Part shown: positions 1 through 64,000 of the stretch, piece by piece
Layout of the letters: each line of letters starts with the position of its first letter
Position numbering within the stretch: position 1 is the first letter of the stretch
NCBI GenBank assembly: GCA_020048915.1
Contig: JAIFLU010000033.1
Span: 62,001 to 126,000, forward strand
DNA: 64,000 bases
Direction: 5' to 3'
From: Bacteroidota bacterium
GTDB lineage: Bacteria > Bacteroidota > Bacteroidia > Bacteroidales > JAAUTT01
Made by a program: the position numbers and the translations under genes
Notes under the pieces: generated by a model
The model's input: only the letters and a program-made list of their open reading frames with translations
Told to the model about the DNA's origin: nothing
The model's database searches: none

Positions 1-484
1 AATAATCCAGCCTAGGTAGAAAAATGCATTTAAAAGTGAGGGAAGGGATTATTGATAATGCTGTAAATGTATAGATAAAACTTTCCTACATCAGCCTGTA
101 AATGCTGCAATTGTGTTTCAGCTGTTCATGGGTTTGCAGGAGTTTTAAAATCCGGGTTTTCATAACAAATTTATAATAGTTCCCTATACCAATAAACAGG
201 TATATTTTTTTTAAGAATTGTATTAATTACAAAACAATATTTAATGTCGTTTAGTTAAGGAAGACTCTTGTTTTTAATGCCTGCACTAACCCCTCGGTCC
301 CCAAAATGAGAAGGTCCGCGCTCGGTTCTCTTTAGGAAAATAAAAGGTGTGCGATGGTAAATTTCCACTAACTAAACGACTTTGAATCCCAAATAGAGAA
401 CTCTCAGGTAAATGGTTGGGTAAAACGTTAAATTGTAATTTGAGACTTTTTCATACCATTTTTTATTTTCTTAAGTGCAAAAAA
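1..484. other. AT-rich region without a recognisable gene
   Basis: No convincing coding sequence is visible. A 25-codon minus-strand reading frame (about 86-163) starts with ATG but matches nothing I recognise. The one clear structure is a 12-bp perfect inverted repeat bounding about 110 bp, listed separately. The stretch lies beyond the 3' end of a decayed GH3 gene, so it may be debris left by the event that removed the rest of that gene. Confidence 0.6.
246..380. repeat. 135-bp segment bounded by 12-bp perfect inverted repeats
   Basis: GTCGTTTAGTTA at 246-257 is matched exactly by its reverse complement TAACTAAACGAC at 369-380. The interior is about 111 bp, non-coding and locally more GC-rich than its flanks. 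No obvious target-site duplication lies outside the repeats, and no good Bacteroidota promoter (TAnnTTTG) is seen inside. It could be a small non-autonomous mobile element, an invertible segment, or chance. The repeats are seen directly; the role is unknown. Confidence 0.5.
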
Positions 485-973
485 TTATTTTGCAAACAAT
501 ACAGTCCGGCGCTCCATTTTTACAGGTTTTCCGGTTAGTTTACAACTGGCATTCAACCTGATGTCTGCTGATGATGCACCTATTTTAAATTCATATTCTC
601 CGGCATCAATCCTCCAAATGTTATCTGAATAATGTGCCAACTGCTGTGACGATACTTTAAAAGTTACTGTTTTCATTTCACCGGGTTTCAGGTCCACCCT
701 TTGGAATCCTTTTAATTGTATTGGCTTTAAAGGCTGGTTACTATTAGGTGAAATGTAAAGCTGCACAATTTCGGTTCCTTCTTTTGACCCTGTGTTTTTA
801 ATATTGCAAGAAACTTCAATATACCCGGCATTAGTTTTTACCGATGCAGGCACTATTATATTGCTATACACGACAGTTGTATAGGAAAGTCCGAAACCAA
901 ACGGATAACAATGGAATAAAAATCCTGCAAGGCTCGTAAATACAATCCTTATATCTCCGACATCTTTACTGCT
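485..973 (-). pseudogene. 3' remnant of a GH3 beta-glucosidase gene
   Basis: The open frame continues upstream of the ORF-track start without a start codon, up to a stop at 974-976. It encodes YPFGFGLSYT followed by a fibronectin type III-like domain of about 120 residues with IVQLYISP and KPGEMKTVTFKV. That is the normal C-terminus of GH3 enzymes, whose full length is about 700-800 residues. The whole catalytic part, with the SDW/SDY-type nucleophile region, is absent. The remnant overlaps the last codons of the adjacent epimerase gene by a few bases, which marks a deletion junction. It is very unlikely to make an active enzyme. In a working locus it would have released glucose from the non-reducing end of oligosaccharides. 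Confidence 0.8.
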
Positions 974-1910
974 TTATTAGTTTAATAGCTTCTTTGTTCA
1001 GGAAATCGATACATTGCATAAGTTCCCTATGCTGCCTGCTTCCCCAGCTTTCGTATTCGAGGGTTAGCACACCTTTGAATTTCTGCCTTTTTAGTTCTGC
1101 CAATAGTTTTGGGGCATTAAGTATACCAGTACCAAGAGGCACATCCTGCTTTTCGATGTTTAAATCTTTGAAGTGAACCGAATTAATATGGCCTTCAACT
1201 TTTTTCAGACAATCCAATGGTTTCAAACCGGAGCGATACCAATGACCCACATCGGTACACATGCCTATTTCAGGTGAATGTGGTTTTACAATACCCAGGG
1301 CAAAATCAGGATCCCAGAATTTATAATTCTCGTTATTTGATTTTTTGGGATGATTATGTACTGCAATTTTTATTTTATATTCCTTGCAAAGCCTTGCAGT
1401 GAGTTCCATTGCATCCTTATTGCCAGGATCGGGCTCTGTAGTTATTGTTTCTATGCCTAATTCTTTCGCCCAGGCAAACAGTTTACGAATATTTTCTTCG
1501 TTTCTAGGGAAAGGGTCGACCCAAATCGCAATAGCCGCAATGCCCGTTTCCTTTAGTTTGGCTTTTACCTTATCAAGACATGCTTTATCCATATCCGGAC
1601 CGCTTTTTTGAGGGATGTCTTTCGATACTTTTTGGTATGAAAGCATTTCGACATAATGCACGCCAAGACTTTGGATGCTGTCGAGTGCATCGAAAAAAGT
1701 TAGTTGGTTGTATGTCCAGCATTGGATGGCAACTTTCCAACCCAGTTGGGACATTGTTTTCTCATCAACGCCTTTGTATGGTGTATTTTGAGCATTAATG
1801 GTTTGTTGTGAAATACAAAAAACAAGAAACATTGCTAAAGCTGCTTGTTTGATATACCAACTAAAACGAATTCCGGAAGTTTCAATACAAGAAATAGTTA
1901 GTGTTTTCAT
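966..1910 (-). CDS. Exported sugar phosphate isomerase/epimerase-like TIM-barrel protein
   Basis: A 314-residue protein of the xylose isomerase-like TIM-barrel superfamily (AP_endonuc_2, PF01261). A long signal region ends near INAQN at about residue 41, so the enzyme is predicted to be periplasmic or surface-exposed. Conserved pieces of the metal-binding barrel are present in order: a Glu in TTEPDP, AVHNHP, TDVGHWYRSG, VHFKDL, LGTGI and LTLEYE. Family members isomerise or epimerise sugars, keto-sugars or inositols, and the substrate cannot be read from sequence. It lies 10 bp downstream of another family member and is the last intact gene of its run. A second copy of its C-terminus survives in the scar at 17.6 kb. 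In exported form, and with a DUF1080 protein in the same window, a role on 3-keto-sugars is an attractive inference. Confidence 0.85.
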   Translation of the reverse strand: MKTLTISCIETSGIRFSWYIKQAALAMFLVFCISQQTINAQNTPYKGVDEKTMSQLGWKVAIQCWTYNQLTFFDALDSIQSLGVHYVEMLSYQKVSKDIPQKSGPDMDKACLDKVKAKLKETGIAAIAIWVDPFPRNEENIRKLFAWAKELGIETITTEPDPGNKDAMELTARLCKEYKIKIAVHNHPKKSNNENYKFWDPDFALGIVKPHSPEIGMCTDVGHWYRSGLKPLDCLKKVEGHINSVHFKDLNIEKQDVPLGTGILNAPKLLAELKRQKFKGVLTLEYESWGSRQHRELMQCIDFLNKEAIKLIKQ

Positions 1911-1920
1911 TTTATTTAAT

Positions 1921-2883
1921 TTAATTGATTTTCAGGATATTATTAATGTATTCGATTGCCTTTTGGTTAGCAACATCAGGAGTATATTTGTTGCTTTCGT
2001 ATTCGATATCGATATAGCCTTTGTAGCCATCTTTTACCATAGCTTTTATACATTCCGCGAAATTGATGTCGCCCTCGCCAATGAGTTCGTTCGAGAAATC
2101 GCGGCGGGTAGAGCCATTGGTATTTGCTTTATCATACCAGCGCCCATCCTTGAAATGAGCATGTACAATATGCTCTCGGCAGGCGTTGTAAAAAGCAAGG
2201 GGGTCTTCGCCCATTGCAAAAACATTGCCGGCATCGAACACCAATTTAATGCCGGGCACTTCACGAACAACCCTTAGCATTTCAGCCGAAGTTGAAAGCG
2301 GACTGTGCCGGATGCTCTCGATGGTCAATGTTAAACCGGCAGCATTTGTCAGCACAATAGCCTCCTGCAAGCCATTTATCCAGTTAACACGGCATTCCTC
2401 GTCAGTCATTCCCGAATTTCCAGGTGTATGGATCATTACTTTATCGGTGCCTAAACGCTTTGCTATTTCAATGGCCTTTTTTACTTCTTCAATCCCGGCT
2501 TCCCTCTCAGCCTTTGTAGGTTTATTGAGTGGTGGAAAAAACGTGTAGCACACCACTTTTTGGCCATGCGCTTCCAATACTTTACGGATACTGTCGGGGT
2601 CCAAAGGCGAAAAAGAATGCGACACAATGTCGACTCCTTCAACACCAAGCTCCTGACCTACTTTACACATCTTTTGGAGGTCGAAATTGCCATCCTTTTT
2701 CCAATCCTGCCGGGCAAAAGTATAGGTCATAAGGGCAAATTTCATTTTATTAGCCTGCATCGAAGCGGCTTTCCCCTGTTGCGAATATGTCTCCTGCAAA
2801 AGGAAAGGAGCAAACATAATACCTGCAATAACCACAATGACGCCATAATAGCGGTAATAATTAATTTTACTTGTTGTTCTCAT
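1921..2883 (-). CDS. Exported sugar phosphate isomerase/epimerase-like TIM-barrel protein
   Basis: A 320-residue member of the same TIM-barrel superfamily as its downstream neighbour, but clearly diverged from it. The N-terminus has a hydrophobic segment (VIVVIAGIMFAPFLL) and a likely signal peptidase site after TYSQQ, giving export. Family metal-site motifs are TIESIRHSP (Glu), VFDAGN (Asp), VHAHFKDG (His) and IDIEYE (Glu). IGEGDINF is the usual loop before the last strand. Only 11 bp separate it from the three prime neighbour and 11 bp from the upstream Tat-type family member, so the three are almost certainly co-transcribed. Its first codons (MRTTSKINY) recur in a deletion scar at 17.77 kb, showing that this two-gene block once existed in a second copy. 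Substrate unknown. Confidence 0.85.
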   Translation of the reverse strand: MRTTSKINYYRYYGVIVVIAGIMFAPFLLQETYSQQGKAASMQANKMKFALMTYTFARQDWKKDGNFDLQKMCKVGQELGVEGVDIVSHSFSPLDPDSIRKVLEAHGQKVVCYTFFPPLNKPTKAEREAGIEEVKKAIEIAKRLGTDKVMIHTPGNSGMTDEECRVNWINGLQEAIVLTNAAGLTLTIESIRHSPLSTSAEMLRVVREVPGIKLVFDAGNVFAMGEDPLAFYNACREHIVHAHFKDGRWYDKANTNGSTRRDFSNELIGEGDINFAECIKAMVKDGYKGYIDIEYESNKYTPDVANQKAIEYINNILKIN

Positions 2884-2894
2884 AGTTTCGATTT

Positions 2895-3845
2895 TTAAAA
2901 AAACTGGATTCCTGTTGACCCGCCAATTGTTTTCAAGGTTATGGTTGCCTTTTCGTACTCCTCGCTGGTGTTCATGTGTTCCATCATGAGCGGAATATCT
3001 TTAAGCTTGCTCAAACATGTCAGGTAGGTTTTAAAATCAACTATACCTGTTCCGAGCATTACATCATCGAAATGGATGGTATAGGCATCCCGGAGTTTAA
3101 TATCCTTGGCATGGCAGTTTTTAATGTATGGCCCCAGCTTTTCGAAACATTCTTTTATCAGATCGCCGTTATTAAAGTATTTTGAAGGGGAGTTGATCAT
3201 GTTCACCGGGTCGAGGTTTACGGCCAGGGCTTTTCTGTCGATAGCTTTTATAAGGTCTAAGTACGAATCCACCGAATCGGGATAGCTCCAGGGCAAGGAT
3301 TCTAATGCGAAGAATGTTCTTGTCGGTTTGATTTCATCGATAATTTCCCTGGTAACTTGCACGATCATGTCGAAGGTTTCTTTCTTCAGATTATCGGGAT
3401 GTGGCCCAACAATGGAATTGCCGCGCGATCCGGTAACATTTACGCAACAATTGGCACCAATGAGTTCGGCAAGAGCCAACGAATCCTTACATTTTTTAAC
3501 CGCTTTTTTTCTGGCTTCCTCATCGCTGCTGATCGGGTTGCTCCAGGCTCCCACTTCAGCAATAACAATATTTGCTTCTTTGGCCGCTTTTTCAAACGAT
3601 TTGACGGTTTGCTCATCGGCGTCCACCGAAACCGGGCAAAGGGCAGCGCTGTACCTTTTTGCTTTTAGGGTTCTAACCCACTCATCAGGGTCTTTTAAAT
3701 CACCCCAAACAGGACCACCAAGGCGAATAAAGTTATTTCTGTCGGGATCAAAAGTACCAATACCCATAGCACTTTCCGCGAGCAATGCGGCTGAACCAGC
3801 TAAGCTTAGTTTTGTAAACTGTCGACGAGAGAATGTAGTTGCCAT
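2895..3845 (-). CDS. Tat-exported TIM-barrel isomerase/epimerase-like protein
   Basis: I choose the ATG at 3845 (MATTFSRRQF) over the TTG used in the ORF track. It puts a twin-arginine-type signal, SRRQFTKLSLAGSAALLAES, at the extreme N-terminus. The mature part is a PF01261-type TIM barrel with FALESLPWS (Glu ligand), AVNLDPVNM (Asp), CHAKDIK (His), MLGTGIVDF and MMEHM (Glu). Tat export suits an enzyme that folds around its metal in the cytoplasm. The gene starts 14 bp after the GH51 stop, so it probably belongs to the same transcript. It is the most divergent of the four family members here, which argues for different substrates rather than simple redundancy. Confidence 0.85.
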   Translation of the reverse strand: MATTFSRRQFTKLSLAGSAALLAESAMGIGTFDPDRNNFIRLGGPVWGDLKDPDEWVRTLKAKRYSAALCPVSVDADEQTVKSFEKAAKEANIVIAEVGAWSNPISSDEEARKKAVKKCKDSLALAELIGANCCVNVTGSRGNSIVGPHPDNLKKETFDMIVQVTREIIDEIKPTRTFFALESLPWSYPDSVDSYLDLIKAIDRKALAVNLDPVNMINSPSKYFNNGDLIKECFEKLGPYIKNCHAKDIKLRDAYTIHFDDVMLGTGIVDFKTYLTCLSKLKDIPLMMEHMNTSEEYEKATITLKTIGGSTGIQFF

Positions 3846-3858
3846 TATTTTCAATGTA

Positions 3859-5835
3859 TTACTTCATAGCTTTTATGCGAATAACCGTAAAAGAGTTTGG
3901 TTTAAGCGTATAATCCATTCCCGTACCTTTTATCGGTAATTCGGAAATTTGAGGTACAACTTCGTTGGGGTTATCGAGCGAGTTCTCGGCAGTAGCATCG
4001 GTGTGCCAAAGCGCAGTAACCTTCGCTATTTTTCCAAGTTTCTTAATTCCCTCGAAATTTATAGTTATAGGCAAGGGGGTTTGTTTCTTGCTAACAACTT
4101 TCACTATGTATTCGCCTACTTGCGTGTTGAAGCCGCCCAACGCCCATATTTCCTGCTCGTCGGGGTTGGTAACTTTTGGTACTGATGTTTCGAGCGTGTA
4201 ATCGGGGCGGTTATGCGCAAGTAGTTTTTGTACATAGTACGAACTGCGCCCTGCAACCCGAGCATTGTCAATAGCAATCATGTTTACCGGCCATGCAATA
4301 TCGTTTTCGTGGTAAAACAAGGGTGCATACGAACTCATTTTTACAATGTCGCTGTTGCGTTCCAAGCCAATAAGATAAGCAGCTTCGGCCAATGCCGCGG
4401 TTATATTCCCATTGCCAACGTTGGACGTAACACCATATTCGCCCACATAAATACTCGGGCTAGTGCGGTCGTAAGTGTCGTACTGCGAAACGTTTTTGAA
4501 AAAACTTTCGGGCGAACCGTACTTGTGGTGGTCGGTAATTTCAACTGTTCCGCCATCGACCTTATCGAAATTGCTGATGATATGTAAGTTTGGATATTTC
4601 GCTTTTATTGCATTGTAAAACAACTTGTAATTGTCGGCATACACCTTGCCACTGGCTTCGTTTCCTATTTCGATGTATTTCAGGCTGAAAGCTTCGGAGT
4701 GCCCATTGGCTACCCGCATGGCTCCCCATTTCGAATCGACAGAACCAAGGGCATATTCGAGGGCATCCATTGCTTCGTCAACAAACAGGTGAACATCTTC
4801 GGGCTTGGCAACTTCCGAGTTACGGTAATTATCGCTGAAACCGGGGTTACATACCCAAAGGGCATCGGCGCCAATGTCTTCGCATAATTGAAGGTATTCG
4901 TGAAAACCAAGACCATTGCTTGTCCAGTAGCCCCAAAGGTTCATGGTACCCTTGCGTTGGGCAATGTCGCCTATGGAGTTTTTCCATTGTATACGGTTGT
5001 CGAGGTTCAAGCCCCCTACAATTGCTCCTCCCGGGAATCTTACAAAAGAAGGTTTCAGGTCGGCAAGCAATTGCGCAGCATCGGCACGCATGCCGTTGGT
5101 GCGGTTTTTAAAGGTATTACGCGGAAACAAGGACACGATATCGAACCATACCGTGTCGGGTGCATTTAAATAAAAAGCCAAGCGCCCATTGGCATCTGAA
5201 GCATCGGGTGTAAATGAGCAAGTGTATTTTTTCCAGTTTTTGCCTATATCTTTCATGTCGGTTTGCGCGTATGCCTGATGACCGATGGCGCTTTCGAGTG
5301 CAACAGAAAGGCTTGAATTGTTATTTGTCCGGGCATAAAAAGATAAATCGTAGGTTTGACCTGCAATAAAATTCATCCCCCAAAAGCCATTGTTGGCCAC
5401 TCCCATCTTTCCTCCCGGGTTAGAGCATATAAGCCTCATCGAATGCGGGTTACGGTCGTTCAAGGCTCCGTCCGATACTTGTTTTATATAGCCTTGGGCA
5501 TTCCCTTTTTTAACAATCGACCAGCCATGCAGCGAATTTGTAAACCATTTACGCTCCTGCCAACTGTCTTTCGTTCTCAATAAATTTCCTGCCCAGAAGG
5601 CTCCTTTTGGTAAGGTGTTATATTCAAAATCGCGGTTGATAACCATTTCGGCATACAAACCGCCTTCGCCAGCGTGATTAATCTCTTCGAAAAAGATGCC
5701 ATAAAGGGTTTTGCTTACTTCTACTCCTTTTTTGTCAGCCGATATTGAAATAACCGTCGGCTGTGCAATTAACACGGCATAGAAAAAAATGGCTATTATA
5801 AAACTTAATGAATGCTTTAGTTGAATATTTGTCAT
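3859..5835 (-). CDS. GH51 alpha-L-arabinofuranosidase, exported
   Basis: About 658 residues from the ATG at 5835 (MTNIQLKHS); the GTG at 5880 used by the ORF track would bury the signal peptide. Signal peptide to about residue 25 (VLIAQP). The start of the catalytic region (TLYGIFFEEINHAGEGGLYAE) is followed by a carbohydrate-binding insert of CBM4/9 type (SFYARTNNNSSLSVAL, KNWKKYTCSF). The (beta/alpha)8 domain follows, with acid/base Glu in IGNEASG (about 393) and nucleophile Glu in VGEYGV (about 466), and finally the beta-sandwich C-terminal domain. It removes alpha-L-arabinofuranosyl side chains from arabinan, arabinoxylan or arabinosylated xyloglucan. Both catalytic residues are present and the length is normal, so it should be active. 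It is close-packed with the downstream TIM-barrel gene. Confidence 0.93.
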   Translation of the reverse strand: MTNIQLKHSLSFIIAIFFYAVLIAQPTVISISADKKGVEVSKTLYGIFFEEINHAGEGGLYAEMVINRDFEYNTLPKGAFWAGNLLRTKDSWQERKWFTNSLHGWSIVKKGNAQGYIKQVSDGALNDRNPHSMRLICSNPGGKMGVANNGFWGMNFIAGQTYDLSFYARTNNNSSLSVALESAIGHQAYAQTDMKDIGKNWKKYTCSFTPDASDANGRLAFYLNAPDTVWFDIVSLFPRNTFKNRTNGMRADAAQLLADLKPSFVRFPGGAIVGGLNLDNRIQWKNSIGDIAQRKGTMNLWGYWTSNGLGFHEYLQLCEDIGADALWVCNPGFSDNYRNSEVAKPEDVHLFVDEAMDALEYALGSVDSKWGAMRVANGHSEAFSLKYIEIGNEASGKVYADNYKLFYNAIKAKYPNLHIISNFDKVDGGTVEITDHHKYGSPESFFKNVSQYDTYDRTSPSIYVGEYGVTSNVGNGNITAALAEAAYLIGLERNSDIVKMSSYAPLFYHENDIAWPVNMIAIDNARVAGRSSYYVQKLLAHNRPDYTLETSVPKVTNPDEQEIWALGGFNTQVGEYIVKVVSKKQTPLPITINFEGIKKLGKIAKVTALWHTDATAENSLDNPNEVVPQISELPIKGTGMDYTLKPNSFTVIRIKAMK

Positions 5836-5889
5836 TTTAAGAATTAAATAGGAAAACTTATGAATCGTATTTGCCCTCACCCCAAATAT

Positions 5890-6942
5890 TTACAATTTAA
5901 TAACCCTGATTTTTACCGCGTAGGCATTCTGTGGATTTTTAACCAGCATTAAATCAATATCATCATCACTAAACCCATTTTCTTTTAAGGCCGGAATAAG
6001 ATCATTGAAAATATTGTTATAACCTCTGAATTTACCACCGTTTTCCTGTCCGGGATTGTACCACCCTGCATCGTGCGAAATCAATACCTTATGAAGCAGA
6101 TTTACTTTTTTCAGTTCTGTTAAAATTTTTGCATAGAAGGCAATACCTCTGGACTCATCTGATTGGTCTGATAACTTTTGAATATTGTCAAGGGAAATCC
6201 ATGCACCCTGTTTTGCCGCTTTAATATACCCTTCAATGGTGCCATGCTGAGCATGTGTCCATACAAAGGCTTCAGGAGATACTCCCTCATTTTTCAGAAT
6301 TTCCAGTTGTGCAAACGCAGGGTCATCGGTGCCGGTATGTGAAACAATAGTCAGACCAGTGGCTTTGTGTGCAATAGCCGCAGCTTTTACAAGCTTTGCA
6401 TGCATTGGTGATAAAGTGTCTTTTCTTTCCACTCCAATTTTAATGAATCCTGGAAAAATACCGGTGCCTTCAATCCCATTGTTAAACTCTTCGATCCAAA
6501 CTTTGGCAATATCTTCAGCAGTATCGTCAAAAGCATGTTTAGGAAAAAATTTATTGTCTCTTGCCCCATAATAACCGGTATTGGTAACAATATTGATCCC
6601 GGATTTTTCGGAAAGTTCTTTATACAATAAAGGATCGCGGCCCAGATAAGCAGGAGTGCATTCAAAGAATGTTTTTACACCATTTTTCTTCGCTTCCATT
6701 AAAAAAGGAAGGGCGCATTCAATCACTTTCGATTTTTCCCAACGATGGTACCCTGTGCTGTCGGCCCCGATAAAATCGACCAGAATATGCTCATGAATCA
6801 GGCAAATACCCATTTTTTCAACCGGGATTTCGCCTTTGACGGTGATAAGTTTTAATTCTTGGGTTTTACATGAAATTGAAAAACAAAGGATTACAAAAAT
6901 GAAAAACGAGAATGAGCTCTTACTGAATATTGTAAACTTCAT
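5890..6942 (-). CDS. Lipoprotein of the phosphotriesterase/lactonase family
   Basis: A 350-residue amidohydrolase-superfamily protein of the phosphotriesterase family (PF02126). All binuclear metal ligands are visible: HEH near residue 50, the bridging Lys in FIKIG, His in VSHTG, His in THAQH and Asp in SHDAG. The N-terminus ends in a plausible lipobox (CFSISC), so the enzyme is likely tethered to a membrane facing outwards. Most bacterial relatives are lactonases rather than phosphotriesterases, and several hydrolyse sugar lactones. That suggests it opens an aldonolactone to a sugar acid, the type of substrate expected for the enolase-superfamily enzyme at 19.2 kb; this link is inference. 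It starts 215 bp after the next TIM-barrel gene and ends 55 bp before the GH51 ATG. Confidence 0.85.
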   Translation of the reverse strand: MKFTIFSKSSFSFFIFVILCFSISCKTQELKLITVKGEIPVEKMGICLIHEHILVDFIGADSTGYHRWEKSKVIECALPFLMEAKKNGVKTFFECTPAYLGRDPLLYKELSEKSGINIVTNTGYYGARDNKFFPKHAFDDTAEDIAKVWIEEFNNGIEGTGIFPGFIKIGVERKDTLSPMHAKLVKAAAIAHKATGLTIVSHTGTDDPAFAQLEILKNEGVSPEAFVWTHAQHGTIEGYIKAAKQGAWISLDNIQKLSDQSDESRGIAFYAKILTELKKVNLLHKVLISHDAGWYNPGQENGGKFRGYNNIFNDLIPALKENGFSDDDIDLMLVKNPQNAYAVKIRVIKL

Positions 6943-7157
6943 GACAGATTATTTTTAAAATTCATTTTGTTGTAAATATACAATTTAACTATGCTTCTAA
7001 ATTCCACGACACCGGCTTTTCTATTCCTTATTTCCGAAGCCAGACTATTGACGTTGGAGATTTCCATTGCCGCCCCATTGAATACGATCCGGATGTCTGG
7101 ATATGCTTTTGCTTGAAATAATATCCAGCAGTAAAATTTTTTTTCTGTTGTCCTTAC
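6939..7157 (-). pseudogene. Possible decayed coding fragment between two genes
   Basis: The 216-bp spacer holds an open minus-strand frame that reads sensibly outside the neighbouring gene, with segments such as AYPDIRIVFNGAAMEISNV and RNRKAGVVEFRSIVKLYIY. It has no start of its own; in the ORF track it is joined to out-of-frame sequence of the TIM-barrel gene. The composition looks protein-like, but I recognise no family. It could be the tail of a deleted gene or a chance open frame. Confidence 0.25.
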
Positions 7158-7158
7158 T

Positions 7159-8118
7159 TTAATTAACAAGCTTCTTTGCCTGCTTCTCAACAAAGGCAAT
7201 ATTACGTGACATGTCTTCCTGAAGGGCAGGAGTATCATGTTCGAAATCAATTGTAACTGCACCCTTATAACCTTGGCGCGCAAGTTCTGCCAAGGATTCG
7301 GCACAAGCCCCTTGCCCCTCGCCGATGACAGTATTATTGCAAAAAAGTTCCCCTTTGGTCTGAATATCTTTGAGGTGGAAATTAAATATCCTGCCTTCAA
7401 GCTTTTTTAGGCACTCAACCGGATCGAGGTTTGAGCGGGCCCACTGTCCTCCGTCGGCTGTTGCTCCAACATAAGATCCTCGGCCATTAGACATTTCAAG
7501 CACTATTTCAGGACTCCAGTACTCCGAGCGTTCCCTCTGATGGTTATGAAGGGCCAACTTGACTTTATATTCTTCACAAAGCTCCTCAAGCATGTTTATA
7601 TACTCTTTTTTTTGGGGCGGTTCAGCTGTATAGACCACTGTTCCGAAATCCTTCCAGAAATCGAACAATCGTTTGGCCTGGTCGCGTTCGCCGGTAAAAT
7701 CAGTGAATATGGTGGGTACAGAAAGGCCATTATCGGCCAAACGGGCCTTGAGTTCTTTGCGGGCATCGCCGGGCATATTTTCATCTGCATTCATGCCGGG
7801 GCGTTTCGTGTCTAATTTCAAGTTGCTCCGAACTTCAAAATAATGAAGGCCTATCTCCGAAGCCATGTCCAAAGCCTCGAATAGTGAAAAGCGGCGGTAT
7901 GTATAACCTTGCACACTTACGCGCCAGCCCAGCTTATCGACATTAGGCAACTCAAGAGGCATTATGGGCTTCTTCACCTGTGCAAATACCGGCATGCGGG
8001 AAAGCAGCCCCAATCCAAGAGCCAGTGCTCCGCCTTTATATAGAAAATCGCGACGGTCAATTCCGGATTTTTGATTTTTGTTTTCTTCGAAAGAAACACT
8101 TGGTTTAGATGGTTTCAT
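7159..8118 (-). CDS. Tat-exported sugar isomerase/epimerase-like TIM-barrel protein
   Basis: A 319-residue PF01261-type TIM barrel. It has a twin-arginine signal, DRRDFLYKGGALALGLGLL, and a cleavage region near VFAQ. The mature protein resembles the 966-1910 protein more than the other two: LGWRVSVQGYTYRRF parallels LGWKVAIQCWTYNQL, and HNHQRE, ATADGGQWARSN, FHLKDI and VTIDFEHD follow at matching positions. The downstream gene encodes a lactonase-like lipoprotein and the upstream gene a FISUMP protein. This is the fourth exported member of one superfamily within 8 kb, which is unusual. Likely activity is epimerisation or isomerisation of an extracytoplasmic (keto-)sugar; the substrate is unknown. 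Confidence 0.85.
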   Translation of the reverse strand: MKPSKPSVSFEENKNQKSGIDRRDFLYKGGALALGLGLLSRMPVFAQVKKPIMPLELPNVDKLGWRVSVQGYTYRRFSLFEALDMASEIGLHYFEVRSNLKLDTKRPGMNADENMPGDARKELKARLADNGLSVPTIFTDFTGERDQAKRLFDFWKDFGTVVYTAEPPQKKEYINMLEELCEEYKVKLALHNHQRERSEYWSPEIVLEMSNGRGSYVGATADGGQWARSNLDPVECLKKLEGRIFNFHLKDIQTKGELFCNNTVIGEGQGACAESLAELARQGYKGAVTIDFEHDTPALQEDMSRNIAFVEKQAKKLVN

Positions 8119-8163
8119 GATTCAATATATTAATCTTATTTAATTGATTTCTTTGTAGTTAAA

Positions 8164-8964
8164 TCATTCATGTATCAACCGAATGCAAAAACCTGTTCTT
8201 TTGTGATGATGATTGTCGCCATATTTGGCAAACCAGGTATGAACGCTGGTATGATAAGCATCAGAATCGCTATACGGGGTAACACTCCACCAGTACACAC
8301 TGGTTTCAAACGCGTGAAAACTCCCTTCGTTCCATCTGCTACCTGCAGGGATAGCCGAATATCCCGATTTGTTGTTTGTTTGGGGATTATTGCCCACCAT
8401 TCCCAATGTATCCGGTAACGAATTGCCATAAGCATCTTTAACCTTGTAAGGCCAACCGGTTGTTGTTGCCATCGATTTGGCAACCTTGTTCCCTTCGGTT
8501 GTCCCATCGTAGTTGTACCCGTTGGCTATCAGGTAATCCCTGAGCACCAGTTGGTCCTCACGGGTAGGCACCCTCCATCCTTTTGGCGCAATCTTGCCGG
8601 AGCTTGCGGCGTACCAATTGTACAAAAAACCGTGCTTCTTTCCGTTTTCCTGATTGTTTTCGTAATAACAGAAACCCGGAGTGGTAAGGCTTTTCCATTC
8701 TTCGGCACCTGTAACGTTAGGGATCGGCGTACCGTCGTTGAACTTGGTTGTCCTAAGGTCTTCGACTGTCCATACCTGATTGCCGATTTTTACCGTATGG
8801 TAGATATTACCATCCGCGTCCTTCACGGTTTTCGACGAAGTGTCGGGTTTGAACGACGTAAGCATCATAGTTGTTATTGCGCTAATTAATAACACAATCA
8901 TTATTGTAAAGCCCGATTTTTTAAGGCTTTTTCCCGATAGAAGTTTACTAATTGTTGTTTCCAT
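8164..8964 (-). CDS. FISUMP-domain surface protein
   Basis: From the ATG at 8964 (METTISK), 266 residues; the TTG at 8997 in the ORF track is less likely. The leader LLSGKSLKKSGFTIMIVLL resembles the leaders of the genes at 13.2 and 14.9 kb. After about residue 45 the protein is one complete FISUMP domain (Fibrobacter succinogenes major paralogous domain, TIGR02145/PF09603): DADGNIYHTVKIGNQVWTVE, FNDGTPIPNV, LYNWYAA, PKGWRVPT, AGSRW and GFCIRLI. FISUMP proteins are extracellular, often tryptophan-rich at surface sites, and are suspected of adhesion or glycan binding; no catalytic activity is established. A palindromic element sits directly upstream. This is the simplest of three FISUMP genes here. 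Confidence 0.85.
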   Translation of the reverse strand: METTISKLLSGKSLKKSGFTIMIVLLISAITTMMLTSFKPDTSSKTVKDADGNIYHTVKIGNQVWTVEDLRTTKFNDGTPIPNVTGAEEWKSLTTPGFCYYENNQENGKKHGFLYNWYAASSGKIAPKGWRVPTREDQLVLRDYLIANGYNYDGTTEGNKVAKSMATTTGWPYKVKDAYGNSLPDTLGMVGNNPQTNNKSGYSAIPAGSRWNEGSFHAFETSVYWWSVTPYSDSDAYHTSVHTWFAKYGDNHHHKRTGFCIRLIHE

Positions 8965-8994
8965 TGTTTTAATTTTAATTACATTGTTTATTAC

Positions 8995-9119
8995 CAATAC
9001 TTCGTTAATCTTATATTTTTATGGGCTAAAGCCCTTACATTTTAACCCCAGCCTAAAGGCTGGGGTTATTAAATATCAGCGTATTACTGGCTTCAGCCCA
9101 AAACTTTAACGAAGTATTG
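8995..9119. repeat. Nested palindromic (REP/REPIN-like) element
   Basis: The 125-bp spacer is a hierarchy of inverted repeats. An outer 14-bp pair, CAATACTTCGTTAA and its exact complement, lies at 8995-9008 and 9106-9119. A central 10-bp stem with 4-base loop, AACCCCAGCC-TAAA-GGCTGGGGTT, lies at 9044-9067. Between them sit GGGCTAAAGCCC (9023-9034) and a related GGCTTCAGCCC. The design matches bacterial REP pairs mobilised by IS200/IS605-like RAYT transposases, or a small MITE. The central hairpin could also end transcription on either strand. No transposase is in the window. Confidence 0.7.
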
Positions 9120-9142
9120 TAATGTCTGATTTTGTATTAATA

Positions 9143-10633
9143 TCATTTTTTTCCTGCGAAATACTTTGCATTAAGATAAGCTTCTGCTTTTTTTCTCTCC
9201 GTGTCGTCAAGCGCTTTGGTGTACACAATTATTTCAGCAACATTACCGGCAAACCAGCCACTGTTGTCGCCACCATGTGACCATTGTCCGATAAACCCGT
9301 TTGATGCGCAATTTTTTATTGTAGCCAGTTTGTCTGTTTGAGTCCAAACCAATTCCCCCCCGACATAGAGTTTTTCGGTTGAACCGTCATGAGTTGCTAT
9401 GGTCATTGTAGGTGAATCGCCAATAGATGCAGGCCGTTTCCAGTTGTTAATGTTAGGATTCTGACCAGTGCCGAAACGAAAGCTGACCGAATTCTGGTAC
9501 GCGGACAAGAGCACGATTCCCCACCTGGCATCAGATGTAGACTGCGGCCAATTCAGGATTGATTGCAATGTTGAATGAGAACCTCCCTCTGCCCCCTTGC
9601 CAGGTCCGGGTTCGGGCTGATATTCAGTATTCGCGCTAACAATAATGATTGTCATTGCTGTAAGTTCATTTGGGCTCCATCCGGTAAACTCGAGCACATC
9701 TCCTTTGCCATTAAAATGAATGGCTGGCTTGCCCCCAATTGCAGAATTTAATAACATGGGTTGCCCCCTTTTCAATTTCGCATGAAGGTTGGTGCCGGAT
9801 AGATCATCCCATTGCGTTACCTTGTTGTCTGAATGTGTCACTCCGCGATCGGCCCGAAACCACAACTGAAGTCCGTCTGTTGGAATTTCATTCTGTGCAA
9901 CACCCTGGTTAATGGTAACAACAGGTGCATAAAGGTCGGAGCCGTGCAGTTTGCCGTGGTCTTTACCGGGCTCTACAGGTACATTGATACTTGCTTTCGA
10001 TATTTCGATTTTTGCAGAAACCTTGATATCCGAAAAAGTACCATTCTGAATACTTGTTTTTCCGTACACGACAAGATATTTAAAGTCTTTGGCGCCGGCT
10101 TTATTATCGCGGACTGTAACTACAATATCGGTAGTGCTGAAAGAATCAACATGGGCAACATACCCTGTAATATTTCGCGGTGTAGAAACCGTATCAACAT
10201 GTAACGCATAGTTACAACAGCCATAACGCGATGCACGGATCTCCTGAATCGGTTTGCCTAACATTCCTGCCGGTTCTGCCCTACCTTTCACACGCACATA
10301 CATTCCGGTTTTAAGGTCGGAAAATGAAATTCCTTCCAGTTGTGTTGAGTCCTTCACCACCATGAATTGATAATCGAAATCTTTCCCAAACCGGTGTCCC
10401 ACAATATAGATCGAAATAACCTGCTTGCCGTTAAATGTATAAGGCGCCCTGGGTTCGATATTTCTGACCTGTTTGATATACCCTTCAATTTCGAATGGTG
10501 CCGCAGTAATGTTTGAGGCGGCAGCAAGCATAAACAACATTCCGAAAATGAGAATGATACGCTTTTTAGCGATGCCGGCCACTTCCGAAGAAAACTGGAA
10601 AACCGGCAATGAACGTCCGAAAAATGTTTTCAT
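9143..10633 (-). CDS. Exported LamG-like protein with OB-like N-terminal repeats
   Basis: About 496 residues from the ATG at 10633 (MKTFFGRSL). A long positively charged n-region precedes the hydrophobic core (IILIFGMLFMLAAAS) and a cleavage region near ITAAP. Residues about 45-240 contain two similar beta-rich units (IEGYIKQV, ITGYVAHV; MYVRVKGRA, SAKIEISKA) that look like OB-fold repeats. Residues about 255-495 form a concanavalin A-like jelly roll of LamG type (LQLWFRADRGV, VTQWDDLSG, PAIHFNG, GNVAEIIVYTKAL). LamG-type domains bind carbohydrate or protein ligands; no catalytic residues are recognised. It lies between two FISUMP genes and probably acts with them on the surface, for example in substrate capture. 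That role is inference. Confidence 0.75.
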   Translation of the reverse strand: MKTFFGRSLPVFQFSSEVAGIAKKRIILIFGMLFMLAAASNITAAPFEIEGYIKQVRNIEPRAPYTFNGKQVISIYIVGHRFGKDFDYQFMVVKDSTQLEGISFSDLKTGMYVRVKGRAEPAGMLGKPIQEIRASRYGCCNYALHVDTVSTPRNITGYVAHVDSFSTTDIVVTVRDNKAGAKDFKYLVVYGKTSIQNGTFSDIKVSAKIEISKASINVPVEPGKDHGKLHGSDLYAPVVTINQGVAQNEIPTDGLQLWFRADRGVTHSDNKVTQWDDLSGTNLHAKLKRGQPMLLNSAIGGKPAIHFNGKGDVLEFTGWSPNELTAMTIIIVSANTEYQPEPGPGKGAEGGSHSTLQSILNWPQSTSDARWGIVLLSAYQNSVSFRFGTGQNPNINNWKRPASIGDSPTMTIATHDGSTEKLYVGGELVWTQTDKLATIKNCASNGFIGQWSHGGDNSGWFAGNVAEIIVYTKALDDTERKKAEAYLNAKYFAGKK

Positions 10634-10696
10634 AACCAATTGTACTTTTTAGTTGCTATATCTGGTTGCATGAGTCAAATGAGATTAATCGATTAG

Positions 10697-13186
10697 TTAT
10701 TCCTTGTCCTTGATCAACCGGAGACCGAAGCCTGTTTCCTTTACGTGATGGCTGTCGCCCAAGTATTTGGACCAGTTATGAATACTGCTCAGCCATCCCC
10801 TGTCTGAAGCCTGTTCTGTGCTGCTCCACATGTATAAGCTTCCCGTCAAATTGTGGAAGCTACCGTCGTTCCAGCGGGCACCGTTGGGTAGACCATTGAA
10901 ACCAGTCTTGTTGTTTAACTCCGGACGCTCGCTGATCAGCAATTCTTTTTCCCAATATTTTCCTTGTTTGTCCACGATTCGATACTCCCAGCCAATTCTT
11001 CCCGCCATCGATTTACCGACCTTGTTCTCCTTGTCCTTTTCGTGATTGTTTTCGCCCTTCCATTCGGGGTATTTGGTTCCATCGCAGTTATATCCATTGT
11101 TTACCAGGTACCGGCGAAGGGTCAGTTGTTCCTCAACCGTAGGCACATGCCAGCCTTTTGGCGCAATCTTCGGATGGTTTGCGGCCCACCAGTTGTATAA
11201 TAACCCTATTTTGGCGTGTTCGGGCTTGTTGTCGTAGTAGCAACATGCAGCGGACTTAAGCTGATTCCATTCCTTGTTGTCTATCACGTTGGGGATCGGG
11301 GTGCCGTCGTTATACTTGGTGGTGCGCAGGCTTGAGGTGGTCCACACCTGATCGCCGATCTTCACCGTCTGGTAAACATTCCCGTCCGCATCCGTCACCG
11401 TTCCCGCGCAATCAATCATTTCGATGGCCATTTTGCTGGCCTCGGGTGCGGGCACATGAATCTGATAATCCAAATAGCCTTTTTTGGTGACAGTGATCAC
11501 ATCCCTGCGATAGTCAACGAAGCCTCTGTCGTTAACCTTTTTGGTTACCGGCGCAAGACCATTCAGAACCATGCTAAAATTTCCCTTTGAATCTGTCTTC
11601 GTGGATTGGCTGGTGCCTTCCAACTGCACCTTGGCTCCAGCCAAGCCGACCCCGGAGGAGTTTTTAACCGTTCCTTTGATGCTGGAAGCCTGCTCAATAG
11701 TATCGATACGCAAAAGCCGGATACAGAAACCAGACCGGTCATGATGCTGGTTGTTGCCGTATTTTGCAAACCGGCTGTGAATACTGCTCATATGCGAGCC
11801 TTCGCCTTCGCCCTTGGTAGTACTCCACCAGTAAACGCTCTGTCCCATGGCGTGGAAGCTCCCGTCGTTCCAGCGACTGCCGGTGGGGAGCGCAGTAAAA
11901 CCGGATCGGTTGTTGGTAGTCAAATCGTTGCCGGCGTTCCCCGGTGTCGGATCGGGACCCCAATCGGTTCTGGCTGTCATGGACTTGGCAACCTTGTTGT
12001 CTTTCTTGGTGCCGTCGAAGTTTAATCCAATGGCGATCAGACAGTCCCGCAGCATCATTTGCTCTTCAATGGTCGGAACTTTCCACCCCTTGGGGGCGAT
12101 CTTGCCGGAACTGGCGGCCCACCAGTTATACAACGCACCGTATTTTTTTCCGTATTCGGGGTTGTTCTCGTAATAGCAGAAGCCCGGACTAGCCAAACCT
12201 TTCCATCCGGCATCGTCGGTTACGTTGGGAATCGGGGTGCCGTCGTTGAACTTGGTAGTTCTAAGGTTTTCGACTGTCCATACCTGACTGCCAATCCTCA
12301 CCGTGTTATAGACGTTCCCATCTGCATCCGTGACGGTTTCCGAAGAAGTGGCTTTATCTACTGTTTTAAGCCCGGCAGTCCAGCGGACACCACGGACAAT
12401 TAATTCGCGAAATTCAGGACAATTATAGACTTTTTCATCGTGTCCAAGCTGAATATTGAAAACCTTGGATTTCCCATATTCTCGTGTCCAGGCAATAGGC
12501 TCATCGTTTTCAGGGTGATTTGTGGTCAACAGCACATTGTTGTCTTTTGCCCACCAGCGCCCCATGTAGGTTTCGTCGATTACCTCGAAATCCTTCATGC
12601 CCCGGGTAATCGGATGCTGATTATCCTTTACCTTGATGGGGATATTCAAGCCCTCATGAACCTTGCCGTGCGGCCAGGGTTTTCCATCTATTTCGACGTC
12701 GAAATAAATGTAGGCTGTCCCGATGATTTGATGATATTCATGCCAGCTTTGAAAAGCAGCTTGCGCGTGATGCATCACTACCAGGCCAACGCCTTTTTCC
12801 TTCATGAGCCGCACAAAGTTCTCCTGTCGTTTGGGGGATATTTTTTGTGTCATATTGTAAAGAAAGATGACATCGTAATCCCATTTACTGATGTCCTCAA
12901 ATACCTCGCTTTCATCCTTCAGGGTATACTCGGAATAATTAATGTCTACGCAATCAAAGATGCCGAAGAATGACTCGCGGTTGAAGTGATGCCCGCTTGT
13001 CACGATAAGGACATCAATTTTGTCAGGATCACCGAACGCAGTTTTACGGGAAGCTCCCTGCGCGTCAATGCTAAACAATAATGACATTATTATACTAAAT
13101 ATCAGTACAATATTTTCTGATATTTTTTTCATCCCTGTAGTATTAATACAATTCATGGAGAATAATTTACAATGATTTTTTTTCAT
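10697..13186 (-). CDS. ThuA-FISUMP-CarboxypepD_reg-FISUMP fusion protein
   Basis: An 829-residue multidomain exported protein. The leader is long (MKKNHC... then ENIVLIFSIIMSLLFSIDAQG). Residues about 58-275 are a ThuA-like (PF06283) glutamine amidotransferase-like fold: VLIVTSGHHFNRESFF, VVMHHAQAAF, HPITRG and FNIQLGHDE. Residues about 283-493 are FISUMP domain 1, about 501-590 a carboxypeptidase regulatory-like beta-sandwich (IKGTVKNSSGVGLAGAKV), and about 594-829 FISUMP domain 2. ThuA proteins accompany keto-disaccharide and trehalose metabolism and are common near DUF1080 and Gfo/Idh proteins. Coupling ThuA to two suspected adhesion modules is unusual, and no frameshift is seen. It may hold a sugar-processing domain on a surface glycan. 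The 3' neighbour is the LamG-like gene. Confidence 0.8.
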   Translation of the reverse strand: MKKNHCKLFSMNCINTTGMKKISENIVLIFSIIMSLLFSIDAQGASRKTAFGDPDKIDVLIVTSGHHFNRESFFGIFDCVDINYSEYTLKDESEVFEDISKWDYDVIFLYNMTQKISPKRQENFVRLMKEKGVGLVVMHHAQAAFQSWHEYHQIIGTAYIYFDVEIDGKPWPHGKVHEGLNIPIKVKDNQHPITRGMKDFEVIDETYMGRWWAKDNNVLLTTNHPENDEPIAWTREYGKSKVFNIQLGHDEKVYNCPEFRELIVRGVRWTAGLKTVDKATSSETVTDADGNVYNTVRIGSQVWTVENLRTTKFNDGTPIPNVTDDAGWKGLASPGFCYYENNPEYGKKYGALYNWWAASSGKIAPKGWKVPTIEEQMMLRDCLIAIGLNFDGTKKDNKVAKSMTARTDWGPDPTPGNAGNDLTTNNRSGFTALPTGSRWNDGSFHAMGQSVYWWSTTKGEGEGSHMSSIHSRFAKYGNNQHHDRSGFCIRLLRIDTIEQASSIKGTVKNSSGVGLAGAKVQLEGTSQSTKTDSKGNFSMVLNGLAPVTKKVNDRGFVDYRRDVITVTKKGYLDYQIHVPAPEASKMAIEMIDCAGTVTDADGNVYQTVKIGDQVWTTSSLRTTKYNDGTPIPNVIDNKEWNQLKSAACCYYDNKPEHAKIGLLYNWWAANHPKIAPKGWHVPTVEEQLTLRRYLVNNGYNCDGTKYPEWKGENNHEKDKENKVGKSMAGRIGWEYRIVDKQGKYWEKELLISERPELNNKTGFNGLPNGARWNDGSFHNLTGSLYMWSSTEQASDRGWLSSIHNWSKYLGDSHHVKETGFGLRLIKDKE

Positions 13187-13279
13187 GATTTTTTTTTAGT
13201 TATTAGGTTTTGGTATTTATATTTGAACTTGCCAGAGTGCTTCCTACAAGCTCCTGTTTTTCTTTCCTTTACAGTAATC

Positions 13280-14914
13280 TCATTCACGTATTAAACGAAT
13301 GCAAAAACCGGATGTCCTTTGGTGCTGAACAAAGCCGTACTTTGCCAACCGACTTTTAATATAGCTCAAGTGCGCATCATCCCCACTGCCTGGCGTCGAA
13401 CTCCACCAGTAAACGCTTTGCCCAATTGAGTGGAAACTCCCATCGTTCCAACGGCTGCCGGCAGGAAGCGCCGAGAAGCCGGTTTTGTTGTTTGTTTCCG
13501 GATTATTGCTCACCGTTCCAACATCCGGCGCCGATTCGTTACCTTCGTTTGTTGGCTTATAATTCCAGCCGGTCTTCGCTGCCATCGATTTGCCGATTTT
13601 GTTTTCCTGCGTTGTTCCATCGTAATTATAGCCGCTGGATACCAAATAGTTACTAAGCACAATTTGCTCATCAAGCGTAGGCACCCTCCACCCTTTTGGT
13701 GCAATCTTGTCGGAGCTTGCAGCATACCAATTGTACAGAATGCCGTATTTCTTTCCGTTTTCAGGATTGTTCTCGTAATAGCAGAAACCCGGAGTGGTAA
13801 GGCTTTTCCATCCTTCGGCTTCTGTAATATTGGGAATCGGCGTTCCATCGTTGAATCTGGTTGTTTTAAGGTCTTCAACAGTCCATACCTGACTGCCAAT
13901 CCTCACCGTATGATAAACATTACCATCCGCGTCCGTCACGGTTTCCGAAGATTGGGCTGAATTGAGTTGTTCCTCAGCAACAACGATTTGATTTTGAGAT
14001 TGGCCGCTGGTTTTAGGCAGGAAGTTGGCCAACCCTTTTTTCATCACTAATTTTATTTCCGCATCGGTAAGTGCGCGGCTCCAAATAGCAGCCTCATCGA
14101 TCAGCCCCTGAAATACAAAACGGGCAGTATCAAAACGCATCACCCCGCCAAGAGCTGTAATCGTTGGTGTGATGGGTTCACGCGTGTAGTTAATACGACT
14201 TGTATCCTGAATGCCATCAACATAAAGACGAGCCTTTCCGTTTTCATCCACCAAGGCGATGTGATGCCATACATCGTCGAATGCAATGAGACTTGTACGA
14301 TGATGCAAGATTAGCGTGTTGCCATTATTGGCACGCAAATACACATCCACTACACCTTCGGGCGCCCGGCGGTCGGTGCTGATGGCCACCAATGGACTGC
14401 GTAAATTTGTACTTTCAGAAAAAACTCTACCTGTCCCCTTTGACGTGTTGCCTTTGACCCACATAGCTACCGTAGAGGACTTGTGCGAGTATGCCGGTAG
14501 ACCGGTGCCATTTTTCGCAAAACATAAGAGGAGGGAATTAATACCATTGAAAGAGATGGCATTGCCTCGCTTTCCCGGAACCACATCGGCTGCAGTCAGA
14601 TTGATTGCTTGAAGATGGTTCTTGTTGCCGCTCAAGTCAGGTGTTGTTGCAGAGAGAATATCCAATGGCCAGTAGGCCACAAGTCCTTTTCGTATTTCAT
14701 GCTTGGAGGCTGCCGCAGGTGTCGCAGCGCAGCCGGTTATACAACCCAACAGAGTTATCGTTACTAAAATAGACAGTAAGGCAGTTTTGATTTTCAATGG
14801 TTTCAAAAATGCTACTATTACACTAATTATCAGCACAATTTTAATCGGCATATTTGTTAACCCTAATGTTTTAAACCATTTTCCTGATATAAGTATACAA
14901 TGAGTTTCTTTCAT
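13280..14914 (-). CDS. LamG-FISUMP fusion, probable lipoprotein
   Basis: 544 residues. The leader begins MKETHCILISGKWFKTLGLTNMP, closely matching the GH95-like gene upstream, and is followed by a second hydrophobic stretch ending in a lipobox-like LLGCITGC at about residues 56-62. It therefore looks like two leaders in tandem, with lipidation at one of the cysteines. Residues about 72-300 are a LamG/concanavalin A-like domain (GLVAYWPLD, NAISFNG, WHHIALV, GLIDEAAIWSRALTDAEI). Residues about 325-544 are a full FISUMP domain. Both modules are non-catalytic and surface-associated in other proteins, so a carbohydrate-binding or attachment role is likely. It lies 85 bp downstream of the GH95-like gene and 93 bp upstream of the ThuA-FISUMP fusion. 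Confidence 0.8.
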   Translation of the reverse strand: MKETHCILISGKWFKTLGLTNMPIKIVLIISVIVAFLKPLKIKTALLSILVTITLLGCITGCAATPAAASKHEIRKGLVAYWPLDILSATTPDLSGNKNHLQAINLTAADVVPGKRGNAISFNGINSLLLCFAKNGTGLPAYSHKSSTVAMWVKGNTSKGTGRVFSESTNLRSPLVAISTDRRAPEGVVDVYLRANNGNTLILHHRTSLIAFDDVWHHIALVDENGKARLYVDGIQDTSRINYTREPITPTITALGGVMRFDTARFVFQGLIDEAAIWSRALTDAEIKLVMKKGLANFLPKTSGQSQNQIVVAEEQLNSAQSSETVTDADGNVYHTVRIGSQVWTVEDLKTTRFNDGTPIPNITEAEGWKSLTTPGFCYYENNPENGKKYGILYNWYAASSDKIAPKGWRVPTLDEQIVLSNYLVSSGYNYDGTTQENKIGKSMAAKTGWNYKPTNEGNESAPDVGTVSNNPETNNKTGFSALPAGSRWNDGSFHSIGQSVYWWSSTPGSGDDAHLSYIKSRLAKYGFVQHQRTSGFCIRLIRE

Positions 14915-14999
14915 AATTTCAAACTTTTGAGTTTAATGGGAATCTAAAATCCATATTGATTTGATTTTTTCGGTTAGCTACTTCCTGCCAGAAACAATG

Positions 15000-17561
15000 T
15001 CAGAGAGCATTAATCGAATATTTACAACCTGCTTTTGCCGGAAAAACTATGCACTCGCCATTGCTTTTATCAATAGTACACTTAACAGTTTTATCAGATT
15101 CGGTAACAATAACCTGTCGGCCAGGCCAAGGGTTTATGATAAGGCAAGGATTGTCGCGCCGAGCCACAACTTCGAGAAAATATACTTTTTCTGCATTTTT
15201 AGCTGCCGAAACAACGAAAGCGCCCCGAGCCTGGAAATTTCGAAAAGCCACAACTTCTTCTGCTTTTACGGCCGGGAAAAGGTACATACGGCCGCTTCGG
15301 CTGTTAAGTAATGCTTCAGCATTAAAATCATCCCAAAAAGTATCATTGCCTGTTTGCCCCAGGAGAGTGAGCGCCTGACCTGTAGTACCGGCATTGGAAA
15401 GCTTTTTAGCAGTCCGAAGCATCATTTCCTTTTGTTCCTTCGGTGAATCGAGTGTAATATCATCAGATAGCAGTACAGGATATTCTGCCGCTTCGCCAAA
15501 ATGGTCGGCTTCGTAGTGAATTGGTTCTACTCCTTCGATGGCGCAATACATCGAGCCATCAGGCCCTTTCCAAACCGGATATGGGGCTAAATTTGCTGCC
15601 ACTTCACGCCATTTGCCACGCAAATCACTGTCAACACCCAGGATTTCGGAAGCTTCAGATGTCCGGTTCAAAGCCCATTTGAACATACACAGCGAACTGA
15701 TAACATCTTTGTTACGGGCAAGCCCGGCATACCATCCCCATTTTTCAGGTTCCATAGAAGGTATAATATGATAAAATCCATCGTCGCCTTTTTTTACATA
15801 AGCTGCATAGAAAATAGCCATCTCACGCATAAGCGGGTAACATTCGTTTCGTAAAACATTAATGTCGCCGCCATAATCCCATTCGTCCCATACAGGCTTG
15901 ATAATCTGCGCCATAGTTTCAAGACAAAATTCGAGGGTAAGGGTAGTATGGACAATTTTATCGGGTTTTACAGGAGGTTGGTAACCATGTAAAATTGCCA
16001 TCCCGGGCATACCGAACATGTCCCTGGCATTGTTTTTGGCGCCTTCCATCCAATGCCATACCAGGTTTTTCCACATTTTTTGATTGTCGGCCCTGTTACG
16101 TACAAATTGCATGGTGGTGAAAACTTCATTATAACATGGAGAGCTGCTCCAGTATTGAGCATCACGATCGGGATGAACATACATTGCGGTGCATTCATAT
16201 TTGCGCATATCGGTATATGTGCCGCCGCCATGACCATCTGCATAACTGCTGTAAATATTTTCTATTTTATCGGTACAACTATCACCACTCAAACCATAAA
16301 ATATACGGCCATTTTCACGTATATTATAGAAGTTGTTCCACCACAAGGTATTTTCTTTTAATACGCCATCAAACCCATCTTTTTCGGCTTTAGTTAGTCG
16401 TTCTTTGGCCATACCAATAACATCGGGGTTGTCCATAGTTGTAAAAACGGTTATCAAAGCTTCGAAATCTCCCTTTTTAGGGGCAAATGTAACTGTTGCA
16501 GCCACCCCCGGGGCACGGGCAATAAGTTCTTCGGCAGGTGGGGTACCCAATCCTTTCTTGCCTTCGGCAGTTTCAATTTTCACTTCGCCGGGGGTAATAA
16601 CCAACCCCATCATTACATATTCAAAACCTTTCGGGAAAGTCTTTTCAGGTGGCATCTGCTGCTTTATCCAAAAAAACCTGCCATCGGTTCCACAGGTAGG
16701 CGGAGCCATTGGATAATTAAAAGCGCTATCGGCTTCAGTACCCTTTTTTGTATATGTTTTACCATCTTCGTCCATGTATTTTAAATGGGAAGTATCGAAA
16801 TGACGAAATAATCGAAGCCATACCGGGGTGTTTATTCCCGAAAATTTTCCGCGAACAGCGTAAAGGTTACTGGTCATGCCCAAAACATATTGCAAGTTTG
16901 CCGTGGCATCTTTTTTTGTTATTTCCATTTCCACAAGACCATTTGCACAACATTGCTTTATCTGAGGAATGGCCGCTCCTGCCAAAGCATCCATTCCAAT
17001 AATAATTTGTCCAACGGGTTTAAGACAGGGCAATGAATACTCAAGTGGCTGTCTGTATGGGTCATAAAACCCACCCTCTTTAAGCAGGTAACCATAACCC
17101 CAGGGGCGTTGACAATCACTGGCAACACCTTTGAAACCTTTGTTTGCCGGCGAATAAGCGCCAGCAACAATTTCCTGCAATGTTGGAACATCCAGGCCGC
17201 GAGGATTGATCCGGCGATCCCAAACATCGTTCTTCGTCAAACTAATGGTAACCCTGTTTGTTGGCCCCCAGATTGTTGTGCGCATTTTCAGGTTATTGAT
17301 TGCCATTGCCTTGCCCTCCGGATAACAATTCCGGTTGGGAAGCGAATTTGCCGTATCCAACATACTGGTTAAAAATATAGATTGAGCCGCTTCACGCAAA
17401 GGAACTTCCCTTTCCCATGGCAATTGCTTATTATTGTTACATGATGTTAATGAAAATGTTATTGTAGCACAAAGTATTAGCAAAATATTTAACGGCATTT
17501 TAGTTAACTCTAATGTTTTAATGCCATTTCCCGAAATTCTCATACAATGATTTGTTTTCAT
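15000..17561 (-). CDS. GH95-like six-hairpin glycosidase (paralogue 1)
   Basis: 853 residues. The leader MKTNHCMRISGNGIKTLELTKMP is shared with the 14.9-kb gene. The signal core is followed by a lipobox-like SLTSC. The mature protein has an N-terminal beta domain beginning LPWEREVPL, an (alpha/alpha)6-type central part (CYNEVFTTMQF, WDYGGDINVLRNECYPLMREMAIFY, IIPSMEPEKWGWY) and a C-terminal beta domain (SRSGRMYLFPA, NFQARGAFVVSAA, INPWPGR). This order follows GH95 alpha-L-fucosidases/galactosidases, although the N-terminal GNGRLG-type motif is not clear, so it may be a separate, related family. It is strongly similar along its length to the 29.2-31.7 kb protein. It probably removes a side-chain sugar such as L-fucose or L-galactose. 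Confidence 0.7.
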   Translation of the reverse strand: MKTNHCMRISGNGIKTLELTKMPLNILLILCATITFSLTSCNNNKQLPWEREVPLREAAQSIFLTSMLDTANSLPNRNCYPEGKAMAINNLKMRTTIWGPTNRVTISLTKNDVWDRRINPRGLDVPTLQEIVAGAYSPANKGFKGVASDCQRPWGYGYLLKEGGFYDPYRQPLEYSLPCLKPVGQIIIGMDALAGAAIPQIKQCCANGLVEMEITKKDATANLQYVLGMTSNLYAVRGKFSGINTPVWLRLFRHFDTSHLKYMDEDGKTYTKKGTEADSAFNYPMAPPTCGTDGRFFWIKQQMPPEKTFPKGFEYVMMGLVITPGEVKIETAEGKKGLGTPPAEELIARAPGVAATVTFAPKKGDFEALITVFTTMDNPDVIGMAKERLTKAEKDGFDGVLKENTLWWNNFYNIRENGRIFYGLSGDSCTDKIENIYSSYADGHGGGTYTDMRKYECTAMYVHPDRDAQYWSSSPCYNEVFTTMQFVRNRADNQKMWKNLVWHWMEGAKNNARDMFGMPGMAILHGYQPPVKPDKIVHTTLTLEFCLETMAQIIKPVWDEWDYGGDINVLRNECYPLMREMAIFYAAYVKKGDDGFYHIIPSMEPEKWGWYAGLARNKDVISSLCMFKWALNRTSEASEILGVDSDLRGKWREVAANLAPYPVWKGPDGSMYCAIEGVEPIHYEADHFGEAAEYPVLLSDDITLDSPKEQKEMMLRTAKKLSNAGTTGQALTLLGQTGNDTFWDDFNAEALLNSRSGRMYLFPAVKAEEVVAFRNFQARGAFVVSAAKNAEKVYFLEVVARRDNPCLIINPWPGRQVIVTESDKTVKCTIDKSNGECIVFPAKAGCKYSINAL

Positions 17562-17610
17562 TTTTTTAGATTTTACATTTTATAAATTACCAAAATAATG
17601 ATTGAACCAC

Positions 17611-17777
17611 TTAATTATTAACTAACCTGATACATGATTGATTCAGAAATTCAACACATTGCACAATATCCGCATGTTGCTTACTGCCCCAGCTTTCGTA
17701 TTCGAGTGTAAGTAAACCTTTGAAGCCCTGATATGGATAATTAAGCGGCAATAATTAATTTTACTTGTTGTTCTCAT
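17611..17777 (-). pseudogene. Deletion scar fusing two epimerase genes
   Basis: Reading the minus strand from 17777 gives MRTTSKINY, the start of the 1921-2883 protein. The sequence then jumps to QGFKGLLTLEYESWGS and ends EFLN...LVNN followed by TAA at 17611. That second part matches the C-terminus of the 966-1910 protein (FKGVLTLEYESWGSRQH). The two parts are in different reading frames. The arrangement is what a second copy of the two-gene block at 966-2883 would leave after an internal deletion of roughly 1.7-1.8 kb. It is not functional. Confidence 0.8.
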
Positions 17778-17842
17778 TGTTCTGTATATTCTTAATTTTT
17801 AAGGGATTTATAGTCAAGCTTTCATTTCTTCCCATTGCGTGG

Positions 17843-17878
17843 AAAAACAAACCACCTCAATTGCCTGAAATGGTTTGT
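17843..17878 (-). terminator. Probable rho-independent terminator of the symporter operon
   Basis: On the minus strand ACAAACCA (complement of 17871-17878) pairs with TGGTTTGT (complement of 17847-17854) across a 16-base loop, followed directly by TTTTTCC. It lies a few bases beyond the stop of the BASS symporter gene and would separate that operon from the downstream scar and GH95-like gene. Confidence 0.6.
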
Positions 17879-17890
17879 GCAATACTTATT

Positions 17891-19165
17891 TTATTCCTTG
17901 GGAGGTTTACTTCGCCACCAGCTTGCCAGAGCAGATCCGGTCACATTCATGAGCGGACCAAATATGGCAGGAGCAAGCCCAACAGTTGCTATTTTCCCCA
18001 TTTGCAGCGCCAATCCTGAAGCCAATCCTCCATTCTGCATCCCCACTTCAAAAGCAACGGTGCGGCGGTCTTTTTCAGGCATTCCAAATAACCACGAAAC
18101 TCCGTAGCCCAGTGAATACCCAGCCAGATTATGCAACAAACTGGTGACCAAAAGCAACGCACCAACCTTTAAAAGACTATCGCGGCCAGTAGCCGTTATA
18201 ATGGTAATGATGACTGCAATACCCACCATGGATATCAGGGAAAGAATTTGCCCCATCAATTTTTTGTCACCTTTCAGAAAATGCCTGAATGCGATAGCTC
18301 CAATCATTGGCAGAAAATAGAACCAGCTCATTGATTTAAGCAAAGCCATCAAGAATCCCTGAATATCAGCTTGCTTAGCCTTCATGAAAACCAAATCGGT
18401 CAATAAAATAATGATGAAGAATACAGTTAACTGTATCGCTTTTGAGCAGAGCTTTTCTTTGTTTTCATTGAATAAATTGAAAATAAAACCGGCAACAATC
18501 GGAAGGATGATCATATTCAGAATATCAAGCATCATGCTCCAGAAGTTTACCTCGATGTACTGTCCTCCAAGCATTTTCATCAGAAAAGGAGTAACAAATG
18601 GTGAAATCAGTGTTGAAATCGCACCGATTGTTACAGCCAAAACCAGATTGGCATGGGCAATATACGACATTACATTGGAGGCCAATCCACTTGGGACACA
18701 GCCGATCAGGATAATTCCAGCCGCAATTTCAGGAGGAAAGTTAAATATCCGCGAAATGGCAAAAGCGACCAGTGGCATGATGATATAATGCGATCCGACT
18801 CCAATAATTACTCCTTTTGGCATTTTTATCACACCGGTAAAATCACTCAAACTCATTTGCGATCCCATGCCGAACATGATAATCTGCAAAAGCGGAACAA
18901 TGAGTGTTTTAAACTGAAAACTACCTGCTGAAGTAAAATATTGGGGATAAAACATGGCCGCAGTTACAGCAGTAAAGATCCAGATTGTATAAGCGAAGCC
19001 TTTAAATGCCGCGAATCCCCTGACTGCAAAAGCAAGTAATAAAAAGAAAGAAATAAGAAAAGGACCGGAGTTGGCTAAGTTTCCGGTAAAAATGAAGAAA
19101 AACGAGATGATCAGAAATAGCACAGCAAATCCGCTTGTTATCTTGTAAGCATTGATTTTTTTCAT
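17891..19165 (-). CDS. BASS-family sodium-dependent organic anion symporter
   Basis: 424 residues with about ten hydrophobic segments. Family signatures are GMGSQMSLSDF in the middle and GIILIGCVPSGLASNVMSYIA, which matches the conserved crossover/sodium-site region of the bile acid:sodium symporter family (SBF, PF01758), followed by STLISPFVTPFLM. Bacterial and plant BASS proteins move bile acids, pyruvate, pantothenate or other 2-keto and organic acids with sodium. The start is 3 bp after the stop of the enolase-superfamily gene, so translation is probably coupled. Next to an exported dehydratase-like and an exported aldolase-like enzyme, uptake of pyruvate or a 2-keto-3-deoxy acid is the most economical guess. 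A hairpin with U-tract follows the gene. Confidence 0.85.
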   Translation of the reverse strand: MKKINAYKITSGFAVLFLIISFFFIFTGNLANSGPFLISFFLLLAFAVRGFAAFKGFAYTIWIFTAVTAAMFYPQYFTSAGSFQFKTLIVPLLQIIMFGMGSQMSLSDFTGVIKMPKGVIIGVGSHYIIMPLVAFAISRIFNFPPEIAAGIILIGCVPSGLASNVMSYIAHANLVLAVTIGAISTLISPFVTPFLMKMLGGQYIEVNFWSMMLDILNMIILPIVAGFIFNLFNENKEKLCSKAIQLTVFFIIILLTDLVFMKAKQADIQGFLMALLKSMSWFYFLPMIGAIAFRHFLKGDKKLMGQILSLISMVGIAVIITIITATGRDSLLKVGALLLVTSLLHNLAGYSLGYGVSWLFGMPEKDRRTVAFEVGMQNGGLASGLALQMGKIATVGLAPAIFGPLMNVTGSALASWWRSKPPKE

Positions 19166-19168
19166 AGT

Positions 19169-20653
19169 TTAACTCCAGGTTCTGTCATGTGAGCGCTTTT
19201 CGTTCCATTCTTCAGTTGGGGCAAAAAAGCTTTTATCTTTTGCATGCAAATGTTCTTTTACGACATCTTCATTCAATTCAATCCCCAATCCAGGTGAGTT
19301 TGGGACAGGAGCAAAACCTTTATTAATAATCGGATTGCCATCGGTCATTTTCACCAGACTTTCCCACCAGGGAAGGTCAACTGAGTGATGCTCGAGCGCT
19401 AAAAAATTTTGGGTAGCAGCAGCACAATGAACGCTGGCCATAAACGAAACCGGAGTTCCAGCCTGGTGCATTGCCATTGCAATTCCATGTTCCTCCGCAT
19501 AATCGCCAATCCGTTTGGTTTCGAGAAGCCCACCCGAAGATGCCAAATCTGGATGAATAATGTCAACTGCATGGGTATCAATCAGCGGTTTAAAATATTG
19601 CAACAGATAAATATCTTCTCCGGTAGTCGTAGGAGTTTCCAAGGCATCGGTAATTGTTTTCCATTGTTCGGTATAGTCCCAGGGAACCATGTCTTCGAGC
19701 CAGGCCAGCCTGAATTTTTCAATGGCTTTACCCAGGCGAATGCAATTATTTAAATCAAAATGTCCGTAATGATCTGTTGAAATCGGAATATCCCAACCAA
19801 TATGCTCACGGGTATGTTCGGCAATTTTAACCAGTTCTTCCAATCCTTTATCTGTTATTTGTATTTGGGTAAATGGGTGTTTGGTGTTTCCATAACCCAT
19901 ATATTGGCGAAGGTCATACTGTCCGGTTGCACCATCCCAGAATTCATGATTCACTAAAGCACCCGGAATATTCTTCAGTTCATTGATGGAAAGATCCATT
20001 TTCAGCCAGGTGTATCCCTGATCCTCAATTCGATATTTGATTTTTGCGGTTTGATCCTCATGTGATTTACCTTCCGGAGTATCAGCATATAACCGGATAC
20101 TATCGCGGTATCTTCCTCCCAATAACTGCCAGGCCGGAACTCCATAAGCTTTGCCGACAATGTCCCAAAGCGCCATTTCAACAGCACAAACTCCACCAGC
20201 CTGACGTGCCTGTCCGCCAAATTGTTTTATGATTTTAAAAATCATCTCCACATTACATGGATTAAGCCCCAGAATGCGGCTTTTAAGCATCAGAGCATAT
20301 CGGACATCGGCGCCATCGCGTACCTCGCCCAATCCTGAAATTCCTTGATTTGTATCAATTCGAATAATAGCCGTTTGTCCCAAAACTCCAGTCAGTGCAT
20401 AACGCATGTCGGTTATTTTTAAATCCGATGGACTGGAAGCTCTCGAAACGCCTGCTGTTGTTTGTGCAATTGTATCTTCAATCGGCAATCCAAGCAATCC
20501 GCCAATTGCGATACCTCCCAGAGCTGTTTTTTTGAGAAAATTACGCCGGTTATTGCTTGTTGCCGGGTTTTCAATTTCAGCCATAACAGCTTCTTTTTGA
20601 GCCGATTCGCGTTCTTTGTTTTGTGCAGCAATTTGCTGTATTATACCTTTCAT
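19169..20653 (-). CDS. Tat-exported enolase-superfamily sugar-acid dehydratase-like protein
   Basis: 494 residues. A Tat signal, NNRRNFLKKTALGGIAIGGLLGL, begins at about residue 34, so either the first ATG or the internal MAEIENP start would give export. The rest follows the mandelate racemase subgroup of the enolase superfamily: a capping domain, WLKMDLS, STDHYGHF (Asp ligand plus a DxH-type His), WLEDMVPW (Glu), TGEDIY (Glu), HPDLASSGG and MHQAGTP (His). The D-x-H pattern resembles galactonate and mannonate dehydratases, which turn an aldonic acid into a 2-keto-3-deoxy acid. These enzymes are usually cytoplasmic, so the Tat signal is notable. The gene is flanked by the RraA-like gene (42 bp) and the symporter (3 bp). 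Exact substrate unknown. Confidence 0.82.
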   Translation of the reverse strand: MKGIIQQIAAQNKERESAQKEAVMAEIENPATSNNRRNFLKKTALGGIAIGGLLGLPIEDTIAQTTAGVSRASSPSDLKITDMRYALTGVLGQTAIIRIDTNQGISGLGEVRDGADVRYALMLKSRILGLNPCNVEMIFKIIKQFGGQARQAGGVCAVEMALWDIVGKAYGVPAWQLLGGRYRDSIRLYADTPEGKSHEDQTAKIKYRIEDQGYTWLKMDLSINELKNIPGALVNHEFWDGATGQYDLRQYMGYGNTKHPFTQIQITDKGLEELVKIAEHTREHIGWDIPISTDHYGHFDLNNCIRLGKAIEKFRLAWLEDMVPWDYTEQWKTITDALETPTTTGEDIYLLQYFKPLIDTHAVDIIHPDLASSGGLLETKRIGDYAEEHGIAMAMHQAGTPVSFMASVHCAAATQNFLALEHHSVDLPWWESLVKMTDGNPIINKGFAPVPNSPGLGIELNEDVVKEHLHAKDKSFFAPTEEWNEKRSHDRTWS

Positions 20654-20695
20654 TTTATCTGATTATTTTTTTTCAGTACTAAATACTCAATGCCC

Positions 20696-21628
20696 TTAAT
20701 AATTTCTTTCTTTCATGTAATCATCCAGTTCCTTTTTCGACATCGGCAATTTTCCCGGATAATTATTCAGCCAGTTCAGAAAATCCTTTTTGATTTCATC
20801 GCTCCATTCACTATCGATTTCGCCTGCCAGGTATTTCTTTTCCTTCAGCCGCAAATGTCCGAATTCGTCGCGAAGCGCTGTTACTTCTGAAGTCAATACC
20901 AAATCCTCTACCAAATAAGCCGGAATAAAAATCACACCGTATTTATTTGCAAGAACGGCATCGCCAGGTAACACAATAGCCCTTCCAACCCGTATTGGCG
21001 CATTAATTGAAGTCAGCATCATTTGCTGAATGTAGGAAGGATCCGCTCCTTTGATCCAGCCATTAAAACCTTTAATTTCGGAAAGGCCTTCCTGATCGCG
21101 AACGGAGCCGTAAAAGATTACCCCTCTTTGCGATTTGGCATAAATTGAATTGCCCAGGTTATCGCCAATGAGGGTGCCATCAGCAATTTTTCCATAGCTA
21201 TCAGCTACATAAACATCACCTTCAGTCAAAATATCAATTGGCCATGAATTTGTTCCGCCCTTTTGTGCCCGTCCCTCAATCTTGCCCTGCTCTTTGAGCT
21301 GTTTCTCAAAATCGGGCCTGAGCGGCATATATTGGGCAGTCACTACCCGGCCAGTCATTGATTCGCAGGGGTTGATAATTGTCCAGTCGCCCTCGAACTG
21401 GTTTTGGAAACCTTTGTTTCGCAATACTCCCCATGCTTCTTCGATAGAGATATTCTTTAATCTTTCCAGAATTGCATCCGGCACTTTTGGCCTTCCATCG
21501 GCAAAACGCACTCCTTTCCACTCTGAAGTTAATGCTTTAATGTATTCGGGCGATGAACCTACGCGCTGAGCATAAGTAAAAAGGCAAACGAAGAGTAAGG
21601 TTGCCATCAATAATATTTTCCTGTTCAT
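20696..21628 (-). CDS. Exported RraA-fold aldolase/decarboxylase-like protein
   Basis: 310 residues: a signal peptide (ILLMATLLFVCLFTYAQ) and an RraA/demethylmenaquinone methyltransferase-like fold (PF03737). It contains G-D-(20 residues)-R-D, from IGDNLG to YGSVRD. That is the metal-binding pattern of class II HMG/CHA aldolases and is not kept in true RraA RNase E inhibitors. Such aldolases split 4-hydroxy-2-keto acids into pyruvate and an aldehyde or keto acid. N- and C-terminal extensions (about 80 and 60 residues) make it longer than typical members. It is the first gene of the unit RraA-like, enolase-like, symporter, and begins 67 bp after the susD terminator, so it probably has its own promoter. 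Export of this enzyme type is unusual. Confidence 0.8.
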   Translation of the reverse strand: MNRKILLMATLLFVCLFTYAQRVGSSPEYIKALTSEWKGVRFADGRPKVPDAILERLKNISIEEAWGVLRNKGFQNQFEGDWTIINPCESMTGRVVTAQYMPLRPDFEKQLKEQGKIEGRAQKGGTNSWPIDILTEGDVYVADSYGKIADGTLIGDNLGNSIYAKSQRGVIFYGSVRDQEGLSEIKGFNGWIKGADPSYIQQMMLTSINAPIRVGRAIVLPGDAVLANKYGVIFIPAYLVEDLVLTSEVTALRDEFGHLRLKEKKYLAGEIDSEWSDEIKKDFLNWLNNYPGKLPMSKKELDDYMKERNY

Positions 21629-21687
21629 GTCTTTTTGGTTATTTGTAAATATTGACTTTCACTTTCAGAACGGATTTTTAAACAATA

Positions 21688-21734
21688 TTTAAAAAAGTAT
21701 CCGCATTGATGGATTAAACTTCCTGCGGATACTT
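21688..21734 (-). terminator. Strong rho-independent terminator after susD
   Basis: An 11-bp perfect stem, AAGTATCCGCA (21695-21705) with TGCGGATACTT (21724-21734), has an 18-base loop. On the minus strand it is followed by a run of Ts (complement of 21690-21696). It lies 32 bp past the susD stop and should end the susC-susD transcript. Confidence 0.85.
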
Positions 21735-21765
21735 ATTAATATCAGTGTTAAAGTACATTAAAGTA

Positions 21766-23400
21766 CTAGTTCACATCCCACCAGCAGCGTTTGGCAATTT
21801 CAGTTTCTCTTGAAACTGCTGCATCAAGACCTATTGCTGTAAGAGCACTTGTCAGATTCTCGAGGTTATTTGAACGCTCATTTTCGACGTAAGCATATCT
21901 AACCGGCATGCTTGCACTTGCTGAATTACTTGGTAAAACAAGATTCATCCTGCGTACATTAAACCAGGATTCAACAGGATTAAGGTACAATGAGACCCAC
22001 ATTTCTTCAGCGAGTCTTTGTTTTGCTGCTGCACCAGTTCCCAGAGGGGTGGCAGTGATGAATGCAGAAATTTCGTCTGCTGTTATTTTTTGAGTAGCAA
22101 GAAGGCCTGCAAATCCACTCAGATATGTCATACTGGTTGAAATTCCTGCTGAATATGCCGCATCCGCTGTAGTACCAGTGGCCCACCCTTTTAAAGTAGC
22201 TTCGGCAATCAGAAAATTCATTTCAGAAGCATTGAGAATGCATAATGGCTGATCCATCGTGAAGAGGAATGGATTTGGACTTGTATAAGTCTGATGATAG
22301 GCAGCCAGAGAAGAAGCAGGGTTGGCATTGGTTCCATGAGTCATTCCTTTAGCTGTTGTTACATCATAATTCCATTTGGTAACATCTCTCCAGTATGACT
22401 GCATATTTGATGCAGTTACTGCAGTAATATCGGGGTTAAGACGACCACCAAAAATCACTTTCTGCCGTGGATCGGCTTTTGATTTCAGGAAATCAACAAA
22501 ATACTCACCAAGTTTCATATAACGTTCAGGATCACCTGAGGGGGAACCTTCAAAAAACGAGCTGAATGGACTTTTCTCACTATTGATTGTCCCATCTTTT
22601 GTTTTAAGCACCCAGTTGTCATCGTTATTTGTAATAACACCACCGGCTATTGCTTTCTCGGTGTATGTTTTTGCCATTGCAGCATCTGCATCAGATGCAC
22701 GCATCGCGATGCGGAGCATAAGTGAATAGGCAAATTTTTTCCATTTTATTATGTCGCCATTATAAACAATATCGCGTGCCCTCGCTGCAGTTGAGTTCCC
22801 TTTCCAGTTATAAGGCACCAATGCAGCAGCAGTACTCAAAGCCTGAGCTTCAGCATCCAGTGTTTCAAGCATATATTTGTAAATATCCTCTTGCTTGTCA
22901 TATTTAGGCTTCTTAACATCGCTGATATAAGCAAGGCAGGCTTCTTTTACCGGCACATCACCATAAAAATCGGTGAGGCGCTGAATAACAGCTACTTTCA
23001 TAATCCTGGTCATAGCGAGATTATTTACCTGATTAGGAGTATTGAGTTTAACCAGATAATCCTCAAGAGCAACTGCCATCTTTAGTGTACCGTTATAAAC
23101 ACCCCATTGTGCATCATTAAGTCCCTGGTCGAATTGATAAAGTCCACCCATGAGCATGAGATTTGAATAGGTGGCATAGTACTTAACATACCCCCCCTCA
23201 ACTCTTACAGCATTGGCGCCTGTAGCTCCCCGACCATGGTTGATCAGTAGGTTTGTGAACATCATTGACATATCGGAGTTTTCGGGAGTCAGCAAATATT
23301 TTGGATCATCCAGCTCCATTAGCCCATCGGTATCGCATGCATAGCTGCCTAGCAGGATCAAAACAGCCACAGCAAATATTTTGAATTTATTGTTTTTCAT
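21766..23400 (-). CDS. SusD/RagB-like outer membrane lipoprotein (SusD-like_2 type)
   Basis: 544 residues. A lipoprotein signal ends in LLGSYAC, anchoring the protein to the outer membrane surface. The alpha-helical TPR-like scaffold includes MTRIMKVAVIQRLTDFYGDVPVKEA, FLIAEATLKGW and WVSLYLNPVESWFNVRRM. The last matches the SusD-like_2 (PF12771) subgroup rather than classical SusD. It forms the lid over its SusC partner and binds the imported oligosaccharide. The gene begins 11 bp after the susC stop and is followed by a strong terminator. The paired SusC has the VTALGIKR plug variant that usually accompanies this SusD subgroup. The ligand cannot be deduced. Confidence 0.92.
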   Translation of the reverse strand: MKNNKFKIFAVAVLILLGSYACDTDGLMELDDPKYLLTPENSDMSMMFTNLLINHGRGATGANAVRVEGGYVKYYATYSNLMLMGGLYQFDQGLNDAQWGVYNGTLKMAVALEDYLVKLNTPNQVNNLAMTRIMKVAVIQRLTDFYGDVPVKEACLAYISDVKKPKYDKQEDIYKYMLETLDAEAQALSTAAALVPYNWKGNSTAARARDIVYNGDIIKWKKFAYSLMLRIAMRASDADAAMAKTYTEKAIAGGVITNNDDNWVLKTKDGTINSEKSPFSSFFEGSPSGDPERYMKLGEYFVDFLKSKADPRQKVIFGGRLNPDITAVTASNMQSYWRDVTKWNYDVTTAKGMTHGTNANPASSLAAYHQTYTSPNPFLFTMDQPLCILNASEMNFLIAEATLKGWATGTTADAAYSAGISTSMTYLSGFAGLLATQKITADEISAFITATPLGTGAAAKQRLAEEMWVSLYLNPVESWFNVRRMNLVLPSNSASASMPVRYAYVENERSNNLENLTSALTAIGLDAAVSRETEIAKRCWWDVN

Positions 23401-23411
23401 AGTAATTCATT

Positions 23412-26400
23412 TTAGAAATTAATGCTGAGATTCAATGTAAATGAACGTGACGAAGGCAATACACGGTTGTTAATACCGGTAGCACCTCCTGTTGAAGGAT
23501 CCCCATTCGGAAGTTTGTTGTATATATCAAAGAGGTTACGGGCCACAACCGATACATTAACTAACTGTACAGGAAGTGTTTTAAGAACCGATTTTGGAAT
23601 TGTATAACCAATTGACAACTGACGGAACTTTGCATAAGAAGCATCAAAAACAACCATTTCAGAAACTCGTTTCACATAACCTTCACGATAATAATTTTCG
23701 AAGTGTTTTACGTGGTAGGGTATTTCATTTCCTGCAACAACAACATTATTGGGAAGATTTGCTGCAGGATTTGCATTAATTGTATATCCGGGAGCTGTTT
23801 TAATATCAGCATATACCGGAGCTGTTGCTGTTCCTGTATTATATACCCCCTCAAGAAATAAACCACCATCCCGTCCTGGTAAAGTTTGAATACTCTGGCC
23901 ACGTTCAACCATTTCCTGTTCTCCCTCAAAGGCAACTTTTGCACCCCACTTACCATCAATCATAGCTGACAGGCTAATTCCTTTCCATGTAATTGTTGAG
24001 GCAAAGCTAGCTCCATTTGGGTTTACCCCATACCCGAGAAGTGTCTTCTGCGCATCACGTGCCGGTCTCCAAGACTGATGAGTCTGGCCTCCATAATTGA
24101 AGGTCCATCTTTCCCAAACAGGTTGTCCGTTTTCCTTTTTTTGTGTGTACCCAAAAATTGCGTATGGCCTTGAACCAACAATCTGTTTTACATCTATCCC
24201 ACCACCTATGCCTGTGGAGCCGGCACCAACCTCTGAAACGCCCCCGAGATCAAGTATCTCTCCATCATTATGTGAGTATGCAAGATTCATTTCCCAGTTG
24301 ATTTTTCCTGTAACAGGTACAAGGGTCAACATTAATTCATGACCTTTATTCGAAATTGCACCAAGGTTTACAGTTGCACTTCCATAGCCTGAAGTGGAAG
24401 GTAGAGTAACACCAACTATATCATTTGTTGTTTTCTTATCATAGTATGAATAATCAATACCGATCCTGTTTTTGAAAAATCTGAGGTCAACTCCTGCTTC
24501 ATATTCACTTGTCTGATAAGGTAGCAGGTTTGGATTAGAAATATTTCCGGGTAAATTGAGAAGAGGAGTCCCCATATACCCGATAGCATCAAAACTATAT
24601 CCTATTTTAGTCGCATACGAACTCGACCCACCACCAACTTCAGCATAGGATGCCCTTAATTTCCCAAAGGAAACCCATTCTGGTAAAGCAAACTGGTTAG
24701 AGAATATATAGCTTACCCCTACACTTGGATAAAATATGCTGTTATTTGCAGGAGCAAGAGTGGAGAACCAGTCATTACGACCTGTGGCTGTTAAATATAC
24801 AAGGTCCTTGTAAGAAACCTCAGCACTTCCATAAAGAGAATTGATTCCCGACTGACTAAAACCAACGCTTGAATAGAGCTGTCCTGCATTTGTAACTACG
24901 TGATAGAAAGGAATTAATAAGGCATCTCCCCTGATTCCGTCACTATTGTATTTGCTGCGCGTGGAGCTTCCTCCGCCCATGGCATTAACATTAAAATCAC
25001 CAAATGTTTTATTGAATACAAGTGAGTAGTCCATGTTAATCTGAGTATCTATTGTTGTATATTCTTCAACTGATCCTGTTCCTGCCACATTACCTCTGAG
25101 GAAACCATATGCATCAATGTTTGTAACTTTGGTATTATTCGATTCGATACCAGCACGTCCGGCAATAAACAACCAAGGTGTAATGTCATATTTTATGCTT
25201 CCTGATGCCGAGATACGATCTCTCTGGTCATTCTCTGAGTCCTGGTAGGCCGACCAGTAAGGATTCTGATAGTAGTCGTTTGTACTAAAAGGTAACATCC
25301 AACCATCAGGTTTTGCACCCCATTTCGCAGTCTCACCTTTGAGCCAGTTGATATCCCATGATGTTGGAATAAGGGACAAAATCTGCATATAGCGTCCCGG
25401 ATTAGGTCTGTTTTTACTATTTGAAGTTGAATAGCTTAACCTTGCGTCGACAGTGATTTTATTCCCGAATTTACTATTTGCGTTAAGATTCACTGTCTGA
25501 CGGTTCATATTTGAATTTGGAATTGGTGAAGTGTTGCGCATGTCGGAAATCGATAAGCGGAATTTTTGCGTATCGCTACCTCCGGTGAAAGAAAAGTCGT
25601 TAGTCATTGTTGAACCTGTGCGCATAAAAGCATCCCAGTGATCTTCTTTATAACTATAAATGAGCGGTTTGGTTTGATCATCATTCCAGAAAATTCCGAG
25701 ATCCCGACCGTCATATCTTGGCCCCCAGTTCCTGTGAACTTCCTGATTCCATGTAGTCTGATAAACATCGCTGTTATCGCCATTTGATCCAGGATTTCCA
25801 TATAGTTTTTGGCGTCCTTCGAAAGGATTTATATAGTTTTCAATTGCAAAACTTCCATTGTAGGAAATTCCAATTCCCGATTGTTTTGAACCACTTTTTG
25901 TAGTAATTATAATAACACCGTTAGACGCACGCGATCCATAAAGCGCTGTGGCTGCAGCTCCTTTGAGCACACTCATAGATTCGATATCGTTAGGGTTGAT
26001 TGTTGTAAGAGCGTCTCCAAGGTCGCGTCCGCCTATACTTGATGAGGCGCGGGTAATAGGAACTCCGTCAATTACGTATAACGGATTGTTATCCCGGCTA
26101 ATAGAAGTATTTCCACGAATTATAACTCTTGATGATCCGGCCGCTCCTGTTCCCGAAACGTTTATGTCGACCCCTGCAATTTTACCCTGAAGTGAATTCA
26201 TAATGTTAATATCCGGGGCTTTACCGAATTCATCCCCTTTTATTTCAGTTGCTGAGTAACTCAATGCCTTGGTCTGTCTTTTAATTCCAAGAGCAGTTAC
26301 AACTACTTCTTCAAGACTTTTAATATCCAAAACCAGTTTAACATCAATTGTGGTTTGGTTATCAATAGTTATTTTTTCAGTTAAATAACCGATAAAAGAA

Positions 26401-26945
26401 AACACTAAAACCGCGTGGCTGGCAGAAAATTCAATGGAGTACCGGCCTTCTGAGTCGCTAACCGTTCCAAGGGTAGTACCCTCCACTGTTATGTTTACCC
26501 CGCTAATGGCCTCACCGGTTGAAATATCAGTCACCATTCCGGTTATTTTGCGTTGTTGATTTGTATAGCTTGTATCAAAATCCTTTGGAACTATAAGAAT
26601 TAGCTTATCTTGGACTATATATCCAAGGTTTCGCGAGGCTAATACTTTGTTAAGAATTTCATGAATTGAAGCATTATGGAAATTGCCATCAACTGTCAAT
26701 GAACTTTGAGCTAATTCATTTTTGTAGAAAAATGAAAAGTCAGAATTTTCCTCAATTCTTTGAAATACCTTGTCCAGTGTTTCATTTTCAAATTTTATAT
26801 CCAGCTTTGTATTCTGAGAATACGTATTGGCTGTAACCTGAAAAAGAGAAGCAATTGTTAGGATAATAGTTAGTTTCATAATTATAAATGTTTTTGAAAG
26901 TGCATAGTTTATCCTATGCCGTTGCAACAAAGCATTTTTTTTCAT
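23412..26945 (-). CDS. SusC/RagA TonB-dependent transporter with STN signalling domain
   Basis: 1177 residues. A long leader ends near ANTYSQ. An STN (secretin/TonB short N-terminal) domain at about 47-125 (IKFENETLDKVFQRIEENSDFSFFY) is followed by a CarboxypepD_reg-like domain at about 133-215 (ITGMVTDISTGEAISGVNI), a TonB plug (EEVVVTALGIKRQTK, IIRGNTSI, LYVIDGVPI, ALYGSRASNGVIIITTK) and a 22-strand barrel ending LNLSINF. It imports the glycan through the outer membrane using TonB energy. The STN domain signals to a FecR anti-sigma factor, and FecR and ECF sigma genes lie directly upstream, giving a transport-coupled induction loop. 76 bp separate it from fecR. Length and domain order are normal. 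Confidence 0.95.
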   Translation of the reverse strand: MKKNALLQRHRINYALSKTFIIMKLTIILTIASLFQVTANTYSQNTKLDIKFENETLDKVFQRIEENSDFSFFYKNELAQSSLTVDGNFHNASIHEILNKVLASRNLGYIVQDKLILIVPKDFDTSYTNQQRKITGMVTDISTGEAISGVNITVEGTTLGTVSDSEGRYSIEFSASHAVLVFSFIGYLTEKITIDNQTTIDVKLVLDIKSLEEVVVTALGIKRQTKALSYSATEIKGDEFGKAPDINIMNSLQGKIAGVDINVSGTGAAGSSRVIIRGNTSISRDNNPLYVIDGVPITRASSSIGGRDLGDALTTINPNDIESMSVLKGAAATALYGSRASNGVIIITTKSGSKQSGIGISYNGSFAIENYINPFEGRQKLYGNPGSNGDNSDVYQTTWNQEVHRNWGPRYDGRDLGIFWNDDQTKPLIYSYKEDHWDAFMRTGSTMTNDFSFTGGSDTQKFRLSISDMRNTSPIPNSNMNRQTVNLNANSKFGNKITVDARLSYSTSNSKNRPNPGRYMQILSLIPTSWDINWLKGETAKWGAKPDGWMLPFSTNDYYQNPYWSAYQDSENDQRDRISASGSIKYDITPWLFIAGRAGIESNNTKVTNIDAYGFLRGNVAGTGSVEEYTTIDTQINMDYSLVFNKTFGDFNVNAMGGGSSTRSKYNSDGIRGDALLIPFYHVVTNAGQLYSSVGFSQSGINSLYGSAEVSYKDLVYLTATGRNDWFSTLAPANNSIFYPSVGVSYIFSNQFALPEWVSFGKLRASYAEVGGGSSSYATKIGYSFDAIGYMGTPLLNLPGNISNPNLLPYQTSEYEAGVDLRFFKNRIGIDYSYYDKKTTNDIVGVTLPSTSGYGSATVNLGAISNKGHELMLTLVPVTGKINWEMNLAYSHNDGEILDLGGVSEVGAGSTGIGGGIDVKQIVGSRPYAIFGYTQKKENGQPVWERWTFNYGGQTHQSWRPARDAQKTLLGYGVNPNGASFASTITWKGISLSAMIDGKWGAKVAFEGEQEMVERGQSIQTLPGRDGGLFLEGVYNTGTATAPVYADIKTAPGYTINANPAANLPNNVVVAGNEIPYHVKHFENYYREGYVKRVSEMVVFDASYAKFRQLSIGYTIPKSVLKTLPVQLVNVSVVARNLFDIYNKLPNGDPSTGGATGINNRVLPSSRSFTLNLSINF

Positions 26946-27021
26946 AGTTTTACTTTGATTTAAGTTTCGTATTTAGATCATTTTTTCTAACATCAGATGG
27001 GATGCCGCCCATCTGGTGTTT

Positions 27022-27993
27022 TTACTTAACCGTAATAGTAATTTTACGTAGATTAGTTCTTTTGTAATTTATTGGCATATAGATCTTTATAGCATCCAGT
27101 ACCTGCCAAATTGTTTCTTCGTTTTTGAATGTTCCTGTGAAATTCACCTCCTTTCCAGTTTTATTTTCTATTGTGATATCCAGATCGTACCAGTTTTCCA
27201 GTCTTTTAATTAATTCAGTTAAAGGAATGTTTTTAAAAGTAAAATTATTCTCTACCCATCCTATAGAAAGAGAAGAGGTTACATTTTTTGTTTCCATTTC
27301 TTTTCCAGTTAAAACAAGCATTTGTTCAGGTTTTAAAATCCTTTGTAAACCAGATGAATTTACTTTAACACTCCCTTCAATCAATGTTATTTCATTTCGT
27401 CCAAATTCCTTGTAAGCCATCACATTGAATTTTGTGCCTAAAACGGTAACATTGCAATCCTTAGTTTTTACTATGAAAGGCGTTTTTTCCGAATGCGCTA
27501 CCTCAAAATACGCTTCGCCTGTAAGCTCAACCTTACGCTCTTTATCTTCAAACAAATGATAAACAAGCTTCGAATTGGCATTTAGCCATATTTTCGACCC
27601 ATCGGGCAAAGTTACAGTGGACTTTTTCCCCCGCGGAGTTTCAAATACCAGCGTTTTTTGTGTATTGTTTCTTTTCGAAAAGTTAGTTGTTAATAAAACT
27701 CCAAGGTATAGGCCGATGAGAAATAATGCAGCTATTGAAGCTGCTTTTATCCAGATATTCCCTATTCTTTGGGTAGTTATTCTTTTTATGTTTATTTTAT
27801 ATTGTAAGCTATTCCAGTTGCGGTTAACCAGTTCACTCATTTCCGGATCTTGGTTCCAATTGCGCTTTTCTTCTTCAAATATTTTTCTATTTTCCTCTTT
27901 TTTTAAGAAATCCAATAGGTACTCATATTCTCCTTCAACAAGCTTTCCTTTAAAGTACCTTCGAATAATTTCAATATTTTCCCGTTGTTCCAT
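27022..27993 (-). CDS. FecR-family anti-sigma factor (DUF4974)
   Basis: About 323 residues from the ATG at 27993; the TTG just before it in the ORF track is unlikely. The cytoplasmic N-terminal part (about 1-80) would bind the ECF sigma factor. One membrane segment (ASIAALFLIGLYLGVLL) follows. The periplasmic FecR domain holds TPRGKKSTVTLPDGSKIWLN, LTGEAYFEV, TPFIVKTKD and VLGTKFNV. The C-terminal DUF4974 region (FKNIPLTELIKRLENWYDLDI) is itself STN-like and is expected to contact the STN domain of SusC. It keeps the sigma factor inactive until SusC is loaded. It is separated from the sigma gene by 400 bp containing a large palindrome, so the two may be transcribed separately. Confidence 0.92.
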   Translation of the reverse strand: MEQRENIEIIRRYFKGKLVEGEYEYLLDFLKKEENRKIFEEEKRNWNQDPEMSELVNRNWNSLQYKINIKRITTQRIGNIWIKAASIAALFLIGLYLGVLLTTNFSKRNNTQKTLVFETPRGKKSTVTLPDGSKIWLNANSKLVYHLFEDKERKVELTGEAYFEVAHSEKTPFIVKTKDCNVTVLGTKFNVMAYKEFGRNEITLIEGSVKVNSSGLQRILKPEQMLVLTGKEMETKNVTSSLSIGWVENNFTFKNIPLTELIKRLENWYDLDITIENKTGKEVNFTGTFKNEETIWQVLDAIKIYMPINYKRTNLRKITITVK

Positions 27994-28395
27994 CAATATT
28001 AGTTCTTTATTACAATAACTGATTATTGGTCATTATACCCATCATCGAAAAGATGAAAAGTTAAAAAAATCACTATTGTCCAGTAAAAAATATTTATAAG
28101 AATTAATGAATAGATTTACCTTTGGTGAGATTGCTACGCTAAGTTCTCATTACATTCGAAATAGCAATGAAGTTTTTAGGTTAGGGGAGGGGGGCTAGTG
28201 GGCGGCTTTGCCGCCCACTAGCCCACCTCCATTTTTAAGTCCTATAAAAGCCTTGTCATTTCGACCGCAGGGAGAAATCTACTATTTTAACCGGACACCA
28301 ATGAAAAAAATCTATATTAAATAAAGTGTTGTATTATAATAATTATACAGGAAATATATTTCGAGACTAACTTAGGGCAGGTATTTATATCAGTT
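27994..28395. other. Non-coding region between sigma and fecR genes, with palindromes
   Basis: No gene is visible. It contains a 14-bp perfect stem flanked by two arms that look like inverted copies of a short intergenic repeat (listed separately). The AT-rich 3' part probably holds the fecR promoter, but I find no clear -33/-7 pair. Confidence 0.6.
28126..28280. repeat. REP-like palindromic element with 14-bp perfect stem
   Basis: GGGCTAGTGGGCGG (28192-28205) pairs perfectly with CCGCCCACTAGCCC (28211-28224) around a 5-base loop; GGAGG/CCTCC extends the stem beyond one mismatch. On either side lie GAGATTGCTACGC...TTCGAAATAGCAATGA (from 28126) and GTCATTTCGACCGCAGGGAG (from 28255). These read like opposed copies of the CGAAATGAC-type repeat I associate with intergenic regions of Bacteroidota genomes. 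The hairpin lacks a U-tract but could attenuate transcription between sigma and fecR. Confidence 0.6.
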
Positions 28396-29007
28396 CTACA
28401 GATTTTTTAGAACAAGTATAACGATAGCAATTGGAAACTCATCTGAAAATCCCTGTCTGAAAGAGAACAGCGCTCTTTTCAGATGCCTTTCAACATTCTT
28501 GATATTGATATGAAGTTTTTCAGCAATTTCTTTGTTCTTCATTCCATTTACCCGGCTTAGTAAAAATACTTCACGACAACGATCGGGCAAATGACGGATG
28601 ACGTTATTGATCTTTAATTTTAATTCTTTTTCAATTAACAAATATGGTTCGTCACCAACGAAATCTATTCTGTATAGCTCCTCGTATTTGTTAGAAATTT
28701 CATATTCCTGTAACCTTGAATTTATAATCCTGATATGCTTAATATAGTCAATGCACCTGTTGCGAACCAGCCGAAACAAATAAGCTTCAATATTTATACT
28801 TTCAATCTTTTCTTTTATTTCCCAAATCTTCAGAAATACATCCTGGACTATGTCCTGGGATATCCCACCGTCCTGAATAATTTTTCTTGCAAAATCATTT
28901 AATCGGGGGAAATATATTGCAAAAAGCTGTTCAAGCGCTTTCTGATCTCCTTCTCTGATCCTGTCAAAGAGTTCATCTGCGATATCGTTTTTTACAAAAT
29001 CTCGCAT
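28396..29007 (-). CDS. ECF sigma factor (Bacteroidota FecI-like)
   Basis: 203 residues in the usual ECF range. Region 2 is seen as LEQLFAIYFPRLNDFARKII, SQDIVQDVFLKIWE and YLFRLVRNRCIDYIKH. Region 4 is seen as RHLPDRCREVFLLSRVNGMKNKEIAEKLHINIKNVERHLKRAL. It directs RNA polymerase to the promoter of the downstream SusCD pair and is held by the FecR protein encoded next. It ends in a hydrophobic tail (FPIAIVILVLKNL), common in this subgroup. It sits 166 bp downstream of the GH95-like gene, so read-through from the GH run is possible. Confidence 0.93.
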   Translation of the reverse strand: MRDFVKNDIADELFDRIREGDQKALEQLFAIYFPRLNDFARKIIQDGGISQDIVQDVFLKIWEIKEKIESINIEAYLFRLVRNRCIDYIKHIRIINSRLQEYEISNKYEELYRIDFVGDEPYLLIEKELKLKINNVIRHLPDRCREVFLLSRVNGMKNKEIAEKLHINIKNVERHLKRALFSFRQGFSDEFPIAIVILVLKNL

Positions 29008-29046
29008 ATCTGAAATTATCTTATTAATTTAGAAGTATCAGCAAAC

Positions 29047-29095
29047 TGCTAACTGCTTTGCTTTTTAGTTGAATATAGGGTGTTAACAGTTAGCA
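29047..29095. repeat. 9-bp inverted repeat upstream of the sigma gene
   Basis: TGCTAACTG (29047-29055) is complementary to CAGTTAGCA (29087-29095) with a 31-base loop. It lies between the GH95-like stop and the sigma start. No U-tract follows, so an operator or weak attenuator is as likely as a terminator. Confidence 0.35.
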
Positions 29096-29173
29096 AGAAG
29101 TGTTTTAATTTCTCGGAAAATTTATGAAAAAACTTTGTATGTTCTCAATTTTAAAAATTATCTGATTTATCGT

Positions 29174-31732
29174 TTATTTTGGATGAAGCATATAGTGCTT
29201 GCCCGCAATGGTCGAAAATACAATGCATTCTCCGTTACTTTTATCAATCCTGGTCATCACTGGTTTTCCACTGGCTGATTCAACCACACTAACCGGACGG
29301 CCAGCCCATGGATTCATAATCCGGCAAACATTATCTTTTCTTGCTTCCACATGCAAATAGTAAACTTCTTTGTCGTTTCTGGCTGCCGATACTAAAAATC
29401 CTCCCCTGGCCTGGAAGTTACGGAAAGCCACAATCTCATCAGCATTTATTGCAGGGAAAAGGTGTATCCGCCCGCTTCGACTGTTCAGAAGGGTTTCGGC
29501 ATTGAAATCGTTCCAGAACGCTATACCTCCCGGTTGGCCCAGCAGCGTCAATGTTTGTCCTGTTGTTCCGGCATTGTGAAGTTTACGGGCCGTACGGAGC
29601 ATCATTTCTTTTTGTTCTGCCGGCGAGTCAAGGGTAATGTCGTCCGACAATAATACCGGATATTGTGCTGCTTCTCCAAAATGATCAGCTTCGTAGTGAA
29701 TGGGTTCAACACCTTCAATGGCACAATACATTGGACTTTCGGGGCCTTTCCAAACCGGGTATGGTGCCATGTTCGCGGCAACCTCACGCCATTTTTCACG
29801 CAAATCGCTTTCAATACCAAGTATCTCCGATGCCTCGGCAGCTTTATTAAGCCCCCATTTAAACATGCACAGCGAGCTTATTACATCTTTGTTCATACTC
29901 AACCCGCCATACCAGCCCCATTTCTCCGGATCCATGGACGGGATGATATGATAATAGCCATCGCTACCTTTTTTTGCATAGGCTGCATAAAATATGGCCA
30001 TTTCTTTCAGAAGCGGGTAACAATCGTTTCGTAAAACGTTGATATCACCTCCGTAATCCCATTCATCCCACGCCGGTCGGATAATCTGCGCCATTGTTTC
30101 GAGACAAAACTCCAGCGTGATGGTTGTATGCAGAATTTTATCGGGTTTTACAGGTGGCTGGTAGCCGTGTAAAATGGCCATACCAGGCATCCCGAACATG
30201 TCGCGGGCATTGTTTTTTCCACCCTCCATCCAGTGCTGCACCAACTGTTTCCACATCTGCTGATGGTCGGGCCAGTTGCGTACAAAGTGCATGGTTGTGA
30301 ATACCTCGTTATAGCAGGGCGAACTGCTCCAGGCCTGCGCATCGCGCTCCGGGTGCACATATTCGGCCGCACACTCGTATTTGGTCATGTCGGTGTGGGT
30401 TCCTCCTCCGTGGTGGTCGGCGTAACTGTTGTAAATACTGACAATGTCATCGGTGCATTTTGTTCCGTTCGCGCCAAAAAATACGCGTCCGTTCTCGCGT
30501 TTATTGTAAAAGGCATTCCACCACTGTGTGTTCTCGCGAAGAATGCCATCAAAACCATCTTTCTCTGCTTTGGCCAACCGTTCCTTCGCCAGTTTTATTA
30601 AATCGTCGCCATCCATCGATGTTACAATGGTTACCAGGGCTTCAAATTCTCCTTTTTCAGGCGAAAAACTGATGGTTGAAGCAGCACCTGTTGCTTTGGC
30701 AATGCGTTTGTCGGGAGGTGGTGTGCCCAATCCCGGCATCCTTTCCTTAACGGTTACTTCGCCAGGGGTATTAAGCACACCCATCAGGATATATTCAAAA
30801 CCATTGGGAAATGTTTTTTCTGCTGGAAATTTCTGGCGAATCCAGAAATACTTTCCATCTTTTCCGCTGGTGGGTGGGTCCATCGGGAAGTTGAAAGCTC
30901 TGTCGGCGGCAGTTCCTTTTTTGAGGTACTTTGTTCCCTCCGGGTTCATGTAATCTTCATGGGCGGTGTCTTTGTGCCTATACAATCGCAGCCAAACAGG
31001 TTTGTTAATTCCTGAAAGCTGGCCTTTGATTGCATACATGTTGCTGGTCATTCCAAGTATATATTGCAGTTTTGCTTTCGCACCCTGGTTTGTAAGTTCC
31101 AACTCTGTAAGACCATTGGCGCAACATTGTTTTATTTCAGGCAGTTGTGCTCCTTCAAGCTGGTCAATGCCCACGATAATCTGTCCAACAGGTTTTAAAC
31201 AGGGCATCGCATATTCGTGAGGTGTGCGGTACGGGTCGTAATATCCGCCATCTTTCAGCAGATAGCCATAAAACCAGGGGCGCTGACCATCATTTCCCCT
31301 GCCCATAAATCCTATATTTGTAGGTGAATTAACGCCTTCGACAATCTCTTGCAAGGTTGGAGCTACCAATCCGCGGGGATTAATCCGTCGGTCCCATACA
31401 TTATTTTTGGTGAGGCTGATGGTTATCTGCTCCGGCGGTCCCCAAAGGGTGGTGCGCATCTTCAGATTATTGATGGTCATAGCCTTTCCGTCGCGGGGAT
31501 AGCACTTTCGGTTGGGCAACGAATTGTCGGGAGCTAATGTGCTGGTAAGAAAAATCGATTTAGCGGCTTCTTTCAGAGGTATTTCACGATCCCAGGGTAA
31601 TGACGGAGTTTCCTGTGAAAATAATGTAAGTGAAAAGGTAAAAACGACAATGATTAATGTGGCGATTTTTTTCACCCTGAAATTTTGAAGTAAAATCAGG
31701 AAGACATTGGCATTAATTGTTTTATTCATCAT
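29174..31732 (-). CDS. GH95-like six-hairpin glycosidase (paralogue 2)
   Basis: 852 residues, closely similar to the 15.0-17.6 kb protein throughout: LPWDREIPLKEAAKSIFLTS, SYADHHGGGTHTDM, WDYGGDINVLRNDCYPL, IIPSMDPEKWGWYGG, HYEADHFGEAA and RSGRIHLFPAINADE. The signal peptide differs (KIATLIIVVFTFSLTLFSQ), and there is no lipobox, so this copy is probably soluble in the periplasm or secreted while the other may be a lipoprotein. The fold is inferred to be beta / (alpha/alpha)6 / beta as in GH95. Likely substrate is an alpha-linked side-chain sugar. It is the last gene of the 19-kb GH run and starts 48 bp after the DUF1080 gene. Confidence 0.72.
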   Translation of the reverse strand: MMNKTINANVFLILLQNFRVKKIATLIIVVFTFSLTLFSQETPSLPWDREIPLKEAAKSIFLTSTLAPDNSLPNRKCYPRDGKAMTINNLKMRTTLWGPPEQITISLTKNNVWDRRINPRGLVAPTLQEIVEGVNSPTNIGFMGRGNDGQRPWFYGYLLKDGGYYDPYRTPHEYAMPCLKPVGQIIVGIDQLEGAQLPEIKQCCANGLTELELTNQGAKAKLQYILGMTSNMYAIKGQLSGINKPVWLRLYRHKDTAHEDYMNPEGTKYLKKGTAADRAFNFPMDPPTSGKDGKYFWIRQKFPAEKTFPNGFEYILMGVLNTPGEVTVKERMPGLGTPPPDKRIAKATGAASTISFSPEKGEFEALVTIVTSMDGDDLIKLAKERLAKAEKDGFDGILRENTQWWNAFYNKRENGRVFFGANGTKCTDDIVSIYNSYADHHGGGTHTDMTKYECAAEYVHPERDAQAWSSSPCYNEVFTTMHFVRNWPDHQQMWKQLVQHWMEGGKNNARDMFGMPGMAILHGYQPPVKPDKILHTTITLEFCLETMAQIIRPAWDEWDYGGDINVLRNDCYPLLKEMAIFYAAYAKKGSDGYYHIIPSMDPEKWGWYGGLSMNKDVISSLCMFKWGLNKAAEASEILGIESDLREKWREVAANMAPYPVWKGPESPMYCAIEGVEPIHYEADHFGEAAQYPVLLSDDITLDSPAEQKEMMLRTARKLHNAGTTGQTLTLLGQPGGIAFWNDFNAETLLNSRSGRIHLFPAINADEIVAFRNFQARGGFLVSAARNDKEVYYLHVEARKDNVCRIMNPWAGRPVSVVESASGKPVMTRIDKSNGECIVFSTIAGKHYMLHPK

Positions 31733-31780
31733 ACGGGTTATTTGTTGTTTATAGTTGGTTCTTATTTTCAGGGTTTATGG

Positions 31781-32593
31781 TTATTTCAGTGAGCGAACCC
31801 AAATGTTTCGGAAACGTACAGCGCAATAGTGCGCGGGTAAACTTATCGGACCAACAGAATCAGTCTTCTTGTAAGCTGGGAATTGCCGGTGACGTGTCTC
31901 ACCGTAAATTTCCTGATCAAGATGAACCAACACTCCGTTGTGCATGAGAGTGAGCCGTGCTGGCTTTACCAATTTCTCATTTTCGAAAACTGGAACTTTG
32001 AAAAATATATCGAAATCCTGCCATTCGCCAGGTTTTCGGCATGCATTTACCAAAGGAGGGGTCTGCCCATAAATGGCGGCGCACTGTCCATCCGCGTAAA
32101 GAGGTGTTTTGTAGTTGAAGGAGTTAAATATTTGTATTTCAAATTGATCCATCAGCGCAACACCATTGTTGCCATCGCCATACCAGGGGCCCTTAAAATC
32201 GGTTGGCACCAACCATTCGGCATGAACCTGAACATCGCCAAAAGAATCTTTAGTAACTAACTTGCCTTCTCCGGCGACAATCTGACCCTCCTCAATCTTC
32301 CATGATGTTGAAATCTGCCAGGCCGACAAATCTTTGCCGTTGAACAGGATAACCGCATCGGAAGGAGGTGGTACAGAAAGGCCTGCAGGCCCAACCTGAA
32401 TTATCGGCGGGAGTGGTCGGTCAGGGTCGTGCATAAAGAATTCACACCAGGGCAGTTTTGGGGTGTCCTTGTATCCAAAAACTCCGGAACCATCTTTGGC
32501 TTTTGCCATATCAGCCTGGGCCAGCACAGTGGCAATTCCAAAGATAAAAATGGCCAGAGTGTTTAATGTAATGAACTTTAATGGATTTTTCAT
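31781..32593 (-). CDS. DUF1080 / 3-keto-disaccharide hydrolase-like exported protein
   Basis: 270 residues with a signal peptide (LAIFIFGIATVLAQ). After it comes a concanavalin-like DUF1080 domain (3-keto-disaccharide hydrolase family, PF06439): AVILFNGKDLSAWQIS, IVAGEGKLVTKDSFGDVQVHAEWL, GNNGVALMDQFEIQIFNS, EWQDFDIFF and LTLMHNGVLVHLDQEI. Characterised members cleave glycosides after the sugar has been oxidised at C3. No Gfo/Idh/MocA-type glycoside 3-dehydrogenase is in the window, so the oxidation step must be elsewhere if the pathway is real. The four exported TIM-barrel proteins and the ThuA-like domain are typical companions. It lies inside the GH run between the GH43 and GH95-like genes. 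Confidence 0.85.
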   Translation of the reverse strand: MKNPLKFITLNTLAIFIFGIATVLAQADMAKAKDGSGVFGYKDTPKLPWCEFFMHDPDRPLPPIIQVGPAGLSVPPPSDAVILFNGKDLSAWQISTSWKIEEGQIVAGEGKLVTKDSFGDVQVHAEWLVPTDFKGPWYGDGNNGVALMDQFEIQIFNSFNYKTPLYADGQCAAIYGQTPPLVNACRKPGEWQDFDIFFKVPVFENEKLVKPARLTLMHNGVLVHLDQEIYGETRHRQFPAYKKTDSVGPISLPAHYCAVRFRNIWVRSLK

Positions 32594-32662
32594 CTCATTT
32601 TAGTATATACTTTTTAATAATTTTATATTCAATCTTTTAGCTCCTATAAATATAGCGGTATA

Positions 32663-34057
32663 CTATAATTTGCTAAAGCGAAACGATTTCAAATCGCAAA
32701 TAATCCCATCCTCTTCCGAAATGAATTTAAAATACAGCCCGTGTACGCCGGTAATATTGTCAACTTTTGCAGAAATTTCGCGCCATGCAGTTTCCACTTT
32801 TCCTTCGTTTTTAATATCAACCGTTCCAACAAAAGTTCCGCGGGTTGGGTCGGTAGAGTCAATCCAAATCTCCATTTTGCCCGAAGCCACATTGCCCCTG
32901 ATGGAGGCCTTAAACTGCGTTTTTTCACTTTTCGACGGGCTTGTAAAATCGTAATATTTAAATCCTATCACACAGTTGTGCTTGTTTTTGATTACCGGAT
33001 GGGTAAAACTGTCGATTTCGGTAATATAGTTCCCGCCAGTTAACACGCAGGCAATGTAAGTTGAATTCTCTTTATAAGGGTCGAGTTTTTCGGCAAATCC
33101 CATGGAGGTCATATCCACTTCCTTGATGCTGCCGTCGGGTTCGAAATGAACCTTTTCGACACATGCTTTGCGCGACATAATGGTGTTGTTCGTCATGCGA
33201 TGGTAAAAAATGTACCATTGGCCGTTTATTTGCATCAACGAACCGTGGATATTCCCGCCCGGATAATCGCGGCCATTGCGGACAATCACCCCGCCGTATT
33301 TGAAAGGGCCTCTTGGAGAATAGCTGGTGGCGTAAACCATGAGTCCGCCATCTGCATAAATCATATAATATTTGTCATTGATCTTGCGTGGAGAGGCTGC
33401 CTCGAAAAAGTTGAAGGGCGGAGTAACGGGTATGATATTGCGTTGATAGGTATTGGGTAAAACCTCATACATATTGTCGGGGTTTAGCTCGGCCATAAAC
33501 GACCACAGGTAACCGCAATATATATACACCCGCCCATCGTCGTCGACCAGCACACCCGGATCGATAAACTGTTTCCAGTTGGTGAGCGAATCGTGCATAC
33601 CCACAGGTGTTTTGTACTGCGATACCAGCTTAAATGGGCCGCCCGGTTTATCGCTTACAGCTACACCTCCCGGAGCGCCTGTTATGTAGAAATACAGGTA
33701 GTACTTACCGCCTTTTTCAATAACATCTGGAGCGTACAGGTCGTTGTCGCTCCAGGGTATATCGTCAATTCCTTTTTCATCGGCTTTCGAAAAAAACGAC
33801 TCGCTTTCCATGCGCCAGTTGGTGAGATCGTTTAAAGCTGCCGACCATACTACATGTTTGGTATCGCAAAAGGTTTTGGAGCCAGCTTTGTCGTGCGAAC
33901 CGTAAAGATAAACCCTGTCGCCAAACACGCGGGGTTCGCCGTCGGGAATATATTCCCATGCGGGAAGGAACGGGTTTTGCGCCGAAGCTGCAATACTCAT
34001 GAACAGGATCAGAAACAATAAACAACAGATTCTGCTTAAGCGAAATGTGTTTTTCAT
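32663..34057 (-). CDS. GH43 glycosidase with C-terminal CBM6-like domain
   Basis: 464 residues from the ATG at 34057. Signal peptide ends near IAASAQ. A five-bladed propeller of GH43 type follows, with PDGEPRVFGDRVYLYGSHD (catalytic base Asp in PDGEP), LYAPDVIEKGGKYYLYF, IDPGVLVDDDGRVYIY (pKa-modulating Asp) and FFEAASPRKINDKYYMIY (acid Glu). The PDGEP form of the first motif marks a subfamily distinct from the two other GH43 genes here. Residues about 340-464 are a beta-sandwich resembling CBM6 (ASGKMEIWIDSTDPTRGTFV). Expected activity is alpha-L-arabinofuranosidase, beta-xylosidase or exo-galactanase. It is packed between DUF1080 and GH29 (30 bp). Confidence 0.85.
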   Translation of the reverse strand: MKNTFRLSRICCLLFLILFMSIAASAQNPFLPAWEYIPDGEPRVFGDRVYLYGSHDKAGSKTFCDTKHVVWSAALNDLTNWRMESESFFSKADEKGIDDIPWSDNDLYAPDVIEKGGKYYLYFYITGAPGGVAVSDKPGGPFKLVSQYKTPVGMHDSLTNWKQFIDPGVLVDDDGRVYIYCGYLWSFMAELNPDNMYEVLPNTYQRNIIPVTPPFNFFEAASPRKINDKYYMIYADGGLMVYATSYSPRGPFKYGGVIVRNGRDYPGGNIHGSLMQINGQWYIFYHRMTNNTIMSRKACVEKVHFEPDGSIKEVDMTSMGFAEKLDPYKENSTYIACVLTGGNYITEIDSFTHPVIKNKHNCVIGFKYYDFTSPSKSEKTQFKASIRGNVASGKMEIWIDSTDPTRGTFVGTVDIKNEGKVETAWREISAKVDNITGVHGLYFKFISEEDGIICDLKSFRFSKL

Positions 34058-34087
34058 GATCAACTTAGTTTATTTAAATGATATTAT

Positions 34088-35764
34088 TTACTGATTTTCA
34101 CCTTTGAGATACACTTGTATTTCGGAGAACTTAGGCAATACCCCCGAATTGTTTACCTGTAACCGGATATATCTGGCCGTTTTTTTCTCAAACGATATGG
34201 AATAAGTATGCCCAATTTTGTTGCCTTTATCCAGGGTAATCCAGTTGTTGCCTGCCTTGTATTGCAAAACAAAATCATTGGTTCTGGGCTCCCATTCATT
34301 TCCCTCCTCACGAATGTCGATGCGATCAAAATCCTTTTCAGCACCCAGGTCGAGTTCTACCCAGCATTGTCTGGAATCTGATTTCCATTCGGTTTGAGGA
34401 TCATCATCAACCAACGATTGTGCCATTTGCTGATTGACAGAGGTTGTAACTTTTGCCGTTTTGGCGATCGATTTTGTTGGAATAATGACAGGTAAAATAT
34501 CGCCGGCATTTCCACCAAGCGTAAGCTTGATAATTGTACTGGGATATTTCCGGTCTTTTCCCTGAATCAGAAATTTTATCCCTTTTGCATTTTCCTCGAA
34601 CTTAATATCGCCACCGGTAAGTAACTCCGCTTTTTCGATTTTCTTACCCAACGATGGAAAATATTCAGGAGTATCGAACCACGAAAGAATGTGCAGATAC
34701 ACCACGTTACCTTTGTTGGTGCTAGCCCCCCACCCTGACGGTTTGTAGGGGCCACCATCGAGGGCATAAATACTCTCGCCATAATTTCCGAGCCAGTCGC
34801 CAATACCTTTCAGTATTTCAGCCTGACGAGGTTCTATGATTCCGGTTGGCATTGGCCCAACATTAAGCAACAAATTGCCATCGCCACCTACTGTGCTTAT
34901 TAAAATTCGGATACAATCGTCAGTCGATTTAAATTTATCGTTTGTTTTCCACGACCACGATGTACCCAAAGTCATACACGATTCCCAGTAGTCGGTATTA
35001 TTAAAAGCGCCAACCACCTGTTCAGGGCATTTATAGTCGGCTGGCAAACCACACCGTTCATTGATAACCACATCAGGTTGCAAGGTGCGGATAAGCTTGA
35101 ACAATTCCTTGGTATGGTATTCTTTTTCACCATAGAATAACCCATCGAAAAAAATCATGTCGATTTTGCCATAGTTGCTGCACAATTCTTTCATCTGTCC
35201 AAAAAGATAGGGCCGATAGGCCTCAAAGTCTTTCTTTACAAAATCGGGGTGGTGCCAGTCGGGCTGCGAATAATAGATGCCAAAGGCCATTCCTGCGGCA
35301 TGGCAGGCATCCGCAAGTTCTTTAATCACATCGCGGCCAAAAGCGGTATTGGTAATTTTGTAGTCGGTAAGTTTTGAGTCGAACATACAAAAGCCGCCAT
35401 GGTGTTTGGTTGTGATAACAATGTAGCGCATCCCGGCATTTTTTGCGACTTCCACAAACTTTTTGGCATCGAACTCCTGCGGATTGAAACTTTTGTAAAG
35501 GTTGTTATAAATTATATCGGGTATTTCGCCTTCGCCAGCCACATCCACCCGGTTTTGTTTTGCCCAGCTAATTTCCACTCCTAACAGGCTCGACATGTCC
35601 CAGTGCATAAACAAGCCAAAAGTGCGGTCGTCCCATTTTTTCATATTCTCGGGCGACGCTTTTAAGTAGGGAGTATAATCGGTTGTCTGTTGGGCGTTTA
35701 AATTAGTACCCCAGGCTATTAAAGCCAGCAGGGTAAACAGGTGAAATAATCTGTTTTTTAACAT
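34088..35764 (-). CDS. GH29 alpha-L-fucosidase with F5/8-type C-terminal domain
   Basis: About 558 residues from the ATG at 35764 (MLKNRLFHLF), which gives a clean signal peptide ending LNAQ. The TIM-barrel domain has WDDRTFGLFMHWDMSS, YIVITTKHHGGFCMFDS, FGIYYSQPDWHHPDF and IDMIFFDGLFYG. The last carries the catalytic nucleophile Asp of GH29. ERCGLP and LLLNVGPMPTGII are further family marks. After a linker domain, residues about 425-558 form a coagulation factor 5/8 type C (CBM32-like) module (QSLVDDDPQTEWKSDS, DRIDIREEG). It releases alpha-linked L-fucose. Together with the GH95-like proteins it points to a fucosylated substrate. The 46-bp gap to the upstream gene and 30 bp downstream fit one operon. 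Confidence 0.9.
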   Translation of the reverse strand: MLKNRLFHLFTLLALIAWGTNLNAQQTTDYTPYLKASPENMKKWDDRTFGLFMHWDMSSLLGVEISWAKQNRVDVAGEGEIPDIIYNNLYKSFNPQEFDAKKFVEVAKNAGMRYIVITTKHHGGFCMFDSKLTDYKITNTAFGRDVIKELADACHAAGMAFGIYYSQPDWHHPDFVKKDFEAYRPYLFGQMKELCSNYGKIDMIFFDGLFYGEKEYHTKELFKLIRTLQPDVVINERCGLPADYKCPEQVVGAFNNTDYWESCMTLGTSWSWKTNDKFKSTDDCIRILISTVGGDGNLLLNVGPMPTGIIEPRQAEILKGIGDWLGNYGESIYALDGGPYKPSGWGASTNKGNVVYLHILSWFDTPEYFPSLGKKIEKAELLTGGDIKFEENAKGIKFLIQGKDRKYPSTIIKLTLGGNAGDILPVIIPTKSIAKTAKVTTSVNQQMAQSLVDDDPQTEWKSDSRQCWVELDLGAEKDFDRIDIREEGNEWEPRTNDFVLQYKAGNNWITLDKGNKIGHTYSISFEKKTARYIRLQVNNSGVLPKFSEIQVYLKGENQ

Positions 35765-35810
35765 TATAATTATAGTTTTTGAGTTATCAAATTGTTTCTG
35801 ATGGTTCAAT

Positions 35811-37088
35811 TTATAATCTTTTCGTAATTTTTAAATCTAGAAGTTGAGGGTTAATAGCCGATGACCGGATGATGCTTGTTAACCGCCGGTGCCATTCCAC
35901 ATCGCGCCACATGCCAGCGAACTGAGGGCCGCAGAAATTGCTGGTAGCAATAGCAATCCATTGCCCGGTTGATGCTGCCGTTTTCGTTCCCAGTTCGCAT
36001 AACTCTTTCACCCAATCCCATTTCAGCAGTGGCCAGTCTTTATAATCCACAATACCCCAACATTCGGTTGTTAGCAGCGGAAGATTTGCTTTGGCGGCAT
36101 GAACGGCTGTAAGCTTTATTTTATCGGTCAGGAGCTTTTTCCAATAATCAGTTTTTTCTGAATAAATACCGTCGTATTCGGCAGCCAGGTTTTTATAGGC
36201 TTGGTTCGAAAATAGACCGTCAAAGTCAACAGGTCTGCCTGCGGCTTTACTTCGTTCTTTCACTTCGCGGTAAAACTCCCCGTTGTTTTCTTTCACCATC
36301 CAAATGTGGTGTTCGGCAAAGTCGAAGAACGCCAGGTCGCGCTCCGAGTATTTTTCCACATCGAGGTTGTCGAACGAGAAATTCAGCGGGAGTTGTGGAT
36401 ATTGTTTCCGAACGAGCTCAATGGCTGATTTCATCCATTTCATGGATGCATCGGTATGCCAGTAGCCCCATGTTAGATGAGGCGGGTCGTTTTTAAAATA
36501 GGGAGCCCAAATGTCACCTGGCCATTCATTGCAAAGGTCAACATAAAGCAGATTGTCGAGCAGCCCTTCTTTTTCGATGGTTTGAAGGGTTTTTATCCAT
36601 ATTTCGGCATGTTTTTCGGCTGAGGTTATTTTCATCCGGGTGTTATCCGCATCCTTTCTGTACCAAGACGAAAGGCCAACCTTGATATCATAATCCCTGC
36701 ATTTGGCAATAAACTTGTTAAGGTTTGGCTGAACCATTACTTTATTTATATCCGGGCTACCCCAATTTTGGATGCTCCAAACTTCGTGAAGTGTCCATTC
36801 CTTTTCAGGATTTTCGGCCACCAGATGGGGATAAGCATCGATGCGCACAGCGTTGTACCCTCTTTCTTTCAGGCCGCCAAGCGCTTCGTCCCAATTTTCG
36901 TAACCGGCACCGGGCCAGCGGCGTTCTAGCCACGAAAAATCCCACATGGTAATGGCTCGGGGCGCTATTTTAAGCTTTCTTTTGCCTGTCACCAAAGGTG
37001 AAGCGATATTCGAGGCTATCAGGTTGTTTCCAATAACTCCCATTGCTGAAAATGCAGCTATGTTTTTAACAAAATTTCTTCGTTCCAT
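35811..37088 (-). CDS. Tat-exported cellulase-like clan GH-A protein
   Basis: 425 residues from the ATG at 37088 (MERRNFVKNIAAFSAMGVIGNNL), a twin-arginine-like signal that the longer ORF-track start would bury. The mature part is a clan GH-A TIM barrel of the cellulase-like group: ITMWDFSWLERRWPGAGYENWDEAL, GYNAVRIDAYP, YVDLCNEWPGD (acid/base Glu), FAEHHIWMV and LLTTECWGIVDYKDWPLLKWDW (nucleophile Glu). It is not a typical GH5 family enzyme and the bond cleaved is uncertain; beta-glycan or beta-mannoside cleavage is plausible. The gene lies between the GH5-like endoglucanase and GH29. Confidence 0.72.
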   Translation of the reverse strand: MERRNFVKNIAAFSAMGVIGNNLIASNIASPLVTGKRKLKIAPRAITMWDFSWLERRWPGAGYENWDEALGGLKERGYNAVRIDAYPHLVAENPEKEWTLHEVWSIQNWGSPDINKVMVQPNLNKFIAKCRDYDIKVGLSSWYRKDADNTRMKITSAEKHAEIWIKTLQTIEKEGLLDNLLYVDLCNEWPGDIWAPYFKNDPPHLTWGYWHTDASMKWMKSAIELVRKQYPQLPLNFSFDNLDVEKYSERDLAFFDFAEHHIWMVKENNGEFYREVKERSKAAGRPVDFDGLFSNQAYKNLAAEYDGIYSEKTDYWKKLLTDKIKLTAVHAAKANLPLLTTECWGIVDYKDWPLLKWDWVKELCELGTKTAASTGQWIAIATSNFCGPQFAGMWRDVEWHRRLTSIIRSSAINPQLLDLKITKRL

Positions 37089-37179
37089 TTTATTAGCTAT
37101 TTGGTTGATAAAAAAAGAATAGGATCGGCGGATGCCAGCAATCCTCATCCTCCGACCTTACCAAAATATTCGTAACCTG

Positions 37180-38235
37180 TTACTTTTTCGATTTCATATA
37201 ATCGAAGAACATCTTCCCATTTTCAGTAGGTGTGAACTTTTCCCAGGAATCAATCATGCTGGGTGTCCATTCCGGATCAACCACCCATGCAACCCAGCTA
37301 ATTCCCCTTCCTTCAAGGTAATTGATAATGGCAGTGCCATATTCGTTGTTTACAGCCTTATCGTCCATGGTAAAGCCTATTTCGGTTGCTACAACTGGGT
37401 ATTTCCCTGCAGCGAAACCAAAATTTTCTTCCCATTTTGGTTCGTAGGGTTTTGAACGTTTATGCGGATAAGGATGAGTCACATAGCAAATACCTTCGGC
37501 ATTGATTGGCGATTGCTGAAGTGGCGTAAGGTCATAAGCCCAATCGAATCCGGCGACCATCGGAATGGTTGTTTTATCGAAAGCACGCACCAGTGTAATC
37601 ATTTGTTCATTAATGGTTTTCCATTCGTCCCACGATATATGTCCCAACTGATTGTTATAGGTAGTAGGCTCGTTGAAAAGCTCATAAAAGGCAATGGTAT
37701 TGTTTTCGGCGTATCGTTTTGCAATGGTTCTCCAGAAATCGAAGGTTTCGGTAAGCGAAGTGTTGTACATCGGATCCTGAAACAAACCGGTTTTCAGGTT
37801 GCCAATCGAATGCCAGTCGATAATGATGTATATTCCCTGCTCGGCAGCCCACTCAACAGCCTGATCAAGTAATTTCAAATACCCCTCAGCGGTGCGCTCG
37901 CGCCAGGCAATTGGATGAACAGGAATACGAACCAGCTTAACGCCAAATTCATTGAGCTTCACAAACACGTTTCGATTCCAGTTTCCCTGGTTTTCGATTT
38001 TGTCCGGATCGGATATGGAAACACCACGGAACAAAACTGTCCGACCTTGTTCGTCAACAAATTTATTTCCTTTTACCTGAATAACAGGAAGTTTTTTGTT
38101 GTTCGCTGACTGATAAACTCCACCCGGTGTTTGATCTTTCCACCAGGCATGGTACTGTTTCTTTGCAGCTGTTTGCGTTGATGCGAATTGAATCGTTAAC
38201 AATACTGTTAGTAGCAAGGCAATACTCTTCTTCAT
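37180..38235 (-). CDS. GH5-type endo-beta-glucanase, exported
   Basis: 351 residues. Signal peptide LLTVLLTIQFASTQ. A GH5 TIM barrel with FVDEQGRTVLFRGVSISDP, VKLVRIPVHPIAW, IYIIIDWHSIGN, IAFYELFNEPTTYN (acid/base Glu), THPYPHKRS and VVATEIGFTMDD (nucleophile Glu). All family positions are present and no binding module is attached. It should cut an internal beta-1,4-glucan-type backbone such as xyloglucan or glucomannan. The absence of a lipobox suggests a periplasmic or secreted enzyme. It is 39 bp from the GH28 gene upstream. Confidence 0.88.
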   Translation of the reverse strand: MKKSIALLLTVLLTIQFASTQTAAKKQYHAWWKDQTPGGVYQSANNKKLPVIQVKGNKFVDEQGRTVLFRGVSISDPDKIENQGNWNRNVFVKLNEFGVKLVRIPVHPIAWRERTAEGYLKLLDQAVEWAAEQGIYIIIDWHSIGNLKTGLFQDPMYNTSLTETFDFWRTIAKRYAENNTIAFYELFNEPTTYNNQLGHISWDEWKTINEQMITLVRAFDKTTIPMVAGFDWAYDLTPLQQSPINAEGICYVTHPYPHKRSKPYEPKWEENFGFAAGKYPVVATEIGFTMDDKAVNNEYGTAIINYLEGRGISWVAWVVDPEWTPSMIDSWEKFTPTENGKMFFDYMKSKK

Positions 38236-38274
38236 TGTATTTATGGATTAATGATTAATTTATTTCACTGTTAT

Positions 38275-39711
38275 TTAATGACTTGAAAGTTTCCTTTTTT
38301 TTACATTTAGTAATTCAACTACTGATTTAGAATTTCCATTTCCGGGAAGGGTTCCATCGAATTGATTGATTTGAAAATCAGATGTATTCTTAACCGAAAG
38401 GGCTGAGGTCCACTTAGGCTCTACTTGTTGTGTGTCCCATCGAACCGTTGAATTGCTAATACATGCACCATTAATGTTTGCCATTTTGAGTGCAGCTGTT
38501 GCCCGTTTATCGGGAATCGATTCCGGATTCATAAACAATTGAAGACCTTCCATCCGGATGTTATTCACCGTATTATTGGTGCCTTCCAAGCCGGCAATCA
38601 AGCTTGTTCCCTGAACATTTGCAATCACATTGCGAACGACGATGTTATTAATTGACCCTACTTTTGAATTTTCATTTCGCTTTAAAACCACAAAAGTCAG
38701 AGCATCGCCAGAGCCCCACCAACCAACAGGTTTGCGGTTGCACTCAATGGTAATATCAGAGAACAATACATTGTTTACTTTCCCGCCGTCGCGGATAAAA
38801 ATCCCCAGACCACGGTTGCTGTTTCTTATAACACAGTTGCTGAATAGGATATGATTGAAATCTCCATGACTTTCTGTTCCCAATTTAAGCGCACAAGAGC
38901 TTGAAGTAAGAATACAATTGGTAACGGTAACGTTTTCGCATGCCCGGTAACCCTCTTCGTTAATGGTTGTTTTCAGGCAAATAGCATCGTCGGCGGTCAT
39001 AACTGTACAATCAGAAATGGTTACATCACGGCAACCATCAATATCAATACCATCAGCATTAACACTCTTTTCCAAATCACTATAAATGTATATGCCACTT
39101 ATTTTTACCCGGGTACACCAATGTGCGTGCAGTGTCCAAAAAGGTGAGTTAAGCAATGAAACGTTTTCGATCTGCACATTTTCGCATTTGGTTAAAAACA
39201 CCAGCGAAACATTGGGCTTTTTCCAGCGATAACCTGTCGGTTTTAAACCTGCTTTTACTGCGATGTCGAAGTCCTCTGCAATGAAATCGTAACTATTTAA
39301 AGGTTCAGTATAATACTCCGGTTGCCCGATGATTTCACCCTGCCCTATAATACTTATATTCTTTGCCCTTTCAGCATATATAAAAACAGGGGTGCCATCG
39401 GAACCAGTGTCTTTAATCTTGCCTTTGAGTTTGAATTGTCCTACTTCTTTTGTTGCAATAAGTTTTGCCCCATTCGATAAGAAAAGCGAAACATTGTCTT
39501 TCAATTCTATGGTTCCTGCAAGGTACAACCCGGCCGGAACAAGTACAGTCCCACCACCATCATTGGAGCATTGGTCGATCGTTTTTTGGATTGCCCCCGT
39601 TGCAAGGGTTTTACCATCAGCAATTGCTCCAAACTCCTTGATATTATAGGTTTGCGAAAACGATGTTACTGAAATGCAGACAATCAGGAAAGTTGTCAGG
39701 GTAAATCTCAT
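38275..39711 (-). CDS. GH28 polygalacturonase-family enzyme
   Basis: 478 residues. Signal peptide ends SVTSFSQ. A right-handed parallel beta-helix with GH28 hallmarks: YNIKEFGAIADGKTLATGAIQ at the start, NADGIDIDGC, TADDAICLKT (the Asp pair), TESHGDFNH in place of the usual GHG region, and IFIRDGG in place of RIK. The altered last motifs are common among Bacteroidota relatives acting on rhamnogalacturonan or other uronide linkages. Probable role is removal of galacturonic acid residues or cleavage of pectic backbone. It overlaps no gene; it starts 4 bp after the stop of the upstream GH43, so translation coupling is likely. It is the only uronide-active enzyme in the GH run. Confidence 0.88.
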   Translation of the reverse strand: MRFTLTTFLIVCISVTSFSQTYNIKEFGAIADGKTLATGAIQKTIDQCSNDGGGTVLVPAGLYLAGTIELKDNVSLFLSNGAKLIATKEVGQFKLKGKIKDTGSDGTPVFIYAERAKNISIIGQGEIIGQPEYYTEPLNSYDFIAEDFDIAVKAGLKPTGYRWKKPNVSLVFLTKCENVQIENVSLLNSPFWTLHAHWCTRVKISGIYIYSDLEKSVNADGIDIDGCRDVTISDCTVMTADDAICLKTTINEEGYRACENVTVTNCILTSSSCALKLGTESHGDFNHILFSNCVIRNSNRGLGIFIRDGGKVNNVLFSDITIECNRKPVGWWGSGDALTFVVLKRNENSKVGSINNIVVRNVIANVQGTSLIAGLEGTNNTVNNIRMEGLQLFMNPESIPDKRATAALKMANINGACISNSTVRWDTQQVEPKWTSALSVKNTSDFQINQFDGTLPGNGNSKSVVELLNVKKRKLSSH

Positions 39712-39715
39712 GACT

Positions 39716-41062
39716 CTATTTATTTATTTCAGGTGTAACTAAAAAGTAGTCAAGCTTCAGGTTGATTTTTGCTTTACCACTAAACCGAATGATGTTGTCA
39801 CCTTCTTTTAATTGCACGTCTCCTAAATCAACCAGTTCCCATCCATTGGTTTTTTTCATTGGTGATCCATCCCAACCAGCCAGCATAGTTGCTCCTACCA
39901 AAATATCGGCTTTATAATCACTTTCAGATGATAGCCTGATTTTGAGGTTTGCCTTCATATCTTTGGAAACCTGAACCAAAACCGATACATAGTCGTGGGG
40001 AATATCAAAACCGGTAACATATCCTTTGCCCGAAAAGCCAGGAAAACTCGATTCAACTGATGTTCCACCCGTATTTCCGCCGGCTGCTTTTCCGCTTTCA
40101 GCTTCGAGTAAAATGGTACATTTAGTTGGCTCTCCATTTGTAATACTTTTATTATCAGGAATAATTGTATTTATGGTTCCATCGGGATTGTAATACAGAA
40201 AATCAGCCATCAGGTTACGCACCTCGCTTTTCCCATCTGAAACAATTGAAGCGTGATGAAAGGCAATCCACTGGTTTTTAAATCTAACAATTGATCCATG
40301 GTTTGTTCCGGCCTGCCCCTTAAAAAATGGAATGTACTTGCCTTTATAGGTAAATGGGCCAAGAGGTTTATCAGCCACAGCGTAGTACATTTGTTCAGGC
40401 CATTGTCCGCCGGGAAGTGCGGGGTACGACAAGTAATATTTCCCTTTGTATTTATGTGTCCATGGGCCTTCGAAAACTTCGAAAAGCTCGTTTTTCAAAT
40501 CGCGCTTGGTTTCGGGTTTTATAGAAAGTAAATCGTCGTTAAGTTCTGCTGCTGAGCAACCACCGCCAGCACCCCAATAGAGGTAGGCGCGATTATCGTC
40601 GTCCACAAAAACACAAGGATCCTGGCCCCATTCAACACCTTTTATAAATCCTAAATCGGTAAACGGCCCCTGGGGAAGATCGCTAACAGCTATTCCTGTA
40701 CGGAACATTCCGGTAGCTTTCTCGATCATGCAATAAATCAGATAGTATTTGCCGTGACGGTAAACGGCATCGATGGCCCAGGCATGACTTACTGCCCACG
40801 AAGCATCGTCGAGCGACAGAACCCTGCCGTGGTCGATCCAGTTCACCCTGTCTTTGGTCGAAAAAACATGGTAGTCGAACATGGTCGCATGATGATTAGT
40901 ACCTGGTACATCGTGCGAAGTGTAAAGCCACAAGGTGGTTGTGTCAGTTGGCCAAACATGGCCTGAAGGGTCGGCGGCATAGATATGCGAAATTAATGGA
41001 CGCTGGGCATAGCTATTAAAGCATAAGATGCTAACAAATAGTATAATGCTAATTTTTTTCAT
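39716..41062 (-). CDS. GH43 glycosidase with CBM6/35-like domain (copy A)
   Basis: 448 residues. Signal peptide MKKISIILFVSILCFNSYAQ. A GH43 propeller with HIYAADPSGHVWP (base Asp), AWAIDAVYRHGKYYLIY, GQDPCVFVDDDNRAYLYW (Asp) and VFEGPWTHKYKGKYYLSY (acid Glu). A carbohydrate-binding beta-sandwich of CBM6/35 type follows from about residue 320 (ILLEAESGKAAGGNTGGTS, GYVTGFDIPHDYVSVLVQV). It is a clear paralogue of the gene at 43.9-45.3 kb; together they bracket the GH31 gene. Likely arabinofuranosidase or xylosidase activity on side chains. Gaps of 11 bp and 4 bp to the neighbours place it in the operon. Confidence 0.9.
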   Translation of the reverse strand: MKKISIILFVSILCFNSYAQRPLISHIYAADPSGHVWPTDTTTLWLYTSHDVPGTNHHATMFDYHVFSTKDRVNWIDHGRVLSLDDASWAVSHAWAIDAVYRHGKYYLIYCMIEKATGMFRTGIAVSDLPQGPFTDLGFIKGVEWGQDPCVFVDDDNRAYLYWGAGGGCSAAELNDDLLSIKPETKRDLKNELFEVFEGPWTHKYKGKYYLSYPALPGGQWPEQMYYAVADKPLGPFTYKGKYIPFFKGQAGTNHGSIVRFKNQWIAFHHASIVSDGKSEVRNLMADFLYYNPDGTINTIIPDNKSITNGEPTKCTILLEAESGKAAGGNTGGTSVESSFPGFSGKGYVTGFDIPHDYVSVLVQVSKDMKANLKIRLSSESDYKADILVGATMLAGWDGSPMKKTNGWELVDLGDVQLKEGDNIIRFSGKAKINLKLDYFLVTPEINK

Positions 41063-41072
41063 GTGTTAATAT

Positions 41073-43922
41073 TTAAAATTTAATTTTAACTTCTTCACCA
41101 ATGTATTTCACTAGTTTATCAACGTCCTTAGCTTCAGTAATACCGCTGGCTTTTCCGTTTCCAACCAATACAATTTTGAAAGTCCGTTCTTTTAACATTC
41201 CGGGAAACTCTCCTTTTATTTTGCCAACAATCAATGTTTTATCCGCATCGTTCCATTTCAGGTCAATGGTTGAAAATTGTCCTTTCTCATAGTTGTAGTT
41301 TTCACCTTCATCGTCATAAAGTGTAAACGAACCATCAGCGCCCGGATAAATGCGAATTTCAAGCGGATTGGCAACCTTTTCGGTGGCGTATTGCAAAAAC
41401 GGTCCGAAAGGAACAATGGAACCGGCGCGCACAAACAGTGGGATAGCCTGCAATTTTAAGGGCCGGTCAATAGTTTGTCCGCCAGCGAATTTTTCGCCAG
41501 TCCAGAAATCGAACCAATCCGTATTTTGGGGCAAATAGCATTTTTGTGATTTAATGCCAGGTTCAACCACCGGGCAAACCATAAACGATTTTCCAAACAT
41601 AAACTGAAATTGTACATCAAGCGCTTTGGAGTCGTTCGCAAAATCCATTACCAATGAGCGCATTATGGTATAGTTTTCGTGAGTTACTGAACCGGCTGTG
41701 GAATAAATGTATGGTAACAAACGATAACGCAGGTTCACAAAATCAATTTGGGTGTTCATGGATTCGTTGCCCATAAGCCACATTTCGCGGCGTACACCGC
41801 ATCCGTGTGTGCGCAATATCGGACAGAATGTACCAAATTGATACCAACGCGTGTAAAGTTCCCGGTAGCCTTCGTCCTGATTGAGCAGTGGCCAATCGGT
41901 TTTATTTATGAAAAACCCGCCAATATCGGTTGTCCAGTAGGGCTGGCCGGAAAGCGAATAGTTCAATCCGCAGGCAACCTGATTGCGGAAAACGTCCCAT
42001 CTGCCGGCTATGTCGCCCGTCCAAACTACGGTTGCATTGCGCTGTTGCCCTGCGTATGACGAACGCCCCAAAATAAGCACTCGCTTGTCCGGTGCAGTTT
42101 GTCGCTGCCCATCGTAAATACCCTTGGTTTGCATTAGAGAAAAGGCATTGAGGTATCTTGCGCCGCTACCTAAATTGTTTTTCATCACTTTTTTATACAG
42201 AAAAGGGTCGGCAGGTGTAGAAATTTCAGGCTCTGAGGCGTCTAACCACCAGGCATCTACTCCTTTGTCGAATAATTCCCTGTTCATCTGGTTCCAATAG
42301 ACTTCGCGTCCTTCTTTACTGAAAGGATTGTAATACCATGTACCTTTATCAGTCCAGAAACTACAATTGTTGTATCCGAAGAGTAAATTCTTGTCCATTA
42401 GCTCTTTCCAGTTTTCGCTTCCTTTCTGGAACATTCCCCAAACCGAAATCATGTAATGGATATTATTTTTATGTGCCTCGGCAATCATTTCTTTGGGATT
42501 GGGGTACCGTTCCGGATTGAAATGATGCGAACCCCATGGTTCCGGAGTCCAATAATTTAAGTCCTGAACCAACACATCAAGCGGGATTTTTCTTCCCCTA
42601 AATTCTTTAATAAGCGCCAAATAGTCTTTTTGAGATTGAATGTCGATGTGCGAATGCCAATAGCCATAAGCATATTTACCAAACATGGGAGCTGTTCCGG
42701 TAGCCGTGCGGTATCCGTCAATAACACGGTCGAGTCCGGGACCATACATGAAGTAATAATCCATCATGTCGCCCACTTCCGAAGAAAAAGTAATGCCTTC
42801 GTATGATTCCAGTGCTGGTGGTGCCCAGCGCAGTTGAATTGCGCCATTCCACACGCCATGAATAGGGCTTTTTGCGTCTTTTGCCCACTCTACTTTAATT
42901 TTATATTTCGTGTTTCCCTTTAGTTCAATTTTTCCGTTCAGGTACATATTGGGAGTTGCCCAACCATCAACAATCAGCTTATTATCAACCCAAAGGCGGA
43001 TACTATGGGTGCAAAAAGTATTAAATGTGTAAATACCAGCATGGAGGCTTTTTACCTCACCCTGCCAACGTACCGAAAAGTTATTTGGGTCAATTTCTTT
43101 ATTCAAGGGATTGCTTACCCAATCAGGATTTGTTGTAAAACTATTATCCACCTGGGGTCCAAATGTTTTAAAATCGAAATTAACGACTGAATCTTCCCGT
43201 TGGGTTTTTAAATCCTTAAAATCAATTCCAGTAAAATACTCTCCGGAAAGTGTGCCGGGTTTTCCTTCTTTATTAAAAATATTCGCCGAAGGGATAAAAT
43301 CGGCAGTAACCGGAAACCCCCATTTGGAGTGCGAATAATTGTCCCACAAAATACCGTAACCACGGCTAGAGGTGAAAAACGGCACTACAATCTCCCAGTT
43401 TTCCTGCCATAAATCCACATTCGCACCACGCAGGTTAAATAGTCCGTTTTGATGGTGTCCAAGTCCGTAAAGTTTTTCATCATCAGGCGATTCCCACTGC
43501 TGGCGGATATTCCAGGTATTTTCACCCAAAACAGAAACAGGCGAAAGTCGCTTTGTATCTTCACGTTCGGCAAGAATTAGTTTGTCGTTCAGGTCGAAGA
43601 ATTTAACAGCCCCTGTTTTTAAATTTACTTTTACTTTAAGTTTTGCGGTCTTCAACACCAGTTCGTCAGCAACCACTTCCGAAGAAAATTCAGTTTTTTT
43701 CCATGGATTCTCCACCATCATCAGGCTTTTTCTGGTTGAAAAAGTATCCGTTGGCGAAACCATCACCCGGATAATGTCTTCGCGACAAACTTCTAATTTC
43801 ATTTTCCCTTGCGGCACATCGAAAACAACGCCGTTTTCAACGGTTTTTAGATTACTGCTACCGGAGCAACCTAAAATGAGCAACAAAAGCAATGTGATGA
43901 ATGTGTTTTCTATTTTTTTCAT
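41073..43922 (-). CDS. GH31 alpha-xylosidase-like lipoprotein with PA14 insert
   Basis: About 949 residues from the ATG at 43922. A lipobox (LLLILGCSG) predicts an outer membrane lipoprotein. The N-terminal beta-sandwich is interrupted at about 235-350 by a PA14 domain (VSNPLNKEIDPNNFSVRW, IRLWVDNKLIVDGW). The catalytic barrel has GYWHSHIDIQSQKDYL, VDAWWLDASEPEI (nucleophile Asp) and WTGDIAGRWD (acid/base Asp). The DASEPE form and PA14 insertion match alpha-xylosidases that act on xyloglucan oligosaccharides, such as Cellvibrio Xyl31A. This is the strongest single pointer to xyloglucan as a substrate of the locus. Flanked at 11 and 17 bp by two paralogous GH43 genes. Confidence 0.9.
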   Translation of the reverse strand: MKKIENTFITLLLLLILGCSGSSNLKTVENGVVFDVPQGKMKLEVCREDIIRVMVSPTDTFSTRKSLMMVENPWKKTEFSSEVVADELVLKTAKLKVKVNLKTGAVKFFDLNDKLILAEREDTKRLSPVSVLGENTWNIRQQWESPDDEKLYGLGHHQNGLFNLRGANVDLWQENWEIVVPFFTSSRGYGILWDNYSHSKWGFPVTADFIPSANIFNKEGKPGTLSGEYFTGIDFKDLKTQREDSVVNFDFKTFGPQVDNSFTTNPDWVSNPLNKEIDPNNFSVRWQGEVKSLHAGIYTFNTFCTHSIRLWVDNKLIVDGWATPNMYLNGKIELKGNTKYKIKVEWAKDAKSPIHGVWNGAIQLRWAPPALESYEGITFSSEVGDMMDYYFMYGPGLDRVIDGYRTATGTAPMFGKYAYGYWHSHIDIQSQKDYLALIKEFRGRKIPLDVLVQDLNYWTPEPWGSHHFNPERYPNPKEMIAEAHKNNIHYMISVWGMFQKGSENWKELMDKNLLFGYNNCSFWTDKGTWYYNPFSKEGREVYWNQMNRELFDKGVDAWWLDASEPEISTPADPFLYKKVMKNNLGSGARYLNAFSLMQTKGIYDGQRQTAPDKRVLILGRSSYAGQQRNATVVWTGDIAGRWDVFRNQVACGLNYSLSGQPYWTTDIGGFFINKTDWPLLNQDEGYRELYTRWYQFGTFCPILRTHGCGVRREMWLMGNESMNTQIDFVNLRYRLLPYIYSTAGSVTHENYTIMRSLVMDFANDSKALDVQFQFMFGKSFMVCPVVEPGIKSQKCYLPQNTDWFDFWTGEKFAGGQTIDRPLKLQAIPLFVRAGSIVPFGPFLQYATEKVANPLEIRIYPGADGSFTLYDDEGENYNYEKGQFSTIDLKWNDADKTLIVGKIKGEFPGMLKERTFKIVLVGNGKASGITEAKDVDKLVKYIGEEVKIKF

Positions 43923-43939
43923 CTGTATCAATATTTACT

Positions 43940-45295
43940 TTATTTTACTTCTGGCTTGAAAACCACTTTATCCAATTTAAAATCACCATTATACGACTGA
44001 ATCCTTACTTGATTATCGCCGGCTTTCAGACTAACTTCGCCAACGACTGCGCTTGTAAACGACTGTGATTTAGGAAGTAGAATATCTTTCCAGGCAGCAT
44101 AGTCGCCATTCAGCATGAAGCCATTTACACAAACGGCAATTTTTTTATCGGTTTCGGCAGAATAAAAAACTTCCATGGTATATTTCTGGTCTTTAGCTAA
44201 CTGAACCAATACTTCCACATATTCTTCGTTGTGGTTGAAACCAGTAACATATCCATGTCCCGTGAAGCCTTTTGAAATGCTTTCGGTGTATGTACCCATT
44301 AGCTTTCCTCCTGATGCCGTGCCGTTTTCAGCTTCCAACTGAATAATACAACTGGCAGGTTTTCCTCCTGTAATTCCATTGACAGTAGGTACAATAGAAT
44401 TTATTTTACCGTCTTTATCGTAGGTAAGAAAATCGGCCATTAAATTCCTTTCGTAACCATTTCCTTTGGAAAGCAGGCAACTGTGATAAAAAGCAATCCA
44501 ATTGTCCTTGAATTTCACGATTGAACCATGGTTTGAACCGGCCTGCCCTTCAAAAAAGGGAATGTATTGCCCCATTGGTTTGTAATCACCCTTCACCTCA
44601 TCGGCAACTGAATAATACATTATTTCGGGCCACTGGTCGTTGCGCAATCCCGGGTACGACAGGTAGTATTTGCCATTGTATCTGTGGAGCCAAGGCCCCT
44701 CTTGCAATTGAGGGGTTTCCTTAATGGCAGCAACATTACTTACCGACATTAAATCGTCGGATAATTTTCCTATGAAACATGCACGATTGTGTGCATAAAG
44801 AAGATAAGGCTGGTTATCGTCATCCACAAAAATGGCCGGATCCATACCTTGTTCCACGCCGCGAATTTGCCCAATGCTTTTAAATGGACCTTCGGGGCGG
44901 TCGCTAATGGCAAGCCCGATGCGGAACAAATCGGAATTTACCTTACTCCTCATGCAGAAAACAAAATAATAGTTGCCTTTCCAAAATACGGCATCGGTAG
45001 CCCAGGCGTGCGTAATGGCCCAATCCACATCGTCAACCGAAAGTACGCGGCCGTAATCTGTCCAGTTCACCAAATCTTCGGTTGAAAAAACATGGTAGTC
45101 GAACATCGTAGCATGGTGATTTGTACCTGTTACATCGTGCGAGGCATAAACCCATAATTTGTTCGGGTTATCAGGCCAAACGTGCCCCGAAGGGTCGGCA
45201 GCATAGATATGGTTTATTAGCGGTTTTTGAGCAAACGAATTAATTGCAATAAATTGAACTGCCAATAAATAAACAGCAACAAGTAAGGTTTTCAT
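43940..45295 (-). CDS. GH43 glycosidase with CBM6/35-like domain (copy B)
   Basis: 451 residues. Signal peptide ends INSFAQ. It shares the whole architecture of copy A: HIYAADPSGHVWPDN (base Asp), AWATDAVFWKGNYYFVF, MDPAIFVDDDNQPYLLY (Asp), LQEGPWLHRYNGKYYLSY (acid Glu), then a CBM6/35-like domain (IQLEAENGTASGGKLMGTY, GYVTGFNHNEEYVEVLVQL). Differences cluster around the active-site loops and the binding module, which suggests different side-chain specificity after duplication. Probable alpha-L-arabinofuranosidase or beta-xylosidase. It begins 15 bp after the stop of the GH5_7-like gene. Confidence 0.9.
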   Translation of the reverse strand: MKTLLVAVYLLAVQFIAINSFAQKPLINHIYAADPSGHVWPDNPNKLWVYASHDVTGTNHHATMFDYHVFSTEDLVNWTDYGRVLSVDDVDWAITHAWATDAVFWKGNYYFVFCMRSKVNSDLFRIGLAISDRPEGPFKSIGQIRGVEQGMDPAIFVDDDNQPYLLYAHNRACFIGKLSDDLMSVSNVAAIKETPQLQEGPWLHRYNGKYYLSYPGLRNDQWPEIMYYSVADEVKGDYKPMGQYIPFFEGQAGSNHGSIVKFKDNWIAFYHSCLLSKGNGYERNLMADFLTYDKDGKINSIVPTVNGITGGKPASCIIQLEAENGTASGGKLMGTYTESISKGFTGHGYVTGFNHNEEYVEVLVQLAKDQKYTMEVFYSAETDKKIAVCVNGFMLNGDYAAWKDILLPKSQSFTSAVVGEVSLKAGDNQVRIQSYNGDFKLDKVVFKPEVK

Positions 45296-45310
45296 TTGTT
45301 TTATTCCTTT

Positions 45311-46630
45311 TTATAAGTTACGAAAGTCTTTATTGTATTTTTCTATGGTATCAATAATGTTATCGGTATCGAAAACAGAGTTTAAACCTTGCTCTTCGCA
45401 AGGTGGATCGCCCAACAAATCATCGTTTTTAGAAAACCAGGGAGCTTTTTTGGTTCCCGGACGGCCAAAACCACCATACGACCAAAAATTACAGCCTGCC
45501 AGATTTTTCTTATTCTTTGAACTTCCCTGAATTTTTTGAAAAATGGCACCGTAGTATTTATCCCGATTCGTCGTTGCAGATAACGGAGAAAAACTGTAGC
45601 CATCGCGCGGAAATCCAAATTCTTCGATAACCAATGGTTTTCCCAGTTTTTTGGCTACGGCAAGATGTGAATCAATATATTCGTCGGTATTCTGAATGGC
45701 AGTATTTACAGTGCTATCCAGATTATTTTCATTTATCCAACGCCAGTTTTTTGGCCAGATGTGAATGGTGAGATAGTCCACTTCAGGAATACTGTGCAAC
45801 CGTTCATACAATTCCATCGAACCTTCGCTGCCCATTTTCCCCTCGGAACCTACCGAAACCAAATGGTTTTTATCAATTGACTTTATCAGTTGGGCAGCGG
45901 CTTTCATGTTATTTTCGAATGCCGGAATTGCTGCCTGTGAGAAAGCCCGAGGTTCATTGCCTAACTGCCAGGCCATTATTGCAGGGTCGTCTTTATACGG
46001 CAAACCAGTAATGCTGTTATTGCGTGATACAATTTTCCTGATGTGCGCCAGATAGTTCTCCACGCAAGGCTTGCATGAATGAAATTGAGTTGTATATGCC
46101 TGAAATTCGGTCCAACTTACAGCAGTATCCACAACCGATGGGTAAGTTCCAAAGCCGTTCCATTCCAGGTATTGACCATAGCCGCCCGACCAGTCCCAAC
46201 TGTTGGTCAGGTATAAAACAGCCGTCATTTTTCGGTTCGACATCTCTGCAAGCAAATAATCAAGCCCCTCTAAAAGTTTTTCATCGTAAACTCCCGGTTT
46301 GGTTTGAAGTGCAGGAGAAACTCTTTTGGGATGTTCAACCGATAAATCTGCCCCAACCAAAATCCGAAGATTGGTAATTCCTTTTGATGCCAAAAAATCA
46401 AGCTCGTTCAGCAAGCGTGGCCTGTTACCTTGTTCCGTCTCAGAACCCAAAAGTGTACCATACCAAAAATTTGTGCCAATAAAGTAATATGCCTTACCTT
46501 GCCTATACAAAAGACCATTTTTTGCAGTTACAAAATCTGGTTTTGTTGGTTTAAAACCGATAAAAAGAAATGCAACAAACAGGACTAGAATAAAAACAGG
46601 TGCTCTCTTGGCAAAAAAGTTGTGGCTCAT
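45311..46630 (-). CDS. GH5_7-type endo-beta-mannanase-like protein
   Basis: 439 residues. Signal region RAPVFILVLFVAFLFIGF. The TIM barrel follows GH5 subfamily 7: FYFIGTNFWYG-type start (YYFIGTNFWYGTLLG), LDFLASKGITNLRILVGA, YLTNSWDWSGGYGQYLEW, IMAWQLGNEPRAF (acid/base Glu), VDYLTIHIWPKNWRW and PLVIEEFGFPRDG (nucleophile Glu). GH5_7 enzymes cut beta-1,4-mannan, glucomannan or galactomannan. With the adjacent GH36-like enzyme it would suit galactomannan, while the rest of the run suits xyloglucan. The C-terminus includes SFDPPCEE-like cysteines (DPPCEEQGLNSVF). 68 bp from the GH36-like gene. Confidence 0.85.
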   Translation of the reverse strand: MSHNFFAKRAPVFILVLFVAFLFIGFKPTKPDFVTAKNGLLYRQGKAYYFIGTNFWYGTLLGSETEQGNRPRLLNELDFLASKGITNLRILVGADLSVEHPKRVSPALQTKPGVYDEKLLEGLDYLLAEMSNRKMTAVLYLTNSWDWSGGYGQYLEWNGFGTYPSVVDTAVSWTEFQAYTTQFHSCKPCVENYLAHIRKIVSRNNSITGLPYKDDPAIMAWQLGNEPRAFSQAAIPAFENNMKAAAQLIKSIDKNHLVSVGSEGKMGSEGSMELYERLHSIPEVDYLTIHIWPKNWRWINENNLDSTVNTAIQNTDEYIDSHLAVAKKLGKPLVIEEFGFPRDGYSFSPLSATTNRDKYYGAIFQKIQGSSKNKKNLAGCNFWSYGGFGRPGTKKAPWFSKNDDLLGDPPCEEQGLNSVFDTDNIIDTIEKYNKDFRNL

Positions 46631-46698
46631 AAGTTGATAAATTACATTTATTTGATTTTTTCAGTTCTTTTCACTGGTAACAAATGTCTTTTCTCCGA

Positions 46699-48378
46699 TT
46701 ATTCCCAGTTAAAATTTACAATTTCGCCATTAAGTTTCCACTTTGGGGGGAAGGCATTCTCCATCCAGTCGAGGGGTTCGCCAACCGGCAATTCCTTTGA
46801 AGCCAGGGCAAAACATTCTTTGATGAATGCTTTTTGTTCCGGACCGGTTGCTTCTGGTTGTGCCGAAATGAAAAGTGGTGTTCCGCTTTTGGCCACTAAT
46901 TCCATCCACTGCTTGTTTTTTTCCCATGGAACTTTGGGTGTCAACCCAACGCAATCACCATCGGCCGCATAAAAAGTACCCTGATGTGCACTTCTGAAAG
47001 CAAGTGTATTGACACCCATTTTGCGGGTCCTCTCCCACTCGTTGCCGCTGGTATCGTCGCCAATACGGTTGAGCTCGAACAAACCTGCCGACAGATGGCT
47101 GAAAGTATTGCAGCCTATGATGTAGGTTTTGCCTGCCGACTCGCGAATGGCTTTGTAAAGTTCCAGCACAATCTCTGCATTTGTTTTTGTGTTGTAGTTC
47201 ATGCGCCAGCCATATTCGGTAAGCTTGCGGTCGGTGAGCATTTCGAAGCCCCATTTTCCAAAAATGTCAAAGGTGGTAAAATCGACTTTTACCATTTCGT
47301 ACGACCAATCGTTATAGAGTTTGAAATAGCTTTTCACCCTTTCGAGCACTTCGGGGATGGTAGGATCGAGGATAGGCTGTTTTTCGGGGTTGCGGCCTTT
47401 GATAGCTGGCAGGAGCAGGCTTACAGGGTCTTTGTGACTGGCACAAAGCGGACGTGTCCATATCCCGGGACGCATTCCAATTTTGCGGATTTTCTGCGCA
47501 AGATTGTCCATGTTGCCAAAGTTGGCATCGGGGGTATTCATGTTGTCGCCAAAACAGCAGTCGTTGGGCGAGTTTGGAGGGTTCTGGAACCAACCGGCAT
47601 CGATTACCGAAAAAGGGCGGTTTTCCAGTCCCTCGGCCATGGGAGCCATCATTTGGGTATGCTCCAGGATCAGTTTCTCGGAGTTGTTGCCATAGCTGAA
47701 GTACCAGTCGTTAATGCCATACACAGGTTTTGCGGGCATGCGGGCATTGTTGCACATCAGTTTTAAAAATTCGCGCAAAGCCTGGAAGGGGGATGTGCCC
47801 TCTGTTTTGTAGGCCACTATTTGTGCGGCATTTATAACCCTTGAACCTGACTGAACGCCGTTTCCACCCGAACGGGTGTCGAGCACCAGCGAGAGAGTTG
47901 TTTCAGAGATTTCCCAGTGGCAGAAAGAACCCGCCCCGGTTTTAACACCAAAGCCATTTACAGCGTTTTTCTCAGTTATTTCCATGAAATACCAGGGCAG
48001 TATTTCGGAAGTATTTGGCTTGTGCCACGACACATCGCCATAGGTGCGCTCCCAATGATCGTTCAGCACCCTGGAACTTTCGGGTATAGCAATTTCCCAG
48101 GAAAGTGTAACATCGCATACGATTTCTTTAGGAGCATGTATTACGACTTCTGTATAGCCATTTTTCTGCCCCATTATTACGGTCAGATTGTTATAAAGCC
48201 AGATGTTTTCCTGGCTTTTCATCAATTTAACCTTTTGTTCGTTTACCGTGGCAACAAGCTGATCGGGCAGTTTTAACTGAAACCCATTTTCTCCGGTTCC
48301 GAGCGCCATCAGTTTGTTCCCTATGAGCATAGCTCCAAGGGATGCTCCGGTTGTTCTGATAAAATTTCTTCTGTTCAT
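46699..48378 (-). CDS. Tat-exported GH36-like (clan GH-D) alpha-galactosidase-type protein
   Basis: 559 residues. Twin-arginine-like signal NRRNFIRTTGASLGAMLIG. An N-terminal beta-sandwich (about 40-210) precedes a TIM barrel resembling clan GH-D (GH27/GH36): YGINDWYFSYGNNSE, FSVIDAGWFQ, MRPGIWTRPL, YEMVKVDFTTFD (nucleophile Asp in KVDF) and LNRIGDDTSGNEW (acid/base Asp). It is shorter and more divergent than textbook GH36 enzymes, so alpha-galactosidase is likely but alpha-L-arabinopyranosidase or similar is possible. It is the first gene of the minus-strand GH run and lies 188 bp downstream of the hybrid two-component gene, whose regulator half probably controls a promoter in that gap. Confidence 0.78.
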   Translation of the reverse strand: MNRRNFIRTTGASLGAMLIGNKLMALGTGENGFQLKLPDQLVATVNEQKVKLMKSQENIWLYNNLTVIMGQKNGYTEVVIHAPKEIVCDVTLSWEIAIPESSRVLNDHWERTYGDVSWHKPNTSEILPWYFMEITEKNAVNGFGVKTGAGSFCHWEISETTLSLVLDTRSGGNGVQSGSRVINAAQIVAYKTEGTSPFQALREFLKLMCNNARMPAKPVYGINDWYFSYGNNSEKLILEHTQMMAPMAEGLENRPFSVIDAGWFQNPPNSPNDCCFGDNMNTPDANFGNMDNLAQKIRKIGMRPGIWTRPLCASHKDPVSLLLPAIKGRNPEKQPILDPTIPEVLERVKSYFKLYNDWSYEMVKVDFTTFDIFGKWGFEMLTDRKLTEYGWRMNYNTKTNAEIVLELYKAIRESAGKTYIIGCNTFSHLSAGLFELNRIGDDTSGNEWERTRKMGVNTLAFRSAHQGTFYAADGDCVGLTPKVPWEKNKQWMELVAKSGTPLFISAQPEATGPEQKAFIKECFALASKELPVGEPLDWMENAFPPKWKLNGEIVNFNWE

Positions 48379-48565
48379 ATTTTTAAATTATGAATTCATC
48401 TGAGTAGTTAATTTTTGTGAATTGCTTATCCATTGGTGAAGGCTTGGATAACTGATAAAAATATGAATTTGTCAGAAGTGACATTATATCATTCCGGTAG
48501 GTTTCTATATCATTTTTTTGCATTTGAAACCTATGAAAGGACAATCAAGGAGGAGCGAAAGAATC
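48379..48565 (-). promoter_or_regulatory. Likely promoter region of the GH run
   Basis: A 187-bp AT-rich gap between the hybrid sensor and the first gene of a 19-kb co-directional GH run. It is the largest gap in that run and the natural place for an AraC-type regulator to bind. No clear -33/-7 pair or repeated operator was recognised, so this rests on position alone. Confidence 0.35.
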
Positions 48566-51500
48566 CTAAATGTTTTTTTCTTTCAGGTATTGCGTTGGGT
48601 ATTTCCCGAAATGATTGAAAAAACTGCGGGAGAAGTTGGATTGCTCTGAGAATCCTAGTTTAAAGCTTATTTCCGAAACGGTTAACTCTCCTGCCAGTAA
48701 CAACTCTTCGGCTTTATGCATGCGAACGGATTTGATAAGCTCGCTCACTGTTTGATGCGACAGGGCTTTCATTTTGCGGTAAAGCTGCATTTTGCTCAAC
48801 CCCAGCTTTTCGGCTACCCATTCGGGCGAAAGTGAAGCTTCTTCAAGGTTTTCTTCAATCAAAACTACCATCTTTTGGATAAATTCATTGTCCATCCTGT
48901 TTACGGCGGGTTTGATATCATTCTGTGCTTTTGCACCCGAAAAAAGGTCTTTCAGCTTAAACCTTGAATTGATGAGGTTGTGGACTCTTGCTTTCAGTAT
49001 CTCTGGATTAAAGGGCTTGGTAATATATTCGTCGGCCCCGAGGTCGTAGCTTTCAATTTTCTTTTCGTCGGCATGGAGCGCTGTGAGCAGGATGACAGGG
49101 ATATGGCTTGTGCGGTAATCGCTTTTAATCTTTTCGCATAGCTCTGTGCCGTTCATTTCGGGCATCATCACATCGCTGATAATAAGATCTGGTATGGTTT
49201 CAATGGCAATTTCGAATCCTTTGCTTCCATCCTCAGCCTCCAAAATCCTGAATGTATCTCCCAGCTCCAGTCGGAGAAACTGGCGTACATCGGCATTGTC
49301 TTCCACCACTAACACCAATGGGGCTGTTTCGGGCAGAACACCGAAAGTTCTCCCGGAATCCGGAAGCTCCGCATCCTCTCTTTCGGATAACTGTTTCGTC
49401 CGGGAATTTTCGTCCAGCACAGCTACCTCAAGCGACACTGTAAAAGTGGTTTCTTCACCTGCTGTGCTTTTTGCGGTTATCTGGCCACCGTGCAAGGTTA
49501 CCAGTTCTTTGGTAAGTGCCAAACCTATTCCGGTGCCTGTTTGCTGATTGTTTCCCACCCTGTAGAAGGGCGTGAAAAGTTTATCCAGGGCTTCTGCCGG
49601 AATCCCGACACCATTGTCGGTCACTTCTATTTCGACATAGTATTTATTTTCCCTGGGCTTAAGTGCCGATAGGGAGGCTGCTATTTTCCCGCCTTTGGGA
49701 GTGTATTTGAAGGCATTCGACAGGAGGTTGGAGAGTATTTTTTCAACCTTATCATGGTCGAAACCGGCAAGCATATACTCGTTTTCTGTTTGGAGGGTGA
49801 AACTGATTTGATTTTGCTCAGCTATCAGGTTGAAATTGTCGCAAACCGACCGGAAAAGGCCAATCATGTCGCTGAATGTCAGGTTTAATTCGGTTTTTCC
49901 GCTTTCAATTTTCCTGAATTCGAGGATCTGGTTGATGAGGGTGAGCAGCCGGTCGACATTGCGCTGCATGAGCTGCAAATAGGTTTTGTATTTTGGGTCG
50001 GACGGAGGATTGGCCAGCATTTTTTGCAACGGCCCCGAAATCAAGGTGAGCGGTGTCCGGAATTCGTGCGAAACCTGGGTGAAAAAGCCAACCTTGAGCT
50101 GGTGCGTTTCGTGTTCTTTTTCGCGCTGAAGCTTTTCGAAGTATAAATCGCTTTTGTATTTGAGCCTTATTTGCTGATAGCGGTAATACATCCAAAGCAA
50201 TCCCGAAAAAAATGCTCCGTATAGCAGATATGCCCACCAGGTTTTCCACCAGGGCGGCAAAATAATTATGTTTAGGCGGGCCGTTGGAGAGGAAGACGCA
50301 TATTTATCGCTCGTGGCATACACTTCGAAAGTATATGTGCCCGGATCGAGGTTGGTATAAGTAGCCATTCGCTCGCGTGCACCGGCTTTTCGCCAGTTTT
50401 TGTCGAAACCGGTCAAACGGTAATAATATTGAAGGCCGAAAGCATCCACGTAATCAAGGGCTGCAAACTTAATGGAATAGCTGTTTTCGTTATTTGACAA
50501 CCGAAGTTCCTCCAGGGTATTGATGGAGCCGGAATGCTTTTGCTTTTTTTCGAACTGTTCCAATGTCATGGACTGGTCGTTAACGCGTACATTGGTTATG
50601 TAAATGGGCGAAAGGAACCGGTCTTTTCTTATCCGGTCGGGATCGACAATTATAAAACCGTTGGTTCCGCCAAAGAAAATATCTCCGTTCCTGTCTTTCA
50701 TAATGGCTCCCCTGGTATAAATATTACCCTGGAGTTCGTCGTTAAAACTGAAATTTTCCACTTTGCCGGTTTTCTTGTCCAAGCGCGACAAGCCGGTAAA
50801 TGTTCCTAACCAGATGTTCTGGTTCCCGTCGTCAAGGATGCTGATAATGTTTTGATCTGAAAGACCATGGCTGCTGTTGAAGTTTTTAAATTTCCCTGTA
50901 TCGATATCGTAAACGGAAAGGCCATTATCGGTTCCGACAAGAAGTTTTTTGTCAGAGCTTAAAGCAAGGGAATTAATGACGGATCCGGCAATGGAATTGT
51001 CCCCGTTTCCCGCGAAAAAATGATCAATTTTCCCGGTGCTGGTGTTGTAACAATTTAGTCCGTGAAAAGTGCCGATCCACAAATTGTTTTTCAAATCCCT
51101 TACCAGCGATGTAGCTCCGTTGTTTGAAAGCGTGTTAGTACCAGGCCCTCTGGCTGTTATTCTTGTAAATTTCTGTGTTTTTTTGTAAAATATGCTGATA
51201 CCGCTGGAATGCGTAGCTGCAATTATATTCCTGTTATTGTCTTCGGTAATTGCCCAAATGTGATTGCCGCCAATGCTGGTGCTATCGTAAGGGTCTGCGG
51301 TAAAGCAGGTAAAAGTCTGAGTTTTTTCATTAAATCTGCATAAGCCGCCATCGAAAGTTCCTATCCATAGGATTTTTTCCGAATCAATGAATAAACTAAT
51401 AATAGAGTTTGAACTTATGGAACCTGGCTTTTTGTCGGCACGGAAATGCTTAAAAGAACCTGTTTGCCTGTCGAAACAGTCCAGGCCTCCGCCATCGGTG

Positions 51501-52618
51501 GCGATCCAGATGTTTCCCCGGGTGTCCTCTGCAAAAGCATTCACCACATTGTTCGAAAGGCTGTGGCTGTTCCCGGGGTAGTTCGAATAACGTTTCAGGG
51601 TATTGGTGTTGTGGAGGCTGGCAAAATTCAGGTTACCATTTTGTGTAATGGCCCACAACGTTTGTTGCTTATCTATAAAAACATTGATGGCTTTATCGCT
51701 GAGGATTGAAGTTGGGTTATTTTCTTTTTGTTTTAATTGCAGAACCTCACCGTTACGGTTGTTAAAACGGAAAACCCCTTCGCCATCTGTTGCTACCCAA
51801 ATGTTACCGGAGTTATCCTGTGCAATTTTCCAAATGTACGAACGGAGTAGCGTTTCAGTTTGGTAGCTCCCAGGTTTGTCGCCTTTTCGAAGGGTAACTA
51901 GGCCTTTGTCGGTGCCAATCCATATTTTACGCTCGTTATCTGTGAATAAGCAGGTTATTCTGTCCGAAATAAAACGAGATGCAGCGTTCAGGTGAACCAG
52001 TTTTTTGTGTTTTTTTCCAAAAATATATAGTCCATTGTTCGAGGTGCCGACAATCATCAAGTCGCCATAAAAAACAATTTGGCCGAGCTCAACATCCTGC
52101 GGCAATGCTGTAATAGGGTGAGGTAGCAGTATTTCTTCGGCGGGTAAAAGCTGGTAAGTATTAACAGAACTGTAAACAACAGGATTGCCGTTCGGATTTT
52201 CTGCAACGCCTATGATTCTTTCGTTCATTTCGGTGATTGATCCATCGGGCTTCCTCACTTTTATGTGGCGAAACGATTCGCTGGCCGGTAAAAAAAGTTC
52301 CAGTCCCTGGGAGCTGCCAATCCACAGCCGGTGATTAGGGCCTTCGTAAACAGAATAAACGCTTTTTCCACGGAGAGAGTTGGCTTCGGACAGGTTGTTC
52401 ACAAAGTTCCTGAATTCGTAACCATCGAACTTGTGCAGGCCGATGTCGGAGCCAAACCACATAAATCCATTACGATCCTGGTGAATAGAGTAGCAAGTCC
52501 TAAGAAATGGCAGTCCCTCGTTTTTGGTAATATGCCTGAATTGAATATCCTGCCCTGTAATCAAAATCGGGTGGGTTATCCAAACAAGTAATGCATAAAT
52601 TAAAGGTTTGCCCAACAT
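48566..52618 (-). CDS. Hybrid two-component system sensor-regulator (HTCS)
   Basis: 1350 residues. Signal peptide, then two periplasmic beta-propellers made of regulator-propeller repeats (GFMWFGSDIGLHKFDG, IWIATDGGGLDCFD, LWIGTFHGLNCYN; about 25-680), a Y_Y_Y domain (about 690-760), one membrane segment (WAYLLYGAFFSGLLWMYY), HisKA with VSHEFRTPLTL, HATPase_c (NLLSNAFKYTPKGG, DNGVGIP, GTGIGLAL), a receiver domain (LIISDVMMPEMNG) and an AraC-type HTH (WVAEKLGLSKMQLYRKMK, LGFSEQSNFSRSF). The whole phosphorelay is in one chain. Such proteins sense periplasmic oligosaccharides and switch on the adjacent PUL. The GH run starts directly downstream in the same orientation. Confidence 0.95.
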   Translation of the reverse strand: MLGKPLIYALLVWITHPILITGQDIQFRHITKNEGLPFLRTCYSIHQDRNGFMWFGSDIGLHKFDGYEFRNFVNNLSEANSLRGKSVYSVYEGPNHRLWIGSSQGLELFLPASESFRHIKVRKPDGSITEMNERIIGVAENPNGNPVVYSSVNTYQLLPAEEILLPHPITALPQDVELGQIVFYGDLMIVGTSNNGLYIFGKKHKKLVHLNAASRFISDRITCLFTDNERKIWIGTDKGLVTLRKGDKPGSYQTETLLRSYIWKIAQDNSGNIWVATDGEGVFRFNNRNGEVLQLKQKENNPTSILSDKAINVFIDKQQTLWAITQNGNLNFASLHNTNTLKRYSNYPGNSHSLSNNVVNAFAEDTRGNIWIATDGGGLDCFDRQTGSFKHFRADKKPGSISSNSIISLFIDSEKILWIGTFDGGLCRFNEKTQTFTCFTADPYDSTSIGGNHIWAITEDNNRNIIAATHSSGISIFYKKTQKFTRITARGPGTNTLSNNGATSLVRDLKNNLWIGTFHGLNCYNTSTGKIDHFFAGNGDNSIAGSVINSLALSSDKKLLVGTDNGLSVYDIDTGKFKNFNSSHGLSDQNIISILDDGNQNIWLGTFTGLSRLDKKTGKVENFSFNDELQGNIYTRGAIMKDRNGDIFFGGTNGFIIVDPDRIRKDRFLSPIYITNVRVNDQSMTLEQFEKKQKHSGSINTLEELRLSNNENSYSIKFAALDYVDAFGLQYYYRLTGFDKNWRKAGARERMATYTNLDPGTYTFEVYATSDKYASSSPTARLNIIILPPWWKTWWAYLLYGAFFSGLLWMYYRYQQIRLKYKSDLYFEKLQREKEHETHQLKVGFFTQVSHEFRTPLTLISGPLQKMLANPPSDPKYKTYLQLMQRNVDRLLTLINQILEFRKIESGKTELNLTFSDMIGLFRSVCDNFNLIAEQNQISFTLQTENEYMLAGFDHDKVEKILSNLLSNAFKYTPKGGKIAASLSALKPRENKYYVEIEVTDNGVGIPAEALDKLFTPFYRVGNNQQTGTGIGLALTKELVTLHGGQITAKSTAGEETTFTVSLEVAVLDENSRTKQLSEREDAELPDSGRTFGVLPETAPLVLVVEDNADVRQFLRLELGDTFRILEAEDGSKGFEIAIETIPDLIISDVMMPEMNGTELCEKIKSDYRTSHIPVILLTALHADEKKIESYDLGADEYITKPFNPEILKARVHNLINSRFKLKDLFSGAKAQNDIKPAVNRMDNEFIQKMVVLIEENLEEASLSPEWVAEKLGLSKMQLYRKMKALSHQTVSELIKSVRMHKAEELLLAGELTVSEISFKLGFSEQSNFSRSFFNHFGKYPTQYLKEKNI

Positions 52619-52716
52619 ATCCTAAGGCCCTATAATGGTAAATTGCAGCCAATATAGGAAATTATTGGAGGAGGATCAAAACTGCCCATATATTTAAGTT
52701 GGTTTCGCGGGTAATT

Positions 52717-55700
52717 TTATATTTTGCTCAACGGCAATGTAAAATAGAATGTGCTGCCAACTTCCAATTGGCTTTCAACCCAAATTTTCCCCTGATGGTA
52801 TTCTACAAACTCCTTGCACAGCAGCAGTCCCAGTCCCGTTCCCTGCTCTTTGGCAGTACCTTGGGTTTTTATACTTTCGCCCACCATAAAAAGTCTGGAC
52901 ATAACTTCCTGTTCCATACCAACTCCGGTATCGGCAACCAAAATTGTAACCCAGTCATCTTTGGGTTGTGCATCTACTGTGATAAGGTCTCCTTTTCTTG
53001 AGAATTTAATAGCATTGGTAATCAAATTTCTCAGAATGGTGAGTGCCATGTCTTCGTCGGCATTCACCCAGGTATTGACCGGAACGTTCGATTTCAAGGT
53101 TATACCTTTGCTGTTAGCCGGATTAGTAAGGAGTTTAATGCAATTTTCGACCAGCAGCGACAAGTCTGATTTCTGTGGGTTGAAAGTGATATTTTTGCTT
53201 TGTGACCTGCTCCAGGTCAACAAGTTTTCAAGCAGGTTAAAAACATCGTTAACCGACTGCCTGATGATGCCGGCATATTTGCTGTATTTTTCCTGGTTGC
53301 CTTTTTGGATTTCCATCACGAGCAATTCGGAGAACCCAAGGAGCGAGTTAAAAGGGCCACGAAGGTCGTGAGCCAGGATACTGAAGAACTTATCTTTGGT
53401 GGCATTGGCAACTTCGAGCTGATTTTTCTGATCCAGGATTTCTTCTTTTTGGTTTTGAATTTCGAAGGTGCGCTGCTCGATAATTTTTTCGAGTTTTAGT
53501 TTATCCCTTTTTAAACGGGTCGAATTGTATTCAACAATGAGAAAAATAAATGCTATGGCAAGCACTCCATATATTAAAAAAGCCCACCAGGTTCGGTATA
53601 TGGGAGGCAGAATATGGAACGAGTACATGGCAGTTTTGCCTACAACTTTATATTGATTTTTTGCTTTTACCTCAAAGGTATATCTGCCTTCCGGTAAATT
53701 GGTATATTCTTTTTTAACATCGCTCACCCAGGCAGACCAGGCAGTATCGGAGCCAAGAAGCCGATAGCTGTAAAGGTTTTTTTCCACGTCTTCGTAAAAA
53801 GCAGCGGCATAGTGAAACACCAGATTGTTTTGGCGATATGGCAAATCGCACCCCTTTATATGTTCAAAATCATTGGCTTCGGCGGTAGCTCCCCCAAACA
53901 CCAGGCTATCCTTGGCAATAACTTTACGGATAAGGGTATGAAACGGGATGTTATAATTTACTTTCTGCAACGGGTTGTATTGCAACAACCCTTTGACTGT
54001 GCCAATAAACATAACACTATCAGATGCGCTATAAAAATTATGATCGTGGCTATTTAAATATTCATTAAACTTATAAAAAGCTTGTTTATAAAGTTGATAC
54101 TTGCCATTGTTATATTTTAATACTCCTTTTTCGTAGATACCGTTTCCCATAACTTCCTGGAACCAGATATCGCCGTTTTTTTGCTGCTGAAAGGGGTATA
54201 TTGTACCCGCGAGCATGTTGAATGCCGGATGTTTTATAAAATTACCGGAAGTGGAATTGTATCGATAAATCCCTTTAGTGGTGACAAATACCAATTCGCC
54301 CGAATTGAGCAGACAAGGCACAGCATAATCAGGAGGCAATCCATGTTCGGTGGTGTATTGCATTACAGAAATAGCGCTATCCATGTTTTCGTTCAATTTC
54401 AACCTAAACAGCCCTGGATTTGTATGCACCCAAACATCTCCATCTTTGTCCTGAACTACTGTGTACGCAAACTTAGCAAACCCTTTTATCACATTTTTTA
54501 GTTTCCATGTTTTTTGGTGATATTCCAATAAGCACAGGCCTTTTGCCGCCTCTATACCCGACAGTAAAAATCCGGGCTTATTGTTTAACGGACAAAAATT
54601 GATAAAACCATAATCGTTAGCCAGGGGGATAGCCTTTTTTTCTTTTATTTCAAACAAACCTTTCAGGGCTGCCAGCAACAAAGTACCATTTGCATTATAT
54701 AATTGCCAGTTTTGGCCTTCGGTGCCTGGTATGGTTTCGAAGGTGCCATCGGGGTTTTGGACACACAAGTACTCCGAAGTGCCTACATACAAACGATTTT
54801 TGAAATAGTAAATACACATCGGGAACCCTTTTAACCCGTTCTTTTCATTAAAAAACTGAAATGGCAGGTTGTTTTGAACCAAACTAATCCCGTTGTTCAA
54901 AGCAGCCCACAATTGCCGGTTGTTATCCTGATAAAGTTTACGGATGGAATTATCCTGTAACCCTGAACCGGTATTATAAATGGTCTGAATTTTCCCGGCG
55001 CTGTTAAATACAATTATACCTCCGGCAAGCGTACCTATGGCATAGCACCCGTTTTCCAATTCATGTCCGCAATACGACATATTTTGGATCAAAAAATTAT
55101 CCACAGCCTCAAAACCGACAGGTTTATAAATTTGGCTATGAATTGGCGAATAAACCAATATCCCTTGAGTTCGCGTTGCAATAAGGATTTCGCTTTGACC
55201 GTAAGGGAGCATTGCGTATATTTTTTCGTCGGCAAAACGTTCACCTCCTTCCAATAATTGCAAGCTATCGTTTTTGTAAATCATCAATCCTTTCCCTGCT
55301 TCGCGCACATAAAAAGAGTGGTTGACCATAAAGGAGAGGTGAAAACTGTTTTCGGGGCTTAATACCTTGATTTTCTTGTTTTCATATATAAATATTTTCT
55401 CAAAAGTTTGAAAGAAAACCTGTTTGCCCAAAACGAAAATATTCCACACGTCATTAAAATCGTGGTGCTTAACAGGTATTTTTTCTTTCAGCGACCTGTA
55501 TTGATAGGTGCCCAGGCTATCGGGATGTAAATACCCAAAGTCGCCGTTACCACCCACGAATATAGAACCAGAGTCGTCGATGGCAAGAGAACGGACAGTA
55601 TTTTGCATGGGTATGTAACGCCATGTAACGCCATCGTATTCCAACACTGCGTTACTGTTGCCAAAGAACATCACACCGCGCTTGTCCTGCGCTATGGCCC

Positions 55701-55827
55701 AGTTTTGTGAACTTGATTTATATGCATCTGGTGGGTAATTGGTAATAAAGGGCGTGCCGGTTTGCTGTGCAAAAACCGGTATTTGCAAGCAAAACAGGAA
55801 TAAAATTATGCGTAGTTTGTTAATCAT
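52717..55827 (-). CDS. Sensor histidine kinase with propeller and Y_Y_Y domains, no receiver
   Basis: 1036 residues. Signal peptide ends PVFAQ. The periplasmic propeller (about 25-640) has WAIAQDKRGVMFFGNSNAVLEYDG and similar repeats. A Y_Y_Y domain (YSYRLLGSDTAWSAWV, GRYTFEVKAKNQYKVVG) precedes one membrane segment (AFLIYGVLAIAFIFLIVEY), a coiled coil (RTFEIQNQKEEILDQKNQLE), HisKA with ILAHDLRGPFNSLLGF, and HATPase_c (NLITNAIKFSRKGD, DTGVGMEQ, GTGLGLLL). Unlike the neighbour at 48.6 kb it stops after the ATPase domain, so it needs a separate response regulator, and none is in the window. It may modulate the HTCS or another PUL regulator. Confidence 0.92.
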   Translation of the reverse strand: MINKLRIILFLFCLQIPVFAQQTGTPFITNYPPDAYKSSSQNWAIAQDKRGVMFFGNSNAVLEYDGVTWRYIPMQNTVRSLAIDDSGSIFVGGNGDFGYLHPDSLGTYQYRSLKEKIPVKHHDFNDVWNIFVLGKQVFFQTFEKIFIYENKKIKVLSPENSFHLSFMVNHSFYVREAGKGLMIYKNDSLQLLEGGERFADEKIYAMLPYGQSEILIATRTQGILVYSPIHSQIYKPVGFEAVDNFLIQNMSYCGHELENGCYAIGTLAGGIIVFNSAGKIQTIYNTGSGLQDNSIRKLYQDNNRQLWAALNNGISLVQNNLPFQFFNEKNGLKGFPMCIYYFKNRLYVGTSEYLCVQNPDGTFETIPGTEGQNWQLYNANGTLLLAALKGLFEIKEKKAIPLANDYGFINFCPLNNKPGFLLSGIEAAKGLCLLEYHQKTWKLKNVIKGFAKFAYTVVQDKDGDVWVHTNPGLFRLKLNENMDSAISVMQYTTEHGLPPDYAVPCLLNSGELVFVTTKGIYRYNSTSGNFIKHPAFNMLAGTIYPFQQQKNGDIWFQEVMGNGIYEKGVLKYNNGKYQLYKQAFYKFNEYLNSHDHNFYSASDSVMFIGTVKGLLQYNPLQKVNYNIPFHTLIRKVIAKDSLVFGGATAEANDFEHIKGCDLPYRQNNLVFHYAAAFYEDVEKNLYSYRLLGSDTAWSAWVSDVKKEYTNLPEGRYTFEVKAKNQYKVVGKTAMYSFHILPPIYRTWWAFLIYGVLAIAFIFLIVEYNSTRLKRDKLKLEKIIEQRTFEIQNQKEEILDQKNQLEVANATKDKFFSILAHDLRGPFNSLLGFSELLVMEIQKGNQEKYSKYAGIIRQSVNDVFNLLENLLTWSRSQSKNITFNPQKSDLSLLVENCIKLLTNPANSKGITLKSNVPVNTWVNADEDMALTILRNLITNAIKFSRKGDLITVDAQPKDDWVTILVADTGVGMEQEVMSRLFMVGESIKTQGTAKEQGTGLGLLLCKEFVEYHQGKIWVESQLEVGSTFYFTLPLSKI

Positions 55828-55968
55828 TTTATGTAGTTGTTTTGTCTTTTAATTGTTTATTTTATATTGAGTCGTTGTATGGTAGTGCACTGCTGAAGAA
55901 TTTGTGGACGAAAAAAACAGATTGTCCTATAGATTTTAATTGATTGCTTTCAATCTTCCTGATTCCAC

Positions 55969-56520
55969 TTATTTTGATACTACGAAACATATGTCCTTAT
56001 ATTCAAAACAACCGTTAAAGGTCTCACTATTTTCTACCGGGAATGCAATTATTTTCTCATTTGTTCGAGAATATTGCAGAGTATATTCGAGTGACTGAAA
56101 ATAGAAATAACTGGTTGTCATGGCAATCGACCGTAAAATCCCCAACTTGATTTTTGAATCAGGAAGCAAATGTTTAATGTTAACATAGTTGGTATTCCCT
56201 ATTTTATCAAGAGACAGAAATCCGAATTCGTCAACAGCGGAAGCATAGATATTTCCGTTTCTGTCTTTTCTAAAATCATAGGGACGAACAAAATTATCTG
56301 AGTAAACATCGCGCCAAATAACTCCATCATACTCAATTAATTTATCTGATCCAAAACACATCACTCCCCGGTCGTCCTGAACAGAACAAGTTATTTGGGG
56401 ATTGCTTTTATATTCTTTAGGAGAATAGTTTCTTAAAATCGGATACCCAACTTCTAGTGAAAGAATTTGTGAAACATTATTCAGGATGAGTAAAATAAAA
56501 GTAAAGCATACTACTTTCAT
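55969..56520 (-). pseudogene. Truncated sensor: N-terminal propeller fragment only
   Basis: 183 residues with a signal peptide. The protein is homologous to the N-terminus of the downstream sensor (NYSPKEYKSNPQITCSVQDDRGVMCFGSDKLIEYDGVIWR against NYPPDAYKSSSQNWAIAQDKRGVMFFGNSNAVLEYDGVTWR) but ends after about two and a half blades. It has no Y_Y_Y, membrane or kinase domains, and its C-terminus (YKDICFVVSK) is abrupt. It is most likely the remnant of a tandem duplicate of the sensor gene. A secreted ligand-binding fragment that still interacts with the full sensor cannot be ruled out. Confidence 0.75.
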
Positions 56521-57087
56521 TAATCTTCCAGTTAATTATATTATTCATTATAAATTTAAAATATAAAATTGAAATAGCTAGAATTAGCTAGAAAAAAATA
56601 TAAGTTAAAATACTTGATTTCATCAATTATCCTCTTTCACACTAAGAAACTGGTAATTTCAACTCAGATAATTAATTATGAATACTAATTGATAGTAAAG
56701 AAGTTATATAGTAAAGGATACCTAATCCTTTGATGCTTTTTTGAAAAGCTTGAGGCTGTGAAAAAGTGGAATAAGTCTTCTACTCTAAATCATACCGTTG
56801 TATATCAGTTATTTGCCACATTAGGCGGAGTCGAAATATGATAATTAACTGACTATTTACATCGCTTCTGTTAAAAAAATGGTTAAATCTTTAAACAATA
56901 TCTAACCAAATCTTTTCATATTAATACTTAATTGGGAATAGCGTAAATCAGCTAGTCAAAATTTTAGATTGATGTGGTTGAGTTGGTAATACCTTAAAAA
57001 CATAGTTGATAACCGTCCAACCCAATAATTTATTGTAAATTGCATGCTTGTTTAGATTTTAAAATTTGTTTTATCAATTTAATAGTG
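56521..57087. other. Divergent intergenic region between two regulatory systems
   Basis: 567 bp of AT-rich sequence between the truncated sensor and the second sigma gene. It must hold the promoter of the plus-strand system. AAAATTTG at 57061-57068, 18 bp after TTG at 57040-57042, is a loose match to the Bacteroidota -7/-33 pattern, about 20 bp before the sigma ATG; this is weak evidence. A 35-codon open stretch without start (56734-56841) ends in a stop and reads like a protein tail (FEKLEAVKKWNKSS...), possibly a gene remnant. No complete gene is visible. Confidence 0.5.
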
Positions 57088-57687
57088 ATGCTGGTTGAAA
57101 TCTCTCAGGACTTATTAACAGAGCTAAAATCGGGAAACGAGAAAGCATTTACTATTTTATTTAACGGTTATTTTCAAAGGCTATGCCGGTTTGCGACAGG
57201 TTATGTCATCGATGGATCGGTGGCAAAAAACATTGTTCAGGATGTATTTCTTAAGCTTTGGGAAACAAGAAAAAATATTAGCGAAGGCAGCTCTATTGGG
57301 GGGTTGTTGTTGACAATGACAAAAAATAGTTGTCTTGATTATCTAAGACACAAACACATAGAAAGTAAATACCAGCAACAAATTCAGGACAACCAAAAAG
57401 AAATTGAGCTCAACTATTTTGCGTTAAAAAATTTGGAAATAGACCTGTTGAACCTCTCTGAAATTTCTGATATAATAGAACATACTATTAATTTATTGCC
57501 TCCGCAATGCCAACATGTCTTTAGGATGAGTCGGTTTCAGGATCTTTCAAATGCCGAAATCGCACAACAGCTCGACATCAGCGTAAAAGCTGTTGAAGCA
57601 AATATTACCCGAGCATTGAAAATTTTTCGTACCGAATTGAAAGACTATATCACCATCCTTTTTATTTTAAACATTCCTTTGATATAA
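57088..57687 (+). CDS. ECF sigma factor of the second PUL
   Basis: About 199 residues from the ATG at 57088 (MLVEISQDLL); the TTG 48 bases earlier in the ORF track adds residues unlike the family. Region 2 is FTILFNGYFQRLCRFATGYV, AKNIVQDVFLKLWETRKN and LTMTKNSCLDYLRHK. Region 4 is LLPPQCQHVFRMSRFQDLSNAEIAQQLDISVKAVEANITRALK. It ends in a short hydrophobic tail (ITILFILNIPLI), like the other sigma here. It turns on the following SusCD when its FecR partner releases it. First gene of the plus-strand unit, 74 bp ahead of fecR. Confidence 0.92.
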   Translation: MLVEISQDLLTELKSGNEKAFTILFNGYFQRLCRFATGYVIDGSVAKNIVQDVFLKLWETRKNISEGSSIGGLLLTMTKNSCLDYLRHKHIESKYQQQIQDNQKEIELNYFALKNLEIDLLNLSEISDIIEHTINLLPPQCQHVFRMSRFQDLSNAEIAQQLDISVKAVEANITRALKIFRTELKDYITILFILNIPLI

Positions 57688-57761
57688 TTTTCAATGCATA
57701 ATAATTTGTAAAAAAATACTTTTTCCAATATAGGGTTAGGGGAAAGTTAATCGTATTTATT

Positions 57762-58760
57762 ATGAAAGGGAGAATTATGGAAGAAGAAAAAATACTTCAG
57801 TTTATAAATAAAAAGGTGTCACCTGAGGAGCGTAAGGTAGTGCTGGAATGGATTTCAGCCGATTCTAATAACCGGGTAGAATATTACAGGATAAAAAATC
57901 TTTTATCTCTTATCGATTTTAATTCGGATGCACAAGCCAGCAAAGAAGAACTGGAAATCTTTAAAGAAGATATCAAGCGCAAAAAACTCAAAGTTTTAAG
58001 AAACAGGTTTTTATATATTGCAAAATATGCAGCGATTATCCTAATTGCAGTTTTGACCGGGCGCTTTTTAATAAATCCTTCTGTCCAAAGTCCAAACGAT
58101 AAATTGGTTTATAACGAAATTACCGTTCCTCCAGGTCAGTTTGCCCATGTAACATTATCTGACGGATCGGGCGTTTATATCAATGCTTGTTCAAAACTGA
58201 AGTATCCTGCTAAATTTGGCAATGACAATCGCAGGGTAATATTATCAGGGGAGGCTTATTTTACTGTGACTAAAGGTAAGAACCCATTTTTGGTGGAAGC
58301 TGGAAACAGGACTATAAAGGTATTAGGTACAAAATTTAATGTTCTGGCTTACCCAAACGACGATTCCTTTCAAACAACTCTGGAAGAAGGAAAAGTTACT
58401 TTATTTGACTCTAAAGGTGAAAGCTTGTATGAACTTAAACCCGGAGAGCAATACAATCTTCACACAAAAACGGGTAAGCAAGAGGTAAGAACTGTTAATA
58501 CCATAATCTACGATTCATGGAAAGACGGACTTTTTATTTTTGATCATGAAACGTTGAAAGGTTTGGCAAAACGTCTGGAGAGAGTATTTGCAGTGAGGAT
58601 AATTATTGAAAATGAGAAAATTAGTAATTACAGGTTTTCCGGCACAATTTCGCGAAATGTCCCATTTGAACAGGTACTAAAAATCATTCAGATTTCATCA
58701 CCAATTAAATATAAACTTAAAGAGCAAAACGGGACAATAATAGAAGCAAAACTATACTAA
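57762..58760 (+). CDS. FecR-family anti-sigma factor of the second PUL
   Basis: 332 residues from ATG 57762; an ATG at 57777 (MEEEKILQF), preceded by AAAGGGAG, is an equally good start. The cytoplasmic part is about 85 residues (VSPEERKVVLEWISADSNN), followed by one membrane segment (YAAIILIAVLTGRFLI). The FecR domain has VPPGQFAHVTLSDGSGVYINA, LSGEAYFTV, NPFLVEAGNRTIKVLGTKFNV and TLEEGKVTLF. The DUF4974 tail is FIFDHETLKGLAKRLERVFAVRI. It receives the loading signal from the STN domain of the SusC encoded next and frees the sigma factor. Its sequence is clearly different from the 27-kb FecR, so crosstalk is unlikely. Confidence 0.92.
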   Translation: MKGRIMEEEKILQFINKKVSPEERKVVLEWISADSNNRVEYYRIKNLLSLIDFNSDAQASKEELEIFKEDIKRKKLKVLRNRFLYIAKYAAIILIAVLTGRFLINPSVQSPNDKLVYNEITVPPGQFAHVTLSDGSGVYINACSKLKYPAKFGNDNRRVILSGEAYFTVTKGKNPFLVEAGNRTIKVLGTKFNVLAYPNDDSFQTTLEEGKVTLFDSKGESLYELKPGEQYNLHTKTGKQEVRTVNTIIYDSWKDGLFIFDHETLKGLAKRLERVFAVRIIIENEKISNYRFSGTISRNVPFEQVLKIIQISSPIKYKLKEQNGTIIEAKLY

Positions 58761-58796
58761 AGAAGAAAGGAGGTCATACTTTATTAATAAAAAAAT

Positions 58797-58827
58797 AAGG
58801 CAACAAAATTTGCGGTTTTGCTGCCTT
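58797..58827 (+). promoter_or_regulatory. Hairpin in the fecR-susC gap
   Basis: AAGGCAACAAAA (58797-58808) pairs with TTTTGCTGCCTT (58816-58827) with one mismatch and a 7-base loop, 78 bp before the susC ATG. No U-tract follows on the plus strand, so it is more likely an attenuator or mRNA-stabilising structure at the susC leader than a full terminator. Confidence 0.45.
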
Positions 58828-58904
58828 ACATAACATTAACTCTAATCCATAGCATCACTAGCTTAAAGGACTATGGACGAAGTCAAACTTTAAAACTCAA
58901 ATCT

Positions 58905-61900
58905 ATGAAAAAAAAACTACTAAAGTTTGGGCTTTATTATAAAAGCCTGAAGAAAATTTTAATGGTTATGAAACTACTCGTACTTATCATTACACTTACC
59001 ATTATCCAGGTTAATGCCTCAGTTTATTCCCAATCGACATTATTAAACCTGGACCTAAACAACAAAACTATTCGCGAAGCGCTTAGTTTGATGGAAAAAT
59101 CGTCGAAATTTAAGTTCTTCTTCAACGAAGATTTTATCAATGTCGATCAAACAGTTAGTTTAAAAGCTAACGAAAGTAAAGTAAATGATATCCTGGATAA
59201 ATTGCTGGAGGATACAGAAATAGGTTATCAGGTGCTCGAAAATAATATGATTGTTCTCACCAATAAAAGCCAAAAACAAGTACAAACCATTACTGGAACT
59301 GTAACTGATGTTACCTCAGGAGAACCTGTAGTTGGTGCAAATATTGTTGTTGATGGAACAACTAATGGCACTATTACCGACATTTCAGGTAACTTCAGTA
59401 TCGATGTCCCGAGAATCAATTCTGTTTTATTAGTTTCCTTTATCGGATATAATACAGAAAAGATTCAATTAAACGGACAGGTGTCCCTTAAAATTGCTTT
59501 AGTTCCCGATATTCAAAGCCTTCAGGAGGTTGTGGTTGTTGGGTATGGTACCAAACTCAAAGGTGAGCTAACTGGTTCGGTTGCAAAAATTAGCTCTGAG
59601 GCAATTTCTTCCCGTCCCATAACTGGAACCTTAAATGCCTTACAGGGTATTGTTCCCGGCGTTACAATTACCCGTAACAGCGGTCGACCAGGGCGCGAAA
59701 ATTACGATTTGAACATCCGCGGATTCTCTTCGATGAATGGGAATAAACCACTCATTCTTATTGATGGTATACCGGGAGATATCAATCTCATAAACCCGTC
59801 CGACATCGAAAATGTCACGGTATTGAAGGATGCTGCTGCCGCCATTTACGGTGCCCGTGCTGCCGATGGTGTAATGATTATCACTACTAAAAAGGGTAAA
59901 AAATCGGATAAAGTACAGGTGGACTATACAGGTAATTTTGGGGTAAAAAAACCGAGTTTTCTAAAGAAAATGGCTAATACCTACGATCTTGCTGCCTCTT
60001 TCAACGATGGACGAATCAACGATGGTGACCCATTGAAGTTCGACGACGGCGATTTTGTAAAAATAAAGGCAAACGACCCCGGTGTTGGCCCCGGTAAAAT
60101 GCTCTACCTCGAAAGTTATCCAATGTGGTATCAATCGCACGACCATTACGGCGAACTATTTGATAACGCCTTTTATCAGTCGCATAACATAAGCCTGTCA
60201 GGTGGTTCAGATAAGGTAACATACCTTATATCCGGAGGCTACATGAACGATAACGGCAATATAAAATTTGGCGAAAACAAGTCCGACAGATATAATATTC
60301 GCAGTAATACTCAATACATCATTTCCAAAAGGTTAAAAGCCGATGTCAGAGTAGGTTTCGACTATATGGATATTGCCGAACCTTCTCAAATAGATGATGC
60401 ATTGGGTATTGCCCTTACCAATTGGTCGTACGTACCTTTAAAAACCCCAAAGGGAAATTATTACTCCTACCAGGGATATTCCAATTCGCTCCAACGTTTG
60501 GAAGAGGCGGGAAAAAGAAGTACTCAGTTTTACAAGGTTAGTACGAATCTTAAACTCGATTATGAGATTATAAACGGGTTGACATTAACCGGTCAGGCTG
60601 GTTTTAACTTTGATAAATATGAGGATAACTCCTATTATAGAACCATTACCGAATATAACTGGGACGAATCGGTCAATGGAAAGAGAAACGACCCAAACTC
60701 TGCATATTATCTGGATAATACCTCTAAATACTCGAACCTCACAGCTTATGCCAATTATGTCAAAACACTTGGTAGCCATAATTTTGGATTAATGGCCGGG
60801 GCTTCCAAGGAAGGGTCGGATTTTAAACAGAAATATTTTGGAGCTCAGCGGTTTTCGAGTAACGAAATATTTCCACTGAGTCTTGCAGACCCTACATTAC
60901 TCAATACCGGGTCTAGCCGCTGGAGTTTTTCCGATTGGGCACTCATTTCATATTTCGGACGTTTCAATTATTCCTTTGGAGGTAGATATTATCTTGATGC
61001 TACTTTTAGAAAAGATGGAAGCTCGAAATTCGAAGAATCTAAACGTTGGAGTACAGTTTACCCAAGTATATCCGCAGCTTGGAATGTAGCTAATGAGAGT
61101 TTCTTTTCCAATAGTATTTCCAAGTCGATTGTTGATAACCTAAAGTTCCGTGCATCTTGGGGAAGAACAGGAAATCAGGATATTTCGGCTTTAGGCAATT
61201 ATGATTATATTCAATTGATTTCTATTACGGGTAGTTACCCAATGGATAATTTCAACCCTTCAAAAACTGCCAGCATGAGAGGTATGGCATCCAAAGAAAG
61301 AACATGGGAAACTATTGAAAATTACAATATTGGTGTAGATCTAGGGGTGCTTAAATCAAGACTAAACGCAACCTTCGACATTTATAAGAAAGTGAATAAC
61401 AATATGCTTGTAAGTGTTGTATTCCCTACTATACTTGGAGCCGAAGCTCCCACAACAAATGCTGGGAAACTTGATATTAAGGGGTGGGAAACTTCTCTTA
61501 ACTGGAAGGATAACATAGGCGATTTTCAATATAATTTTGGAGTGATAATCAATTATAACGAAAACAAGTTAACTGATCTACAGGGGCAGGATAACTTCAA
61601 TACCGGTTTAACATCCTTCAGGGAAGGCTATCCAATCAATTCTTATTATGGATTTAAGTCAGCCGGAATAATTAAAACTAAGGAACAGTTAAAAGAGTAT
61701 GGCGATAAGTTTGCAGGTAAGGGCGTTGTTCCTGCCATGAATTCTTCGCTGGATGGTTATAAAACAATCGGAGTTGGCGATCTTATGTATCAGGATCTCA
61801 ATGGCGATGGAAAGATTACGGTTTATGGTGATGATGGCAAAGAAGGTGATGCCGTTTTTCTTGGCAGCCGCTTACCAAAATATACCTATACCATTCAGGG

Positions 61901-62420
61901 CGGAGCTTCTTATAAGGGGCTGGATTTTAGCTTTATTCTTCAAGGCACAGGCGATAAATATACTTACAGAGGTGGCTGGGAGTCAGATAATAACTGGGCG
62001 AACTTTGGAGCTCCTTACACATGGCCATGGTTTCAGCCTTTTCAGTATTTTATGGGCAAAACCTTTACCGAAGGTGAAACAACTTACTATCCTGCAAATC
62101 CCGATGCAAAATATCCCCGCATTACCCATGCCGATAATATCAAGGCCAATAATTACAGATGTTCGGATGTGTGGGTTGAAAATACAAGGTATTTGCGTCT
62201 GAAAAACATTACACTTGGTTACACTTTGCCAAAAACAGTCCTGGGAAAAATGAAAATTGAAGGAATGAGAGTTTATATAAGCGGTCAGGACTTATTTGAA
62301 TTTGCCAAAGGTACTTGGGATGGAAACTTTGATCCGGAAGAAAGTGGTGTTGGAAACACTAATGAGAAGCAATATGCTTTTTATAGAACCATCTCATTAG
62401 GCGTGGACATTAAGTTTTAA
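58905..62420 (+). CDS. SusC/RagA TonB-dependent transporter with STN domain, second PUL
   Basis: About 1171 residues from the ATG at 58905 (MKKKLLKFGLYYKS). The ORF-track start adds 29 residues from an untranslated leader. A long n-region precedes the signal core (LLVLIITLTIIQVNAS) and cleavage near VYSQ. STN domain (LDLNNKTIREALSLMEKSSKFKFFF), CarboxypepD_reg-like (ITGTVTDVTSGEPVVGANIVV), plug (QEVVVVGYGTKLKGELTG, LNIRGFSS, LILIDGIPGD, AAIYGARAADGVMIITTKKG) and barrel ending SLGVDIKF. The VVVGYGT plug is the classical SusC type, unlike the VTALGIKR type at 23-27 kb, so it should carry a different glycan. Partner of the SusD that begins 18 bp later. Confidence 0.95.
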   Translation: MKKKLLKFGLYYKSLKKILMVMKLLVLIITLTIIQVNASVYSQSTLLNLDLNNKTIREALSLMEKSSKFKFFFNEDFINVDQTVSLKANESKVNDILDKLLEDTEIGYQVLENNMIVLTNKSQKQVQTITGTVTDVTSGEPVVGANIVVDGTTNGTITDISGNFSIDVPRINSVLLVSFIGYNTEKIQLNGQVSLKIALVPDIQSLQEVVVVGYGTKLKGELTGSVAKISSEAISSRPITGTLNALQGIVPGVTITRNSGRPGRENYDLNIRGFSSMNGNKPLILIDGIPGDINLINPSDIENVTVLKDAAAAIYGARAADGVMIITTKKGKKSDKVQVDYTGNFGVKKPSFLKKMANTYDLAASFNDGRINDGDPLKFDDGDFVKIKANDPGVGPGKMLYLESYPMWYQSHDHYGELFDNAFYQSHNISLSGGSDKVTYLISGGYMNDNGNIKFGENKSDRYNIRSNTQYIISKRLKADVRVGFDYMDIAEPSQIDDALGIALTNWSYVPLKTPKGNYYSYQGYSNSLQRLEEAGKRSTQFYKVSTNLKLDYEIINGLTLTGQAGFNFDKYEDNSYYRTITEYNWDESVNGKRNDPNSAYYLDNTSKYSNLTAYANYVKTLGSHNFGLMAGASKEGSDFKQKYFGAQRFSSNEIFPLSLADPTLLNTGSSRWSFSDWALISYFGRFNYSFGGRYYLDATFRKDGSSKFEESKRWSTVYPSISAAWNVANESFFSNSISKSIVDNLKFRASWGRTGNQDISALGNYDYIQLISITGSYPMDNFNPSKTASMRGMASKERTWETIENYNIGVDLGVLKSRLNATFDIYKKVNNNMLVSVVFPTILGAEAPTTNAGKLDIKGWETSLNWKDNIGDFQYNFGVIINYNENKLTDLQGQDNFNTGLTSFREGYPINSYYGFKSAGIIKTKEQLKEYGDKFAGKGVVPAMNSSLDGYKTIGVGDLMYQDLNGDGKITVYGDDGKEGDAVFLGSRLPKYTYTIQGGASYKGLDFSFILQGTGDKYTYRGGWESDNNWANFGAPYTWPWFQPFQYFMGKTFTEGETTYYPANPDAKYPRITHADNIKANNYRCSDVWVENTRYLRLKNITLGYTLPKTVLGKMKIEGMRVYISGQDLFEFAKGTWDGNFDPEESGVGNTNEKQYAFYRTISLGVDIKF

Positions 62421-62438
62421 TTCTTAAAAACTGATAGT

Positions 62439-64000
62439 ATGAAAAAAATAATCTTTTTTAATATATTTCTTGCATTAACATTCTTGTTCTCCACAAGTTG
62501 TGATGAGGAACTTAACCTGGCCCCCAAGTCGGATATTTCAGACCCGACATACTGGAAAAATGCCAACGATTTTAAATTGGCTGCCAATTACTTTTACAGT
62601 TATCTGGTGGGGTATACTTTCGATGATAATAATTCTGATATTGCATTCGATTTATCGCCGACGCAGCTCAGTAACGGCACTGCTGTTGCTCCAGCTTCGA
62701 GCTATGTCAACTGGGATCTTCAGTATAACGTAATCCGTAACTGCAATAAACTGCTGGAAATGGGCGAAAAATATGCCAATAAAGATGAAATAAAAATTTA
62801 TGTAGGAGAAGCAAAGTTTTTCAGGGCGCTCAATTATTTCCATCTTTTCAGACAGTATGGAGGAGTGCCATTGGTCAAGACCGTGTTAGATGTAAATTCT
62901 CCCGATCTTTTTGGCGAAAGGGCAACCCGCGATGCAACCATCGACTTTATTTTACAAGATCTTGATGAAGCAATTGCTGTTCTTCCCTTGAAAGGAGCCT
63001 CTGAAAGTGGAAGAGCAACCAAAGGTGCTGCTTTGACGCTGAAAGCTCGTGCTTCATTGTTTGAAGGTACCTGGCGGAAGTTTCATAACACTGGAGATGC
63101 CAATGCAATGCTGGATAAAGCTATTGCTGCCTCAGGGGAAGTAATTGCAAGTGGAAAATATTCGCTACATCCCGATTACAGAAGGTTATTCATTATGGCT
63201 GGTGATAATTCGGCTGAAGTTATTTTTGATATTCGTCGTAAAGTGGGTGTTTGGGAACATGACTTCTCTTCCTGGGTAGGATCGGGACGCTATAATCCAA
63301 CCCGTAAACTGGCCGAAATGTATCTGAGCATTGATGGATTGCCCATATCAAAATCACCAATTTATCAGGGCGAGGCAACTTTTACTTCCGAGTATCAGAG
63401 TCGCGATGGCCGAATGGTTCAAACCATGATTACTCCGGGCATAAAAATTTTACGCCCCATGGAACCTTCCGGTAATAATGAACAATGGCCTGCCAAAGGA
63501 AATAACCGCAATGTTATGTCGGGATATATGATTTACAAATTTCTGGAAGAAAATCCTGCCGGACTCTCTTGGAGTACCGCCGATTTCGACTGGCATTATT
63601 TGCGTTATGGCGAGGTGTTGCTGATATATGCCGAAGCTATTTTCGAACGAAACGGAAACATTTCCGATACTGACCTGAATAAGTCGATAAATGAGTTAAG
63701 GAAGCGTGCAGGTTTTCCCCCTACGGCGTATCTGACAAATGATTTCGTAACAGCGAATGGTCTTGATATGCGTACCGAAATTCGTCGCGAAAGAACAGTA
63801 GAGCTTGCTTTTGAAGGTTTCCGTCGCGACGATCTGAATCGTTGGAAAACTGCCGAAACAGAACTTCCCAAAGCTGTCAGGAGTGTTAAAGTTATTGGAA
63901 CCCAATGGGAAACATACACACTCTTTGAGTTTGTAGTGAAAAATAATTTATATGATGCTGATGGTTATATTGTTCTTGAAAAAGCGGAAAACAGAACATT
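62439..64000 (+). CDS. SusD/RagB-like lipoprotein, second PUL (runs off the window)
   Basis: Starts at ATG 62439; the frame stays open to the window end, giving about 520 residues, and so it is missing from the ORF track. Lipoprotein signal with FLFSTSC. Classical SusD/RagB features: LNLAPKSDISDPTYWKNANDF near the mature start, EAKFFRALNYFHLFRQYGGVPLV (TPR helix), GAALTLKARASLFEGTW, YLRYGEVLLIYAEA and MRTEIRRERTVELAFEGFRRDDLNRWK. The typical family length is 500-600 residues, so only a few tens of residues may be missing. It binds the oligosaccharide at the cell surface for its SusC partner. Glycoside hydrolases of this second PUL would be expected beyond the window. Confidence 0.93.
   Translation, partial: MKKIIFFNIFLALTFLFSTSCDEELNLAPKSDISDPTYWKNANDFKLAANYFYSYLVGYTFDDNNSDIAFDLSPTQLSNGTAVAPASSYVNWDLQYNVIRNCNKLLEMGEKYANKDEIKIYVGEAKFFRALNYFHLFRQYGGVPLVKTVLDVNSPDLFGERATRDATIDFILQDLDEAIAVLPLKGASESGRATKGAALTLKARASLFEGTWRKFHNTGDANAMLDKAIAASGEVIASGKYSLHPDYRRLFIMAGDNSAEVIFDIRRKVGVWEHDFSSWVGSGRYNPTRKLAEMYLSIDGLPISKSPIYQGEATFTSEYQSRDGRMVQTMITPGIKILRPMEPSGNNEQWPAKGNNRNVMSGYMIYKFLEENPAGLSWSTADFDWHYLRYGEVLLIYAEAIFERNGNISDTDLNKSINELRKRAGFPPTAYLTNDFVTANGLDMRTEIRRERTVELAFEGFRRDDLNRWKTAETELPKAVRSVKVIGTQWETYTLFEFVVKNNLYDADGYIVLEKAENRT

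Follow-up and report, generated by a model that had tools for sequence, protein, structure and literature searches.

A ThuA domain fused to two FISUMP modules in a putative plant-glycan PUL of a Bacteroidota bacterium: a possible enzyme of 3-keto-glycoside turnover

ThuA domains (PF06283) occur widely, and the literature that we searched offers no mechanism for them. For enzymes of the PF06439 family, hydrolysis of 3-keto-disaccharides (3-keto-trehalose, 3'-keto-lactose) after a dehydrogenase step has been described or proposed (PMC9007349). A ThuA-like fold has also been described from a Bacteroidota PUL: the domain with which the B. theta levan SGBP binds levan is reported to be similar to the ThuA-like protein 1T0B (PMC7618045). 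A search under the name FISUMP found no literature; the Fib_succ_major family (PF09603, TIGR02145) has been called putative cellulose-binding or cohesin-like (PMC5541161), and its domains are listed among the putative DGR variable proteins (PMC4159848). Based on these descriptions the holding of a ligand is a reasonable putative role for FISUMP.

The 64-kb stretch of DNA analyzed here (the window) contains, on the minus strand, a single open frame of 829 codons with an ATG start and no internal stop. Pfam placed a ThuA match at residues 86-270 (E 1.6e-30), a Fib_succ_major match in two stretches (E 3.9e-63, the best being residues 296-493) and a CarboxypepD_reg match at residues 502-575 (E 6.2e-10), and the NCBIfam profiles likewise gave two FISUMP stretches. 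Since all of these matches exceed the curated cut-offs (for ThuA 107.4 bits against 33.4) they are not due to chance, and the ThuA-FISUMP-CarboxypepD-FISUMP order of the original prediction was correct. The parts of the gene are, in the order of the protein:

10697..13186, minus strand: the whole 829-residue frame, from open reading frame, Pfam and NCBIfam
13052..13186, minus strand: AT-rich N-terminal leader, residues 1-45, signal-peptide-like by eye and without a lipobox
12362..13051, minus strand: ThuA domain, residues 46-275, from Pfam, structure model, PDB matches, tree and conserved columns
11699..12349, minus strand: FISUMP-1 (Fib_succ_major), residues 280-496, from Pfam and structure model
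11462..11683, minus strand: CarboxypepD_reg beta-sandwich, residues 502-575, from Pfam
10700..11416, minus strand: FISUMP-2, residues 591-829, from Pfam, the most diverged of four local copies

The gene belongs to a run of minus-strand genes encoding an ECF sigma factor, FecR, SusC, SusD, an RraA-like protein, an enolase-superfamily dehydratase, an SBF transporter, a GH95-like protein and a LamG-FISUMP protein, followed by the 829-residue protein itself, a 498-residue LamG-like protein, a FISUMP protein, AP_endonuc_2, PTE and alpha-L-arabinofuranosidase. Further upstream on the same strand are genes for GH95-like, PF06439, GH43, GH29, GH5, GH28 and GH31 proteins. The locus is a PUL, and its enzyme set points to a complex plant glycan as the substrate, probably a pectin- or hemicellulose-like one. 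It includes four AP_endonuc_2 genes, and the fusion gene lies about 9-14 kb downstream of the SusC/SusD pair, about 8.6 kb from the SusD-like gene, with FISUMP genes flanking it on both sides. The original prediction mentioned neither the PUL and the flanking FISUMP genes nor the shared leaders described below. Two GH95-like genes are present (15000-17561 and 29174-31732), each matching just part of the GH95 catalytic profile. The neighbours referred to below are:

8164..8997, minus strand: stand-alone FISUMP protein (Pfam)
9143..10639, minus strand: 498-residue LamG-like protein, with weak DUF5666 and LamG_3 matches below the curated cut-offs
13280..14914, minus strand: LamG_3 plus FISUMP protein (Pfam), with a leader homologous to that of the fusion gene
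15000..17561, minus strand: GH95-like protein with a lipobox (Pfam), also with a homologous leader
21766..26945, minus strand: SusD-like and SusC-like pair of the PUL
27022..29007, minus strand: FecR anti-sigma factor (27022-27996) and ECF sigma factor (28396-29007) of the PUL
31781..32593, minus strand: 3-keto-disaccharide hydrolase (PF06439) of the PUL, 18 kb from the fusion gene

The ThuA part was predicted to fold with high confidence (pLDDT 92.5), and its best PDB matches were the solved ThuA-like proteins 4e5v, 4jqs/4pxy and 1t0b. The match to 4e5v (E 7e-15, TM 0.76) shows that the glutamine-amidotransferase-like fold is present in the model. Thirty columns are conserved in 90% or more of 85 relatives, and the domain keeps 28 of them, including H66, H139, H140, W148, H191, D204-E205, Y207, W233 and G248-H249; the two departures are L138M and G64S, the latter at a glycine that is invariant elsewhere. 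The domain is thus like the rest of its family in sequence match, predicted fold and conserved residues, and it differs in being fused to FISUMP, in the serine at position 64, and in having its nearest kin in other phyla. The doubt attached to the original prediction, that the ThuA part might lack a folded pocket, was not borne out by the model, which settles confidently onto the solved structures.

The best relatives of the ThuA domain are from Planctomycetota and Hydrogenedentota (55, 47, 47, 46% identical and lower, the closest ones ranging from 55 to 42%), two of the nearest being Sedimentisphaerales at 55 and 47%. From Bacteroidota the relatives are at most about 38% identical, apart from one labelled Bacteroidetes at 43%. 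In the tree the domain, on a long branch (0.98), falls within a 20-row clade of mostly Planctomycetota and Hydrogenedentota (support 99), next to a Sedimentisphaerales sequence (L136). Forcing the domain into either of two Bacteroidota-rich groups cost about 50 log units, but the AU test was borderline (p 0.063 and 0.039), so a transfer between phyla is likely, short of proof.

The gene company of these relatives points to oxidised sugars. Gfo/Idh/MocA, PF06439 and ThuA genes are consecutive at L136; ThuA, AP_endonuc_2 and Gfo/Idh/MocA occur together at L139; Gfo/Idh/MocA is followed by ThuA at L143. PF06439 is fused to ThuA at L138:5299-6660, with a sulfatase close by, and ThuA, PF06439 and HEAT are joined at L150:5923-9297. 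Around the 80 nearest ThuA loci, similarity counts found PF06439 near 7 (a small number; 1.8 expected) and Gfo/Idh/MocA near 9 (3.9 expected), the expectations being crude ones taken from the density in the present genome. The link between ThuA and keto-disaccharides in the original prediction is therefore supported by the neighbours and fusions of the closest relatives. The present protein shares the ThuA clade and the oxidised-sugar company of these loci; there the partner of ThuA is PF06439, whereas here it is FISUMP, and PF06439 is a separate gene of the same PUL. Fusions of PF06439 and ThuA thus occur in either order, in Planctomycetota and Hydrogenedentota, and Hydrogenedentota also have tandem double ThuA proteins (L144:5143-6660, L170:5203-6645 and L175:3351-4772).

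Genome-wide there are four ThuA matches, 15 PF06439 matches and nine FISUMP matches, four of the latter at this locus, while none of the 33 Gfo/Idh/MocA matches is on the 149-kb contig that carries the PUL. Elsewhere in the genome another ThuA gene directly follows two Gfo/Idh/MocA genes (C10:11179-14536), and double PF06439 proteins are encoded at C133:757-2037 and C283:22251-23453 (frames of 505 and 1137 residues), the first immediately upstream of a Gfo/Idh/MocA match.

The four local FISUMP modules form a clade of their own (support 99) and are 52-68% identical to each other, FISUMP-1 being 67 and 65% identical to the FISUMP of the neighbours. In every local pair dN (0.2-0.44) is far below dS (1 to near saturation), and the dN/dS ratio against the local paralogues is about 0.1-0.2, with the reservation that dS is mostly close to saturation. 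By this codon measure the modules are under purifying selection. The FISUMP model has a pLDDT of 97.3. The DGR literature suggests a C-type-lectin-like fold; the best PDB matches of the model include C-type lectins besides 4eps and a Bdellovibrio domain, with E values no better than 0.4, which is below significance; no solved PDB chain matched FISUMP by sequence profile, and models of viral FISUMP-containing proteins did match. Other FISUMP proteins are like the present one in that two full domains above cut-off occur here as well, but among those examined ThuA was carried solely by the 829-residue protein.

The 5' leaders of three adjacent genes, each about 130 bases long (13078-13207, 14806-14935 and 17453-17582), are homologous, and behind them lie the unrelated bodies of the fusion, the LamG-FISUMP and the GH95-like proteins. 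These leaders are the three most alike among 435 pairs of gene starts. In the fusion gene the GC content steps from 0.20 in the leader to 0.45 in the body, the largest step among 27 genes, and the GC3 of FISUMP-1 and FISUMP-2 (0.65 and 0.64) is higher than in any of the 92 stretches of the locus used for comparison. The likeness of the leaders, the GC step and the high GC3 may together mean that the leader is resident and that the body, to which it became joined, has had another history. The simple case, in which FISUMP-1 is a recent copy of a neighbour's module, was rejected, as dS is near saturation and GC3 differs. No lipobox was found in the leader, either by eye, where no Cys follows the hydrophobic stretch, or in a pattern census crude enough to have missed the leader of the SusD-like lipoprotein. 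Its absence would speak against surface anchoring, for which the leader offers no support, and the protein may reside in the periplasm, at a distance from the polymer.

No match spanning ThuA and FISUMP was found outside this genome in 5 family, 247 + 393 order, 395 class and 396 phylum genomes, samples that overlap; in most genomes the four best candidates were scored. There was no FISUMP frame at any of the 80 nearest ThuA loci from a collection of 85k species, no FISUMP-bearing ThuA among the loci read in a class-wide search, and the long-frame ThuA proteins of the class and order (L117, L118, L120-L122 and L124) have extensions without FISUMP. No plasmid record covered 80% of the query in one place. 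The fusion is unique within the genome samples searched, and the concern that the architecture might be common and already characterized can be set aside for them. The combination is new among the genomes searched, whereas both the parts and the probable function of the protein belong to known kinds.

The reading that we favour, at a confidence just short of even, is an enzyme of the ThuA family that is secreted, takes part in the turnover of 3-keto-glycosides and is held in place by its FISUMP modules. The protein would be made by a Bacteroidota plant-glycan PUL and exported. The substrate of its ThuA domain would be a glycoside oxidised to the 3-keto form, or a related sugar, and the PF06439 hydrolase of the PUL would be among the enzymes that work with it. 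Both FISUMP modules, with CarboxypepD_reg as a spacer between them, may keep the enzyme near the glycan or near partner proteins, and the earlier idea of a sugar-modifying domain anchored on its substrate is in this respect plausible. The gene itself would be a mosaic of the AT-rich leader of its neighbours, a ThuA domain of the Planctomycetota/Hydrogenedentota type and FISUMP modules of the private clade of the neighbours, presumably brought together by recombination. Against the enzyme reading, G64S and the long ThuA branch could mean a changed or lost activity, the contig has no Gfo/Idh/MocA dehydrogenase, and the PF06439 gene is distant.

The main rival is a non-catalytic PUL protein in which the ThuA-like and FISUMP parts bind sugar and pass oligosaccharide to SusC/SusD or to periplasmic enzymes, which we hold to be possible though somewhat doubtful. 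Its strength comes from the levan SGBP, whose levan-binding domain is ThuA-like in fold; 1T0B, to which the B. theta utilisome protein was likened, also matches the ThuA model here. SusC/SusD upstream in the same gene run and the LamG and FISUMP modules of the neighbours are in keeping with it, and the serine at position 64 and the branch length would suit a changed use. Against a domain that only binds sugar speak the retention of nearly all conserved columns, including all conserved histidines, the D-E pair, the tyrosine and the GH motif, and the nearest relatives, which accompany oxidised-sugar enzymes. Both proteins have a ThuA-like fold in a Bacteroidota PUL, but the levan SGBP is lipidated like SGBPs in general, has Ig-like N-terminal domains and is without FISUMP, whereas the present protein lacks a lipobox and has ThuA at its N-terminal side.

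That the fusion is a one-off recombination product, with the function of one parent part and the other domains as passengers, seems to us quite improbable. It would fit the single genome and the GC3 of the FISUMP modules, which makes the body look foreign; it fits poorly with the low dN/dS of these modules, even with most dS values near saturation, and with a frame intact through 829 codons and ThuA residues that are kept. An assembly chimera of the metagenome bin is highly improbable: the assembly consists of 317 contigs and leader and body differ in composition, but the frame is open over every junction, the neighbours carry the same leader and FISUMP clade, no 31-mer is repeated in the window, and identity between FISUMP copies extends over no more than 30 consecutive bases. 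On the present evidence the last two findings also speak against an assembly collapse. The idea that the FISUMP ends are DGR targets and the protein a diversified receptor, suggested by the family's place among putative DGR variable proteins and by two reverse-transcriptase matches in the genome, is scarcely credible, since comparison of both reverse-transcriptase loci with the window gave just 16-29-base matches and no template-like stretch or template repeat with A-specific differences, and since the local FISUMP differences span the whole module rather than a short variable end.

A bolder form of the favoured enzyme reading, which we regard as rather unlikely, is a bifunctional private protein whose ThuA domain was captured from another phylum, follows a resident leader and is coupled to FISUMP modules of a lectin-like kind, and which holds the glycan while processing its oxidised ends. 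If true, this would be an oxidised-sugar enzyme carrying its own binding modules. A concrete class of substrates, the 3-keto-glycosides, is suggested for the favoured reading by a PUL fusion with likely binding modules together with the PF06439 and Gfo/Idh/MocA genes that accompany its nearest kin. The locus also suggests that PUL proteins may be rebuilt from common leaders and modules.
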